Assembly (NCBI RefSeq): GCF_000379525.1
Contig: NZ_KB902463.1
Location: forward strand, 47,921 to 95,032
Direction of reading: 5' to 3'
From: Lamprocystis purpurea DSM 4197
GTDB taxonomy: Bacteria; Pseudomonadota; Gammaproteobacteria; Chromatiales; Chromatiaceae
DNA: 47,112 nucleotides
The number at the start of each line of letters is the position of its first letter. The first letter of the stretch is position 1. Below are positions 1 to 47,112 of the stretch, in pieces. The notes under the pieces are model-generated. The model had not been told where the DNA came from. It ran no database searches and saw only the letters and a list, made by a program, of their open reading frames with translations. The position numbers and the translations under genes are program-made.

Positions 1-417
1 GCTGGCCAGGGGGCCTTCGGCGGTGCCGGACGGTTCGGTGGTCAGGGCTTCGGCGCCAGAGCTGCCGGCGGCGGCCTTGGTGCCGGACAGGGCCGATTCG
101 GTGCTGGCCAGGGGGCCTTCGGAGGTGCCGGACGGTTCGGTGGTCAGGGCTTCGGCGCCGGGGCAGCCGGAGGCAGTGGACCCGGTGTCGGACAGGGCCG
201 ATTCGGTGCTGGCCAGGGAGCCTTCGGCGGTGCCGGCCGGTTCGGCGGTCAGGGCTTCGGCGCCGGGGCTGCCGGCGGCAGCGGACCCGGTGCCGGACAG
301 GGCCGATTCGGTGCTGGCCAGGGGGCCTTCGGCGGTGACGGCCAATTCGGTGGTCAGGGCTTTGGCGCCGGTGCGGCTGTTCAGGGGGCCGGTGCCCCGG
401 GCGGGGGCGTATTCGGC
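1..417 (+). repeat. In-frame tandem repeat, about 105 bp per unit
   Basis: The unit that begins GCTGGCCAGG recurs at 1, 103, 208 and 313, so the spacing is 102, 105 and 105 bp. All are multiples of three and keep the Gly-rich frame. The last unit is more divergent. The array runs off the left edge, so the copy number is unknown. Confidence 0.85.
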
Positions 418-768
418 GGTCAGGCGGGCGCACAGGGCGGTGCCGGCTCGCAAGGAGATAATCCAGCCCGGCGGCGAGCCGTCTTCCTCCGGATGCTGAT
501 GCGGCGCCGCATGGGAGGCGGTGTCAATGCCCAGTCCGGCGGACAGGGCGAACTGCAGCAGGGCGGCCAGACCTTCCCGGCGCTTGGCGCAGCAGGTGGC
601 GAGGGTCGCTTCGGCGGTCAAGGTTTCGGTGGTGCTGCGGCCACGGGCCTTGGCGGCGGACAGGGCGGCCTGTTTAGGAGGGAGCAGCCCGCGCAGGGCG
701 GCTTCGGGGCGACAATGCAGGGTTTCGAGGACCAGATCATCGACGGCTCTGCCGAACGGGAAAGCTAG
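1..768 (+). CDS. Glycine-rich FG-repeat protein, 5' end outside window
   Basis: The plus frame starting at base 1 is open to the TAG at 766-768 and gives 255 residues of a protein whose start lies outside the window. It is almost wholly Gly, Ala, Gln, Phe and Arg. A 35-residue unit rich in GRFG, GAFGG and GGQGFGAG motifs is repeated about three and a half times, followed by an Arg-rich patch (RRRAVFLR, then MRRRM), a second GQG/FGGQGF stretch, and a short acidic tail. Third codon positions are GC-rich in this frame, and it ends just before a hairpin, both of which favour it over the other open frames through the repeat. No catalytic domain is visible and I do not recognise a family. The composition is that of an intrinsically disordered, possibly self-associating protein. 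Function unknown. Confidence 0.6.
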   Translation, partial: AGQGAFGGAGRFGGQGFGARAAGGGLGAGQGRFGAGQGAFGGAGRFGGQGFGAGAAGGSGPGVGQGRFGAGQGAFGGAGRFGGQGFGAGAAGGSGPGAGQGRFGAGQGAFGGDGQFGGQGFGAGAAVQGAGAPGGGVFGGQAGAQGGAGSQGDNPARRRAVFLRMLMRRRMGGGVNAQSGGQGELQQGGQTFPALGAAGGEGRFGGQGFGGAAATGLGGGQGGLFRREQPAQGGFGATMQGFEDQIIDGSAERES

Positions 769-776
769 GAAGGCGA

Positions 777-801
777 GCCCCCCGACGCCGGTGCGGGGGG
801 C
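777..801 (+). terminator. Hairpin after the Gly-rich gene
   Basis: An 8-bp perfect GC stem (777-784 with 794-801) and a 9-base loop begin nine bases after the TAG of the Gly-rich gene. The nearest T-run (about 824-828) lies more than 20 bases downstream, so it is not a classic intrinsic terminator. The position suggests transcription termination or transcript-end protection. Confidence 0.45.
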
Positions 802-990
802 AACGGGAGCGCACCGCAACGGGCTTTTTCCCCGCCGATCCCTGCCGCAACGTTGACTGAACGGTGATCATCACTGCATCCGGGCTTCGCCACCGCTCTG
901 TTTGACCAAAACACGCTCTTTCTGCGGCAATAACCCGGTGCGCGCGGCCAGTCATGCCCCGCCCGGCGCGCCTGAACCGAGGGGATCGCA

Positions 991-2895
991 ATGCGAATAT
1001 TGGTGACCGGTGCCACCGGCTATGTGGGTTCACGCGTGGCGCGCCGCTTGGCCGGTGAGGGACATGCAGTCAAGGCATTGATCCGGCCCGCCTCGGCGGT
1101 TGTAAAGGACACAGTCGACACGCTGACGGCGCTTGGGGTCGGGATCGTCGTCGGCGATATCGCTGATTTACACAACGCTGCGGCTGCAGTGCGCGACGTG
1201 GACGTCGTCGTGCACCTTGCATGGCAGGGCAATCCCATGAACGTGCAACCTGCGTCACCGGGCAGCCCCTTCTTGGATTTCCAGGCCAATCTCCACGCGA
1301 TGAGCGGCTTGATCGAGGCGTGCAAGCAAGCGCAGGTGGGGAGGCTGGTCTTCGCCAGCAGCGTCTCTGTCTACGGTACGCGCAGCATGGAGTCGCCAAC
1401 ACCGCTTCGCGAGGAGGAGGGACCGAGCGACCTTGCGTTTATGCCGGGCCGTCGCTGGCACAACTTCGGCGCATCGAAGGCCGCGGCGGAATACCTCCTG
1501 CTGACGCACCTGCCCTGTCCGGAGCTCGTCATTCTCCGTTCGGCCATCGTCTATGGCGTCGGGGCACCATTGCCTTCCTCCTTGGTTGGTCGTCTGGTCA
1601 AGTCCGGACCGTGGGACAGCGGTCGGCACACGGTCCAGTGGATCCATATTGAGGACCTTGTCGAGGCCATCGATTTGGCTGTCCAAGCGCCGGATGCCGC
1701 CAACCAAATCTTCAATCTGGCAGGCAGCGAAGCGATCGACAATACGACCTTCCAGCACGGGGCCCTAAGGATCATCAATGCCGTGCAGCACGGGGCGGCG
1801 CAGAAGGCAGAGCCATTTTCGGAGCAAGCGGTTAGTCCTACCTTCGATATCCGTAAGGTACGGGCGGTGCTCGGATTCGTTCCGAGGAAGGGCATGGCAG
1901 AGGGGCTGGAGGAGATGGTCCGCGCCGTCTTGGCCGACTCAGGAGAGGCGGAAACGGCGGGCAAGGTCGCGTCGGCGCCTCGCATGCGCACCATGAACCG
2001 ACCACTCGGTCCCAATGCCGACGTCTCCATTGCAGGCAATCAGGCCCCGATGCTCGGAAAGACGGTCCTTGTCACCGGGGCCACCCGAGGCATCGGCCGT
2101 GTGACGGCCATCGAGCTGGCGCGCCTTGGGGCGACGGTTGTCGCCATCGGCCGCAGCGAGAAACGGGGAAAGGAGCTCGTCGAGGGGAGCGAGGTGCAGG
2201 AAATGCCCGGGGCGATCCACTTCATCGCCGCCGATCTCTCAAGCCAGGCAGAGACGCGAAGGTTGGCGGACGACTTCATGCAACGCGCATCTCGGCTTGA
2301 TGTCTTAGTCAATAATGCGGGCGGGTTCTTTGACCAACGGCAACTGACCGTCGATGGCATCGAGATGACGTTTGCCGTGAACCATCTGGCGTACTTTCTG
2401 CTCACGAACCTCCTGCTCCCTGCTCTTCGCGGCTCCGTCCCGTCACGCGTGGTCAATGTTGCCTCTCATGCCCATTACACGGCGCAGTTGAATCTGAACG
2501 ATCTCCAGGCGCTTCGACACTATGACCCGCTCGGCGCCTATGCCGATGCGAAGCTGGCCAATCTCCTTTTTACCTATGCCTTGGCGAGCCGACTCGAGGG
2601 CACCGGCGTCACGGTCAATGCCGTTCATCCAGGCTTCATCGCGACGGACGTCGGCACTCGGATACGGGATCACCTGCCATGGGCTGCCAGGGAGCGAATC
2701 TCGCGATCCGAGGTCAGCATAGAACAGGGTGCTGAGACCATGATATATTTGGCGAGCGCGCCAGAGGTCGAGAGTGCGAACGGGATGTACTTCGACAAGT
2801 GCCGGCCGGTGCAGTCGTCTCCTCTCTCTTACGACGCGAATTGGGCCGAGTATCTGTGGCAGACGTGCGCCCAACTGACCGGTCTTGCCGCGTAG
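991..2895 (+). CDS. Double SDR fusion: extended SDR + classical SDR
   Basis: A 634-residue protein made of two Rossmann-fold dehydrogenase domains. Residues 1-315 resemble NAD-dependent epimerase/dehydratases, with a GATGYVG nucleotide-binding motif and a SSVSVYG strand. In that domain the expected YxxxK reads NFGASK, so the catalytic Tyr is Phe. Residues about 350-634 resemble retinol-dehydrogenase-like classical SDRs, with TGATRGIG, NNAG, a Ser in VNVASH and an intact YADAK. The ATG at 991 follows an AGGGG ribosome site. It heads a plus-strand group with an esterase and another SDR. A gene of the same architecture lies convergent at 5038-6798. Likely a ketone/aldehyde oxidoreductase acting through the C-terminal domain, while the N-terminal domain may bind NAD(P) or substrate only. 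The substrate is unknown; a link to the lipid synthase downstream is inference. Confidence 0.85.
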   Translation: MRILVTGATGYVGSRVARRLAGEGHAVKALIRPASAVVKDTVDTLTALGVGIVVGDIADLHNAAAAVRDVDVVVHLAWQGNPMNVQPASPGSPFLDFQANLHAMSGLIEACKQAQVGRLVFASSVSVYGTRSMESPTPLREEEGPSDLAFMPGRRWHNFGASKAAAEYLLLTHLPCPELVILRSAIVYGVGAPLPSSLVGRLVKSGPWDSGRHTVQWIHIEDLVEAIDLAVQAPDAANQIFNLAGSEAIDNTTFQHGALRIINAVQHGAAQKAEPFSEQAVSPTFDIRKVRAVLGFVPRKGMAEGLEEMVRAVLADSGEAETAGKVASAPRMRTMNRPLGPNADVSIAGNQAPMLGKTVLVTGATRGIGRVTAIELARLGATVVAIGRSEKRGKELVEGSEVQEMPGAIHFIAADLSSQAETRRLADDFMQRASRLDVLVNNAGGFFDQRQLTVDGIEMTFAVNHLAYFLLTNLLLPALRGSVPSRVVNVASHAHYTAQLNLNDLQALRHYDPLGAYADAKLANLLFTYALASRLEGTGVTVNAVHPGFIATDVGTRIRDHLPWAARERISRSEVSIEQGAETMIYLASAPEVESANGMYFDKCRPVQSSPLSYDANWAEYLWQTCAQLTGLAA

Positions 2896-3104
2896 GCGAT
2901 GCGGTGTATAACCCAGGGCAATCGCATCAAGCACTGCTAATATTAGCGGATGCCCAGCAGACGCGGAATCGCCGTGAACTCATTGGATTTGGCCTCCGTG
3001 GCCACCTGCCCAAGCACCACCCGCTTGGCCGTCGGCCCGACACTGACCAGGTGCAACGCGGCCAACCCGTTGCTGCGGTTGTGCAAAATATATAGGGTCA
3101 CAGC

Positions 3105-4130
3105 ATGAACCTTCATCGACACAGGGTCTTCTCCCTGGCCATCTTATTGCTGCTCGCGTGCTTCGGGTCGTATGCGACGGCGCGGGATGAGATCCATACT
3201 CTTCGCCACGATGGCCTGACGCGACGCTTCCTCGTGCATCTGCCCCCTCAATACACGAAGGGCAAGGACCTGCCGATGGTCATGGTGTTTCACGGCGGTG
3301 GCGGGAACATCGAGAATATCATGAGAGAGACCAGGATGAATGTCGCGGCGGACCGGCATGGCTTCATCGCGGTGTATCCGGCCGGTACCGGGGGCAAGCG
3401 TCGGCGCATGCTGACCTGGAACGCGGGTTACTGCTGTGGGGAGGCGAAGGAGAACAACGTGGACGACGTTGGGTTCGTCTCGAAGCTAATCGACTTCATG
3501 GTCTCCAAGTATCAAGTCGACAGCCACAGGGTCTATGCCACCGGCCACTCCAACGGCGCCATGCTGTCGTTTCGCTTGGCGTGTGAATTGCCGGAACGGA
3601 TCACGGCGGTCGCCCCGAACAGCGGACATGGCCGGGTGCTGACCTGTCGCAGGGGAACGAGACCGGTCCCCATCATGTATCTACACGGAACAGAGGACAA
3701 AGGGCTCCCAATCGAGGGTGGAGAGTGCGGCGGCATGTTCCAGGATTTTTTGAATAGCGTGGGGATACCGGCCGATAGGAAGAGTGCCCTTTGGAAATGC
3801 GACTCGGTGCAGGCCGTGTTGAAGAAGTTTGCCGCGCGTAATGGGTGTTCGACCAAGACGCGGCGAACACGCATGAGCGGGGCGACCCTCGAAGGCTATC
3901 TGGATTGTCCGAAAGGCGGCGAGGTGGAGTTCTACCTCTTGGATGGTGCCGGTCATACCTGGCCAGGCGGGGAATACGGTACCGATGCCTGCGAGCGAAA
4001 ACCGGACGGGCGGTTATGCCAACAGTGGAAGGACCACGCGGGTGCGATCAGCCGTTTCAACGCAAACGAGAAGATGTGGGAATTCTTCTCCAAGTACAAA
4101 ATTGATCAGCAAGTGTCCTTGCCTCAATGA
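3105..4130 (+). CDS. Secreted PHB-depolymerase / feruloyl-esterase-family hydrolase
   Basis: A 341-residue alpha/beta hydrolase of the extracellular poly(3-hydroxybutyrate) depolymerase/LpqC/feruloyl esterase type. It has a hydrophobic N-terminal export signal (residues 8-20); LLAC at 16-19 could be a lipobox, so it may be a lipoprotein instead of freely secreted. The oxyanion loop is HGGGG (63-67), the nucleophile Ser149 sits in GHSNGAM, and Asp198 and His284 (GAGHTWPGG) complete the triad. Many Cys residues suggest disulphides in the periplasm or outside the cell. The ATG at 3105 has AGGG seven bases upstream. Its stop overlaps the start of the next SDR (ATGA), so the two are translationally coupled. 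The substrate (ester, polyester or aryl ester) cannot be told from sequence. Confidence 0.9.
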   Translation: MNLHRHRVFSLAILLLLACFGSYATARDEIHTLRHDGLTRRFLVHLPPQYTKGKDLPMVMVFHGGGGNIENIMRETRMNVAADRHGFIAVYPAGTGGKRRRMLTWNAGYCCGEAKENNVDDVGFVSKLIDFMVSKYQVDSHRVYATGHSNGAMLSFRLACELPERITAVAPNSGHGRVLTCRRGTRPVPIMYLHGTEDKGLPIEGGECGGMFQDFLNSVGIPADRKSALWKCDSVQAVLKKFAARNGCSTKTRRTRMSGATLEGYLDCPKGGEVEFYLLDGAGHTWPGGEYGTDACERKPDGRLCQQWKDHAGAISRFNANEKMWEFFSKYKIDQQVSLPQ

Positions 4131-4942
4131 GCGGTCGGCCTTCTGACACGGGGCAAGGACCCTTTGCCGGCCAGGTTGCCCTGATCTATGGAGGCGGGCG
4201 TGGAATTGGCGCGGCTTGTGCTATTGGGCTGGCCGAGGGGGGAGCCGATATCAGCGTGGTGTCGCGTACCTTCGGGGAGGTCCAGCGGGTGTGTGGGGTG
4301 GCTCAAGGTAGAGGGGTGCAGGCCGAGGCAATCGTCGCGGACCTAGGCGACCCTGATCAGATCATGCACTCGGTAGCGCGCACGATGGAGCGTTTCGGCC
4401 GTATCGATCTGGTCATCAACCTGGTGGCCGATACGGGGCCGTTGAACGTGGCAACTTGGGAGGTCTCGGAGGCGGATTGGCGCAGCATGTTAGCGGTCAA
4501 TGTCAGCGCACCCTGTGCCATCGCGCGCCTCGTGGTGCCGATCATGTTGCAGCAGGCGCGCGGCAAGCTTCTTTTTGCCACTTCCCCGTTTGGCGACAGG
4601 GTTACACCCGGTATGGGCGGCTACGGCTGCTCACGCGCTGCCGTCAACCATCTAGTGCTTCAGCTTGGCGCCGAGCTTCAGGGCTCCATCGTGGCTGCCT
4701 GCCTGGTCTATCCTGGGATCACCGATACGCCCGGGTTGCGCTCCTTTCGCGAACGACATCATGCGGGGGGGGCCAGCCTGCCATTTGCTTCCGCCGTGCA
4801 CCCAGAGAATATGGCGCGGTTGTTCCTTTGGGCAGCCCTACAGCCGCCTGACGCGATCAACGGGGCCGTCATCGCATGGAACGATCCACAGGTCCAGGCC
4901 GCCCTACGCGTCTTCTGGAGCGGACGCCCCGGCCGTTGGTAG
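4127..4942 (+). CDS. Classical SDR with Lys-to-Arg active-site change
   Basis: A 271-residue short-chain dehydrogenase/reductase. The start ATG at 4127 overlaps the TGA of the esterase, which implies translational coupling. Residues 10-16 begin the Rossmann fold; the cofactor motif is YGGGRGIG and there is a DLGDPDQ adenine-side motif. The usual NNAG is NLVAD. The catalytic Ser is present (FATS), but the YxxxK motif reads YGCSR, so the Lys that lowers the Tyr pKa is Arg. That may weaken or change catalysis, or the protein may mainly bind cofactor. It is the last plus-strand gene before a convergent SDR fusion. Length is normal for the family. Confidence 0.85.
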   Translation: MSGRPSDTGQGPFAGQVALIYGGGRGIGAACAIGLAEGGADISVVSRTFGEVQRVCGVAQGRGVQAEAIVADLGDPDQIMHSVARTMERFGRIDLVINLVADTGPLNVATWEVSEADWRSMLAVNVSAPCAIARLVVPIMLQQARGKLLFATSPFGDRVTPGMGGYGCSRAAVNHLVLQLGAELQGSIVAACLVYPGITDTPGLRSFRERHHAGGASLPFASAVHPENMARLFLWAALQPPDAINGAVIAWNDPQVQAALRVFWSGRPGRW

Positions 4943-5037
4943 CCGACTGAGTCTCGACAAATCACCACTCTCCCCGAGCCAACGAGCGCGGACAAGGTCG
5001 GTATCGAGCTCGGCAAGAAGTGCCGCGGCCATCGGCA

Positions 5038-6798
5038 TCAGACCATCTCGACCAGCGCCTTGCTGACTTGCCAGAGACGGGCGCAGACCGCAGGATCAGT
5101 GGTGGCGGGCGCGATCGGTGCCTGCACATCCTGATCCATGTAGATACCCGTCAACGGCGCAAGCCGGGGCTCCAGCAATAGGGCCGCCACATGGGTGGCC
5201 GCCTTTTCCGCAGACAGCATCCGGCCGCGACTCATCGGCGCCAGCTCAGGCCGCTCGCTCAGCCCCGCGCGGTCGAGGGTCTCGTTGCGTACGATGCCCG
5301 GACTGACCGTGGCGACCCGAGGCCCGCTTGGCCCCAGCCGCTCGGTCAAGCTGTTGGAAAACATCACGGTGGCAAATTTCGCCCGTCCATAGGCATCCAA
5401 CGGATCATAGCTGCGCGAGCAGAAGATATCGCTGAAATCAAGTCCGGAACGGCGGTAGATCTCCGAGATCAGGTTCACGATATGCCCGTCCGCCGGGATC
5501 GCGTCCAGCAGGAGAGTGGTCAGCAGGAAGTGGGCAAGGTAATTCACCGCGAAGGTGGCCTCGATCCCCTCGGCCGTCATCTGGCGGCTGGCGAAGACCG
5601 CGCCCGCGTTGTTCACCAAGACATCGACACGCGGGTGTCGGGCCAGGATGTCGGCAGCCAACTTGCGGACTTGGGCCATTTCCGAGATGTCGGCGATCAG
5701 AAGCTCGCCCGGCGTACAGCTCGGCCGCTCCTCAAGCTCGCGCATTAGCGCGTTGCCCGCCTCCTGGTCGCGGCCGACGGCAACGACGCGGGCACCGCAA
5801 CGCGACAGGATCACCGCCAGCTCGCGTCCGATGCCCACGGTTGCGCTGGTGATGACGCAGATCTTGTCCGTCAGCGGCCTGGACCGACTTTCCAGCGCGG
5901 CTATCACCGCGGGCAACCTGGGCTTGTTGTCGGGCACGCGTCCCTCCCGCCGCAGGGCGAAGACGATCTCCTGCGCACATTCGGCGAGACCCACCCAGGT
6001 GCTGTGGCCGGTGCGGAAACCCAGTAGCCGGGCGGCCTTGTCGATAGCCAGGACCGGCTGTTCCCGCGGATACTCCTGGCGCACCCGGTCCTCGGTCGCT
6101 TCGGAATCGGACAGCAGGCGGCCCAAGCGCTGAAGCTCGGACAACAGCACTTCGGGCGCGATCGCCGTCGGCTCGGCGATGTTGAAGACATTGCCTTGGG
6201 CATGGGGCAGGCGGGCCGCCGCGATGAACGCGGTGCAAAGGTCCTCGGGGTGGAGCCGCTGGAGCGGAGTCGGCGGGCACGCCGCCGCGCCCCCCAACAT
6301 GATCGCGCGTAGATCGGTGAGCGCGTCGGGATCGCTCCTGTCATAGAGTGCGGGTACCCGCAGGACCACCCGCCCGACCTTATGACCCGGCATGCCGGCG
6401 AAGACCCGCTCCAGCGCCAGCGCGACGTGCGCCGCCTCGGGCATGCCCTGCCCGTCCGGGCGCAGCGGGTCGCACTCGCGTAAAGGCACAGGGTACCCCA
6501 CCACGGGCGCATAGACTGCCGCATCGCTCAGCAGTATCGCACGCTTGACTGCTGCCCGATCTGCCGCGGCCATCAAACGGCGCACCCGCGCCTCGAGCAC
6601 AGCAGGGGGCAGATCGGTGCGAATGTCGAGCAGGAACAGCGCATCGGCCTCGGCCAAAGCCGCCTGGAGCGCGACATCGTTGTCAGTGGCCGCCAGGTCC
6701 CCGCCGGGCAGGCGGCTGACCTCCCAGCGCGCCTTTTCCAGTGCGGCACAAAGCCGCGCGCCCAGATCGCCGCCAGAATCCGAGACGACGCCCTTCAT
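5038..6798 (-). CDS. Double SDR fusion, N-terminal domain degenerate
   Basis: A 586-residue protein with the same layout as the fusion at 991-2895. Residues 1-290 follow the extended-SDR fold but have lost the typical GxxGxxG motif (SDSGGDLG) and have no YxxxK where it is expected (the region reads GMPEAAH). The C-terminal domain (about 305-586) is a retinol-dehydrogenase-like classical SDR with NNAG, a Ser in NLISE and intact YGRAK; its cofactor motif is TSATVGIG, with the first Gly replaced by Ser. The ATG at 6798 follows a GGTGG ribosome site. It lies 38 bases after the extended SDR gene at 6837-7799, probably in one transcript, and converges with the plus-strand SDR group across 95 bases. 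Probable oxidoreductase; substrate unknown. Confidence 0.85.
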   Translation of the reverse strand: MKGVVSDSGGDLGARLCAALEKARWEVSRLPGGDLAATDNDVALQAALAEADALFLLDIRTDLPPAVLEARVRRLMAAADRAAVKRAILLSDAAVYAPVVGYPVPLRECDPLRPDGQGMPEAAHVALALERVFAGMPGHKVGRVVLRVPALYDRSDPDALTDLRAIMLGGAAACPPTPLQRLHPEDLCTAFIAAARLPHAQGNVFNIAEPTAIAPEVLLSELQRLGRLLSDSEATEDRVRQEYPREQPVLAIDKAARLLGFRTGHSTWVGLAECAQEIVFALRREGRVPDNKPRLPAVIAALESRSRPLTDKICVITSATVGIGRELAVILSRCGARVVAVGRDQEAGNALMRELEERPSCTPGELLIADISEMAQVRKLAADILARHPRVDVLVNNAGAVFASRQMTAEGIEATFAVNYLAHFLLTTLLLDAIPADGHIVNLISEIYRRSGLDFSDIFCSRSYDPLDAYGRAKFATVMFSNSLTERLGPSGPRVATVSPGIVRNETLDRAGLSERPELAPMSRGRMLSAEKAATHVAALLLEPRLAPLTGIYMDQDVQAPIAPATTDPAVCARLWQVSKALVEMV

Positions 6799-6836
6799 TC
6801 AACCCACCACCTGTTTGCGGGCACCATAGCCATCCG

Positions 6837-7799
6837 TCATTCAACCGGCAATTCGACAGGGAACTTGGCCGCGGTCGAGTAATAAAACTCGAGCCGACCC
6901 AGCACCTCGCGGAGGCAGTCCTTGGCGGTCATGCGCGGGCGCCACCCCGCTGCGCGCAGTCTTGCGGGGTAGAATTTCCGCAAGCCAACGTTGTTTCGCG
7001 ACGCGACCTCGGCGTAGGGGTTATCCTCTCGGCCGACGTTCATGATCTCCCACATCAGCGACAGTACGTCATAGGCGGTGATGGGCTCTTCGCCGGCGAC
7101 CAGCGCGCAACGGTTGCACAGATCAGGATGATCGGCCGCCAACAGCGCAGCGCTGCCGATATCGGTGCCGTGAGTCCATTGCATCGTGTCCCACATCCGC
7201 CGCAGACCCTCGGCCGCTTCGGGATTGCGGATCAGTTGAGTGACGACGTTGTCCACGAACGGGCTGGTGCGGCCAGAGATGATCGAGGGGCGCAGCATCA
7301 CATAGTCAAAGGCGCCCACCTCGGACGCCTCGAAGACGATATCCTCGGCTCGTATCAGGCTCTCGCCCAGTGCCTGCTGGGCGGGATTGCCATGGGCCTC
7401 GCGCGGGGCGTCGTCGGTCAACGGCCACAGGTCGGGAGTGCGATGCGGTACATGGACATTGTTGGATGATACCATCACAAAGCGCGACACCTTGCCCCGG
7501 CAGGCCGCTACCAGGTTGCGGGTACCTCCGACATTGACATGCTCCAGCATGTCGGGGTCGATCTTCGGCGGCGGGCCGATGAGCGCGGTGTGAAAGACGA
7601 GATCCACCCCTTCGAGCGCCTCGTCCAGCGCACGCAGATCGGCCAGGTCGCCCGGCACTATCTCGATCCGGTCGCGATAGTTGATTCGGTGCATCGAATC
7701 GGGGAGCGCGAAGACCCGGACCGCGTTGTCGGTCCGCATCAGGGCCTCCAGCACATACTGACCCACGGCACCGGAAGGGCCGGTCACCAGCATTTTCAT
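6837..7799 (-). CDS. Extended SDR (NAD-dependent epimerase/dehydratase-like), atypical active site
   Basis: About 320 residues. The N-terminus shows MLVTGPSGAVG, the nucleotide-binding loop of extended SDRs, then GDLADLRALDEAL and the FHTA and VSSNN strands. The YxxxK pair normally found about 30 residues after VSS is not visible; the region reads NPAQQALGES. C-terminal residues match the substrate lid of epimerase-type SDRs. The open frame extends to a TTG at 7811, but the ATG at 7799, 11 bases inside, places the start right before the Rossmann motif and is preferred; the ribosome site is weak. It lies 38 bases upstream of the double-SDR gene and 137 bases downstream of the TPR gene. Could be a nucleotide-sugar or lipid-intermediate enzyme, or a non-catalytic NAD-binding protein. 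Confidence 0.8.
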   Translation of the reverse strand: MKMLVTGPSGAVGQYVLEALMRTDNAVRVFALPDSMHRINYRDRIEIVPGDLADLRALDEALEGVDLVFHTALIGPPPKIDPDMLEHVNVGGTRNLVAACRGKVSRFVMVSSNNVHVPHRTPDLWPLTDDAPREAHGNPAQQALGESLIRAEDIVFEASEVGAFDYVMLRPSIISGRTSPFVDNVVTQLIRNPEAAEGLRRMWDTMQWTHGTDIGSAALLAADHPDLCNRCALVAGEEPITAYDVLSLMWEIMNVGREDNPYAEVASRNNVGLRKFYPARLRAAGWRPRMTAKDCLREVLGRLEFYYSTAAKFPVELPVE

Positions 7800-7936
7800 C
7801 TGGTCTCGCAAGAAGGTCTGGTCGCCGACATACAGTGATCCCTTTCCACCCTTAGTAACTGTCCATCAATTACTTCCCGCTTTGAGCGTCAACGTCGGCC
7901 AACAATCGGGAAATAGAAAATGGACACTTTCTTAGC

Positions 7937-9196
7937 TCAACCGCGGCCGAGCCCTCCACTCCCGCCGGAGGTAGCCCCGCCCCGGGCGCGGGCCGCCGCG
8001 ATCCGCTGGCGCAGCGCGCCCCAGCGCTTGCGGCGCTCAGCCCTCTCCTGCAACCGCTCCGGGGTCAGGCCCTGTTCCGCGCGCCGCGCGGCATTGGCCC
8101 GCCTAGCTTCGCGCAAAGCGTCGAATTCCTTGACGTACAGCGCTAGCGCTTCCGCACCGTCCGGCGATTTCAGTCGAGCCTTGGCAAGTTCCACACGGGC
8201 CAACGCTTCTTGGCCATCCCTCATATGCATTAACGCGGCGCGATAGCTACGCTCGGCGTCCTCCACCTTCCCTTCAGCGGCAAACGCATCGCCGTAGAGC
8301 CGCTGCACCGCTCCCCGCAGGTTGCGCCCGGTCACCCTGCTCAGCAGCGCACGCGCCTCGGGCAGTTTCTTCTGGGCGATCAGCGCCCCAGCCATGGAGA
8401 GCCGCGCTCTCCCGTTGCGGTTGCGCCCCTCTTCCTTGCCGAGGATGTCGCCAAAGGCGGCTTCGGCACCGGCAAAATCTTTTTGCGCAAGCTTCAGATC
8501 ACCCAGACGCTTCAACAGCGCCTGGTTGCCGGGATTCTGCGCCAGTGCCGCGGTGAGGACCGAGATCGCCTCGGCCGGCTTGTCGGTGCGCGCCAACAGG
8601 CGTGCAAGCTGCATTGCGGTGCGCGGATCGCCCGGATTGGCGGTCAGGGCGAAGGACAGATGTGCGCGGGCCTCGTCAAGCTGCTCCTGCCGGGCCAATA
8701 TCGTGGCGATACGCCGCCGCACATCGGGCGACTGCGGCTGGATCTCCATCGCGCGGTTCAGTACCTCAATCGCTGCATCGGGGCGTTTCTGCTGCTCATG
8801 CAGCGCAGCAAGACCCATCAGCGCGGGGATCGAGATCGGGTCGATCTCCAGCGCCCTGTGGTAATGGGTCTCGGCATAGTCGGGATTGCCGCCTCGCAGC
8901 CCCACGCTCCCCGCCATCAGCGGTGCAATCCGGTTCTTCGGATCGCTCCGCATGACCTCCTCGAGACAATCGGTCGCCTCTTCCAACAGATTCTGGCGCA
9001 TATAACTGACTGCCAGCATTAGCAGCAGGCGGCTGTTGTGCGGATCCTGCCCCAGCATCTCCGAAAGCTCTGCCTGTGCCTCATCGGAGCGTCCGTCTCG
9101 CATCAGGCCGCGCACATAGTGCAGGCGCTGGTCGACGTTCCCCGGCACTTGCTCCACGTTCGGCACCCATTGCCCTCGCAAACTTGAAACGGGCAT
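7937..9196 (-). CDS. Tetratricopeptide repeat (TPR) protein
   Basis: A 419-residue soluble protein made largely of helical TPR units. From residue about 25 to 330, 34-residue units with the usual small/large pattern recur (for example ARLLARTDKPAEAISVL and AALHEQQKRPDAAIEVL). The C-terminus is basic and Ala-rich, with a coiled stretch (RLQERAERRKRWGALRQR) and a Gly-rich tail. No signal peptide is seen. The ATG at 9196 is preceded by GAGG with eight bases spacing. TPR proteins are scaffolds; nearness to sulfotransferase, phosphodiesterase and synthase genes suggests it organises enzymes of the same pathway, but that is inference. Confidence 0.85.
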   Translation of the reverse strand: MPVSSLRGQWVPNVEQVPGNVDQRLHYVRGLMRDGRSDEAQAELSEMLGQDPHNSRLLLMLAVSYMRQNLLEEATDCLEEVMRSDPKNRIAPLMAGSVGLRGGNPDYAETHYHRALEIDPISIPALMGLAALHEQQKRPDAAIEVLNRAMEIQPQSPDVRRRIATILARQEQLDEARAHLSFALTANPGDPRTAMQLARLLARTDKPAEAISVLTAALAQNPGNQALLKRLGDLKLAQKDFAGAEAAFGDILGKEEGRNRNGRARLSMAGALIAQKKLPEARALLSRVTGRNLRGAVQRLYGDAFAAEGKVEDAERSYRAALMHMRDGQEALARVELAKARLKSPDGAEALALYVKEFDALREARRANAARRAEQGLTPERLQERAERRKRWGALRQRIAAARARGGATSGGSGGLGRG

Positions 9197-9244
9197 GTCC
9201 GATCCTCACTGGTTTGGTACAAATAACTTGCCGTCCGTATTGTA

Positions 9245-9440
9245 AACTATTTCCCGCTTACCCTAAGCTTCTTTCACAAGCATTGACGAGAGGCTGCGCC
9301 ACGGCAGGGATCGTTACCGGCTCGCCCTGCCCCGACTGGGCAAAGGATACCGAAGAAAACAAGACGTTCAAGCGTTTGGGAGCCCTCGCAAGCGCGCCAC
9401 AGGAAATGTGTGCCCTTGACATTTCGGAGCCTGATACGGC
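9245..9440 (-). pseudogene. Internally deleted remnant of the propeller/SDR gene
   Basis: On the minus strand, 9352-9432 encodes a stretch with NVKGTH followed by RACEGSQTLERLVFF, closely matching NVQGTH and RACEGSATLERFVYF in the SDR domain of the gene at 12356-14890. Nucleotide similarity is clear as well (compare 9370-9430 with about 13018-13080). The next bases, 9250-9345, match the 3' end and downstream flank of that same gene (12279-12373). About 200 codons between these two parts are absent. This is therefore a decayed second copy with a large internal deletion and no start. It sits just upstream of the TPR gene. Confidence 0.75.
9250..9345. repeat. Direct repeat, copy 1 (3' end of propeller/SDR gene)
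   Basis: About 95 bases similar (roughly 85% by eye) to 12279-12373, in the same orientation. Both copies contain CACGGCAGGGATCGTT or CACAGCAGGGATCGTT followed by CCGGCTCGCCCT. The two copies bracket the IPT esterase gene. Confidence 0.8.
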
Positions 9441-9539
9441 CGCTCTGGTTACTTGGGTCGCAAGGTAGCGGAGCCAGTTGCCGCCGCGGACGGTCAGCGT
9501 TCACGGCGACAACAGCACCGAAGTCAAGCGCACCTCACG

Positions 9540-11696
9540 TCAGAGCGGCACGAAGTAGCGAGCACTTGTCGCTGTTCCCCCCGGTGCAATGACCCAGATA
9601 CGACTTGTCTTTGTGCCGACCGGCACGGGGGCCACGATCTGCTTGTCCGACCGGATCTCGAATGATGTCGACGTTGCCCCGAACAAGACGCGGGTCGCCC
9701 CCTCGAAGCCCGAACCATTGATCGTGACGCTGGTCCCAACGGAACCTGAGGTCGGCGTGAAGCTCAGGATTTCGGGTCGCGGGTACACCTTAAACTCACT
9801 GGTCGATGCGCCAACTCCATTCGCGGTGGTGACAGTGATGGGACCTGTCGTTGCCTGCACTGGAACCCGGACGACAATCGTGCTCGGCGAACTCCCCAGA
9901 ATCTCGGCGGACACGCCGGCAAAAGCGACTTCCGATACATCATAGAACGCGACCCCCGTAACAGTCACCACATCACCCACCTTGCCCGCGGCAGGGCTAA
10001 AGCCCGTCACCGATGGACCTGCAACCACAAAGTCCTCCGGAGACGTGGTCGTGCCTAAATGGTTCGTGACCTCAATGGGGCCGGTGCTCGCACCTTGGGG
10101 GACCTGGACAAACAATCGTTGCAGATCACCGCTGAACGAGCCCGCGGGGACGCCGTTGAAACGCACCGACTCGATATTGAAGAGCGCCTGCCCCTCAATC
10201 GTCACAACGGCTCCCACCGTGCCTGAATTCGGACTGACCCCCGCAATCACCGGCAATGGCACTTGAAAGTCGCTCGTGCTGGTAGCCGTCCCGCGTCCGG
10301 TCTGCACCGAGATAGGGCCAGGCGACACTGCAGGGGGAACCGCGGCTACAATCCGCTCAGCTGAGACCCACTCGAAGACGGCGGGGATGCCGTTGAACGT
10401 GACTCCCGAAACCTCGAAAAGATCTATTCCAGTAATCTCCACCACGGTTCCAGGCGTTCCGCTATCCGGCGTAAACGACACGATCCGGGGGTCATATTCG
10501 ACAATGGTCGAAGGCGCCTCGAAGAAATCCAGCACCTGGCGGTTGAAATCACTCATGAACCAGTGCGCGGAGTAGGTGACCTTCAACTGATCATTGATCA
10601 TCGTCTCAAAGTTCCGGTAAGCTTCCGGGATTTTGTCATAGAGCGGACTCATATCTGGATCAACGAGGAGATAGTCATCGGCATCCAGGATACCCGCATC
10701 TTTGAGCGCCTGATAGATCACGCGCGAGTCATCGCGTGAGATGCCCTCAAGACGCCAGAAACGCTCTGGATATAGCGGCGAGGCGTGGTGGAGCCAGAGC
10801 TGTGTCGGTACCCCCCGGAAAAGAAAATCATTGTACGCCTGCTGGGCGGATTCGCCGCCGACAGTCGTATCGTTTTCGGCGAGCACGAACATGGTTGGTG
10901 TATTGCTCGTCGCTAAGGATTCGAGTTGGCCTGGTGAGATGTAAACGGCTCTCGCGGCGACCGGAAATTCGAGATAGGCTTGGTTGGCGTCGTTAAAGAG
11001 CGAAACGAATATGCCGCCATGGGAAATGCCAAGCAGATAGACCGGGTCAGCGCTCGTCATCACTCCGCGTCGAATGAGGTCAAGCCGTACGGCGGCAATC
11101 CGCTGAAGATCGATGTTGTCTTCCGCATCAGGCTCTATATCCCATAAGACGTTTGCGCGGTCAAAGCTGCTCACCGCGACGACTGCGAAGCCGCGATTGT
11201 TGGCATCGTCGATAAAGCGCAATATTTCCGTATCGCCAACAATTGAGTGGGAGTTGCCTTTGCCTCCGTGTATCAGAAAAATGACCCCGTTGCCGCCTTG
11301 ATCGGGAAAGAAGCTGTAGACGCGTGGGGCCCCCCATCGTGGCATATCACGATACCCGGCGCTAATCGACACATCCCTGTCCGGCATGACGAGTGTGGTG
11401 TGTGCTGAGAGGGGATCCGCCAAATACTGCGTGTCGCCCGTCCACTGATCGAAAACGCGTGTCGGCGATCCGATCTCATAGGGTTCGCCCGATTCGTTGA
11501 CGGGCTCATCTCCGTACGGGTCGGCCCAAACGTGGAGCGTCGACAATGCCTGATAGGCCCCACTGCCGCTGCCATTGGTCACGGACAGGTTAAAATCGTC
11601 GGCAATCAGCTGGTGGGGAAGCATTGCGCAAACGAAGAGGCAGAGACCGATGATTACGGATGATCTGCGAGCGGTTACGTGAGGAAGGTAGTGCAT
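9540..11696 (-). CDS. Secreted alpha/beta hydrolase with four IPT/TIG domains
   Basis: 718 residues from the ATG at 11696, chosen because GGAG lies six bases upstream; an upstream TTG at 11708 is less likely. Order: signal peptide (about 1-32), a small beta domain with QWTGD and VMPDRDVSIS like the divergent InlB-type repeat, an alpha/beta hydrolase (about 120-370) with HGG oxyanion residues, nucleophile Ser225 in GISHGG, a likely Asp276 in AENDTT, and a His-rich LHHASP region. Then four IPT/TIG (immunoglobulin-like) domains of about 80 residues each, starting with SFTPDSGTPG, GVSPNSGTVG, GFSPAAGKVG and SFTPTSGSVG. A secreted esterase or depolymerase with an Ig-like stalk for binding a polymer or the cell surface is likely. 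It is bracketed by direct repeats, so it may be an insertion into the cluster. Confidence 0.85.
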   Translation of the reverse strand: MHYLPHVTARRSSVIIGLCLFVCAMLPHQLIADDFNLSVTNGSGSGAYQALSTLHVWADPYGDEPVNESGEPYEIGSPTRVFDQWTGDTQYLADPLSAHTTLVMPDRDVSISAGYRDMPRWGAPRVYSFFPDQGGNGVIFLIHGGKGNSHSIVGDTEILRFIDDANNRGFAVVAVSSFDRANVLWDIEPDAEDNIDLQRIAAVRLDLIRRGVMTSADPVYLLGISHGGIFVSLFNDANQAYLEFPVAARAVYISPGQLESLATSNTPTMFVLAENDTTVGGESAQQAYNDFLFRGVPTQLWLHHASPLYPERFWRLEGISRDDSRVIYQALKDAGILDADDYLLVDPDMSPLYDKIPEAYRNFETMINDQLKVTYSAHWFMSDFNRQVLDFFEAPSTIVEYDPRIVSFTPDSGTPGTVVEITGIDLFEVSGVTFNGIPAVFEWVSAERIVAAVPPAVSPGPISVQTGRGTATSTSDFQVPLPVIAGVSPNSGTVGAVVTIEGQALFNIESVRFNGVPAGSFSGDLQRLFVQVPQGASTGPIEVTNHLGTTTSPEDFVVAGPSVTGFSPAAGKVGDVVTVTGVAFYDVSEVAFAGVSAEILGSSPSTIVVRVPVQATTGPITVTTANGVGASTSEFKVYPRPEILSFTPTSGSVGTSVTINGSGFEGATRVLFGATSTSFEIRSDKQIVAPVPVGTKTSRIWVIAPGGTATSARYFVPL

Positions 11697-12355
11697 GATG
11701 ATCTCCAATCAACACGCTTAGGCGACGCATATCGTTATCCGAGGGCTTGTCCCGGGTCGTGGGGACTGCATGTGAGCCCTCGTTGCGGGCGCTCCCATCC
11801 GAAGCGTGCGCCTGGTGTTGGCTACCTCTTACGTTAGGACCGACGCGATCACGTGACTGTGACTGACTTCACTATTCGGTGCTCCGCCGCAATCGCTAGT
11901 CGTTGTCAACCGGCTCGACATCTGTTGAAATCCGAGCCCACCACAACCGATGGGGTGCGAGGAAATGGACGGGGGAGATTCCGAGCGGGCTGTGCGGGCG
12001 GGCGTTCACGGGCGGACCTGAAGCGGACCTGGAGCGGATTTGCGAGGAGATTGTGACGGCCGATCCGCCGCAGCGCTCGGAGATCGCGCGGCGGGCCTTG
12101 ATCGTAAACCCGGCTAGCGGAATGCGTAGTCAGGGCTTCCAGCCCTGACGGAGTCAGGCCAGGATGGCCTGACTCCGTACCTGGCGAGTCCAGTGGCCGG
12201 ATTCTTGGTCGAGGCTGCGCGGCGGGTATGTCGGGGACACTGGCATCCGCTTGACTGATGCTTGCAAGTAAATGAATTTTTTCCGCTTATCCTAAGTTTT
12301 TTTCACACGCATTGATGAGCGGCTGCGCCACAGCAGGGATCGTTGCCGGCTCGCC
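11697..12355. other. Gene-poor gap upstream of the IPT esterase
   Basis: About 660 bases. It holds the leader of the IPT esterase, a dispersed palindromic repeat (12089-12214) and one copy of a direct repeat (12279-12373). A short plus frame, 11903-12148, reads into the palindromic repeat; I see no family match or ribosome site and do not call it a gene. Confidence 0.6.
12089..12214 (+). repeat. Dispersed palindromic repeat family A, copy 1
   Basis: Two adjacent hairpins, CAGGGCT-TCC-AGCCCTG and TCAGGCCA-GGA-TGGCCTGA, form a 50-base core at about 12124-12173. The same unit in reverse orientation is at 41539-41666, with about one mismatch in the core and weaker similarity out to about 125 bases on both sides. 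This two-hairpin layout resembles BIME-type repeats. Confidence 0.9.
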
Positions 12356-12373
12356 CTACCCCGGCTGGGCAAA
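12279..12373. repeat. Direct repeat, copy 2
   Basis: Partner of 9250-9345 in the same orientation. It covers the last codons and the stop of the propeller/SDR gene and the bases just after it. Confidence 0.8.
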
Positions 12374-14890
12374 AAATCCCATCTGCCCCGGAGCGGACCC
12401 TGGTACGGGCAGATCGCCGTCGGCCTGGGCAGCTTCAATGATCTCACGCAACCCCTCGTAGATCGGGATGCTGGGATAGAAGCCCAGATCCCGCTTGCCC
12501 CTGGAAATGTCGTACTGCTGGACATAGCGGCTCCATATCCGGGTCTGATCGGGAACCATATCCGCGCCCGTGGCCGAACCGCTCGCGATCCGCGTCACGC
12601 GCCCGACGGTGCGGTAGGTCACCACGTCGGGACCCGCCACGTTGAAGCTCCCGTCCTTGGCACGTTCTTCGAAACAGGCACGCAGAATCGCCTCCACGGC
12701 GTCGCGAACATGGACGAACTGGCGCTGCTGCTCACCCTGGCGGCCCTGGCCGAAGCTCGGACCTAGCGCCACCGTACGCACCATACGGTCGAAGAGCGGA
12801 TCCCCGATTCCATAGACCAGCGCAAAGCGCAGGATCACGTGGTCGTAGCCGCCGCGTTTGGCGTAGAAGCGGACCAGGTTCTCACCTGCGATCTTGGACA
12901 TGCCGTAATCGGCCAGATCATGCCCGCCATCAACACGCAGGGCGTGAGACTCATGGATCGGCCAGTCCTTAGGGCTGAATTGGTTCTGGTAGACCGCAAC
13001 CGAGCTGAAATAGACAAAACGCTCCAGCGTGGCCGAACCCTCGCATGCGCGCAGGAGGTCGTGCGTTCCCTGCACATTGGTCTTGCGCAGATCGGGCACC
13101 GTGCAGGAGCCCGCCAGCCGCGCGGCCATATGCAGCACGATCCGTGCCCCGTCGATCAACCGCGCGAGCGCGTCGCAATCGTCCAGCCCGCCGATGACCG
13201 CCTCGATCTGCGCGTTCTCGGGCAGGGCGCCCTCCGTGCCGGGCACGACCAGCGCACGGATGCGATAGCCTTTCTCCAAGAGCCTTGGCAACAGGTGCTT
13301 GCCGATATAGCCGGTGCAGCCGGTGATTGCGAAATCCACCCGCGAGGTGCTCGCTGCCGGCACATCGCTGTCAGCTCCCGGCGCCGGGCCTGCCGCGGCC
13401 ACGGTATAGGACTCGTGGCCGGCATTTCCGAGGTACACCTCGGTCCCGCCATCGGGATTCTCGTGATAGATCCAACGGCTGGCGAGACGCGCGGGGCTTG
13501 GCCCACCGAACGGATTGGCTGTGCCCAGGCACAGCCCCTCGGGGGTCGACACCATGGTTCTCCCTCCATAGTTGTAGGGGTTGTTCATGCCGTTCAGCGT
13601 GACCGGTACCCAGGACACGCCATCCTTCGTGCGCCACAGCTCGAACCCGCCGCCGACTTCGGCCAACTGCTCGAACCCGATCCCGTTGAACAACCGCCGA
13701 GCGGTGGGCGAGGGACGGTGGGCGTATTGCAGGAACACGCTCCAGTCGAAGGTGGAAACGTAAATCCAGCCGTCATGGACGCACATCCGCCAGGTATAGC
13801 CGGAGAAGATGTTGTCAAACCCCGGTCCCATTCCCGATAACGGATACTTGATTCCATCGGGTGTCTCCCTCGGCATACCCACCAGCAGGTCCCAACTGTC
13901 GTCGGGCCAGATGCGGATAATCTCCCCGGCGCCCGGGCCGACCAGGTTCGTGCGATCATAGCCGCCATTCTGGATCGAGCTGCCGACGTAAAGAGCACCG
14001 TTGAACTCGCACATGCCCATCGCGATCTCGGACAGCGGTCCGCGATGGGCGCCGCGGTCGATCACCTTGCGCCATTGCAGCGGACCGTCACCGCAGGGCG
14101 GCGTCGTCCAGATCTGGTAGCCCTCGAAATGGTTGAAGGTCCCGGCGTAGAGCTGGCCATTGGCCTTAGCCATCATGAAGATGCCGTTGTTGTTGGGATC
14201 ACCGAAGCCCAGGTCGCAAGCCACCTCCCACCTCCCTGGCTGGGGGTCCTTCGAGCGCATCAGCACGGCCGTTCGGTTCGAGTTGAACTGGATACCCTCC
14301 CCCGCCGGCGGCGCATAGAGGTAGCCGTCGAAGGATACGAGCTCGCGGAAGGTCGAGATGCGCTCGTTACCGATCCCCGGCTCAGTGGCCGGCTCGAAGG
14401 TCAGTCCGTCCTCGGAGCGCAGCACATGCGCCGCGCAGCCCCGCAGTACCGTGGACATCGTGGAGACATAGAGCGTGGGCTTAGTATCGGATTCGCCCTG
14501 AAACACGGTCATGCCCCGATAGCCCAGATCGCGCGGTGCAGGCTCGCCCTGCTTACCCGGGATCATCGGCGAGCGGTAGGCCAGCTCCCACTTGTCCTCT
14601 CCCGGGGTCCAGCGCCAGATCTGACCCTGCATGTCCAGATCCTGCACTTTTGCTGGAACATCCACCGGCCAGGGCTCCAGCGCGGGCGGGTCGATCGGCG
14701 GGAATAGCTTCAGCAGCTTGAAGGAGTTACGGGTCATCCCGCAGTAGAGACGCCCCTCATAATAGGTCATGCCATGGACATAGGCATTATCGGGGTCGCC
14801 CACGCCGTTCTTGGCGAGCTGCCGAAAATGACCGCTGGTCAACCCAACGCCCGCGCCCGAGCGGCCCTGCGCGATTTGCTCTTCAGTCAT
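12356..14890 (-). CDS. Beta-propeller-like domain fused to extended SDR
   Basis: 844 residues from the ATG at 14890; AGGG lies eight bases before it, whereas the frame could also start at a GTG at 14962. Residues 1 to about 500 contain repeated short beta motifs such as GRLYCGMT, GYLYAPP, GQLYAGTFNH, GALYVGSS and GWIYVSTFDWS, each followed by a Trp-containing strand (IWRWTPGE, IWTTPP, ELWRTKDG). That is typical of a multi-blade propeller, probably a ligand- or sugar-binding scaffold. From about residue 520 an NAD-dependent epimerase/dehydratase follows, with TGCTGYIG, the FSSVAVY strand and intact YGMSK. It is soluble with no signal peptide. It lies 195 bases downstream of the alpha/beta hydrolase. 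Of the SDR-type proteins here it is the one with an intact extended-SDR catalytic pair. Substrate unknown. Confidence 0.8.
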   Translation of the reverse strand: MTEEQIAQGRSGAGVGLTSGHFRQLAKNGVGDPDNAYVHGMTYYEGRLYCGMTRNSFKLLKLFPPIDPPALEPWPVDVPAKVQDLDMQGQIWRWTPGEDKWELAYRSPMIPGKQGEPAPRDLGYRGMTVFQGESDTKPTLYVSTMSTVLRGCAAHVLRSEDGLTFEPATEPGIGNERISTFRELVSFDGYLYAPPAGEGIQFNSNRTAVLMRSKDPQPGRWEVACDLGFGDPNNNGIFMMAKANGQLYAGTFNHFEGYQIWTTPPCGDGPLQWRKVIDRGAHRGPLSEIAMGMCEFNGALYVGSSIQNGGYDRTNLVGPGAGEIIRIWPDDSWDLLVGMPRETPDGIKYPLSGMGPGFDNIFSGYTWRMCVHDGWIYVSTFDWSVFLQYAHRPSPTARRLFNGIGFEQLAEVGGGFELWRTKDGVSWVPVTLNGMNNPYNYGGRTMVSTPEGLCLGTANPFGGPSPARLASRWIYHENPDGGTEVYLGNAGHESYTVAAAGPAPGADSDVPAASTSRVDFAITGCTGYIGKHLLPRLLEKGYRIRALVVPGTEGALPENAQIEAVIGGLDDCDALARLIDGARIVLHMAARLAGSCTVPDLRKTNVQGTHDLLRACEGSATLERFVYFSSVAVYQNQFSPKDWPIHESHALRVDGGHDLADYGMSKIAGENLVRFYAKRGGYDHVILRFALVYGIGDPLFDRMVRTVALGPSFGQGRQGEQQRQFVHVRDAVEAILRACFEERAKDGSFNVAGPDVVTYRTVGRVTRIASGSATGADMVPDQTRIWSRYVQQYDISRGKRDLGFYPSIPIYEGLREIIEAAQADGDLPVPGSAPGQMGFFAQPG

Positions 14891-15085
14891 CGTGTGGACC
14901 CTAGGCGCGATCAATCGATTCAACGCTGTCTTCTGCTTGCAATACGACGGATGGAAGTCCACCCGACCCCATTGGACTCGGAATGGCTTGGGACAGTCGA
15001 TTGGGAAAAGACCGATCGCCGGTCAAGATACGATTTGTCAACACACGCCATCTCCGTGACCGAGCCGCCCGCTTGGGCCGGAGGT

Positions 15086-15925
15086 CTAGTGGTCGGCAAG
15101 AAAGCCGTCGATATGCTCTACCAACAGCATGGGTTGGAGCAGGGGGAACAGATGGCCGGCATTGGCAATGGTCCTGCTGGTCAGGGACGGCATCAGCGTC
15201 TCGAGCGCAAGGAGGGTCGGCAGGAACCTCGAGCGTCGACCGAAGAGCGCGAATGAGGGCATCGCAATTGCCGCGATCTCCGTTCTCCCGAGACCCGTCC
15301 CGTCGGGCAGATCGCAAGTCGCGCTCGTCTGCTCGACCAGTTGACGCCACTTCTTCAACCGCCGGGAATCACCAGCAATGTCGGGAGGCCCGAGCAGGCT
15401 CATCAACGGCGCGGCAGCCCCATCGCGCTCGCGATGCTCGATCAGCTCCTCGATAAATCCGTACGCGACGCGCGGCAGCTGGTCATATTCCTTCAGACCC
15501 GCCGCGGCAAGTCGACCCCGCTGGGCCTGCCAAAACGCCTTCCCGATCTGCTGCAACGAGGGCACCCAGGCATCGACGAGGCTCAGAGTCGCACCACGAT
15601 GCGGATGCCGCGCAGCACACGCCAGCGTCACGGCCCCGCCGAAGCTGTGACCGACCAGGTGCGCCCGGGCGATACCGAGGTGATCGAGCAGCGCGATGAG
15701 ATCGTCCGCAAGATCGATCGCCCGATAACCGGTTGGCATACACTCGGTATGTCCATGGCCACGCAGGTCATACACCGTCACCCGAAAGCGCTTGGCCAGC
15801 ATCGGCGCAACGGTGAGGTACCAGAACGCCAGGTTGCAGAACAGGCCGTGCACCAGGACCAGGTCCGGCCCTTGACCGATCTGCTGGTAATGGACGGAAA
15901 TGCCGTTGATGCGCACACGAGGCAT
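15086..15925 (-). CDS. Alpha/beta hydrolase
   Basis: A 279-residue cytoplasmic alpha/beta-fold hydrolase. It has an HG oxyanion motif (VLVHGLFCN), DLRGHG, the nucleophile elbow GHSFGG with Ser94, and a likely catalytic His258 in NAGHLFP. No signal peptide. It starts seven bases after the stop of the phosphodiesterase gene, so the two are cotranscribed with the ACP and synthase genes upstream. The synthases have no fused thioesterase, so this is a good candidate for chain release or editing, though it could equally be an esterase for another step. The family does not fix the substrate. Confidence 0.85.
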   Translation of the reverse strand: MPRVRINGISVHYQQIGQGPDLVLVHGLFCNLAFWYLTVAPMLAKRFRVTVYDLRGHGHTECMPTGYRAIDLADDLIALLDHLGIARAHLVGHSFGGAVTLACAARHPHRGATLSLVDAWVPSLQQIGKAFWQAQRGRLAAAGLKEYDQLPRVAYGFIEELIEHRERDGAAAPLMSLLGPPDIAGDSRRLKKWRQLVEQTSATCDLPDGTGLGRTEIAAIAMPSFALFGRRSRFLPTLLALETLMPSLTSRTIANAGHLFPLLQPMLLVEHIDGFLADH

Positions 15926-15932
15926 GGTCGGA

Positions 15933-17549
15933 TCACAGATAACCCAACGCCTTCAACCGCTCGCGGATCTGTGCCTCGGCCTCCGGCGACAGGGTCTCCA
16001 GGTCCCCCTGGGCGTCGACCCGCCCGATCGCTTCCCCTTCCGCGAAGCGCACCGGGTGCGCATCGAGATGGCCCGACTCGTAGATCGACTCCGGCACTCT
16101 GCCCTCGAGCTCGGGTGAGAGCGGCAATCCCAGGCTGTAGAGCAGGATCGGCGTGATGTCGTTGATCGACAGCGGCTCGACCCGGGCATTGCACCGAAGG
16201 CCTGGTCCCGCTGCGATGAAGATGCCGTCGGGATGATGGGTGGCATAGGGCATCGGACGCGGCTTGATCGACGCGTCGGCCCGCAGCACGGACAGGAATC
16301 CGAGATCCGCCAACACAATCGTGAGGTCCGGCGCCTGCTCACCACTGATCCCCGGGAAAACCTCGTCCCGGGTCATAACGCGGGTGATCATGCGCTCTCC
16401 GGTCTGCGGATCGCGGACCTCGAGCAGCTTGCGCACCAGCGCGTCGCGGAATTGCGGATACTCGTCGGCGGTGACTCCCGGCTCGCCGGGTCCACGCGCC
16501 TTGCGGATATGAATGGCGTTGCTGCTGGAGCTGAAGGCAAAGGCCTTGGTCTGCGACCAATCGAAGAGGGTGCCCACCTCCGTATTCTCATCCAAGGCGA
16601 CGCGGGAATCGCTGTCGATGGGCGCGTCATCACGCCAGCGCAGGTAACCGTTTTCCGCCAGCCAGGTGTTGGCGTAGAAGATCCTGTCGCCGGCGAGCGC
16701 AAAGCCGTGATCGGATGCGACCACGATGGTCGCTTCCGGCCCCGCGGCGGCGATCATTTCCCCGATAAACCCATCGAGTTCGCGGTAGTACTGCAACGCC
16801 AGATCACGCGCCCGAAGCGATGCCGGCGACCCGTAACGGCCCGCGGTCTGCTTGTCGATCAGGTGATAGCATAGGTGCTGGATACGATCCGTTCCGTCGT
16901 ACAGCACCGCGGTCAGCTCGGCCGGCTCCTCCTCCATCAGGAACTTGAGGATTTCGAACCAGCGACGCTCGCGCACCAGGTGGAACTGCACCCAGTCCTC
17001 CAGGTTGTCCTCCGCGAGCCCCTGAACGGCCTGGCGCTCCTGCTGCCAGTCCGTCGCCAGCTCTTTGGCGTTGAACCCCTGTCTCTCCCTGATGCGCGCA
17101 TACAGCTCCCGCGGATACACCGCCCGCGCCAGATAGCTCCAGGGAACATAGCCGGGGATGATATTGGCACCTTCGAGCCTGGGGGCTGGAAACATCATCG
17201 GGAAATTGAGACAGGTCACCTTGCACCCCTGGCGTGTCGCCATAGACCACAGGGTCTCACACTTGACGTCCGATGCGTTGGCGAGCGTGTAGCTCGGCGG
17301 ATCGGTGGTGCAGTCGACCCTGATGAAGTCGTATACGCCATGATTGCCCGGCGTGCGGCCGGTCATCAGTGTCGTCCACGCCGGCGGCGTCAATGGATGT
17401 GCCGTCGACACCAAGGGTGCCCGCACACCACGCTTGATCAGGTGGTTCAGATTGGGCATGACTCCGTCGCCCATCAGGGGATCGAGCAGGGCGAAGGTCC
17501 CCCCGTCGACACCGATGAGCACTGTCTTGCTGGACTTGCATGAAGACAT
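15933..17549 (-). CDS. Type I phosphodiesterase / alkaline-phosphatase-superfamily protein
   Basis: 538 residues. Metal-binding and catalytic features of the nucleotide pyrophosphatase/phosphodiesterase family are visible: Asp15 in GVDGG, Thr59/Thr60 in PPAWTTLMTGR (nucleophile), Asp218 and Asp221 with His225 in YDGTDRIQH, Asp280-His281 in SDHGF, and a late HHPDG. No signal peptide, so probably cytoplasmic. The ATG at 17549 follows AGAGGA with seven bases spacing. Enzymes of this superfamily hydrolyse or transfer phosphate, phosphodiester or sulfate esters. Lying between an ACP and a hydrolase, with a sulfotransferase-like gene at the head of the cluster, it may act on the lipid product's head group; that is inference. 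Confidence 0.88.
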   Translation of the reverse strand: MSSCKSSKTVLIGVDGGTFALLDPLMGDGVMPNLNHLIKRGVRAPLVSTAHPLTPPAWTTLMTGRTPGNHGVYDFIRVDCTTDPPSYTLANASDVKCETLWSMATRQGCKVTCLNFPMMFPAPRLEGANIIPGYVPWSYLARAVYPRELYARIRERQGFNAKELATDWQQERQAVQGLAEDNLEDWVQFHLVRERRWFEILKFLMEEEPAELTAVLYDGTDRIQHLCYHLIDKQTAGRYGSPASLRARDLALQYYRELDGFIGEMIAAAGPEATIVVASDHGFALAGDRIFYANTWLAENGYLRWRDDAPIDSDSRVALDENTEVGTLFDWSQTKAFAFSSSSNAIHIRKARGPGEPGVTADEYPQFRDALVRKLLEVRDPQTGERMITRVMTRDEVFPGISGEQAPDLTIVLADLGFLSVLRADASIKPRPMPYATHHPDGIFIAAGPGLRCNARVEPLSINDITPILLYSLGLPLSPELEGRVPESIYESGHLDAHPVRFAEGEAIGRVDAQGDLETLSPEAEAQIRERLKALGYL

Positions 17550-17596
17550 CGCTATTCCTCTCGCGTTACCCTGAACATCGCGCCGGGAGCGCGCTC

Positions 17597-17634
17597 CTCA
17601 TCCCCGTCTCCCGCTGGGAGATGGCCGGGGTGAG
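17597..17634. repeat. REP-like hairpin between ACP and phosphodiesterase genes
   Basis: CTCATCCCCG pairs with CGGGGTGAG around an inner perfect hairpin TCTCCC-GCT-GGGAGA. It sits in the 90-base gap between the ACP stop and the phosphodiesterase start. Such intercistronic hairpins may stabilise the upstream part of the message or reduce downstream expression. Confidence 0.7.
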
Positions 17635-17639
17635 GGCAT

Positions 17640-17921
17640 CTAGCGCAACGCCTCGATCGACTGCACCAAATCGCCGACCTTCATGTCTTTCAGTTGCGTG
17701 CCGTCGGTACGCAGCTGATTGAACAACCGGTCACCCAGCCCGAGTTGCTGTTGCAGCTCGGCGATGAGATAGACGAGACTGATGGACTCCATTCCGAGGT
17801 CGACCAGCCGGGTGTCAGCGGAGATCTCGCCGGGATCCCAATCCTCCGCCACGTCTTCGATCAGTGCACGAATTGCCGCGAACACCTCGCCCGCACCCAG
17901 TGAATCGTCTTGCTCTACCAT
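17640..17921 (-). CDS. Discrete acyl carrier protein
   Basis: 93 residues, the normal size for an ACP. The phosphopantetheine attachment site is LGMESIS with Ser46. Acidic surface residues and three helical segments fit the family. It starts nine bases after the stop of the KS-AT-DH-PPTase gene, so it belongs to the same transcript. Since that synthase has no ACP domain, this carrier, together with the two ACPs of the other synthase, is a likely substrate carrier for it or for the release/tailoring enzymes. The PPTase domain next door would activate it. The ribosome site is weak; coupling to the upstream gene is likely. Confidence 0.93.
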   Translation of the reverse strand: MVEQDDSLGAGEVFAAIRALIEDVAEDWDPGEISADTRLVDLGMESISLVYLIAELQQQLGLGDRLFNQLRTDGTQLKDMKVGDLVQSIEALR

Positions 17922-17930
17922 GATGAAACG

Positions 17931-20900
17931 TTAAACCCCCGCAAACAGAACAGCAAACGCCAGCACCCGCGAGGCATCCATGTCGCGAGTCAGTACCGTT
18001 GGTGCGGCGGCGCCACGCCGCTCCAGCTCGGCCTTCAGCTCGCCGTGCAGATCGACCTCGACCCGCCCGGACCCGGCGTCTATCGCGCGCACTTCCACCT
18101 CCCGCAGCAGATTGCCCAGACCCCGGTGCAACGCCTTCGCGACCGCCTCTTTCGCACACCAGCAGGTGATCATAACGCGCTCAGGTTGCCGCTGTGCTGA
18201 AATCAGGGCTCGCTCTGCCGGGGAGAACGCGGTCTCGGTGAAGCCATCGGGCTTGGACTCGACCCCCTCGATGTCAATGCCGACGCCGAGACAGGCATCG
18301 GCCTCGCCGGCGAGGGCCACGGCGGTGCGAGCGGCGTGGGCGATGGAGAGATGCGGCGGCGCGCCCGATGCCGCATGCGGGTCCCAGGCAACGAATGGGT
18401 GTCCGTCCTCGCCGATGACCACCTCGATCTCCGCCGCAGCGGGCATCGAAGCCATGCGCCGACCCATCAGGACGCGAGCGGCATCCTTGGCGCAGACCCG
18501 CCCGAGCAGCCACTCGATGCGGCGCTTGACGGCCGCATCGGCCATCGCCTGCCAGGTGGAGCGCTCGCTGCGCCCGAGCACCAGATGCGCAAGCACGCGC
18601 AGCCAGATCTGGCCACTGGAGGTCAGGATCTCGTGGGGCAAGTCGTCGAGCACCACGAGGCTCAACCGCGCCGCCCCGACCTCACCGCCGAGCAGGTCGG
18701 GTCTGGGCTCGGCCAGCAATTGAGAGGCCGGCTGACACCGCAGGCGGAAGAAGCGGGTCGGCAGGTCGAAACGCTTGTCCCACCAGCCGCCGATGCGCTG
18801 CTGCAGAGTGCCGTCGGCGCGGATCAGCTCGATATCCGATCTCACCTCGGTGTCGCCGACCAGCGTGATCCTGGCCCGGCAACGTGCCCGCTCGCCGGGT
18901 GCCAGATTGGGTCCGTAGATCTGCAGCGACTCCATGCGGAACGGAAAGACGTGAAACCCCCGCGGGAGATGATCCGCCGTCCACATGCCGATGAGCTGCC
19001 CGGCCGCGTCCAGGGTGATGGCGTCGGTCTGGAGCACCGGCGCCGCGGTGGATCGGAACAGACGGCCGTGGTCCAGCCCCAGGAAGGTGCCCTCGCTGCC
19101 ATCCTCGCCCCACAGATCCATCGAGGCGATCGCCCGCAGGCGTGGGCCGTGGAACATGATCTCCCGGTAGACGTCCTCCGGGCGCCAGCGCGACGGACGC
19201 TCGGCGCGAAACGGCAGCGCATCCGCGACCGGGGGGGGCGGGCGCTCCGCGGCGAGCAGGATATCGGCTTCGATGATCGTGACCGGCGGCAGGCGCGGGT
19301 CGCGGGCCGGACCTGGCGGTTGCCGAAGGGTGACACGGACCACCTGCGCCCCGGGGATCGGCTCGGCATGCAGCAGGAGCTCGATCTCGCCGCGATCCAG
19401 GGCGATCCACTGATAGGCCCGGACCTCGCGCATCCCGACCACGACCAACCCGGGCATCAGGGCCGCAGCTGCCTCCGCCATCAGCTCCATGCTGAATGTA
19501 AGTGGCACCACGGGCAGCGCGCCAAGCTCGGGATCAGCGGACGAGATGTCGCGGCCGATGGTATGGTCGGCGAGGTACAGGCTCTCGCCCAGATCGATCC
19601 TGACCCGGCTGGAAAGACGCACCCCCGGCACCAGCTCGTCGATGGGACCGAGCATGGGCCAGGCGGACGCCGCGTCGGGCGGGCGCTGGTCCGCGAGATC
19701 GGCTGCGGCGCCGTTCTGCCCCAGGTAGGTCTCCATGATGCGCTGCTGGCAGCGCAGGAAGCTTCCCATAGTGCCGAACCAGGTGTCGAGGACCTCGGCG
19801 CCCGCGTCGGACTCCGCCACCGCAGGCAACGCGCCATGCTCCACCCCGACCCCAGTGGCCAGCTCCGCAAGCCGGGGCATTTCGCGCAGCTCGGCGCGTG
19901 CGGCAGGCTCGGCAGGGGCTTGCGGCTGGGCGGGCCGGGCCGGCGCTCGCTCCCGGGCCGAGCGCGATAGACGCAGCGGCTGCAACCCGGTCCTGATCGG
20001 AACCGAGCGGCGGACCGACCTCTCGCCGGCGACAGCCGCCTCTTGCGGGTACAGAACCGCCAGGTCCATCGGCACGCCTTGTGCCGCGAGCTGCGCCAAC
20101 AAATGCAGGAACTGGGTCACGCCGTGCTGATGCTCCAGGTCGCTCGGCAACGCAAGGTGTGGCCTGCCCTTGAGCACGTCATCGACGAAGGCCGTGAGAT
20201 TGTTGCGGGGTCCGCACTCGACGAAGAGACGCACCCCATCGGCATACATGCGCTCGATGCTCTCACGGAAACGCACGCGCCCCGCCCACTGCCCGATCGC
20301 CAGGCGCCGGATCTCGGCCGGATCGTCCGGCATCGGTGCAGCGGTCAGGCATGAGTAGATCGGCGTGCTGGGTGTCGCGATGTCCAGGCGCTCGAAGAAT
20401 ATGCCCAGTCCATCACAGAAGGGTTGAAACGCCGGGGTATGGTAGGCACGATCGAACGGCAACGGGGTTGACATCCCACCCAGATCATCCAGTTGTCCCC
20501 GCAACCAGGCCGCCGCCGCGTCGGTCAACGCGCATACGACCTGCTGGTGTGGGCAGTTGTCCATCGCCCAGTGCAGGTCGTCGCGCGCCGCCACCAACCC
20601 GGCGATCGTTTCGGGCTCGAGTCCCGCCACGCCGATCAGGCGGCCCCGCGCCACCAGCCCGCGCTGCTCAAGCTGCTCGTAATGGAGATTGAGCGCCAGG
20701 ATGTCGTCGAGCAGCCTCTGCTCGTTGTCGTATCGGTTGGCACCGGCCGCGTACAGCGCCGAGTACTCGCCGGTACTGTGCCCGAGCATGGCGGCCGGCC
20801 GGATTGCCAGGGCCTCGAGCAGGCTGTACATCGCCTGGTTGGCCGCAAATACCGCCTCCGGACCGATGTCCATGCGCCACAGTGCACCGTCATCCATCCT

Positions 20901-22859
20901 GTCGCCGCCTTCACCCGCGGGGGCGGGCGGCGGAAAGATGACCTCGCTCGGCAACAGGCTGCGCGGATGATCGCGCAGCGCCCGGTCGATGCGGTCGAAC
21001 CAGGCACGAGCCGGCGGAAAATGCAGGCACAGCCCGGCCAACATATTGCGGTACTGGGAGCCCTCGCCCGGAAAGAGGAAGGCGATCTTACCCTCCGGAT
21101 AAAGCGGCTCGGCGAAGAAATAGATCCCATCGCGGGATCGGAACCGCCCGCAGCCCTGGTCGGCCAGCTTGGCGGCGGCGCGCTCCAGCTTCGCTGCGGC
21201 CTCGGCACGACCGGCAGCGACCACGGCGAGCCGCCACGGCTGCGCGCCGAGCCTTGTACAGAGCCGCCGGGCATCGGCGTACAGCGACCCGTCGCCGTCG
21301 GCAGCGAGCGCCGCGGCCTCGGCGCGTACGCGCTCGACCAGCTCCGCGCGCGAGGCGGCCTCGACCACCAGCAGCTCACTCGGCCGCGGCCAATCGAGCG
21401 GATCGGTCACGGATTCGGGACCCTGGTATTCCTCCAGGATGAGGTGCGCGTTGATTCCGCCGAACCCGAAGGCGTTGACGCCGGCGCGCCGCGGGGTGGT
21501 GCCGCCATGAATCCAGGGCCGCGTCTGGGCGCTGATGTAGAACGCAGAGCCGTCGAGCGCGAGTTCCGGATTCGGATGCTCGCAGTGCAGGGTCGGCGGC
21601 AGGGTCTTGTGGTGCAGCGACAGGGCGGTCTTGATGATCGCGGCCGCCCCCGCAGCTGGCAGACAGTGTCCGATCATCGACTTCACGGTGCCCAGGGCGC
21701 ACCAGGGCCGTCCGCACTCGGGTGATCCGAAGACCTCTTTGAGCGCCGCCACCTCGGTTGCGTCACCGACCGTGGTCCCGGTGCCGTGGGCCTCGATCAG
21801 ACCGACGCTGCGCGGATCGATGCCGGCGGCCTCATAGGCGCGGCGAAGCGCTAGCGTCTCGCCCTCGAGCCGCGGTGCAAGCAGCCCCATGGCCCGGCCG
21901 TCGCTGGCGATACCGACCGACTTCAACAGCGCATAGATCCGATCGCCGGCACGCCGGGCATCGCCGAGCCGCTTGAGGATCAGTATCCCCAGGCCCTCCG
22001 CGAGCAGGGTCCCGTCGGCGTCGCGGTCGAAGGGGCGAATCTCACCGCGTCGCGATATCGCCCCGAGCTGGCAGAAGATCTGGTAGATCGGCGGCGGCGT
22101 CGATGCATGGACGCCACCGACCACCGCCAGATCACAGCGACCGGCCCGCAGGTCGTCCATCCCGCGGCCGGTGGCGATCAGCGACGACGCGCAGGCCGCG
22201 TCGATAATGTAGTTGACGCCCTGGAAATTCAGCCGGTTGGCGACCCGGCCGGTGACCAGGTTCGGGATCAGTCCAGCGATCATCTCGGGATTGAACGGCG
22301 GCAGGTTGGCCTTCAGCTCCGCCTTGATCGCCGCGAGATCCTCCTCGCTGTGCTCGGGATGCAGGGTACGCAGGACATCGAGCACCCGGTCGATCACGAC
22401 CCCGTGCTGCACCACGGTCGTGAAACCACGGTTGATATAGGTGCCGCGACCGAGCACGATCTCGACCCGATCACCCGGCAGCGGCGCCTGGAAAAAAGCC
22501 GCATCCTCCAGGGCCCGGTGCACCAGGTCCAGCGCCAGGAACTGGTCCGGCTCGCCGCCGTCGATCGAGCTGGGCACGACACCGTACTTCAGCGGATCGA
22601 AGCGTGCCAGGTCGCCGAGGAAACCGCCTTTCTTCGTATAGATACGGTCGTTGGCATTCGACTCCGGATCGTAGTAGAGATCGGCCCCCCATTCCGGCGG
22701 CGGCAATCCGACCAGGTCCCGGCCCCCGACGATGTTCTGCCAATAGGCACGCCGATCGGCCGAGCCCGGGAAGATACAGTCCATCCCGACGATCGCGATG
22801 TCTTCCTGAAGGGCCTCCCGGCCAGTGCCGCCGGCCGGGGGTTGCGACGAGTGCGCCAT
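17931..22859 (-). CDS. PUFA/secondary-lipid-type synthase: KS-AT-DH-PPTase
   Basis: 1642 residues from the ATG at 22859, two bases after the stop of the partner synthase; a GTG at 22898 would add 13 residues and overlap it. Ketosynthase about 20-477, with Cys223 (DACASS), His358 (HGTGT) and His398 (GHC), all present, so it is an active KS rather than a chain-length factor. Acyltransferase about 590-900, with Ser695 (GHSTGEY) and His807 (RAYHTPAF); the Arg expected for malonyl binding is not seen (region ALNLHYEQ). A linker, then a double-hotdog dehydratase about 1070-1360 with His1099 (LADHTIG) and Asp1284 (LDAAGQ). C-terminal 4'-phosphopantetheinyl transferase about 1430-1642 with GIDIE (Asp1529) and WCAKEAVAK. 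There is no ACP or KR. It must work with the partner protein and the discrete ACP in a lipid- or polyketide-building cycle. Confidence 0.93.
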   Translation of the reverse strand: MAHSSQPPAGGTGREALQEDIAIVGMDCIFPGSADRRAYWQNIVGGRDLVGLPPPEWGADLYYDPESNANDRIYTKKGGFLGDLARFDPLKYGVVPSSIDGGEPDQFLALDLVHRALEDAAFFQAPLPGDRVEIVLGRGTYINRGFTTVVQHGVVIDRVLDVLRTLHPEHSEEDLAAIKAELKANLPPFNPEMIAGLIPNLVTGRVANRLNFQGVNYIIDAACASSLIATGRGMDDLRAGRCDLAVVGGVHASTPPPIYQIFCQLGAISRRGEIRPFDRDADGTLLAEGLGILILKRLGDARRAGDRIYALLKSVGIASDGRAMGLLAPRLEGETLALRRAYEAAGIDPRSVGLIEAHGTGTTVGDATEVAALKEVFGSPECGRPWCALGTVKSMIGHCLPAAGAAAIIKTALSLHHKTLPPTLHCEHPNPELALDGSAFYISAQTRPWIHGGTTPRRAGVNAFGFGGINAHLILEEYQGPESVTDPLDWPRPSELLVVEAASRAELVERVRAEAAALAADGDGSLYADARRLCTRLGAQPWRLAVVAAGRAEAAAKLERAAAKLADQGCGRFRSRDGIYFFAEPLYPEGKIAFLFPGEGSQYRNMLAGLCLHFPPARAWFDRIDRALRDHPRSLLPSEVIFPPPAPAGEGGDRMDDGALWRMDIGPEAVFAANQAMYSLLEALAIRPAAMLGHSTGEYSALYAAGANRYDNEQRLLDDILALNLHYEQLEQRGLVARGRLIGVAGLEPETIAGLVAARDDLHWAMDNCPHQQVVCALTDAAAAWLRGQLDDLGGMSTPLPFDRAYHTPAFQPFCDGLGIFFERLDIATPSTPIYSCLTAAPMPDDPAEIRRLAIGQWAGRVRFRESIERMYADGVRLFVECGPRNNLTAFVDDVLKGRPHLALPSDLEHQHGVTQFLHLLAQLAAQGVPMDLAVLYPQEAAVAGERSVRRSVPIRTGLQPLRLSRSARERAPARPAQPQAPAEPAARAELREMPRLAELATGVGVEHGALPAVAESDAGAEVLDTWFGTMGSFLRCQQRIMETYLGQNGAAADLADQRPPDAASAWPMLGPIDELVPGVRLSSRVRIDLGESLYLADHTIGRDISSADPELGALPVVPLTFSMELMAEAAAALMPGLVVVGMREVRAYQWIALDRGEIELLLHAEPIPGAQVVRVTLRQPPGPARDPRLPPVTIIEADILLAAERPPPPVADALPFRAERPSRWRPEDVYREIMFHGPRLRAIASMDLWGEDGSEGTFLGLDHGRLFRSTAAPVLQTDAITLDAAGQLIGMWTADHLPRGFHVFPFRMESLQIYGPNLAPGERARCRARITLVGDTEVRSDIELIRADGTLQQRIGGWWDKRFDLPTRFFRLRCQPASQLLAEPRPDLLGGEVGAARLSLVVLDDLPHEILTSSGQIWLRVLAHLVLGRSERSTWQAMADAAVKRRIEWLLGRVCAKDAARVLMGRRMASMPAAAEIEVVIGEDGHPFVAWDPHAASGAPPHLSIAHAARTAVALAGEADACLGVGIDIEGVESKPDGFTETAFSPAERALISAQRQPERVMITCWCAKEAVAKALHRGLGNLLREVEVRAIDAGSGRVEVDLHGELKAELERRGAAAPTVLTRDMDASRVLAFAVLFAGV

Positions 22860-22861
22860 GC

Positions 22862-25800
22862 TCAGTGTGCCGCCGTCTCGGACGGTGTCGGATCGCACGC
22901 CGCGGTGTGCACCGCTGCTTCATCGCGCCAGGGCCCATCGCCCCAGACCACCTCCGCATCGCCCTTGGAGCCGAAGCGCAGCTCCCGGTCGAATCCCTCG
23001 CGGCCGAGCTGTGGCGGCACCGCCACGACCCCCAGGCGGGCGAACTGCTGTTTGATCTCCGGCGAGACCATGCCGGTCTTGTCCCACGGACCCCAGCTCA
23101 AGGCCACCACCCGCGACGGCCAGCGGCGGTCCAGCTCCAGGGCGAGCTTGCTCAGGATCTCGTTGGCTGCGCCATAGTCGCTCTGACCACGGTTGCCGAA
23201 ACGTCCCGCGACCGAGGTGAAGAACGCGAGGAACGCGAGGGTCTCCGGGCGTAGGCGGCGACTCAGCACGAAGCCGCTCGCGACCTTGGTATCGACCACC
23301 CGGTCGAACGATTCCCCGGTCTTGTCGCCGATGCGCTTGTCCTCGACGATGCCTGCCCCGTGGACCACGCCGTCGATGCGCCCAAAGCGTTCGTAGAGTG
23401 CATCGATGAGCCCCCCGAATGCCGCCTCGTCGCGCACATCCACGGATCGATACTCGACCTCGGCACCGGCAGCGCGACAGGCATCCAAACTGGCGCGGAT
23501 CTCGCGCGCCTTTTGGATGCGCCGAAACTCGGACTCGATCCGGGCCAGCTGCACCGCGGCCCCGCTGCGCCGCAACCGCTCGGCAAGCCTGGCCTTGAGT
23601 TCGCGCGCGTCGGTGATCCCCCGGATATCGTCCGCCTCGCTGTCCGGCAGCGGTGAACTGCCGCACAGGATCAGCTTCGGGCGATAGAGCCGCGCCAGTT
23701 CCTGGGCGATCTCCGCGGTGATGCCGCGGGCACCGCCGGTGATCAGAATCACCGATCCGGCATCCAGGAGAATCTGCGGCGTCCCGCCGCCGAGTGGGGC
23801 ATAGCGGGCAGGAAAGCAAAGACGCCGGCCGGCCTGATAACCGATCTCCACCGGGCCGCCGTCGGGGACCGCTTCGACGAGCAGGCGCTCTGCGATCTCA
23901 ACAGGGGTTGCGGTCTCCCCAAAGTCCACACACCGGCAATGGGCGGACGGCCATTCCTTCACCAGCGTCTTCAACAGGCCGCCGGGGCCGGCGTGATCGA
24001 CACGCAACCCGGCACCAGGGTTGCCGATTCCGAGATCGCCGCCCAACCTGACCGCCGCCACGACGACGCACCCGCGATCCCCGCCCAGCTCCGGATCGAA
24101 GACCATCGCCAGATTGAACAGGCTCTTGGTCCCGATGCGCACCGTCTGCAGCCACTGGGCCAACGTCAGCTCATCGAAAGCGGGCGCCGGGCGCAGCGGC
24201 AGGCAGTGGAAGATCCCCGCCAGCGCGGCCGCTGCCGGCAGCGACTCGCGCAGCCCCTGCACCGCGTGCGAATCGGTCAGGTCGAGGCACCGCACCCCGT
24301 CCCCGGCGGCACCGGCGGGACCATGGCGCAGCAGGATCGGCTCCGCCCCATGCTCGCGCAGGCGATCCACGAGGCGTTGCGCAACCCCCTCTTCGTCGTC
24401 CGTGACCAGATAGATCGCCCCCCTGTCGCAGACGAAGGGCACGCTGCTGTGCGGCAGCGGAGCCGGCTCGATCAGGAAACGCGGCAGCTCCGGGAGGGCG
24501 GTCCGCGGCCCGGCCTGCGCCGGCACGGCCGCAGTCCCTCCCAACAGGCCAGGCGCCGGACTGGATGCCGCTGCCGGCGCCTGCACGGCGCCGCCCAGCG
24601 TCGCGAAGCGATCGATGATGCCGCGCAGGGTGCGCTCATGGACCGCCTGCTCCACCACCGCGCGCACCGTCGCGTCCCCCCCATCGGGGAACAGCCGCTT
24701 GCGGAAGGCACCGAGGATCTCGGTGCGCTTGATCGAGTCGATCCCCAGGTCCGCCTCGACGTTCAGGTCCAGATCCAGCATCTCCGGCGGATACCCGGTG
24801 CGCTCGCCGACCAGTTCGAGCAGCGCCGTGCGCAGGGCCTCTGCATCCAAGGCCCCAGAGGGCTGGGCGGGCTGCGCCGGCGGGGCCGTTGCGGCACCTG
24901 CCAGCGTCGCGAAGCGATCGATGATGCCGCGCAGGGTACGCTCCTGGGCCGCCTGCTCCACTACCCCACGCACGGTCGCGTCCCCCCCATCGGGGAACAG
25001 CCGCTTGCGGAAGGCCCCGAGGATCTCGGTGCGCTTGATCGAGTCGATCCCCAGGTCGGCCTCGATGTTCAGGTCCAGGTCCAGCATCTCCGGCGGATAC
25101 CCGGTACGCTCGCCCACCAGCTCCAGCAGCACCGTGCGCAGAGCGCCTTCATCCAGACCCGAAGATGGTTGGGGTGGCTCCGCCGGCGCAGGGGGGCTTG
25201 CCGGAGCGACAGTGGATGCAGGCGCCTGGCCTCCGGGCGCCTGGTCCGCGAATACCGCCGGGGTCTGGGGTGCGGGCGTCGCCACCGCGGCCGACGCGAG
25301 GACACCCGGGTGCTCCAAAGACAGGGTTGCCCCGGGCGCAGCGGCGGCGCGATGCCCGCGCCCCTGCAGATAGGTGAGCATGACCCGGGTCTGGGTCTCC
25401 AGAAACTGGTTGTTCAGGCGCAGGTACTGGGCCATCACCTGATCGGAAGACGCGGGGAGTCCCGCAGCGGCGACCGGCGGCGGCGCGGCCGGCGCAGGGG
25501 CGGCGGGCGGCGCGACCGCAGGCTGCTCGGGTGCGCTGGTCGCCGCCACCGGCGCAGCCAGTGTGGCAGGCGGCGGCTGCCGCTTCGACACCCGCGGCTC
25601 GGCCCGCGGCCGGACGTAGCCTCCGTTCACCAACCAGGTGCTCGGGCTCGGCGCGGGGCCCTGGGCCGCCTCAGCCAACCGGTTGATATCGATGGACTTC
25701 GCGTTCCGGTTGGCGAAGAGTCGCGCCAGGCTCAGATCGACACCTGCCGCGGCGAGCTGGCCGAGCAGGTGCATCAACTGGACGAGCCCCGAGCGCTGTG

Positions 25801-28800
25801 GCGAGTCGGACGCCAGCGCCATGTGGGGGCGGTCACCGAGGATGCGCCCCACCAGTTTGGTCAGCACGCCGTGGGGACCGACCTCAACGAAGAGCCGGGC
25901 GCCATCCTCGTACATCGCGCCGATCTGATCGACGAAATTGACCGGACTGACCAGGTGCCGCGACAGCAGTGCGAGCACCTCTGCCGGCTGCTGGGGATAG
26001 CGGGCGGCGGTCACGTTGGAGTACACAGGCAGCGCGGGCGGGTGCATCTGCACGCGTGCGAGTTCGGCGGACAGCCGCTCGCTGGCCGGTGCCACACAAG
26101 GGGAATGGAAGCCACAGGCCACCGGTATCCGCCGCACCGACAGGTCCGCCCGCTCCAGCACATCAATTGCCGCGGTGACTCCCGCGGAGGTGCCCGCAAT
26201 GACCGTGAGGTCCGGCGCGTTGCGGTTGGCGACCCGGACCTCGGAGTTGCCCTCGAGCAGGGCCGCCACTGTGTCGGCGCCGGCGGAGACCGATGCCATG
26301 GTGCCGAGGTCCTCGCCCGCTGCCTCGACGATACAGCGGCCGCGCAGCTCCGACAGCCGCAGCAGGGTCGGCCGGTCGATCACGCCGGCCCGGTGCAGGG
26401 CGACATACTCGCCGTAGCTGTGGCCCGCCACCATCGCCGGCGCGAGCCCGAACGACTCCAGAAGCCCCAGCATCGCGAGACTGGCCGCACCGATCGCCGG
26501 CTGGGCGATCTCGGTGCGGGTCAGCTCCGCGCGCTGCGCCTCGGCGTCGGCGTCCGTGAAGGCGTGGGGCGGAAAGACCCGATCAGTGAGCCTCCCATCC
26601 AGCACATCGGCCAGCACGGCGTCGGCCTCGGCGAAGGTAGCGCGCACCTGTGCGAAATAGAGGGCCAGATCCCGCAGCATGCTCGGATACTGAGAGCCCT
26701 GGCCCGGGAACAGGAAGGCAATCGGGGCATCGCCGAGGGACTCGCCGGCGCCGAAGAACACCCCGCGGGGATCGATCATCTGCACTGCGGCCCCCGCCGG
26801 GACGCCTTGATCGCTACCCAGCCAGCGCGCGGCAGTCGCAAGGCGCTCGCGCAGCTCGGTGCCCCCCCCGGCGACGATCGCGAGACGGGCCGGGGCGCGG
26901 GGGTCGAAGCGTTCCACCAGGCTGAGGCCGAGATCGGCCAGGGACAGGCCGGCGGCCTCGGGCAGTTGGGCGGCGATCACCTCGACGGCACGTGCCAGCT
27001 CGGACCGGGAGCCGGCGCTGAGCACCAAGAGTTCGACGGGCCAGTGCGCCCGCAGCGATTCGATATCCGCGGCGGCGAAGGCGCCGCGATACTCCTCGAG
27101 CACCGCATGGAAGTTGGTGCCGCCGAAACCGAATGCGCTGACACCGGCACGCCGCGGCTGGCCGTCGGGGCGTGCGATCCAGGGTCGGCTCTCACCGAGC
27201 ACGTAGAAGGGACTGTCGGCCGCGGCCAGGACCGGATTCGGACGCTCCACATTGAGCGTCGACGGCAGCACCTGATGACGCAATGCCAGCGCCATCTTGA
27301 TCAGGCCGGCCGTACCGGCAGCGGCCTTGGTGTGGCCGATCATCGACTTGACCGAGCCCAGGCCGCACGACTTCGCGGTCGCCCGGGCCTCGGAGAAGAC
27401 CTCGGACAGGGTCTCGACCTCCGCCTGATCCCCCGCCGAGGTCCCGGTGCCGTGCGCCTCGATCAGACCGACGCTCGCCGGGTCGATCCCCGATCTGCCG
27501 TAGGCTCGCCGCAGCGCCAGCGCCTGGCCCTGCGGCCGGGGCGCGGTGAGGCTCTTGTCACGACCGTCGCTGGAGCCCGCCGTCCCCTGGATCAGGGCAT
27601 GGATCCGGGCCCCCTCCCGCTCGGCGTCTGCCAACCGCCGCAGCACGACGACGGAGACGCCCTCGCTGATCGCGATGCCGTCGGCATCGGCATCGAATGT
27701 CCGGCAGCGTCCGCGCGGAGAAAGGGCGCGGGTCTTCGAGAACGCCAGGAAATCGAAAGGGTTCTGGAATGAGTCCGCACCACCGACGATGACCATGTCG
27801 CTGCTGCCGGTCTCAAGCTCGCGCACGGCGAGGGTCACGGCGGCGAGGGACGACCCGCAGGCGGCATCGACCGTGAAGTTGACGCCGCCGAGGTCGAAGC
27901 GGTTGGCGACCCGCCCGGCGGTGATGTTGAGCAGGACCCCGGGGAAGGAATCCTCGGTCCATTCCGGCAACTGCTCCAGTATCCAATCCGGGACCTCGCC
28001 GATCAGCGACGGCAGCGACGAGCGCACCGCGTAACGCTGACCCAGGGCCCCGGTGCCGCCGCCGACACCGATGATCACCGATGTGCGTTGGCGAAGCTGC
28101 GCATCGGCGATGACACCGTTCGGGTAGCCCGCATCTTCGAGGGCCGCCCGCACCGTTTCGAGGACCAGCAGGTGCAGCGGCTCGATGGACCGCAATGAGT
28201 TGGGGGGAATGCCGTAGCGCAGGGGATCGAAGGGGTAGTCTTCGATGAAGCCGCCCCACTTCGAGTAGACCTTGTCGCGGGCGCCGGGGTCCGGGTCGTA
28301 ATAGCGCTGCCAGTCCCAGCGGTCCTCCGGGACCTCCTGGATTGCATCGACGCCGTCGAGGATGTTCTCCCAATAGCTGCCGAGATCCGGCGCCTTCGGC
28401 AGGATGCAGCCCATACCGACGATGGCGATCCGGGCCGGGCTCGGCACCACCTGGGGCAGCCCGTCCTGCAGCCCGCCGAGGGCCTCCAGATAGCGCGTAC
28501 CGCCCTCGCACAGGTCCTCGTGCAGCTCGGTGATCGTCGTGACCCGGTCGCGGATCCCGGCGATCTGCCCGATCATGTAGAGGCCCTCGGCGCGTTGGTA
28601 GTCGGTGTCCACCGGGCTGAGCCTGGCGGCACCGGCTACCTTACCGTAATCCGGGTTGCGGACGACACCCTTGGAGGCGATGCGCAGGCGCCCGACGTTG
28701 AATTCCTCGAGCCGGTCGCGGACCTCCTCCGGCGCCGCACCCGCGGCGGCGAGGCGCTCCTTCTCCTGGCTAAACGCCGCGGCGAACGACGTCTCGGCGC

Positions 28801-30586
28801 ATCGAGTCACGTGACCGGGGCCGGATTCGAGCTCGATCGTGCTGTGGCACTCGCGCATGACCGACTGGAAGTCCGGGACCACGGCCCCGGTCTCGACCGC
28901 CTCACGGGTGAAGATGTAGGCGCTGCCGATCAGCACGCCGATTCGGCAGCCACGCTCGGCGAGACCGGCCGCCAACACCGACACCATCGCCGCCGAGCGC
29001 GCATCGTGTATACCTCCGGCAAACAGCACATGGCAGCGGTTGGCCTCCGATGGCGGGAGCGCATCCAGCAGCACCGCGATCATCTCCTCCCACAGCACGA
29101 AGCTCGAACGGGGGCCCACATGTCCCCCGCATTCGCGCCCCTCGAAGATGAACCGCCGCGCGCCGGCGTCCAGGAACAGACGCAGCAGCCCCGGAGAGGG
29201 GACATGCAGGTAAGTCGGGATCCCCTCCGCCTCCAGTGCCATGGCCTGCTCTGGCCGGCCGCCGGCGATGAGGGCGAAGTCCGGCCGCGCACGGCGAATC
29301 AGGGCAACCTGTTCCTCCCGCAGGTCCTGCTGGACGAACCCGAGGATACCGACGCCCCATGGACGACCGGCGACCGCGTCGCGCGTCGCATTCAGCAACG
29401 GCTCGGCCTCGGCCGCGCGCATCAGTGCCAACGCCAGGAACGGCAACCCACCCCCTTCGGCCACCCGCGCCGCGAAGTCCGGCCGGTCACTCACCCGTGT
29501 CATCGGGCCTTGCACGATGGGGTATCGTGTACGATGGGATTGGGCAAGGGGTGAGCCCGCTGCCAATGGCCGCAGGCGCACAGCGGCATCGACATGGTGC
29601 ACGAGTGCCTGGATCAGCGCCTCCGTGACGCCATACACAGTTCGATACTTGGTTGCCAGGCGCGCCGCGAAACACGCATCCTGACCGATTGGCCAGACGC
29701 TACGCGCAGGGGTATAGGGATCGACCGCGGCGCGCTGCGCCGCCCGCCACGCTCGGCGGGCAACCGCAGGATCTTCGGCGACGCAGAGTTCGGCCGCCGT
29801 CGCGATCAGCTGCTGCGTTTCCTCATGGCCACGACGCTGAACGAAACGAAACCCCTCGCCGCCCAGGTTGACGCAGAAGGTCTCGGAGCCGTCCATGCGC
29901 TGGAGCATTTGCCGAGCCGGCTCAGGCAGCACGGACTCCCGGACCAGCGCGAGCTCGTGATCGAGGACCACCCCGGCGGCACCGGCCGCATAGGCCGCGC
30001 CGACCGTGTGTAGACCGATTCCACCCTGAACATGAACCGGCAACGGCGAGGCCGCCGCCAGCCGCTGAAGGAGGATGAAGGCAGTCTCGCTGCCGACGCG
30101 ACCGCCCGCCTCGTTCCCCTTGGCGATCAGCCCGTCGATGCCGACCGCGGCACCGAGTGCCGCCTCTGCGCCACAGGTTACCTCCAGGAAGATACGCAAC
30201 CCCGAGTCGGAGCCGGCACGCAACCTCTGGATCAGACCCCGCAACCGGTCATCATCGGCCATCGTCAGGATCACCAGCCCGAGACGCCCGCGCAACGTAT
30301 CGGTCATGCGGGCAAAGATCCGCTCTTGGTCACCCGCAACCTTGATCCCGATCGGACCAGGTGCAAAGCCCGCGAGCCGCTCGAGGGCAGCCCAGGTGCC
30401 GGGGTGATCCGGATCGGCGAACTCCAGATTGAGGACACCGGAGTGGCCCGCCCGGCTCGCCGCGATGGCGATGGCCGGATCCAGACAATATGCCGGCGTC
30501 AATGCGGTAATCGAGAAGGACAGGCTTCTAGCTTTCATAGCTTGGGCGTCGAGACCCGGAAGATTGTTGATCCATAACCTGACCAT
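22862..30586 (-). CDS. PUFA/secondary-lipid-type synthase: ER-like x2-KS-AT-ACP-ACP-KR
   Basis: 2574 residues. Residues 20-330 and 355-700 are two nitronate-monooxygenase/PfaD-like FMN barrels (GNEAGGRVG near 157; GRECGGHVGP near 483), probably acting as enoyl reductase in cis. Ketosynthase 718-1170 with Cys910 (DAACGSS), His1045 (HGTGT) and His1085 (GHTKAAAG). Acyltransferase 1288-1600 with Ser1390 (GHSYGEY), Arg in LRGRC and His1494 (GFHSP), fitting malonyl use. An Ala/Pro-rich linker, then two near-identical ACPs with Ser1849 and Ser1951 in the PUFA-type LGIDSIKR motif. Ketoreductase about 2270-2500 with GGARGI, Ser2458 and Tyr2471. No dehydratase. The ATG at 30586 has AGAG upstream. Known PUFA synthases keep the ER (PfaD) as a separate protein; here it is fused at the N-terminus. 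Product not predictable; a long-chain lipid is likely. Confidence 0.93.
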   Translation of the reverse strand: MVRLWINNLPGLDAQAMKARSLSFSITALTPAYCLDPAIAIAASRAGHSGVLNLEFADPDHPGTWAALERLAGFAPGPIGIKVAGDQERIFARMTDTLRGRLGLVILTMADDDRLRGLIQRLRAGSDSGLRIFLEVTCGAEAALGAAVGIDGLIAKGNEAGGRVGSETAFILLQRLAAASPLPVHVQGGIGLHTVGAAYAAGAAGVVLDHELALVRESVLPEPARQMLQRMDGSETFCVNLGGEGFRFVQRRGHEETQQLIATAAELCVAEDPAVARRAWRAAQRAAVDPYTPARSVWPIGQDACFAARLATKYRTVYGVTEALIQALVHHVDAAVRLRPLAAGSPLAQSHRTRYPIVQGPMTRVSDRPDFAARVAEGGGLPFLALALMRAAEAEPLLNATRDAVAGRPWGVGILGFVQQDLREEQVALIRRARPDFALIAGGRPEQAMALEAEGIPTYLHVPSPGLLRLFLDAGARRFIFEGRECGGHVGPRSSFVLWEEMIAVLLDALPPSEANRCHVLFAGGIHDARSAAMVSVLAAGLAERGCRIGVLIGSAYIFTREAVETGAVVPDFQSVMRECHSTIELESGPGHVTRCAETSFAAAFSQEKERLAAAGAAPEEVRDRLEEFNVGRLRIASKGVVRNPDYGKVAGAARLSPVDTDYQRAEGLYMIGQIAGIRDRVTTITELHEDLCEGGTRYLEALGGLQDGLPQVVPSPARIAIVGMGCILPKAPDLGSYWENILDGVDAIQEVPEDRWDWQRYYDPDPGARDKVYSKWGGFIEDYPFDPLRYGIPPNSLRSIEPLHLLVLETVRAALEDAGYPNGVIADAQLRQRTSVIIGVGGGTGALGQRYAVRSSLPSLIGEVPDWILEQLPEWTEDSFPGVLLNITAGRVANRFDLGGVNFTVDAACGSSLAAVTLAVRELETGSSDMVIVGGADSFQNPFDFLAFSKTRALSPRGRCRTFDADADGIAISEGVSVVVLRRLADAEREGARIHALIQGTAGSSDGRDKSLTAPRPQGQALALRRAYGRSGIDPASVGLIEAHGTGTSAGDQAEVETLSEVFSEARATAKSCGLGSVKSMIGHTKAAAGTAGLIKMALALRHQVLPSTLNVERPNPVLAAADSPFYVLGESRPWIARPDGQPRRAGVSAFGFGGTNFHAVLEEYRGAFAAADIESLRAHWPVELLVLSAGSRSELARAVEVIAAQLPEAAGLSLADLGLSLVERFDPRAPARLAIVAGGGTELRERLATAARWLGSDQGVPAGAAVQMIDPRGVFFGAGESLGDAPIAFLFPGQGSQYPSMLRDLALYFAQVRATFAEADAVLADVLDGRLTDRVFPPHAFTDADAEAQRAELTRTEIAQPAIGAASLAMLGLLESFGLAPAMVAGHSYGEYVALHRAGVIDRPTLLRLSELRGRCIVEAAGEDLGTMASVSAGADTVAALLEGNSEVRVANRNAPDLTVIAGTSAGVTAAIDVLERADLSVRRIPVACGFHSPCVAPASERLSAELARVQMHPPALPVYSNVTAARYPQQPAEVLALLSRHLVSPVNFVDQIGAMYEDGARLFVEVGPHGVLTKLVGRILGDRPHMALASDSPQRSGLVQLMHLLGQLAAAGVDLSLARLFANRNAKSIDINRLAEAAQGPAPSPSTWLVNGGYVRPRAEPRVSKRQPPPATLAAPVAATSAPEQPAVAPPAAPAPAAPPPVAAAGLPASSDQVMAQYLRLNNQFLETQTRVMLTYLQGRGHRAAAAPGATLSLEHPGVLASAAVATPAPQTPAVFADQAPGGQAPASTVAPASPPAPAEPPQPSSGLDEGALRTVLLELVGERTGYPPEMLDLDLNIEADLGIDSIKRTEILGAFRKRLFPDGGDATVRGVVEQAAQERTLRGIIDRFATLAGAATAPPAQPAQPSGALDAEALRTALLELVGERTGYPPEMLDLDLNVEADLGIDSIKRTEILGAFRKRLFPDGGDATVRAVVEQAVHERTLRGIIDRFATLGGAVQAPAAASSPAPGLLGGTAAVPAQAGPRTALPELPRFLIEPAPLPHSSVPFVCDRGAIYLVTDDEEGVAQRLVDRLREHGAEPILLRHGPAGAAGDGVRCLDLTDSHAVQGLRESLPAAAALAGIFHCLPLRPAPAFDELTLAQWLQTVRIGTKSLFNLAMVFDPELGGDRGCVVVAAVRLGGDLGIGNPGAGLRVDHAGPGGLLKTLVKEWPSAHCRCVDFGETATPVEIAERLLVEAVPDGGPVEIGYQAGRRLCFPARYAPLGGGTPQILLDAGSVILITGGARGITAEIAQELARLYRPKLILCGSSPLPDSEADDIRGITDARELKARLAERLRRSGAAVQLARIESEFRRIQKAREIRASLDACRAAGAEVEYRSVDVRDEAAFGGLIDALYERFGRIDGVVHGAGIVEDKRIGDKTGESFDRVVDTKVASGFVLSRRLRPETLAFLAFFTSVAGRFGNRGQSDYGAANEILSKLALELDRRWPSRVVALSWGPWDKTGMVSPEIKQQFARLGVVAVPPQLGREGFDRELRFGSKGDAEVVWGDGPWRDEAAVHTAACDPTPSETAAH
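24600..25152 (-). repeat. Tandem duplication encoding two ACPs, 306-bp period
   Basis: The two ACP-coding stretches (24600-24845 and 24904-25152) are nearly identical at nucleotide level. The serine-to-serine spacing is 102 codons, which gives the 306-base period. This points to recent duplication or gene conversion inside the synthase gene. Confidence 0.9.
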
Positions 30587-30780
30587 GCTTGGTCTCTTTC
30601 GATACCAACCATTCAGGGCTTCCGCTGAAACCCATGTGGCGCGTAAGCGCTACGGGATCAACCGTGGTTGTTAGGTGCCGGGGACGAACCGCCAGAGAGG
30701 AAACTGGCCATCGGCTCAGGGTGACTGCCTCACGACCGAGCCGACGTCCCCGCGCCACTGACGGTCGCTCTGTGTTCAGG
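30587..30780. promoter_or_regulatory. Leader between sulfotransferase and synthase genes
   Basis: 194 bases separate the sulfotransferase stop from the synthase ATG, much longer than the other gaps in the cluster. A GAAAGAGACC ribosome-site region lies just before the ATG. I see no convincing -35/-10 pair, so whether a second promoter lies here is open. Confidence 0.3.
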
Positions 30781-31398
30781 TTAGGCCAAAGACGCCGCCC
30801 GTTGCCGGTACAGGATCGGTTCCACCGCGCTGGCCATCGCTTGCAGGTCCATGCCTCCCCCCAGAAATTCGTCCAGCCGACCAGCGATGGTCAGTGTATC
30901 TTTCATCACATCATCGTAGCGGACATTGAGCACCGAGAAGCGCTCTTGCCGGCTCAGCCAGTCGTCAATCGCTCGCAGGTGCGCCTCGAATAGCGGGATC
31001 ATCTCCTCTGGGGGCGCCGAGCTATCGGGGGCCGTCCCCCGCCGCTCCATCATCACATTCTGAGAAGCCAATACCTCCCGCAGATCACGTCGCATGAATA
31101 CGACACGATACTCGTAGCCAGCCGGCAGTTCCCGCAGGAGCAGATAGATGATTTTGACGACTGCCCCCCGGGCGCCGGACAGCCAGCCGGAGTCTTCCTT
31201 GAGATGCTTGACAGCTTCGAGCTCGTAATAACCGTTGGGGTTGTCCGAGTCTCTCTCCCGAATATTGTCGATGAGGACAGGCAAGCCACCCGCCTCGAGC
31301 ATTCGCATCATCATCGAGGTGCCGGAACGCGGAAGGCCTGATACGACGGTGATGAAGTCACGACGTCCTTGCCCTTGAATCGTGTGGAACTTATTCAC
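30781..31398 (-). CDS. Sulfotransferase-family P-loop protein
   Basis: 205 residues, short for the family. The N-terminus has the PAPS 5'-phosphosulfate loop, SGLPRSGTSMM, followed by a later RRDLREVLASQ segment that fits the 3'-phosphate-binding region. No signal peptide. The start is GTG at 31398, with GGAG about ten bases upstream. It is the first gene of the minus-strand lipid cluster. Members transfer sulfate from PAPS to hydroxyls; in this place the expected acceptor is the hydroxyl of the lipid product or of a head group. Many bacterial proteins in this fold family are uncharacterised, and a kinase-like role cannot be excluded. Confidence 0.8.
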   Translation of the reverse strand: MNKFHTIQGQGRRDFITVVSGLPRSGTSMMMRMLEAGGLPVLIDNIRERDSDNPNGYYELEAVKHLKEDSGWLSGARGAVVKIIYLLLRELPAGYEYRVVFMRRDLREVLASQNVMMERRGTAPDSSAPPEEMIPLFEAHLRAIDDWLSRQERFSVLNVRYDDVMKDTLTIAGRLDEFLGGGMDLQAMASAVEPILYRQRAASLA

Positions 31399-31774
31399 TG
31401 AATCGGGTCTCCGACAACGCCACGGACCCGCCCCCTAAGCAGCAACCGACTATTCAAGGAAGAAATAGGGATAGGAAAACCAGACGCACGATCACTTTAA
31501 AACGCCCGCCCCAACCCTTGGCTAGAGTTTATCATTGATGAGCGGCGGGCGGCAAGCGCCTCATGCGGGCGGCAGCCCTGAAACATGGCCGCGCGACCGC
31601 AGTCACGGTCGATGCACGGGGCGCGCGCCTGACCAAGGCGACCCCATCGCCTTCATCCGCGCCTCCTGCGCCGCCCTCCGGCTCGACCCCGCGCGGATGC
31701 GAAGACATGGACAAGAACACCCCACACGGATAAGATGGACAACTCGCTGCAACTTGTGTGGCGCCCCAGTCCCA
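31399..31774. other. Gap between sulfotransferase gene and tRNA
   Basis: 376 bases. It must contain the promoter of the minus-strand cluster and that of the tRNA. It begins AT-rich (31440-31500) and then becomes GC-rich. I see no supported gene; a frame through 31535-31933 runs across the tRNA and is rejected. Confidence 0.4.
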
Positions 31775-31864
<90 letters not shown>

Positions 31865-31942
31865 ATCAAAGATCTTAAGCCGCCGCCGTCGCAGGATCGC
31901 CTGACCCCTCGCATCGCCCGCGGCGTCAGGTAGGCACCGAGC

Positions 31943-32032
31943 CGCGCCGGCGCCAGGACACTCAAACACCTCGTCCAGATGAATCGCGTGGTCGTCGTAA
32001 TGGGCCTTCAGTGTCCACGCAGTTCCGATCAA
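31943..32032 (-). pseudogene. Antitoxin-like (DUF2281/AF2212-type) N-terminal remnant
   Basis: On the minus strand the first 30 residues resemble small proteins that start TLKAHYD...LDEPFEL (here WTLKAHYDDHAIHLDEVFEC). The similarity stops abruptly and the frame then runs into the tRNA gene, so it looks like a 5' fragment of a small antitoxin-like gene left next to the tRNA. Confidence 0.45.
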
Positions 32033-32050
32033 TCAGGATGCATGTGAACC

Positions 32051-32305
32051 ATGACCGGCGAACAACCGAAGAATCCATTACACGGGGTTAGCCTGGAACG
32101 TGTTGTCCTGACGCTTGTCGATTATTACGGCTGGGATGGGCTCGCTGACAAGATCAGCATCAATTGTTTCAAAAACGAGCCGTCGGTGAAATCCAGTTTG
32201 AAATTCCTGCGCAGAACCCCCTGGGCTCGTGCGCAAGTGGAGAATTTGTATATTTCCACATTGCCGCGTCTGCTTCGACAATCATCATCGGGACGAGTTC
32301 GCTGA
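32051..32305 (+). CDS. VF530-family (DUF2132) small protein
   Basis: 84 residues. The pattern [39 protein letters not shown], EnlY is the hallmark of the VF530/DUF2132 family, a small helical fold suggested to bind nucleic acids. Family members are about 70 residues; here a 15-residue Ser/Arg-rich tail extends past the conserved end, possibly through a change downstream. It stands alone behind the tRNA. Confidence 0.85.
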
Positions 32306-33022
32306 TAAGTCAGACATGCCCATTAGGGGACACCTTTGCTGTCTCGGACGTTGTCGTTGTCGTTGTCGTAATCGCGTTGTTGATCCCGCGAGGATGCGCT
32401 GGCCCCGTGCGTGACGACCGAAGCCTTTCAAACTCTTAGCAGCCTGGTACGCCCAGGCGGCCTCGATCATCGTCCCGACCAATGCCGAAGCCTCGCACAC
32501 CGGTGGTCGAGGCTTCCTGGGCCATGTAAATACGATATCGACCGACTAAAGCTTCGACTTCCGGCTATCTTGTGGCCGGAAAAATAATCAAAGCCGGTGC
32601 CCGGTCGCAGCGGCGCGCACGGACCTGATCGTCCATCTGGGAACCAGCGCACGCTGTCCCGGCCGCAGCGAACGGCGGCGACTGTTCAACCGGGTCTGTT
32701 CGATGGCCTCAATGCGATACCACAAAAAAAACCTGGAAACGATGCGAACGGTCGAATGACTGGCATCCGCGGCAGTCAACTGACCCCATGTATTCTTAGC
32801 TTTCACGAAGGATGGTCTCCGAAAAGCGATTGCCCTGTGGTGCGCCGAGGGTGCGAGCCCGGTACAGGACCGGGCTGCGCCCCGCGGCCGTTGGTGTCTT
32901 CCTCACAGACCGTCGTGTTGGGGCGGGTTTGAAACCCGCCCCTACCTCCGGTTATCACGTATGCCGGCGATAATGCGGGTAGGATAATCCGTATCAAGCT
33001 TCTCGGATATAGGTGAGATTCC
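32306..33022. other. Decayed gap with possible transposase fragment
   Basis: 717 bases without a supported gene. On the minus strand, about 32330-32490 contains VGTMIEAAWAYQAAK, which recalls the VEAAWxYR..AK region of IS110-type transposases, but the similarity is short and no ends are seen. A 23-base palindrome lies at 32920-32942. The rest appears to be worn-out sequence. Confidence 0.35.
32920..32942. repeat. Perfect palindrome, GGGGCGGGTTT type
   Basis: GGGGCGGGTTT and AAACCCGCCCC flank one central G. The following bases CTACCTCCGGTTATC match 37137-37151 (CTACATCCGGATATC), which also follows a weaker copy of the palindrome at 37113-37134. So this is a dispersed repeat with two copies here. 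Confidence 0.8.
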
Positions 33023-35146
33023 TCAGGGCAGCCGGATACGCTCCAAGGCCCCCCTGGACAGGTTGCCGCGTCGATCCTCCGCTTCGATGTAGTAACGCAC
33101 GTCGCCAACACCGATCGGCAGGTCGGCGGTCAGGTAGTCCGCGGTCACCGTGGCCCCGGTTTCGCACGGATAGGGGCCGTGGTTGTCCATCGTCAGGCGT
33201 TGTTCCCCGGCCGGGGTGCGCAGCACCAGTTCGACCCGTTTCAGCCCTGAGACATCGGCGACAAAGGTGTGCGCGACGCCCTGGCGCGACGCATCGAGCA
33301 GGCATCCCTGCCCCCAGCGCTTGCCGCCCGGATTCTCCGGCGTCACCCAGGGTGCGAAGATGGTGGGCCCAAGACGATCTTGCCCGGCCGCGATCAGCGC
33401 GTCGAGCGCCGGCTTGAGCAGCCGAAGCCCCAGGTTGGCCGCGTTGGTGACCTGCTGGTCCCAGAGGTACTGACCGGTCCAGTACCAATAACAACTGGTT
33501 TCGGCGGTCAACAGCAGACGGATAGCCTCGGCCAGTTCCGGATGATCGGGCGCGTTGTCTTCCAGCGTATGCACGGCATTCTGGAAGGCGGTGAGCACGG
33601 CCCAGGAGTTCAGATCAGGCGAATAGGGCTGGTCGTAGCGGCTGAACCACTTCATGAACTGCGGATCGCCGTTGTCGGCGCCGGCCCAGGAACCCGGTTC
33701 GATGTGAACCACCTGACTGGGGTCGGGCGGGAAACGCTGGAGATAATCCTCGGTAGTGGTCAGTTCGAAGCGGCTGTCCTGCTGCAGCCACTCGACCAGC
33801 CGACCGGTGTTGTGCCCATAGTAGCTGTCCGCACCGCCGCCGTGATTGTCGCCGTCCGAATGCAGCAGGAAGAACGGCGGATGCGCGGGATCGTAGCTGC
33901 CGGTTTCGACGATCCGCTCGTAAACCTGGCCCAGCACATCCGCATACTGCAGTGCACCGAAGCCGCCGCGCGCGTCCTCGTTGCCGATATAGCGCTCGGC
34001 CGGAACGGCAATGATGGTGTGAAGCTTGCCGTCCGGGTCTTCGTAGCCCACGTATTCGGGCCGCAACAGGCGCGGTGAGATTTTCGATCCGGCCCAGATA
34101 TTCTGCAATTGCACCCAGTCATCCACCGGCGGATTGGTCTGTTCGGCCGCGTTCGGCGGCAACATACCCTCGCCGAGGCCGGCATAGGGGTAATCGCGAC
34201 AGGCGCGAAAGCGGTGAATCGAGTCATAGATCACCGCCGTCACACCGGCCTCGATCAGCGCCGGAATCATGCGCACGTGAAACGCGGTTTCCGGCGGAAA
34301 CAGCACGCGCGAGGCCTCGACACCGAACGCCCGCTGGATCACATCGCGGTGCCAGGCGATCTGCCGAACGATGTCCTGCGCCGGAATCAGCGGCATCAGC
34401 GGATGGAAAAAACCGAAGGCTGAAAAAGCGACACGCGGGTTGCCGAGTTCGGTTCTGAGCTCGCCCATCCGGCGCAGGGCATGGTTCCAGCCGGAGAAAC
34501 GGCCGCCGCAAAATCCCTCGTCGCCGCAGCGATCAAGTTGCTCGATCAGTGAGCCGCTCCAACTCGTCGACAACCCCGCATGCGGCAGTTGGCCGTCACT
34601 GTATTGCTGCACGGCGGTGGGAATGAAATCGGTATAGTTGCCGCCGCGTGAGCCGAAAATTCCGTCTTTCTCGCCATCCCAGTAGTATCGGTCGGTGGTA
34701 TTGTAATAGGGCTGGTGCATGTGCTTGTGGATACCGAAGTAGAGCTTCACTTCGGCACCGCCGGATACCGCAACGCGGGCTTCGGCTTTCACTCGTTGGG
34801 GATGAATCAGATGCACATCCCGATCATTCTTGATCCAGTCTTCGCCCTGCGCATGAGCGATGTCGGCCTGGCGACAGCCTTCGATCTGGACGCTGATGCG
34901 GTGGCCCGCAATGCTCCCCACCGGCACGGCAGCGACATAGGTCCATTCGCCGGAAGCGGCCTGGCTGGACCGAATGGCGTCGCCATTGAGCAGTGTCTGC
35001 ATCCCCGGTGCACGCAGGATGACTTGCGGAAAGGGAATCTCGCCATCCGCGGTGAATCGGACGTCGAACGCCGGATGCATGCCGTCGGGCGCGCAGTGAA
35101 GCTCCTGCGGACAGTCAATGAGCAAAAATCGGGTAAATATCCCCAT
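33023..35146 (-). CDS. Glycoside hydrolase family 57 (alpha-glucan-acting)
   Basis: 707 residues. After an N-terminal beta region (about 1-135), a GH57 catalytic domain begins with YFGIHKHMHQPYY, the family's first conserved region. Further along are FPPETAFH, with a Glu in the region expected for the nucleophile, and HSDGDNHGGG with the Asp/His region, then tryptophan-rich helices. A C-terminal beta domain of about 110 residues follows. No signal peptide, so it probably acts on cytoplasmic alpha-glucan such as glycogen. The ATG at 35146 follows GAGG by eight bases. GH57 covers amylases, pullulanases and branching enzymes; which one cannot be set from these motifs alone. Confidence 0.85.
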   Translation of the reverse strand: MGIFTRFLLIDCPQELHCAPDGMHPAFDVRFTADGEIPFPQVILRAPGMQTLLNGDAIRSSQAASGEWTYVAAVPVGSIAGHRISVQIEGCRQADIAHAQGEDWIKNDRDVHLIHPQRVKAEARVAVSGGAEVKLYFGIHKHMHQPYYNTTDRYYWDGEKDGIFGSRGGNYTDFIPTAVQQYSDGQLPHAGLSTSWSGSLIEQLDRCGDEGFCGGRFSGWNHALRRMGELRTELGNPRVAFSAFGFFHPLMPLIPAQDIVRQIAWHRDVIQRAFGVEASRVLFPPETAFHVRMIPALIEAGVTAVIYDSIHRFRACRDYPYAGLGEGMLPPNAAEQTNPPVDDWVQLQNIWAGSKISPRLLRPEYVGYEDPDGKLHTIIAVPAERYIGNEDARGGFGALQYADVLGQVYERIVETGSYDPAHPPFFLLHSDGDNHGGGADSYYGHNTGRLVEWLQQDSRFELTTTEDYLQRFPPDPSQVVHIEPGSWAGADNGDPQFMKWFSRYDQPYSPDLNSWAVLTAFQNAVHTLEDNAPDHPELAEAIRLLLTAETSCYWYWTGQYLWDQQVTNAANLGLRLLKPALDALIAAGQDRLGPTIFAPWVTPENPGGKRWGQGCLLDASRQGVAHTFVADVSGLKRVELVLRTPAGEQRLTMDNHGPYPCETGATVTADYLTADLPIGVGDVRYYIEAEDRRGNLSRGALERIRLP

Positions 35147-35300
35147 CGATCACACCTCGCCATCGGGTTGGTCAGTCAAGGCAACGAACGTCGGCCGATC
35201 ACCCCGCCTGAAACGAGGGAGCATAGTACAAGATGCTCCGCTTGAGAACGAAGGACAGGAAATTTCCCGGGCCGGTCGAGACCGGCCGGCAGCAATCGTG

Positions 35301-35347
35301 ATCATCGTTCCGGCCGCCCGAAGACCGGAGGCCGAGGCTTTAGTCGG
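35301..35347. repeat. Dispersed repeat family D, copy 1
   Basis: ATCATCGTTCCGGCCGC, then CCGGAGGCCGAGGCTTTAG. Similar units are at 39539-39583 and 46968-47003, each containing a GAGGCTTTA or GAGGCTTAA box. It occupies part of the 288-base gap between the GH57 and choloylglycine-hydrolase genes. Confidence 0.6.
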
Positions 35348-35434
35348 TCGACATCGCGGCTGCGTGGCCTCCGGTGCACGACGCCAGGGCACTGGCAGGA
35401 ACGATGGTCAAGGCCGTCCGCTAACCCCGCGTGA

Positions 35435-36973
35435 TCAGTCCTCCTGATTCTTGAAATCCTCATAATCGCCGATTACAAAGACCAGTTTCTGGCGATCAGC
35501 CAAGAACATTTCAGTGCTCGAGACGCCGTAACCCGCATAGATCTTGGTACCAAACTGATTCTCTGCACTGACCGGCAGCCGCTCGAGATCGACCATAAAG
35601 GTCTCGCTGGCAAGTGCTCCGGTGTAGACGGGCGAGAGGGAACCATCGGTCACCGACGTCCAACCGTCGCTCAACCACTGGTAGACCTCCTGGTATGGGG
35701 TTACCGCATAGATGAACATGCTTCCAGTCCGCATGTCCGGCGGCAGCTTGAGCAGATCCTCGGCGGACATCGACACAGTGACACTCAGCACCTTCGGGCC
35801 TGACTCGGTCCCGTCCCACTCCAGACGAGCGGCAGTCAAGAGCGCGGTGACATCCTGGCTGAACTGGTATTTGTCATAGTAGGCATCACCAGGTTTCGGG
35901 TCTGCGAGTATCGCGTTCTTTGATAGACCAGCCGTATCAAAACGAATTTCGCTAAGATCGATCAGGCGGAAGCTCTGGTTGTTCTGACCTTTAAAGTAGA
36001 GCTTTTTCTGCTTGTGGTCGCGAATCAACGTCGGACCGGTGTAATCATCGCCGAAGTCGGGGGTTACGTCGGTTCCATGAACCACGTCGACGTTGTTGAT
36101 CAGATGAACTGCAACCTGGAGGTAATCCTTATTCCGCAGCGTCGCGAACTCCCGCAGCTTGGCAAGTTTCGTAAAACGCGATATCGGTCCGGAGTCAGCT
36201 TTGAGACCCGTCATCTCGTTTTTCGGATTGGCGTTCTTGATCTCCGGTTTCGCCAGTTCCTTGAGCATATCAGGCCATGGCGGCTCATTGGTCAGCACGC
36301 CGATCTTGTCGATTTGGTCACCCCAATAAATATTCTGCTTTCCCTCAACCCACTCGATCAGCAGCGATTTACCGGCGCTATCATGAACGATGACGTGCAC
36401 CGGCACCGCTTTTGTAATAGGCCACACGCCCCCTATCTTCACGAAGTCGGGGCTTGCCGAATTCGTGAGTGCGTTATTCACTTCGGCAACGGTCTTGAAA
36501 TTCCCCAGAATGTAATTGACCGTATCGAGCCACAGAAGCTGTTCGGGGCCGCTGGTCCAGCGGGGATAGCTCGAGCCATCCAACCATAGAAAAGCCGCGG
36601 ACAGACCATATTCGTTCAGCCCGTCCAGCATATAGGGTCCCCCAATCCCCGGAACCTTCTTGATCCACTCAAGAGCGGTCATGCCGACGAAGCCATACCA
36701 ATTACTCCAGGTCTTGCCGGTCCACAGCCCAAATCTGGACTTCCACTCCACCCCTCGCTCAAACGCCTTCAAGGCAACCTCCCAGCCTTGGTCGACATTG
36801 GGAAAATCCAGTGTCCGCGCCGACACGACCGGCGACTGGACGCCATTGACTGGGAGGATAATTTCCGAGCAGGCTTGGCTATCGGTCACCCAGAGCCCTG
36901 AAGCGGACAACACCGTGGCCATCACGGCTTTTCTCAAGAATGCGTGAGCGCTTGTGCGGTTACTGCTGATCAT
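35435..36973 (-). CDS. Secreted choloylglycine-hydrolase-family (linear amide) enzyme
   Basis: 512 residues from the ATG at 36973, chosen because GGAG lies six bases upstream; an upstream ATG at 37018 has none. Residues 1-34 form a signal peptide with cleavage after SQA, leaving Cys35 (CSEI) as the N-terminal nucleophile of an Ntn hydrolase. ARTLDF, the DGLNEYGL region and the TNEPPW motif are the family's conserved Arg, Asn and TN regions. Thus a periplasmic linear amide C-N hydrolase of the choloylglycine/penicillin-V acylase type. The substrate in this organism is unknown; N-acyl amides such as acyl-homoserine lactones or N-acyl amino acids are possibilities. Confidence 0.88.
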   Translation of the reverse strand: MISSNRTSAHAFLRKAVMATVLSASGLWVTDSQACSEIILPVNGVQSPVVSARTLDFPNVDQGWEVALKAFERGVEWKSRFGLWTGKTWSNWYGFVGMTALEWIKKVPGIGGPYMLDGLNEYGLSAAFLWLDGSSYPRWTSGPEQLLWLDTVNYILGNFKTVAEVNNALTNSASPDFVKIGGVWPITKAVPVHVIVHDSAGKSLLIEWVEGKQNIYWGDQIDKIGVLTNEPPWPDMLKELAKPEIKNANPKNEMTGLKADSGPISRFTKLAKLREFATLRNKDYLQVAVHLINNVDVVHGTDVTPDFGDDYTGPTLIRDHKQKKLYFKGQNNQSFRLIDLSEIRFDTAGLSKNAILADPKPGDAYYDKYQFSQDVTALLTAARLEWDGTESGPKVLSVTVSMSAEDLLKLPPDMRTGSMFIYAVTPYQEVYQWLSDGWTSVTDGSLSPVYTGALASETFMVDLERLPVSAENQFGTKIYAGYGVSSTEMFLADRQKLVFVIGDYEDFKNQED

Positions 36974-37018
36974 GTCGTTCTCCGATGCAGATGTGAAGCG
37001 CCTGACCTCGACCGTCAT

Positions 37019-37441
37019 CGCATAACGATCTATTCAAGTCGCCGCCGATGACCTTGTCTCAGAAAGGCGTTATTGCCGTTGTACCTGATATTCAGACCCG
37101 GCCCTGGCCCTAGGGGGAGGGTCTGAAACCCGCGCCTACATCCGGATATCGCGTGCGACGCCTCGATCCGGCTGGCTCACAACGCACTCCACAAGCGCAG
37201 TACCGAACCGAGTCGTTCCGTGTTGTGACGCCTTCGCCTCGATCACTGACGGCAGAAGCCACACACTGAGAGTCAACCGAGGCAAGTCTAGACCTCGGCC
37301 GAACGCCGCGACGAGAACCAGGTTACACTTTGAATTGACGCACCGAACGCGTACCCGCTGTGACTTGCTGGAGCGAGAATCGACGCTGAGTCGCCGCTTC
37401 GTCGTTATCCTGGCGAGCCGTAGAGAGGCGATAGGCATGCG
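37019..37441. other. Gap with a repeat, upstream of moaE
   Basis: 423 bases. A palindromic repeat (37113-37134) related to 32920-32942 lies in the first third. The remainder must contain moaE's promoter; a TTGACG at 37335 has no good -10 at the right distance. No gene supported. Confidence 0.4.
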
Positions 37442-37903
37442 ATGGCCATGATCAGTATCCAAGTCCAACAACAGCCCTTTCAGATCGCCGCCGAACAGGA
37501 AGCCCTGTGGCGCGGCAAGCCGCAGGTGGGGGCCTTGGTCACCTTTGTCGGTCTGATGCGGGACATCAACGTAGATCGCGAGGTCAGCGCCATGACCCTC
37601 GAACACTATCCCGGCATGACCGAGAAAGCCCTGGAGGCCATCGCCGCGGAGGCCGCCGCACGCTGGGACTTGCTGGGTCTGCGGATCGTCCATCGCGTCG
37701 GCCTGCTGACGCCACAGGAGCCGATCGTGTTCGTCGGGGTGGTGAGCCGACACCGCACCGAGGCCTTTCGCGCCTGCGAGTTCCTGATCGATTATCTGAA
37801 AACCAGGGCACCGTTCTGGAAGAAGGAGACGACCCCCGACGGCGAGCGCTGGGTGGAGGCGCGGGCGACCGACGAGGCCGCGGCGGGGCGCTGGTCACCT
37901 TAA
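37442..37903 (+). CDS. moaE: Molybdopterin synthase catalytic (large) subunit
   Basis: 153 residues, full family length. It joins with MoaD to add two sulfurs to precursor Z in molybdenum cofactor synthesis in the cytoplasm. Family regions seen are GALVTFVGLMRD, LEHYPGMTEK, IVHRVG, VFVGVVSRHR and FWKKE with the catalytic Lys. The gene stands alone; moaD and other cofactor genes are not nearby. An ATG two codons in is equally possible as start. The TAA stop lies within the first bases of a dispersed repeat that fills the gap to the convergent gene. Confidence 0.95.
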   Translation: MAMISIQVQQQPFQIAAEQEALWRGKPQVGALVTFVGLMRDINVDREVSAMTLEHYPGMTEKALEAIAAEAAARWDLLGLRIVHRVGLLTPQEPIVFVGVVSRHRTEAFRACEFLIDYLKTRAPFWKKETTPDGERWVEARATDEAAAGRWSP

Positions 37904-37988
37904 ACCGGGCCAGCTCCAGCAATCGTCGCGTCTGCCGGGGCCAGTCTCATCCAAAAACATCGCACACCGCGCTGGGCGCGGTTTAGCC
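37901..37988. repeat. Dispersed repeat family B, copy 1 (MITE-like)
   Basis: An 88-base unit whose ends are inverted (TAAACCGGGCCAGC and GCTGGGCGCGGTTTA). A second copy in reverse orientation is at 46641-46728, sharing GGCCCCGGCAGACGCGACGA and TTGGATG. It fills the gap between the stop codons of two convergent genes almost exactly, and its first bases supply the moaE stop. Confidence 0.88.
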
Positions 37989-38387
37989 TCATTCGGCGCC
38001 GACCGGCAGCCGGTGGGCTGAGGCCGGCTCCAGAATCATCCGCTCCACGTCCGCGAGCCGAATCTCCCGGCCGTCCAGGGTGCGGAACCCGCGACCCTCG
38101 ATGGTGCGGCGGCGCGCCTCATAGCGGGTGACGGCCCCGGTGTTGGCGTTCACGACCTCGACCGCCAGCACGGCATTCCCGGTCTCCCACTGCCAAAACA
38201 GGTACCAACCCGAACCCGCCAGCATGAGGCCGAGCAGCGCATAAGCGACCGTGCGGACCAAACCGGCAGACAGCAGCAACGGCGGAGCGGTCGGTGCCCC
38301 GGCTCGGCCCGCTGCGCGCCATCTGGTGCGAACGACCAGATAGGCGCCAAGCATCACGACAATCGTCAGCAGGAATTTCCAGATCAT
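37989..38387 (-). CDS. Small inner-membrane protein
   Basis: 132 residues from the ATG at 38387 (GGAG four bases upstream); the open frame extends further to 38537 but lacks a ribosome site and the extension is Arg/Gly-rich. Two hydrophobic helices (about 3-19 and 45-65) are followed by a soluble C-terminal domain with NANTGAVTRYEARRRTIEGRGF and a conserved-looking DGREIRLADVERM. I do not recognise a named family. Convergent with moaE. Confidence 0.7.
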   Translation of the reverse strand: MIWKFLLTIVVMLGAYLVVRTRWRAAGRAGAPTAPPLLLSAGLVRTVAYALLGLMLAGSGWYLFWQWETGNAVLAVEVVNANTGAVTRYEARRRTIEGRGFRTLDGREIRLADVERMILEPASAHRLPVGAE

Positions 38388-38528
38388 AGGACTCCGAATG
38401 CAGTCGGCGCGGGTGCCGCCGTCGAATGCGACTCCGGCAGGATACCGGTTGCGAGCCGTTCCCCCGGTCGATACCATCCGGACGAACCCGCGGTTCAGTC
38501 CGTAAGATACGCCAAACCGATCCGCACC

Positions 38529-39197
38529 ATGCACCACCCGTCCGCTCTACCGGCCCTGATCCTGGCCCTGTTGACAACCTTGCTGCTGGGGGGCTGCGAC
38601 GAGTCCGCGCACCCGACGGTGGACCTGAGCCGGGCGGTCCGGGTGGGCGATCTGGATCAGATCAAACGGCACATCTACTGGAAGACGGATCTGAATCAGG
38701 CGGACCCCGACGGCAACCACCCACTGCACGTGGCGGCCAGGGCCGGTCAGGTCGGCATCGCCCGCGAACTCGTCCAACATGGCGCATCGCTGGTCGCCGT
38801 GGATGGTGCCGGACGCACCCCTTTGGAACTGGCGCTGATCAACGGCAGAACCCAGGTTGCCGCCATGCTGGTGAAGGAGGGTGCGGCAGTGGATGCACAG
38901 GCCATCCTGCTCGCCCTGGTGCGGGCCGGGGTCGCGGATCGCGATAGTTTCGCCTTCCTGCTCCGGCGCGGCGCCGATCTCAACCGACCGGACGCGCACG
39001 GCGCCGCGCCGCTGCACCTGGCGGTCGGACTGGGCCACCTGGAAACGGTCAAGCGGCTGATCGCGCGCGGGGCCGACATCAACCAACCCGACGGGTCCGG
39101 CCGAACCCCGCTGGCACTGGCGCTGGGCTTGGATCCTAAGGGTAAGAACACCGCTGCTATCCGGCAGGCATTGCAACAATCCGGCGCCCGTCCATAA
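38529..39197 (+). CDS. Ankyrin-repeat lipoprotein
   Basis: 222 residues. A lipoprotein signal peptide with lipobox LGGC (Cys22) precedes ankyrin repeats (residues about 32-215). Typical turns seen are DGNHPLHVAARAG, AGRTPLELALING, HGAAPLHLAVGLG and SGRTPLALALGL. It should be an envelope-anchored, periplasm-facing protein-protein interaction module. It lies 33 bases upstream of the small conserved-type gene at 39231, probably in one transcript. It diverges from the small membrane protein. Confidence 0.9.
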   Translation: MHHPSALPALILALLTTLLLGGCDESAHPTVDLSRAVRVGDLDQIKRHIYWKTDLNQADPDGNHPLHVAARAGQVGIARELVQHGASLVAVDGAGRTPLELALINGRTQVAAMLVKEGAAVDAQAILLALVRAGVADRDSFAFLLRRGADLNRPDAHGAAPLHLAVGLGHLETVKRLIARGADINQPDGSGRTPLALALGLDPKGKNTAAIRQALQQSGARP

Positions 39198-39230
39198 AGG
39201 GGCCGCGCCATCGACTCGCGGAGAGAAAAC

Positions 39231-39527
39231 ATGACCGAGAAGGTCGAGGACCTGACCGTCTCCTACACGGAAGACGGCATCGAGACCTGCAAGGAATTGG
39301 ACAAGGTGATCTTGTCCAAGGGCGCCTGGACCACCATCCTTTTCCGTTATCAGGACTGGGACCGCACCAAGGAGATCTATGGACCGGACAAATACACCAT
39401 CCGCCGCTATCAGAAGCGTGCCGGTGAATACCGTCAGCAGTCCAAGTTCAACATCTCGAGTCGCGCCCAGGCCGAGGGCCTGATCAAGGCCTTGCAGGGG
39501 TGGATCGGGGAGGAGCCCGAGGCTTGA
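39231..39527 (+). CDS. Small uncharacterised protein
   Basis: 98 residues, with a strong ribosome site (GGAGAG). It is rich in charged and aromatic residues (FRYQDWDRTKEIYGPDKY, RRYQKRAGEYRQQSK) and ends in a short acidic tail. No signal peptide or membrane segment. I do not recognise the family with certainty. It follows the ankyrin lipoprotein by 33 bases. Confidence 0.8.
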   Translation: MTEKVEDLTVSYTEDGIETCKELDKVILSKGAWTTILFRYQDWDRTKEIYGPDKYTIRRYQKRAGEYRQQSKFNISSRAQAEGLIKALQGWIGEEPEA

Positions 39528-39538
39528 GATTGGCGGCC

Positions 39539-39688
39539 TTCATCGTCGTTCCGGCCGCAGGACCGAAAATCGAGGCTTTACCGGCCGGGATATTGTGGGA
39601 GCGGCCTCCGGCCGCGACCGGGCCTCGCAAACTGCCGCAGGGTCGCGAGTGACCGCGGCTTCGCATCGCGGCCGGAGGCCGCTCCCAC
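39539..39688. repeat. Family D box plus inverted REP pair (BIME)
   Basis: A family D unit at 39539-39583 (GAGGCTTTA box) is followed at 39595-39688 by GTGGGAGCGGCCTCCGGCCG and its inverted partner, a long stem around about 40 bases. The same combination recurs at 46806-46898 and 46968-47112. This fills most of the gap before cusB. Confidence 0.85.
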
Positions 39689-39790
39689 GTTCAGCTGACG
39701 GAGTGGCTGAGTTTTATTCTACGGCCATTACCCGGACGCGGCGCCGCCCGCTAAAGCGTCGGCCTCCAGTCCAGTCGCCCCGGTCACCGG

Positions 39791-41500
39791 ATGATGAACA
39801 TCAAAATCCCCATCCTGCTCGCCCTCGGCCTGCTGCTCGCCGGCGGCGGCTATCTGCTCGGCCGCGGCCAGGCCGGCCCGGCCGACCAACCGCGAGGCGC
39901 CGACCAACCCCTGGCATCAATCCAGGCGGCACCGATCTATCAGTGCCCCATGCACCCCTGGATCACGTCAGACAAACCCGGTGACCGCTGCACGATTTGC
40001 GGCATGGACCTCGTCGCCGTCGGCGGTAACGGCGCGGCAGCGGCGGCCGATCCCGACCGCGTCACGCTCAACGCCGCCCAGATCGCCGTCACCGGCGTCG
40101 CGACCAGCGAGGTCACCCGGGGTGCGCTGACCCGCACCCTGCGTGTCAGCGGGGTCATCAACGATGATGACACCCGGCATCGCATCCTGGCCGCGCGGGT
40201 GCCGGGGCGCATCGAGACACTCCAGGTCAACTATGTGGGCGCCGAGGTGGCGGCCGGGGCGCCGCTCGCCACCGTCTTCAGCCCCGAAATGCTCACCGCC
40301 CAACGCCAGTATGTCGAACGGCTCAAGGCCGGCGATGTCGCCTCCCCCCGCGCCGAGCGCGCGGCGGCCCGCGAACGCCTGCTCGAATTGGGTCTCACCG
40401 AGGAGGAGATCCGCATCCTGGACCGCACGCTCAAGCCCACCGCCATGGTCAATATCCGCGCGCCGCTGTCCGGCACCGTGGTCTCGCGCGCGGTCTACGA
40501 GGGTCAATATGTCAAGACCAACGACCCGCTGTTCGAAATCGGCGACTTCTCGCGCATGTGGTTCGTGTTCGACGCCTACGAGCCCGACCTCGCCTGGCTG
40601 CGCCTGGGCCAGACCGTGGAGGTGTCGGTGCCCTCGCTCCCCGGCCAGGTGCTGACCGCTCCCATCAGCTTCATCGACCCCAACCTGGATGAACAGACCC
40701 GCACGGCGCGCGTGCGGGTCACCCTGGAGAACCCCGAACGCCGGCTGCGCTACCGCCAGACCGCCCAGGCGCTGGTGTCGGTCACCACGCCGGACCACCT
40801 GCTGGTGCCGCGCGCGGCCGTCCTGCAGCACAGCGGCCGGCCCATCGTCTATCTCGACCTGGGTGAGCAGGGCGGCTATCTGGCCCGCGAAATCCGGCTG
40901 GGGCGCGTGGGCGACACCCAGGCCGAAGTGCTCAGCGGCCTCAACGCGGGCGACCGGGTCGTGACCACCGCCGCCCTGATCCTCGATGCGCAGGCCCAAC
41001 TCGCCCACGCGGGTGCGGCGGCGGACCCTCACCAGGGCCATCGCCCGCCGGTGACGATTCCCGCCGCCCCTCCGCCGCCGGCCGAGGCGGCTTACGGATT
41101 GCTGCGTACCCTGGCCTTCGCCACCGCCGATGGCGCGAACGCACTCGCGGCCGATGATCTGGCCGCCTACCAACAGCAGTTGCCCGCCTTGCGCGCGGCG
41201 CTCGCCGCCTATCTCGCCGGCGATGCCGCGACGGCGCGGGGTGAACTGGCCGCCTTCACCGGCACGCTCGCCGAGGCGTCCGACCTCGACGCGGCCCGCC
41301 GCGCCTTTGAGCCATTCAGCACCGCCGTGGCGGATCTGGCCCGCACCCGGCACCTCCACCACCGGGAGGAACTCTGGATCTATCAGTGTCCCATGACCCC
41401 GGTGCTCGGTACCGCCCGCTGGCTCTCCCGGTCGCGGCAACTGCGTAACCCCTTCTTCGGGTCCGCCATGCTCGAATGCGGCGAAGCAGTGAACGAGTAG
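39791..41500 (+). CDS. cusB: CusB-type RND efflux adaptor with metal-binding ends
   Basis: 569 residues. An N-terminal hydrophobic anchor (about 1-22) is followed by a heavy-metal-binding domain (YQCPMHP, then DRCTICGMDLV). Then come the membrane-fusion-protein hairpin and barrel domains (AARVPGRIETL to about 410). The C-terminus (about 425-569) resembles DUF3347, with a second YQCPM motif and RNPFFGSAML. It links the inner-membrane RND pump to an outer-membrane channel for Cu(I)/Ag(I) or related metals. cusA follows after a 500-base gap filled with repeats; no outer-membrane channel gene is in the window. Two adjacent ATGs (39791, 39794) are possible starts and the ribosome site is weak. Confidence 0.88.
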   Translation: MMNIKIPILLALGLLLAGGGYLLGRGQAGPADQPRGADQPLASIQAAPIYQCPMHPWITSDKPGDRCTICGMDLVAVGGNGAAAAADPDRVTLNAAQIAVTGVATSEVTRGALTRTLRVSGVINDDDTRHRILAARVPGRIETLQVNYVGAEVAAGAPLATVFSPEMLTAQRQYVERLKAGDVASPRAERAAARERLLELGLTEEEIRILDRTLKPTAMVNIRAPLSGTVVSRAVYEGQYVKTNDPLFEIGDFSRMWFVFDAYEPDLAWLRLGQTVEVSVPSLPGQVLTAPISFIDPNLDEQTRTARVRVTLENPERRLRYRQTAQALVSVTTPDHLLVPRAAVLQHSGRPIVYLDLGEQGGYLAREIRLGRVGDTQAEVLSGLNAGDRVVTTAALILDAQAQLAHAGAAADPHQGHRPPVTIPAAPPPPAEAAYGLLRTLAFATADGANALAADDLAAYQQQLPALRAALAAYLAGDAATARGELAAFTGTLAEASDLDAARRAFEPFSTAVADLARTRHLHHREELWIYQCPMTPVLGTARWLSRSRQLRNPFFGSAMLECGEAVNE

Positions 41501-41538
41501 AGCGTTCCATCGTGTCTTGCTGGTCCAGGTGCGCGCGA

Positions 41539-41666
41539 GGGCCTCGATCAAGATTCCGGCCATTTGCGCTCGCCGAGTGCGTAGTCAGGCCATCCTGGCC
41601 TGACACCGTCAGGGCTGGAAGCCCTGACTACGCACGCCGCTGGCCGGGATTACGATCAAGGCCGCT
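41539..41666 (-). repeat. Dispersed palindromic repeat family A, copy 2
   Basis: Reverse-orientation partner of 12089-12214. Core hairpins GTCAGGCCATCCTGGCCTGA and TCAGGGCTGGAAGCCCTGA are seen, and flanking similarity extends on both sides (for example CTTGATCGTAAtCCCGGC against the other copy). Confidence 0.9.
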
Positions 41667-41744
41667 GCGAGGGACCATCCATGGCACTGGATTCCGGCAT
41701 CCTGCCGGAATGACACTTCAACTTCAGTTGGTAGGGAGTACGCC

Positions 41745-41993
41745 TAGCAGCCTGTCGGACTTTAGGCGACTTCCGAATAAGACGCTATCAAGAATCAAGC
41801 TCCGTAGGAGCCCGCTTGCGGGCGACGTGACCTGCCGGAATCGCGTCATTGTGCCCCCACCCGTCGCCCGCAAGCGGGCTCCTACGGGTTGGATTTCTCG
41901 CGGAAATCACCTTACGTTAGATTGTGGAGCAACAAAAAGCCTTTATGTTGACTCATGCCCTTATCCTAGGGGCTAAGTCCGACAGGCTGCTAG
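41745..41993. mobile_element. MITE-like element with 19-bp inverted ends
   Basis: About 249 bases bounded by CTAGCAGCCTGTCGGACTT and its reverse complement (AAGTCCGACAGGCTGCTAG). No transposase is encoded. It ends five bases before the cusA start codon, so it lies where cusA's translation signals would be. An open frame from within the element into cusA would add 25 residues. Confidence 0.75.
41803..41887. repeat. Inverted REP pair inside the MITE
   Basis: GTAGGAGCCCGCTTGCGGGC and its inverted partner form a stem of about 25 perfect base pairs with a loop of about 34 bases. Its sequence is of the GTAGGAGC...GGGCGA kind seen in REP elements of gammaproteobacteria. Confidence 0.8.
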
Positions 41994-41998
41994 ACCCT

Positions 41999-44900
41999 AT
42001 GATCGCCCGGCTCATCCACTGGTCGCTGCATAACCGCTTCCTGGTCCTGAGCGGCCTGCTCGCCCTCTGCGCCTGGGGCCTGGTCGCGCTGCAGCGCGTG
42101 CCCATCGACGCCATTCCCGACCTGTCGGAGAATCAGGTCATCGTCTATGCCGACTGGCCCGGCCGCTCGCCGCAAGAGGTCGAGGATCAGATCACCTACC
42201 CGCTGTCCGTCTCATTGCAGGGCCTGGCCGGGGTGCGGACCGTGCGGGCCAGTTCCATGTTCGGCTTTTCGTTCCTCACGGTGATCTTCGCCGATCAGGT
42301 CGATGTCTACTTTGCCCGCACCCGGGTGTTGGAACGGCTCAATTCATTGGGCGACCTGCTGCCGGCCGGTGTGATCGCGCGGCTCGGACCGGATGCCACG
42401 GGCCTTGGCTGGGTCTACCAGTATTACCTCAAAGACACCTCGGGCACGCAGGACCTGGGCTCGTTGCGCACCCTGCAAGATACTTTCATCCGCTATCAAC
42501 TCGCCGCCGTTCCGGGCGTGGCCGAGGTCGCCGGCATCGGCGGCTTCGTGCGCCAATACGAGATCGAGGTCTCGTCACTCAAACTGAAGCAATACGGCGC
42601 CACGCTGGGCGAGGTCATGGATGCCGTCGGCAGCGGCAATCGCAATGTCGGCGGCAAGACCATCGAGGAAAACGGCGCCGAGTACATCGTCCGCGGCATC
42701 GGCCTGGTGCAGGATCTCACCGACCTGGAACAGATTCCGGTACTGCCGCGTAACGGCACCCCGCTCTATCTGCGCGATGTCGCCACCATCCGCGTCGGCG
42801 GCGACTTCCGCCGCGGCGCGCTCGATGTGAATGGCAAGGAGGTGGTCGGCGGCATCGTGGTCATGCGCTATGGCGAGAACGCCTATCGCGTCATCCAGGA
42901 CGTGAAGACCCGGATCGCCGGCCTGAGCCCCGGCCTGCCGCCGGGTGTCAGCCTGGCCGCCTTCTATGACCGCAGCGAATTGATCGAGCGCGCCATCTCC
43001 ACCCTCAAGGAGGCGCTGACCGAGGAAGTCATCCTGGTGACGCTGATGCACATCCTCTTTCTCTTCCATTTTCGCAGCATCCTGATCGTCACCCTGCCCT
43101 TGCCGGCGTCCATTCTGATCGCCTTCATTCTGATGGATCAGTTCGGCATCCCCTCGAACATCATGTCGCTGACCGGGATCGCCATTTCCATCGGCGTTCT
43201 GGTGGATGCCGGCATCGTCATGACCGAGAACGTCATCCGGCATTGCGAGCGCGCCGAGGCCGCGCTGCGCCGCCGGCTCAACGCCGCCGAGGTCTTCGCC
43301 CAGACCTTGGCCGCCGCCACCCAGGTCGGGCGGCCCATCGTGTTCTCGATGCTGGTGATCATCTTCGCCTTCGTGCCGGTGTTCCTGCTCACCGGCCAGG
43401 AAGGCAAGCTGTTTCATCCGCTGGCCTATACCAAGACCTTCGCCCTGATCGGGGCCACCCTGCTGGCGGTGACCGCCGTGCCGGTCTTCTGCACCCTGCT
43501 GATCCGCGGCCCCTTCCAGCCGGAGTCGGAGAACTGGCTGATGCAGCGCCTGCTGCGCCTCTACGAGCCGGCGCTCGACTGGGCACTGCGCCACCGCAAG
43601 ACCGTGTTGGGGCTCGCGACCAGCCTGCTCGCCGTCTGCATCGTCATCGCCTGGGGGCTGCCGCGCGCCCTCAATGCCCACCTGCCCGAGTCGATCGCCC
43701 GGTATACCCAGGGGTTCGGCACCGAATTCATGCCCACCCTGGAGGAAGGGTCGCTGCTCTTCATGCCGGTGCTGCTGCCGGCCACCGCGTTCACCGAGGT
43801 GAAACGCATCATGGCCTGGCAGGATCAGGTCATCAGCGCGCACCCGGCGGTCGCCTCGGCGGCCGGCAAGCTGGGGCGGGCCGCCACCGCGACCGACCCG
43901 GCGCCGGTCGAGATGATCGAAACCACCATCCAGCTCAAGCCGCCCGACGCCTGGTCGCCCGGGACGACCAAGGCATCGATCATCGCCGATCTGTCGGAGC
44001 GCCTGATGAATGTCCCCGGCTATGTGCCGGGGTTCCTCCAGCCGATCGAGAACCGCATCCTGATGACCAGCACCGGCATCCGGGCCCAGGTCGGCGTCAA
44101 GATCTTCGGCGACGATCTCGATGCACTCCAGGAGCAGGCCTTCGCGGTCGAGCGCGTCATCAATCGCGTCCCCGGTGCGGTCGGCGTCGCGCCGTCACGG
44201 GTGCAGGGCAAGCCCTATCTGGAGATTCAGGTCCGGCGCGAGATGCTCGGCCGCTACGGGCTGAGCGTTGCGGAGGTCTTCCGTCAGGTGGAGGCCGGGA
44301 TTGGCGGGGTCAGCGTCGGCACCACCATCAAGGGCCGCGAACGCTGGCCGCTTCAGGTGCGGCTGGAACAATCCGAACGCGGCGACATCGACCGGCTGGG
44401 CGAGATCCTGGTCGCCACCCCCTCGGGCGCGACCGTGCAGTTGCGCCAGGTCGCCGACCTCAAGCGCGTCGTCGGCCCCAACGAGATCCAGAGCGAGAAC
44501 GGCCGGCTGCGGGTCTTCGTACAGGCCAACGTCCGCGACCGCGACCTGGGCGGCTTCGTCGAGGAGATCAAGGAGCGCATCGCCGCCGAGATCACCCTGG
44601 CACCGGGAATGACCATCGACTACTCCGGTCAATACGAAAACCAGTTGCGCGCACGGGCCACGCTCGGCTACGTCGTCCCCGCCGTCATCCTCATCATCTT
44701 CGCGACCCTGGTGATGACCTTCCGCTCGGTGGGAGAAGCGGCCCATGTCCTCCTGGCGGTACCATTCGCACTCACCGGCGGCGTGCTGCTGCAAGCCTGG
44801 ATGGGATTCAATTTCAGCGTGGCCGTCTGGGTGGGTTATATCGCGCTCTTCGGCACCGCCATTCAGACCGGCGTCATCATGGTCACCTATCTGGAGGAAT

Positions 44901-45217
44901 CGGTAAAAACCATGAGCCAGGATCTCGGCCGCCCGCTGACCCGCGCGGAACTGACGCAAGCCGTCAAAGCCGGCGCCCGGCTGCGGCTGCGCCCCAAAGT
45001 CATGACCGTAGCCACCACCATCGCGTCACTGACCCCGATCTTCTGGCTTCAGCGCACCGGCGTCGAAATCATGCAGCCGCTGGCCGCCCCGGTGGTCGGC
45101 GGGATGCTCTCCAGCCTGGTGCATATTCTCATCGTCACCCCGGTCATCTTTATTTGGCTGCGGGAGCGGCAACTGGATCGCGCGGCGGCAAGGACAAGGA
45201 ACGGCCCGACCTCTTGA
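41999..45217 (+). CDS. cusA: CusA/CzcA-type heavy-metal RND efflux pump
   Basis: 1072 residues from the ATG at 41999, which gives the typical MIARLIHWSLHNRF start; an upstream ATG at 41924 lies in the mobile element. The HME-RND layout is complete: N-terminal helix, first porter loop (AIPDLSENQVIV, ADWPGRSP), TM2-6 with VDAGIVMTEN (the TM4 proton-relay region), a central helix GLPRALNAHLPES, second porter loop with MPTLEEGS, and the last helices ending near FIWLRERQL. It exports Cu(I)/Ag(I) or divalent metals with cusB. No clear ribosome site precedes the start, since the mobile element abuts it. Confidence 0.93.
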   Translation: MIARLIHWSLHNRFLVLSGLLALCAWGLVALQRVPIDAIPDLSENQVIVYADWPGRSPQEVEDQITYPLSVSLQGLAGVRTVRASSMFGFSFLTVIFADQVDVYFARTRVLERLNSLGDLLPAGVIARLGPDATGLGWVYQYYLKDTSGTQDLGSLRTLQDTFIRYQLAAVPGVAEVAGIGGFVRQYEIEVSSLKLKQYGATLGEVMDAVGSGNRNVGGKTIEENGAEYIVRGIGLVQDLTDLEQIPVLPRNGTPLYLRDVATIRVGGDFRRGALDVNGKEVVGGIVVMRYGENAYRVIQDVKTRIAGLSPGLPPGVSLAAFYDRSELIERAISTLKEALTEEVILVTLMHILFLFHFRSILIVTLPLPASILIAFILMDQFGIPSNIMSLTGIAISIGVLVDAGIVMTENVIRHCERAEAALRRRLNAAEVFAQTLAAATQVGRPIVFSMLVIIFAFVPVFLLTGQEGKLFHPLAYTKTFALIGATLLAVTAVPVFCTLLIRGPFQPESENWLMQRLLRLYEPALDWALRHRKTVLGLATSLLAVCIVIAWGLPRALNAHLPESIARYTQGFGTEFMPTLEEGSLLFMPVLLPATAFTEVKRIMAWQDQVISAHPAVASAAGKLGRAATATDPAPVEMIETTIQLKPPDAWSPGTTKASIIADLSERLMNVPGYVPGFLQPIENRILMTSTGIRAQVGVKIFGDDLDALQEQAFAVERVINRVPGAVGVAPSRVQGKPYLEIQVRREMLGRYGLSVAEVFRQVEAGIGGVSVGTTIKGRERWPLQVRLEQSERGDIDRLGEILVATPSGATVQLRQVADLKRVVGPNEIQSENGRLRVFVQANVRDRDLGGFVEEIKERIAAEITLAPGMTIDYSGQYENQLRARATLGYVVPAVILIIFATLVMTFRSVGEAAHVLLAVPFALTGGVLLQAWMGFNFSVAVWVGYIALFGTAIQTGVIMVTYLEESVKTMSQDLGRPLTRAELTQAVKAGARLRLRPKVMTVATTIASLTPIFWLQRTGVEIMQPLAAPVVGGMLSSLVHILIVTPVIFIWLRERQLDRAAARTRNGPTS

Positions 45218-45269
45218 ACCCGGCAAAGGCAGTGATCACGCCAAGGCGCTTTACGGTATCCTAAATCCG

Positions 45270-45303
45270 GCAATTGCTCACACAAAGACACAAAGAACAC
45301 GAA
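45270..45303. repeat. ACAAAGA-type low-complexity stretch
   Basis: CACACAAAGACACAAAGAAC and the next bases form a short A/C-rich purine-biased motif, just upstream of the DUF29 gene. Confidence 0.6.
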
Positions 45304-45331
45304 GGAAAACAGAGACTGGAGGCTTTCCGCC

Positions 45332-45796
45332 ATGACCGTCAGGCTCAAGCCATCGGGGCTCGCCGCCCCTGACCTGTACGACACCGACATCGGCGCCTGG
45401 GCTGAGCAGCAGGCGCGCCTGCTGCGGGCCGGCTGGTTCGCGGAACTCGATATTGAGCACATCGCCGAGGAGATCGAAGACGTGGGCAAGAGCGAGCAGC
45501 GGGAACTGGCGAACCGGCTGTCGGTGTTGCTCGCCCATTTGTTGAAGTGGCACTACCAACCGGAGCGCCGGGGCAACAGTTGGCGTCGTACCATCCTCGC
45601 CCAACGGCGTTCGCTGAGTTTGCGCCTCAAGCGCACGCCGAGCCTCAAGACCATCCTGCGCGATCCCGACTGGCTGGAGGAAATCTGGGAAGATGCCATC
45701 AGCGCCGCCACCGCCGAGACGGGACTCGATGCCTTTCCTGAACACTGCCCCTGGGAGATCCCTCAGGTCTTGGATGCGGATTGGATGCCTGAATAA
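45332..45796 (+). CDS. DUF29-family protein
   Basis: 154 residues, usual length for the family. Signature parts are YDTDIGAWAEQQARLLRAG, DIEHIAEEIEDVGKSE, LANRLSVLLAHLLKWHYQP, and SWRRTI. It is helical and soluble. Function unknown; such genes often occur as multiple scattered copies in purple sulfur bacteria and cyanobacteria. GGAGG lies about nine bases before the ATG. Confidence 0.9.
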   Translation: MTVRLKPSGLAAPDLYDTDIGAWAEQQARLLRAGWFAELDIEHIAEEIEDVGKSEQRELANRLSVLLAHLLKWHYQPERRGNSWRRTILAQRRSLSLRLKRTPSLKTILRDPDWLEEIWEDAISAATAETGLDAFPEHCPWEIPQVLDADWMPE

Positions 45797-45892
45797 GCGC
45801 GATAGCCGGTCTCTGCTGAACTGGACGGAAGGTGCCTGCCGGTTTTGGTCATCGCTCCGGCCGGTTCCGCACGGCCTTGGGCGGAAATTTGA

Positions 45893-45961
45893 TCCACAGA
45901 TGCACACAGATGTTCACAGATACGCTTCTTCATCTGTGTTCATCTGTGACATCTGTGGACA
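45893..45961. repeat. ACAGATG inverted-repeat cluster
   Basis: TCCACAGATGCACACAGATG on the left pairs with CATCTGTGACATCTGTGGA on the right around a short spacer. Units of ACAGATG repeat about every nine or ten bases. It sits at the middle of the gap between convergent genes (DUF29 and the gene ending at 46004), so it may act as a bidirectional terminator. Confidence 0.75.
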
Positions 45962-46003
45962 AATCCGGATCATCGTTTTGGCCGGAGCGCCGATCATGGC
46001 CGG

Positions 46004-46627
46004 TCAGGCAAACTCACTGTCCTCGCTGCCGTCATCCTCACACAGCGACTGCTCTCCGGGTAGCGCCGAGGACGCGCCATCCGCATCCTCGTCCGTGATC
46101 GTGACCCACTGCCCCGGCAACGCCAGCAGCTCATCACCCAGATCGCCATCGATCACCGACACCAGCAGCCCGTAACTGACCCGCCAGCGCAGCCCATCCA
46201 CCATCACCGCCGCCGACTTGGGATTCAGCTTCACCACCTGGCCGAACCGCTCCTGACCCTGGCGGTCCTTGAAACCCACCCGATCACCCACGCTCAGACG
46301 ATTGCGGTCCAGCGCTTGCCGCTTGCGCGCGCCGATCGTCACATCCTGACCATCCAGATCGATCAGATAAAACGGAATGGTCCACCGCCTCCCGTCCGCC
46401 AGATCCTGAACATCAGCCTGTGTCCGATTCATTTTCAACAGTTTCGCCTCGATCAGACGGTTCTCGGTACTGTGAAACCAGCGGATGGTCTGACCGACAC
46501 GCAGCACGCGCTTTACCGCCGCGATGCGCGCCGGATCATCGAGCTGATTGCGGATGGCCACGTTCAAGCGAAACAGTTGGAACAGGCTGGCCTGGCCCAG
46601 CGCGTCGAGGATGGCGGTGTAATTCAT
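46004..46627 (-). CDS. Protein with two SH3-like repeats, acidic tail
   Basis: 207 residues from the ATG at 46627; the frame extends upstream through repeats to 46915 but those codons are repeat-derived. After an N-terminal helical part (MNYTAILDALGQAS...), two similar segments are seen: VGQTIRWFHS...DGRRWTIPFYLIDLDG and VGDRVGFKD...DGLRWRVSYGLLVSVIDG. Each looks like a small beta-barrel (SH3/KOW-like), suggesting nucleic acid or protein binding. The tail is acidic. I do not recognise a named family. Confidence 0.7.
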   Translation of the reverse strand: MNYTAILDALGQASLFQLFRLNVAIRNQLDDPARIAAVKRVLRVGQTIRWFHSTENRLIEAKLLKMNRTQADVQDLADGRRWTIPFYLIDLDGQDVTIGARKRQALDRNRLSVGDRVGFKDRQGQERFGQVVKLNPKSAAVMVDGLRWRVSYGLLVSVIDGDLGDELLALPGQWVTITDEDADGASSALPGEQSLCEDDGSEDSEFA

Positions 46628-46640
46628 CGTTGCGGTCTCT

Positions 46641-46728
46641 GCTAAACCGCGCCCAGCGCGGTAGGCGATGTTATTGGATGGAATCGGCCCCGGCAGACGC
46701 GACGACTGCTGGATCTGGCGCGGTTTAA
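46641..46728. repeat. Dispersed repeat family B, copy 2
   Basis: Reverse-orientation partner of 37901-37988. Ends read GCTAAACCGCGCC and GGCGCGGTTTA, so they are inverted. It lies upstream of the SH3-like protein gene. Confidence 0.88.
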
Positions 46729-46805
46729 TGATCGATCGACGATCCTGGTAAGCGTCGTCAGCCCGCAAAGCGCCGCATGTTACCGTGAAAACCACCCGCC
46801 GCCCC

Positions 46806-46898
46806 GTGGGAGCGGCCTCCGGCCGCGATGCGACGCCGCGGCGAACCCCAATGTTCAAGTCCCCGCGAGACCCCATCGCGGCCACAGACCGCTCCCAC
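46806..46898. repeat. Inverted REP pair (BIME), copy 2
   Basis: GTGGGAGCGGCCTCCGGCCG and inverted ATCGCGGCCACAGACCGCTC with a spacer of about 45 bases. Same family as 39595-39688. Confidence 0.8.
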
Positions 46899-46967
46899 GA
46901 TAGACCCTCAGCCACTGGAATGGGTCATCACCGTCACATCAACGCCCCGCATCAAAGCGGCGGCCAT

Positions 46968-47112
46968 GATCGTCGGGGCGCACTGGAGGTCGAGGCTTAA
47001 CCGTGAAAGTCGCGCAGCGACCCTGTGGGAGCGGCGTCCCGCCGCGATGGGGTCGGGCGTGTCACCGCAGCGTTCGCGATCACCGCGGCACCGCATCGCG
47101 GCGGGACGCCGC
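46968..47112. repeat. Family D box plus inverted REP pair, cut by window end
   Basis: A family D unit (46968-47003, GAGGCTTAA box) is followed from 47025 by GTGGGAGCGGCGTCCCGCCG, and by its inverted partner ATCGCGGCGGGACGCCGC at the very end. It repeats the arrangement at 39539-39688. The region 46916-47112 holds no other recognisable gene. Confidence 0.75.

Follow-up and report, generated by a model that had tools for sequence, protein, structure and literature searches.

An enoyl-reductase-fused, PfaA-related synthase of two proteins in Lamprocystis purpurea and its possible sulfated long-chain lipid product

The neighbouring genes P1 and P2 of Lamprocystis purpurea DSM 4197 would probably encode (probability about 0.6) an iterative reducing synthase that belongs to a little-studied, enoyl-reductase (ER)-fused branch of the PfaA-related secondary lipid synthases and makes a long acyl chain. 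They lie in a stretch of 47,112 nucleotides, which was analysed as a whole and is termed the window. That the product carries a sulfated head group is a tentative proposal. Equally tentative is the wider reading, according to which a widely scattered synthase class, extending from Pseudomonadota to anammox Planctomycetota and Lentisphaerota, with a pair of one dead and one live ER and, in its KS2 form, a handover by KS2-AT2 to a free ACP makes sulfated long-chain lipids that have never yet been isolated.

The ORFs of P1 and P2 are open and uninterrupted at the coordinates listed in Table 1 (window ORF check). A Pfam scan of each ORF returned the domain order of P1, P2 and the free ACP as it had been read in a preliminary description made from the letters alone, and all domains of the cycle assigned there to two polypeptides, namely KS, AT, KR, DH, ER, ACP and PPTase, were detected. 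P1 is matched by NMO (two stretches), ketoacyl-synt, Acyl_transf_1, PP-binding (two stretches) and KR, and P2 by ketoacyl-synt, Acyl_transf_1, PS-DH (26.2 bits, cut-off 23.7) and ACPS. LGIDSIKR occurs in P1 in two copies, one in each ACP. The GTG start given for P2 by the ORF tool overlaps the end of P1; judged from the sequence, the ATG 13 codons further in, just past the P1 stop, is the likelier start. The cluster exceeds positions 17640-30586: the sulfotransferase gene borders it immediately upstream, and the genes of the phosphodiesterase, the alpha/beta hydrolase and a conserved protein follow immediately downstream, each of the four on the strand of P1 and P2.

Table 1. Features of the P1-P2 cluster in window coordinates
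Feature	Position	Strand	Size or residues	Characteristics
PAPS-type sulfotransferase family protein	30781..31398	(-)	205 aa	Pfam Sulfotransfer_3 40.9 bits, cut-off 27
P1	22862..30586	(-)	2574 aa	ER-ER-KS-AT-ACP-ACP-KR; Pfam/NCBIfam profiles
ER barrel 1	29687..30529	(-)	residues 20-300	FabK-like fold in model; motif-III histidine absent
ER barrel 2	28487..29569	(-)	residues 340-700	ECGGH kept
KS1	27092..28441	(-)	residues 716-1165	Cys-His-His complete
AT1	25817..26725	(-)	residues 1288-1590	malonyl-type Gln and Arg both present
ACP a	24950..25168	(-)	residues 1807-1879	LGIDSIKR
ACP b	24644..24862	(-)	residues 1909-1981	LGIDSIKR
KR	22997..23764	(-)	residues 2275-2530	
P2	17931..22898	(-)	1655 aa from GTG start	KS-AT-DH-PPTase
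KS2	21429..22811	(-)	residues 30-490	Cys-His-His complete; own clade
AT2	20151..21089	(-)	residues 604-916	malonyl Gln absent
PKS-type DH	18789..19631	(-)	residues 1090-1370	
PPTase	17982..18548	(-)	residues 1451-1639	contains LSIAH
Free ACP	17640..17921	(-)	93 aa	Pfam PP-binding
Type I phosphodiesterase / nucleotide pyrophosphatase family protein	15933..17549	(-)		Pfam PF01663 145.6 bits
Alpha/beta hydrolase	15086..15925	(-)		candidate release enzyme; Pfam Abhydrolase_1 85.4 bits
Conserved protein joined to NAD epimerase	12356..14962	(-)		no profile match over residues ~1-540

Both N-terminal barrels of P1, initially described as ER-like, pass the NMO cut-off of 28 bits when scanned singly (barrel 2, 58.9; barrel 1, 34.8). 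The catalytic histidine is absent from barrel 1 in all 27 proteins compared and kept by barrel 2 in 27 of 27. Barrel 1 is probably a diverged, non-catalytic partner of barrel 2, the pair forming a fused pseudo-dimer; the predicted structure is of low confidence (pLDDT under 50) for residues 487-491, which lie within the barrel-2 motif itself. No match to the PfaD model TIGR02814 was obtained in the ER region of P1 at E 0.001 or better, the control PfaD scoring 608.7 bits at a cut-off of 449.25; with the FabK model TIGR03151 the region reaches 94.7 bits, far under the cut-off of 453.1. How flavin enoyl reductases fit into megasynthases has recently been raised by an ER heterodimer of thraustochytrids (PMC13311796), and a histidine-less and an intact barrel conserved in one chain offer a ready test case for such enzymes inside megasynthases.

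In P2, a single KS and PS-DH are found and no FabA match at E 0.01 (Pfam), compared with two KS and two FabA stretches in the one PfaC control; the domain search revealed no chain-length factor (CLF) in P1 or P2. The PPTase motif LSIAH fits hShxH, described as marking the secondary lipid synthases of Types M-T, and not (F/S)NxSH (PMC3098273). AT2 looks like a non-malonyl acyltransferase, as far as its residues tell. Against a PfaB-like role, it keeps GHS, the corresponding motif of bacterial PfaB being GYS. At the Arg position, one alignment has Asn in 7 of 11 rows, the others carrying A, I, V or D; a PfaB-like change from Arg to Asn was nevertheless discarded, because a joint alignment can put Arg there for the window AT2, an insertion being alignable either way.

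The kinship with PUFA and secondary lipid synthases that had been suspected is supported by the PfaA model TIGR02813, for which P1 scores 1111.9 (cut-off 1010.1) and P2 stays below with 556.1; in the genome search with this model, the best single P1 stretch scored 767.6, which is under the cut-off. The KS tree, built without named Type M, enediyne or Hgl reference sequences, places KS1 in an ER-fused clade (99/98) beside, not inside, the PfaA clade (100/99), whose 12 rows are loci, some of them on plasmids, classed by score and layout and not characterised synthases. KS2 forms a separate clade of its own. The two KS domains thus do not both fall in a well-described PUFA clade of like layout and known product; the KS1 clade, however, includes a member of Type P (phenolic-lipid type), that of Beijerinckia indica ATCC 9039, in a subclade different from that of the window. 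Since the product of the corresponding Azotobacter enzyme is known, this member makes the enzyme type less of a mystery than had been supposed. To our knowledge, there is no product for any member of the KS2 type.

The fused layout, for which novelty had been claimed, is not new, as its basic form is already in print. A fused pfaDA and a pfaBC with PPTase have been described in Aquimarina and Flavobacterium and likened to Renibacterium salmoninarum (PMC13291983, 2026), whose synthase is assigned to the Type M secondary lipid synthases (PMC3098273) and called uncharacterised in the accounts given there (PMC13291983, PMC3098273). In Aquimarina TRL1, Flavobacterium N502540 and Renibacterium, the ER is fused to the PfaA-like protein and the PPTase to the PfaBC-like one, as here, a likeness taken from the published descriptions. 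The Flavobacteriales systems are described with PKS-NRPS genes; among the window genes scanned no NRPS was found, and sulfotransferase, phosphodiesterase and hydrolase stand there instead. Secondary lipid synthases are regarded as widespread, few of them having a known product.

For P1 and P2, production of methylene-interrupted polyunsaturated fatty acids by a PUFA synthase is very unlikely, notwithstanding the PfaA score of P1, the KS1 clade adjoining canonical PfaA and the tandem LGIDSIKR ACPs. Canonical PfaABCDE shares the PfaA-type KS-MAT-ACPn-KR core, and its PfaB provides a second AT lacking the malonyl Gln, like AT2, but it differs from P1/P2 in its separate PfaD-type ER, its KS-CLF pair, its FabA-type DHs and its PPTase motif. 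Since the ER is not of the PfaD type by model, the DH is not of the FabA type and a chain-length factor is missing, P1-P2 is, on sequence grounds, not a PUFA synthase proper, and the M-T group motif of the PPTase points the same way. The fused DH-PPTase C-terminus also recalls enediyne PKSs; an enediyne-like or other polyene, with the ER used rarely or never, is nonetheless extremely unlikely, given that P1-P2 has, in conserved form, a KR, a DH and an ER barrel whose motif is intact. Moreover, an enediyne PKS is one KS-AT-ACP-KR-DH-PPTase protein, in contrast to the two proteins with a second KS-AT found here. The heterocyst glycolipid synthase (Hgl, Type F) has a KS-CLF-AT protein, whereas P2 is devoid of a CLF.

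Closer in layout is the Type P locus of Beijerinckia indica (pBIND02, L052), which shares with the window two fused N-terminal barrels, KS-AT-ACP-ACP-KR, a DH-PPTase partner and the KS1 clade. ArsA is described as producing chains of C23-C25 that the type III PKSs ArsB and ArsC use (PMC4824345), and by analogy P1-P2 could supply the acyl chain of a phenolic lipid to a type III PKS encoded elsewhere in the genome. This route has hardly any probability, lowered as it is by the lack of a match to PF02797 (type III PKS C-terminal domain) in the genome assembly, which comprises 211 contigs without a 16S match and from which such a gene may be missing; none occurs in the 10 neighbouring genes either. 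Type III PKS genes were found in L052 and L053; Beijerinckia has two such genes, one of which was scanned. The Beijerinckia locus, in turn, has no KS2-AT2, and profile searches detected in it neither a free ACP nor a phosphodiesterase or hydrolase of the window kind; KS2-AT2 and, by profiles, free ACP and hydrolase are likewise absent from the Methylosinus locus. Rather unlikely, too, is a glycosylated or otherwise modified long-chain lipid, with the sulfotransferase acting on another molecule. It would agree with the glycosyltransferase beside P1-P2 in Streptomyces and G342 relatives and with the sugar-type epimerases found further along in the window by the Pfam scan of 10 neighbouring genes, but the same scan found no glycosyltransferase, and the sulfotransferase is adjacent both in the window and in a Scalindua locus (L022).

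As regards the preferred reading, a reducing synthase of a long acyl chain, the sequence itself gives the domains, the residues of the active sites, the clades and the order of the genes, and from these we infer catalysis, chain length, order of steps and sulfation. The ACPs would be armed by the PPTase of P2, AT1 would load malonyl units, and KS1 would condense them. Every turn would be reduced by the KR of P1, the DH of P2 and ER barrel 2 of P1 and, as the only DH found sits on P2, both proteins would have to act as a complex. KS2-AT2 may serve in starter loading, in the last extension or in delivering the completed chain to the free ACP. Release of the chain, or its onward transfer, would fall to the hydrolase, and phosphodiesterase and sulfotransferase would complete the head group. 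With these release and head-group steps, the product would most likely be an acyl chain that is long and mostly saturated and that may form part of a sulfated lipid. Should sulfated long-chain lipids prove to be the products of this branch, its genes would provide a marker for them in environmental bacteria, some anammox genomes included.

The synthase is not a one-off, for a pair of fused N-terminal barrels is also found in relatives from Pseudomonadota, Actinomycetota, Planctomycetota, Lentisphaerota and KSB1. The domain order is not due to chance, since it is kept in relatives whose barrels are ~40-50% identical. Comparison of gene clusters brought out the recurrent order P1-P2-ACP-phosphodiesterase-hydrolase-conserved protein, in which both phosphodiesterase and alpha/beta hydrolase recur downstream of P2. 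Two relatives, the Scalindua locus L022 and G709, have the same order as the window. L022 is 57% identical to it in KS1 and in KS2 and 39-46% in the barrels, and a sulfotransferase (49% identical) stands upstream in the same place; unlike in the window, two genes precede the conserved protein. No sulfotransferase was detected by profile in the 20-kb stretch of G709 that was scanned. A role as ladderane synthase was rejected because P1 is present in only 7 of 62 sampled genomes of the Scalindua order, whereas ladderanes are regarded as general in anammox bacteria.

Of 18 genomes examined, 11 have sulfotransferase genes no more than 15 kb away from P1, against 1.1 expected, with PF13469 being a broad family. 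Counted by genus, 8 of 15 lineages are positive, related genomes not being independent. The PfaA controls, with such neighbours in none of seven genomes, are a weak control, as three of the seven are without any PF13469 match and 0.14 would be expected by chance. Seven of the 18 have none within 15 kb, and G007, G342 and G661 have none in the whole genome. The sulfotransferases near P1 vary in place, strand and family, and are no specific mark of KS2 clusters, because they also occur in G013 and G136 of the Type P-like KS1 subclade. A literature search combining secondary lipid, sulfotransferase and polyketide synthase returned nothing; one for PUFA synthase and sulfotransferase gave a match that concerns marine myxobacteria.

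An apparent ACP-phosphodiesterase fusion in G318 and G631 was dismissed, the longer frame being the ACP region in another frame and the ACP a separate ORF. The N-terminal part of the conserved protein (residues ~1-540) is without a Pfam, NCBIfam or PDB-profile match and looks like a beta-propeller. The protein was found in G709 and in eight of the nine loci of the larger KS2 subclade, the ninth (L021) stopping shortly after P2. The idea that it marks all KS2 clusters was given up, because it is absent from the stretches of G693, G678, G680 and G682 (20 kb each); it is frequent without being universal. Of the 274 genomes in the class sample, 3 encode it, and these belong to the six that have a strong barrel match.

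Both large ORFs of the preliminary description, and its small one, were borne out in position and domains by ORF reading and domain search (see table). In the window a DH was found on P2 only, and P1 and P2 would therefore have to work together. The genes for a phosphodiesterase, an alpha/beta hydrolase and the 868-aa protein lie 3' of P1-P2-ACP, all on the minus strand. The novelty claimed for the fused layout did not hold: fused pfaDA with pfaBC-PPTase is in print in a 2026 paper (PMC13291983, accessible part), and the layout is therefore known. The P1-P2 cluster is real and well conserved, and is a variant of this layout. For the form combining KS2, free ACP, phosphodiesterase, hydrolase and sulfotransferase, no description was found in the literature searched, and we know of no product.

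Features of the window (empty cells, strand not given)
Feature	Position	Strand	Remarks
P1	22862-30586	minus	2574 aa; NMO(x2)-KS-AT-ACP-ACP-KR
P2	17931-22898	minus	1655 aa; KS-AT-PS-DH-ACPS
Free ACP	17640-17921	minus	93 aa
Sulfotransferase gene	30781-31398	minus	directly upstream of P1
868-aa protein	12356-14962	minus	conserved unknown part ("conserved protein") and NAD epimerase
TIG protein	9540-11708		four TIG stretches; looks secreted (by eye)
PHA-depolymerase-like protein	3105-4130		extracellular PHA depolymerase match, 165.4 bits (cut-off 150); looks secreted (by eye)
Epimerase or short-chain reductase (SDR) gene	991-2895
Epimerase or SDR gene	5038-6798		domain search: only SDR half clear
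Epimerase or SDR gene	6837-7811		covered by domain search
GH57 protein	33023-35146		domain search
Choloylglycine-hydrolase family protein	35435-37018		domain search
Probable heavy-metal RND pump	41924-45217		by eye

Judged by its domains, P1-P2 is not a PUFA synthase proper. P1 passes the PfaA model TIGR02813; its ER region gave no PfaD-family match at E 0.001 (one control PfaD scored 608.7 bits). The DH of P2 matches PS-DH. FabA domains, of which one control PfaC has two, are absent from P2, and domain analysis found no CLF there. The P2 PPTase motif, LSIAH, fits the hShxH of Types M-T; Types A-T were defined by Shulse and Allen in 2011, with Renibacterium as Type M (PMC3098273, accessible part). 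The two N-terminal barrels of P1, of which only barrel 2 keeps the motif-III histidine, are probably a dead/live ER pair, a structural oddity.

The Cys-His-His triad is complete in 16/16 readable KS1 rows (of 17) and in all nine KS2-bearing rows (of 12). Both malonyl residues of AT1, Gln and Arg, are present in 14/14 readable rows (of 17), and AT2 is without this Gln in 11/11 (of 12), its Arg position being ambiguous in the window. PfaB, the terminal acyltransferase, is likewise without Gln and Arg (PMC12895367, accessible part); AT2 differs from bacterial PfaB in keeping GHS (10/11 rows), where the latter has Tyr. An additional DH is located at the P1 end in G318, G631, G537 and L021, and in five of five anammox-order proteins. 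In the anammox-order loci L099-L102, with DH at the P1 end, P2 consists of KS-AT-PPTase only (G693) or AT-PPTase only (G678, G680, G682).

The KS phylogeny envisaged earlier was run as a midpoint-rooted tree of 65 domains, with Pfa and modular KSs as its only references and five of nine modular KSs removed beforehand; its PfaA and PfaC rows are genome and plasmid loci classed by score and layout. The ER-fused KS1s form a single clade (support 99/98) of 21 rows so labelled plus G088, which was labelled PfaA-like only since its split gene spans two frames. Adjoining it are 12 PfaA-like KSs without fused ER (100/99), the uniting fork reaching 92/92, under the tool's firm-support mark. KS2 forms its own clade of 12 (99/99), separate from PfaC KS and CLF.

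The distribution of the P1-P2 family is wide but sparse. In the class sample the double barrel was matched in 40/274 genomes at E 0.001, with strong matches (E below 1e-100) in only six, and in the phylum sample in 10/398 at E 1e-40, the window's genome being included in both of the latter counts. A scan of genome contigs with six short peptide patterns gave eight loci: three are modular PKSs, and the fused layout occurs in the remaining five, from Lentisphaerae, KSB1, Brocadia, Scalindua and an uncultured bacterium. P1 is present in 7/62 genomes of the Scalindua order, and the Brocadia genome G659 has two P1-like matches (contigs C147 and C119). Plasmid relatives are found in Beijerinckia indica pBIND02, Methylosinus C49, two near-identical Streptomyces loci and Rhodobacteraceae SC52. 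Within the class sample, the double barrel was unmatched in both other genomes of the window's own family (0/2), which suggests horizontal spread.

Behind the DH/PPTase protein, 10 of 22 P1 loci have a free ACP (window, L022, L023, G318, G631, G342, two Streptomyces, SC52, and L019, assigned to G657 contig C14 by coordinate matching), several of the other 12 being cut by contig ends. It is also downstream in 5/5 anammox-order stretches, joined in L099, L100, L101 and L102 by one or two phosphodiesterase-like genes. The order phosphodiesterase-hydrolase-conserved protein is shared by the window, G318, G631 and G709, and by L022 and L023 with two genes between the last two members. In G318 and G631 (L046:3993-6575) a single ORF encodes both hydrolase and conserved protein, which suggests joint action. 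The conserved protein occurs in 3/274 class genomes, all three belonging to the six that match P1 strongly (Fisher 5.9e-6). On the short contig C105 of G088 (L088), P2 lies together with the conserved protein and with sulfotransferase matches.

Positions of PF13469 (sulfotransferase) and P1 were compared by hand in 18 P1 genomes. A match within 15 kb was present in 11 (G000, G136, G013, G318, G631, G358, G537, G541, G511, G657, G660), with 1.1 expected under random spread and a maximum of 7 in 200,000 simulated runs, PF13469 being a broad family whose matches cluster along genomes. Counted by genus, since G318/G631 and G358/G541/G511 are non-independent relatives, 8/15 lineages have a match within that distance. 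Among the misses, the nearest match lies about 23 kb away in G025; G007 (4.5-kb contig), G342 and G661 have none genome-wide; in G088 matches adjoin P2 on a different contig; G659 was also counted as a miss; and on the partly seen contig of G658, six scanned ORFs included no sulfotransferase. None of seven canonical-PfaA genomes had a match on the PfaA contig (Fisher 0.008), a weak control with 0.14 expected and three genomes devoid of PF13469. The genes near P1 vary in strand and length. They are no specific marker of the KS2 form, because the positive G013 and G136 sit in a Type P-like subclade.

This subclade (100/99; G013, L020, G136) contains, inside the ER-fused clade, Beijerinckia and Methylosinus with the Type P layout; their loci have type III PKS genes, and no free ACP was found there. 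Beijerinckia and Azotobacter are classed as Type P, and C22-26 phenolic-lipid chains are demonstrated for the latter (PMC3098273, accessible part). The type III PKS C-terminal domain PF02797 has zero matches in the window's genome (6.9-Mb assembly, 211 contigs), which would speak against a phenolic lipid. The predicted product of P1-P2 is a long-chain lipid, perhaps sulfated.

Among the other genes of the window, two of the epimerase/SDR genes resemble, by eye, epimerase-SDR fusions. Relatives of the PHA-depolymerase-like protein are also found near P1 in L022 (Scalindua), G025 and G318.
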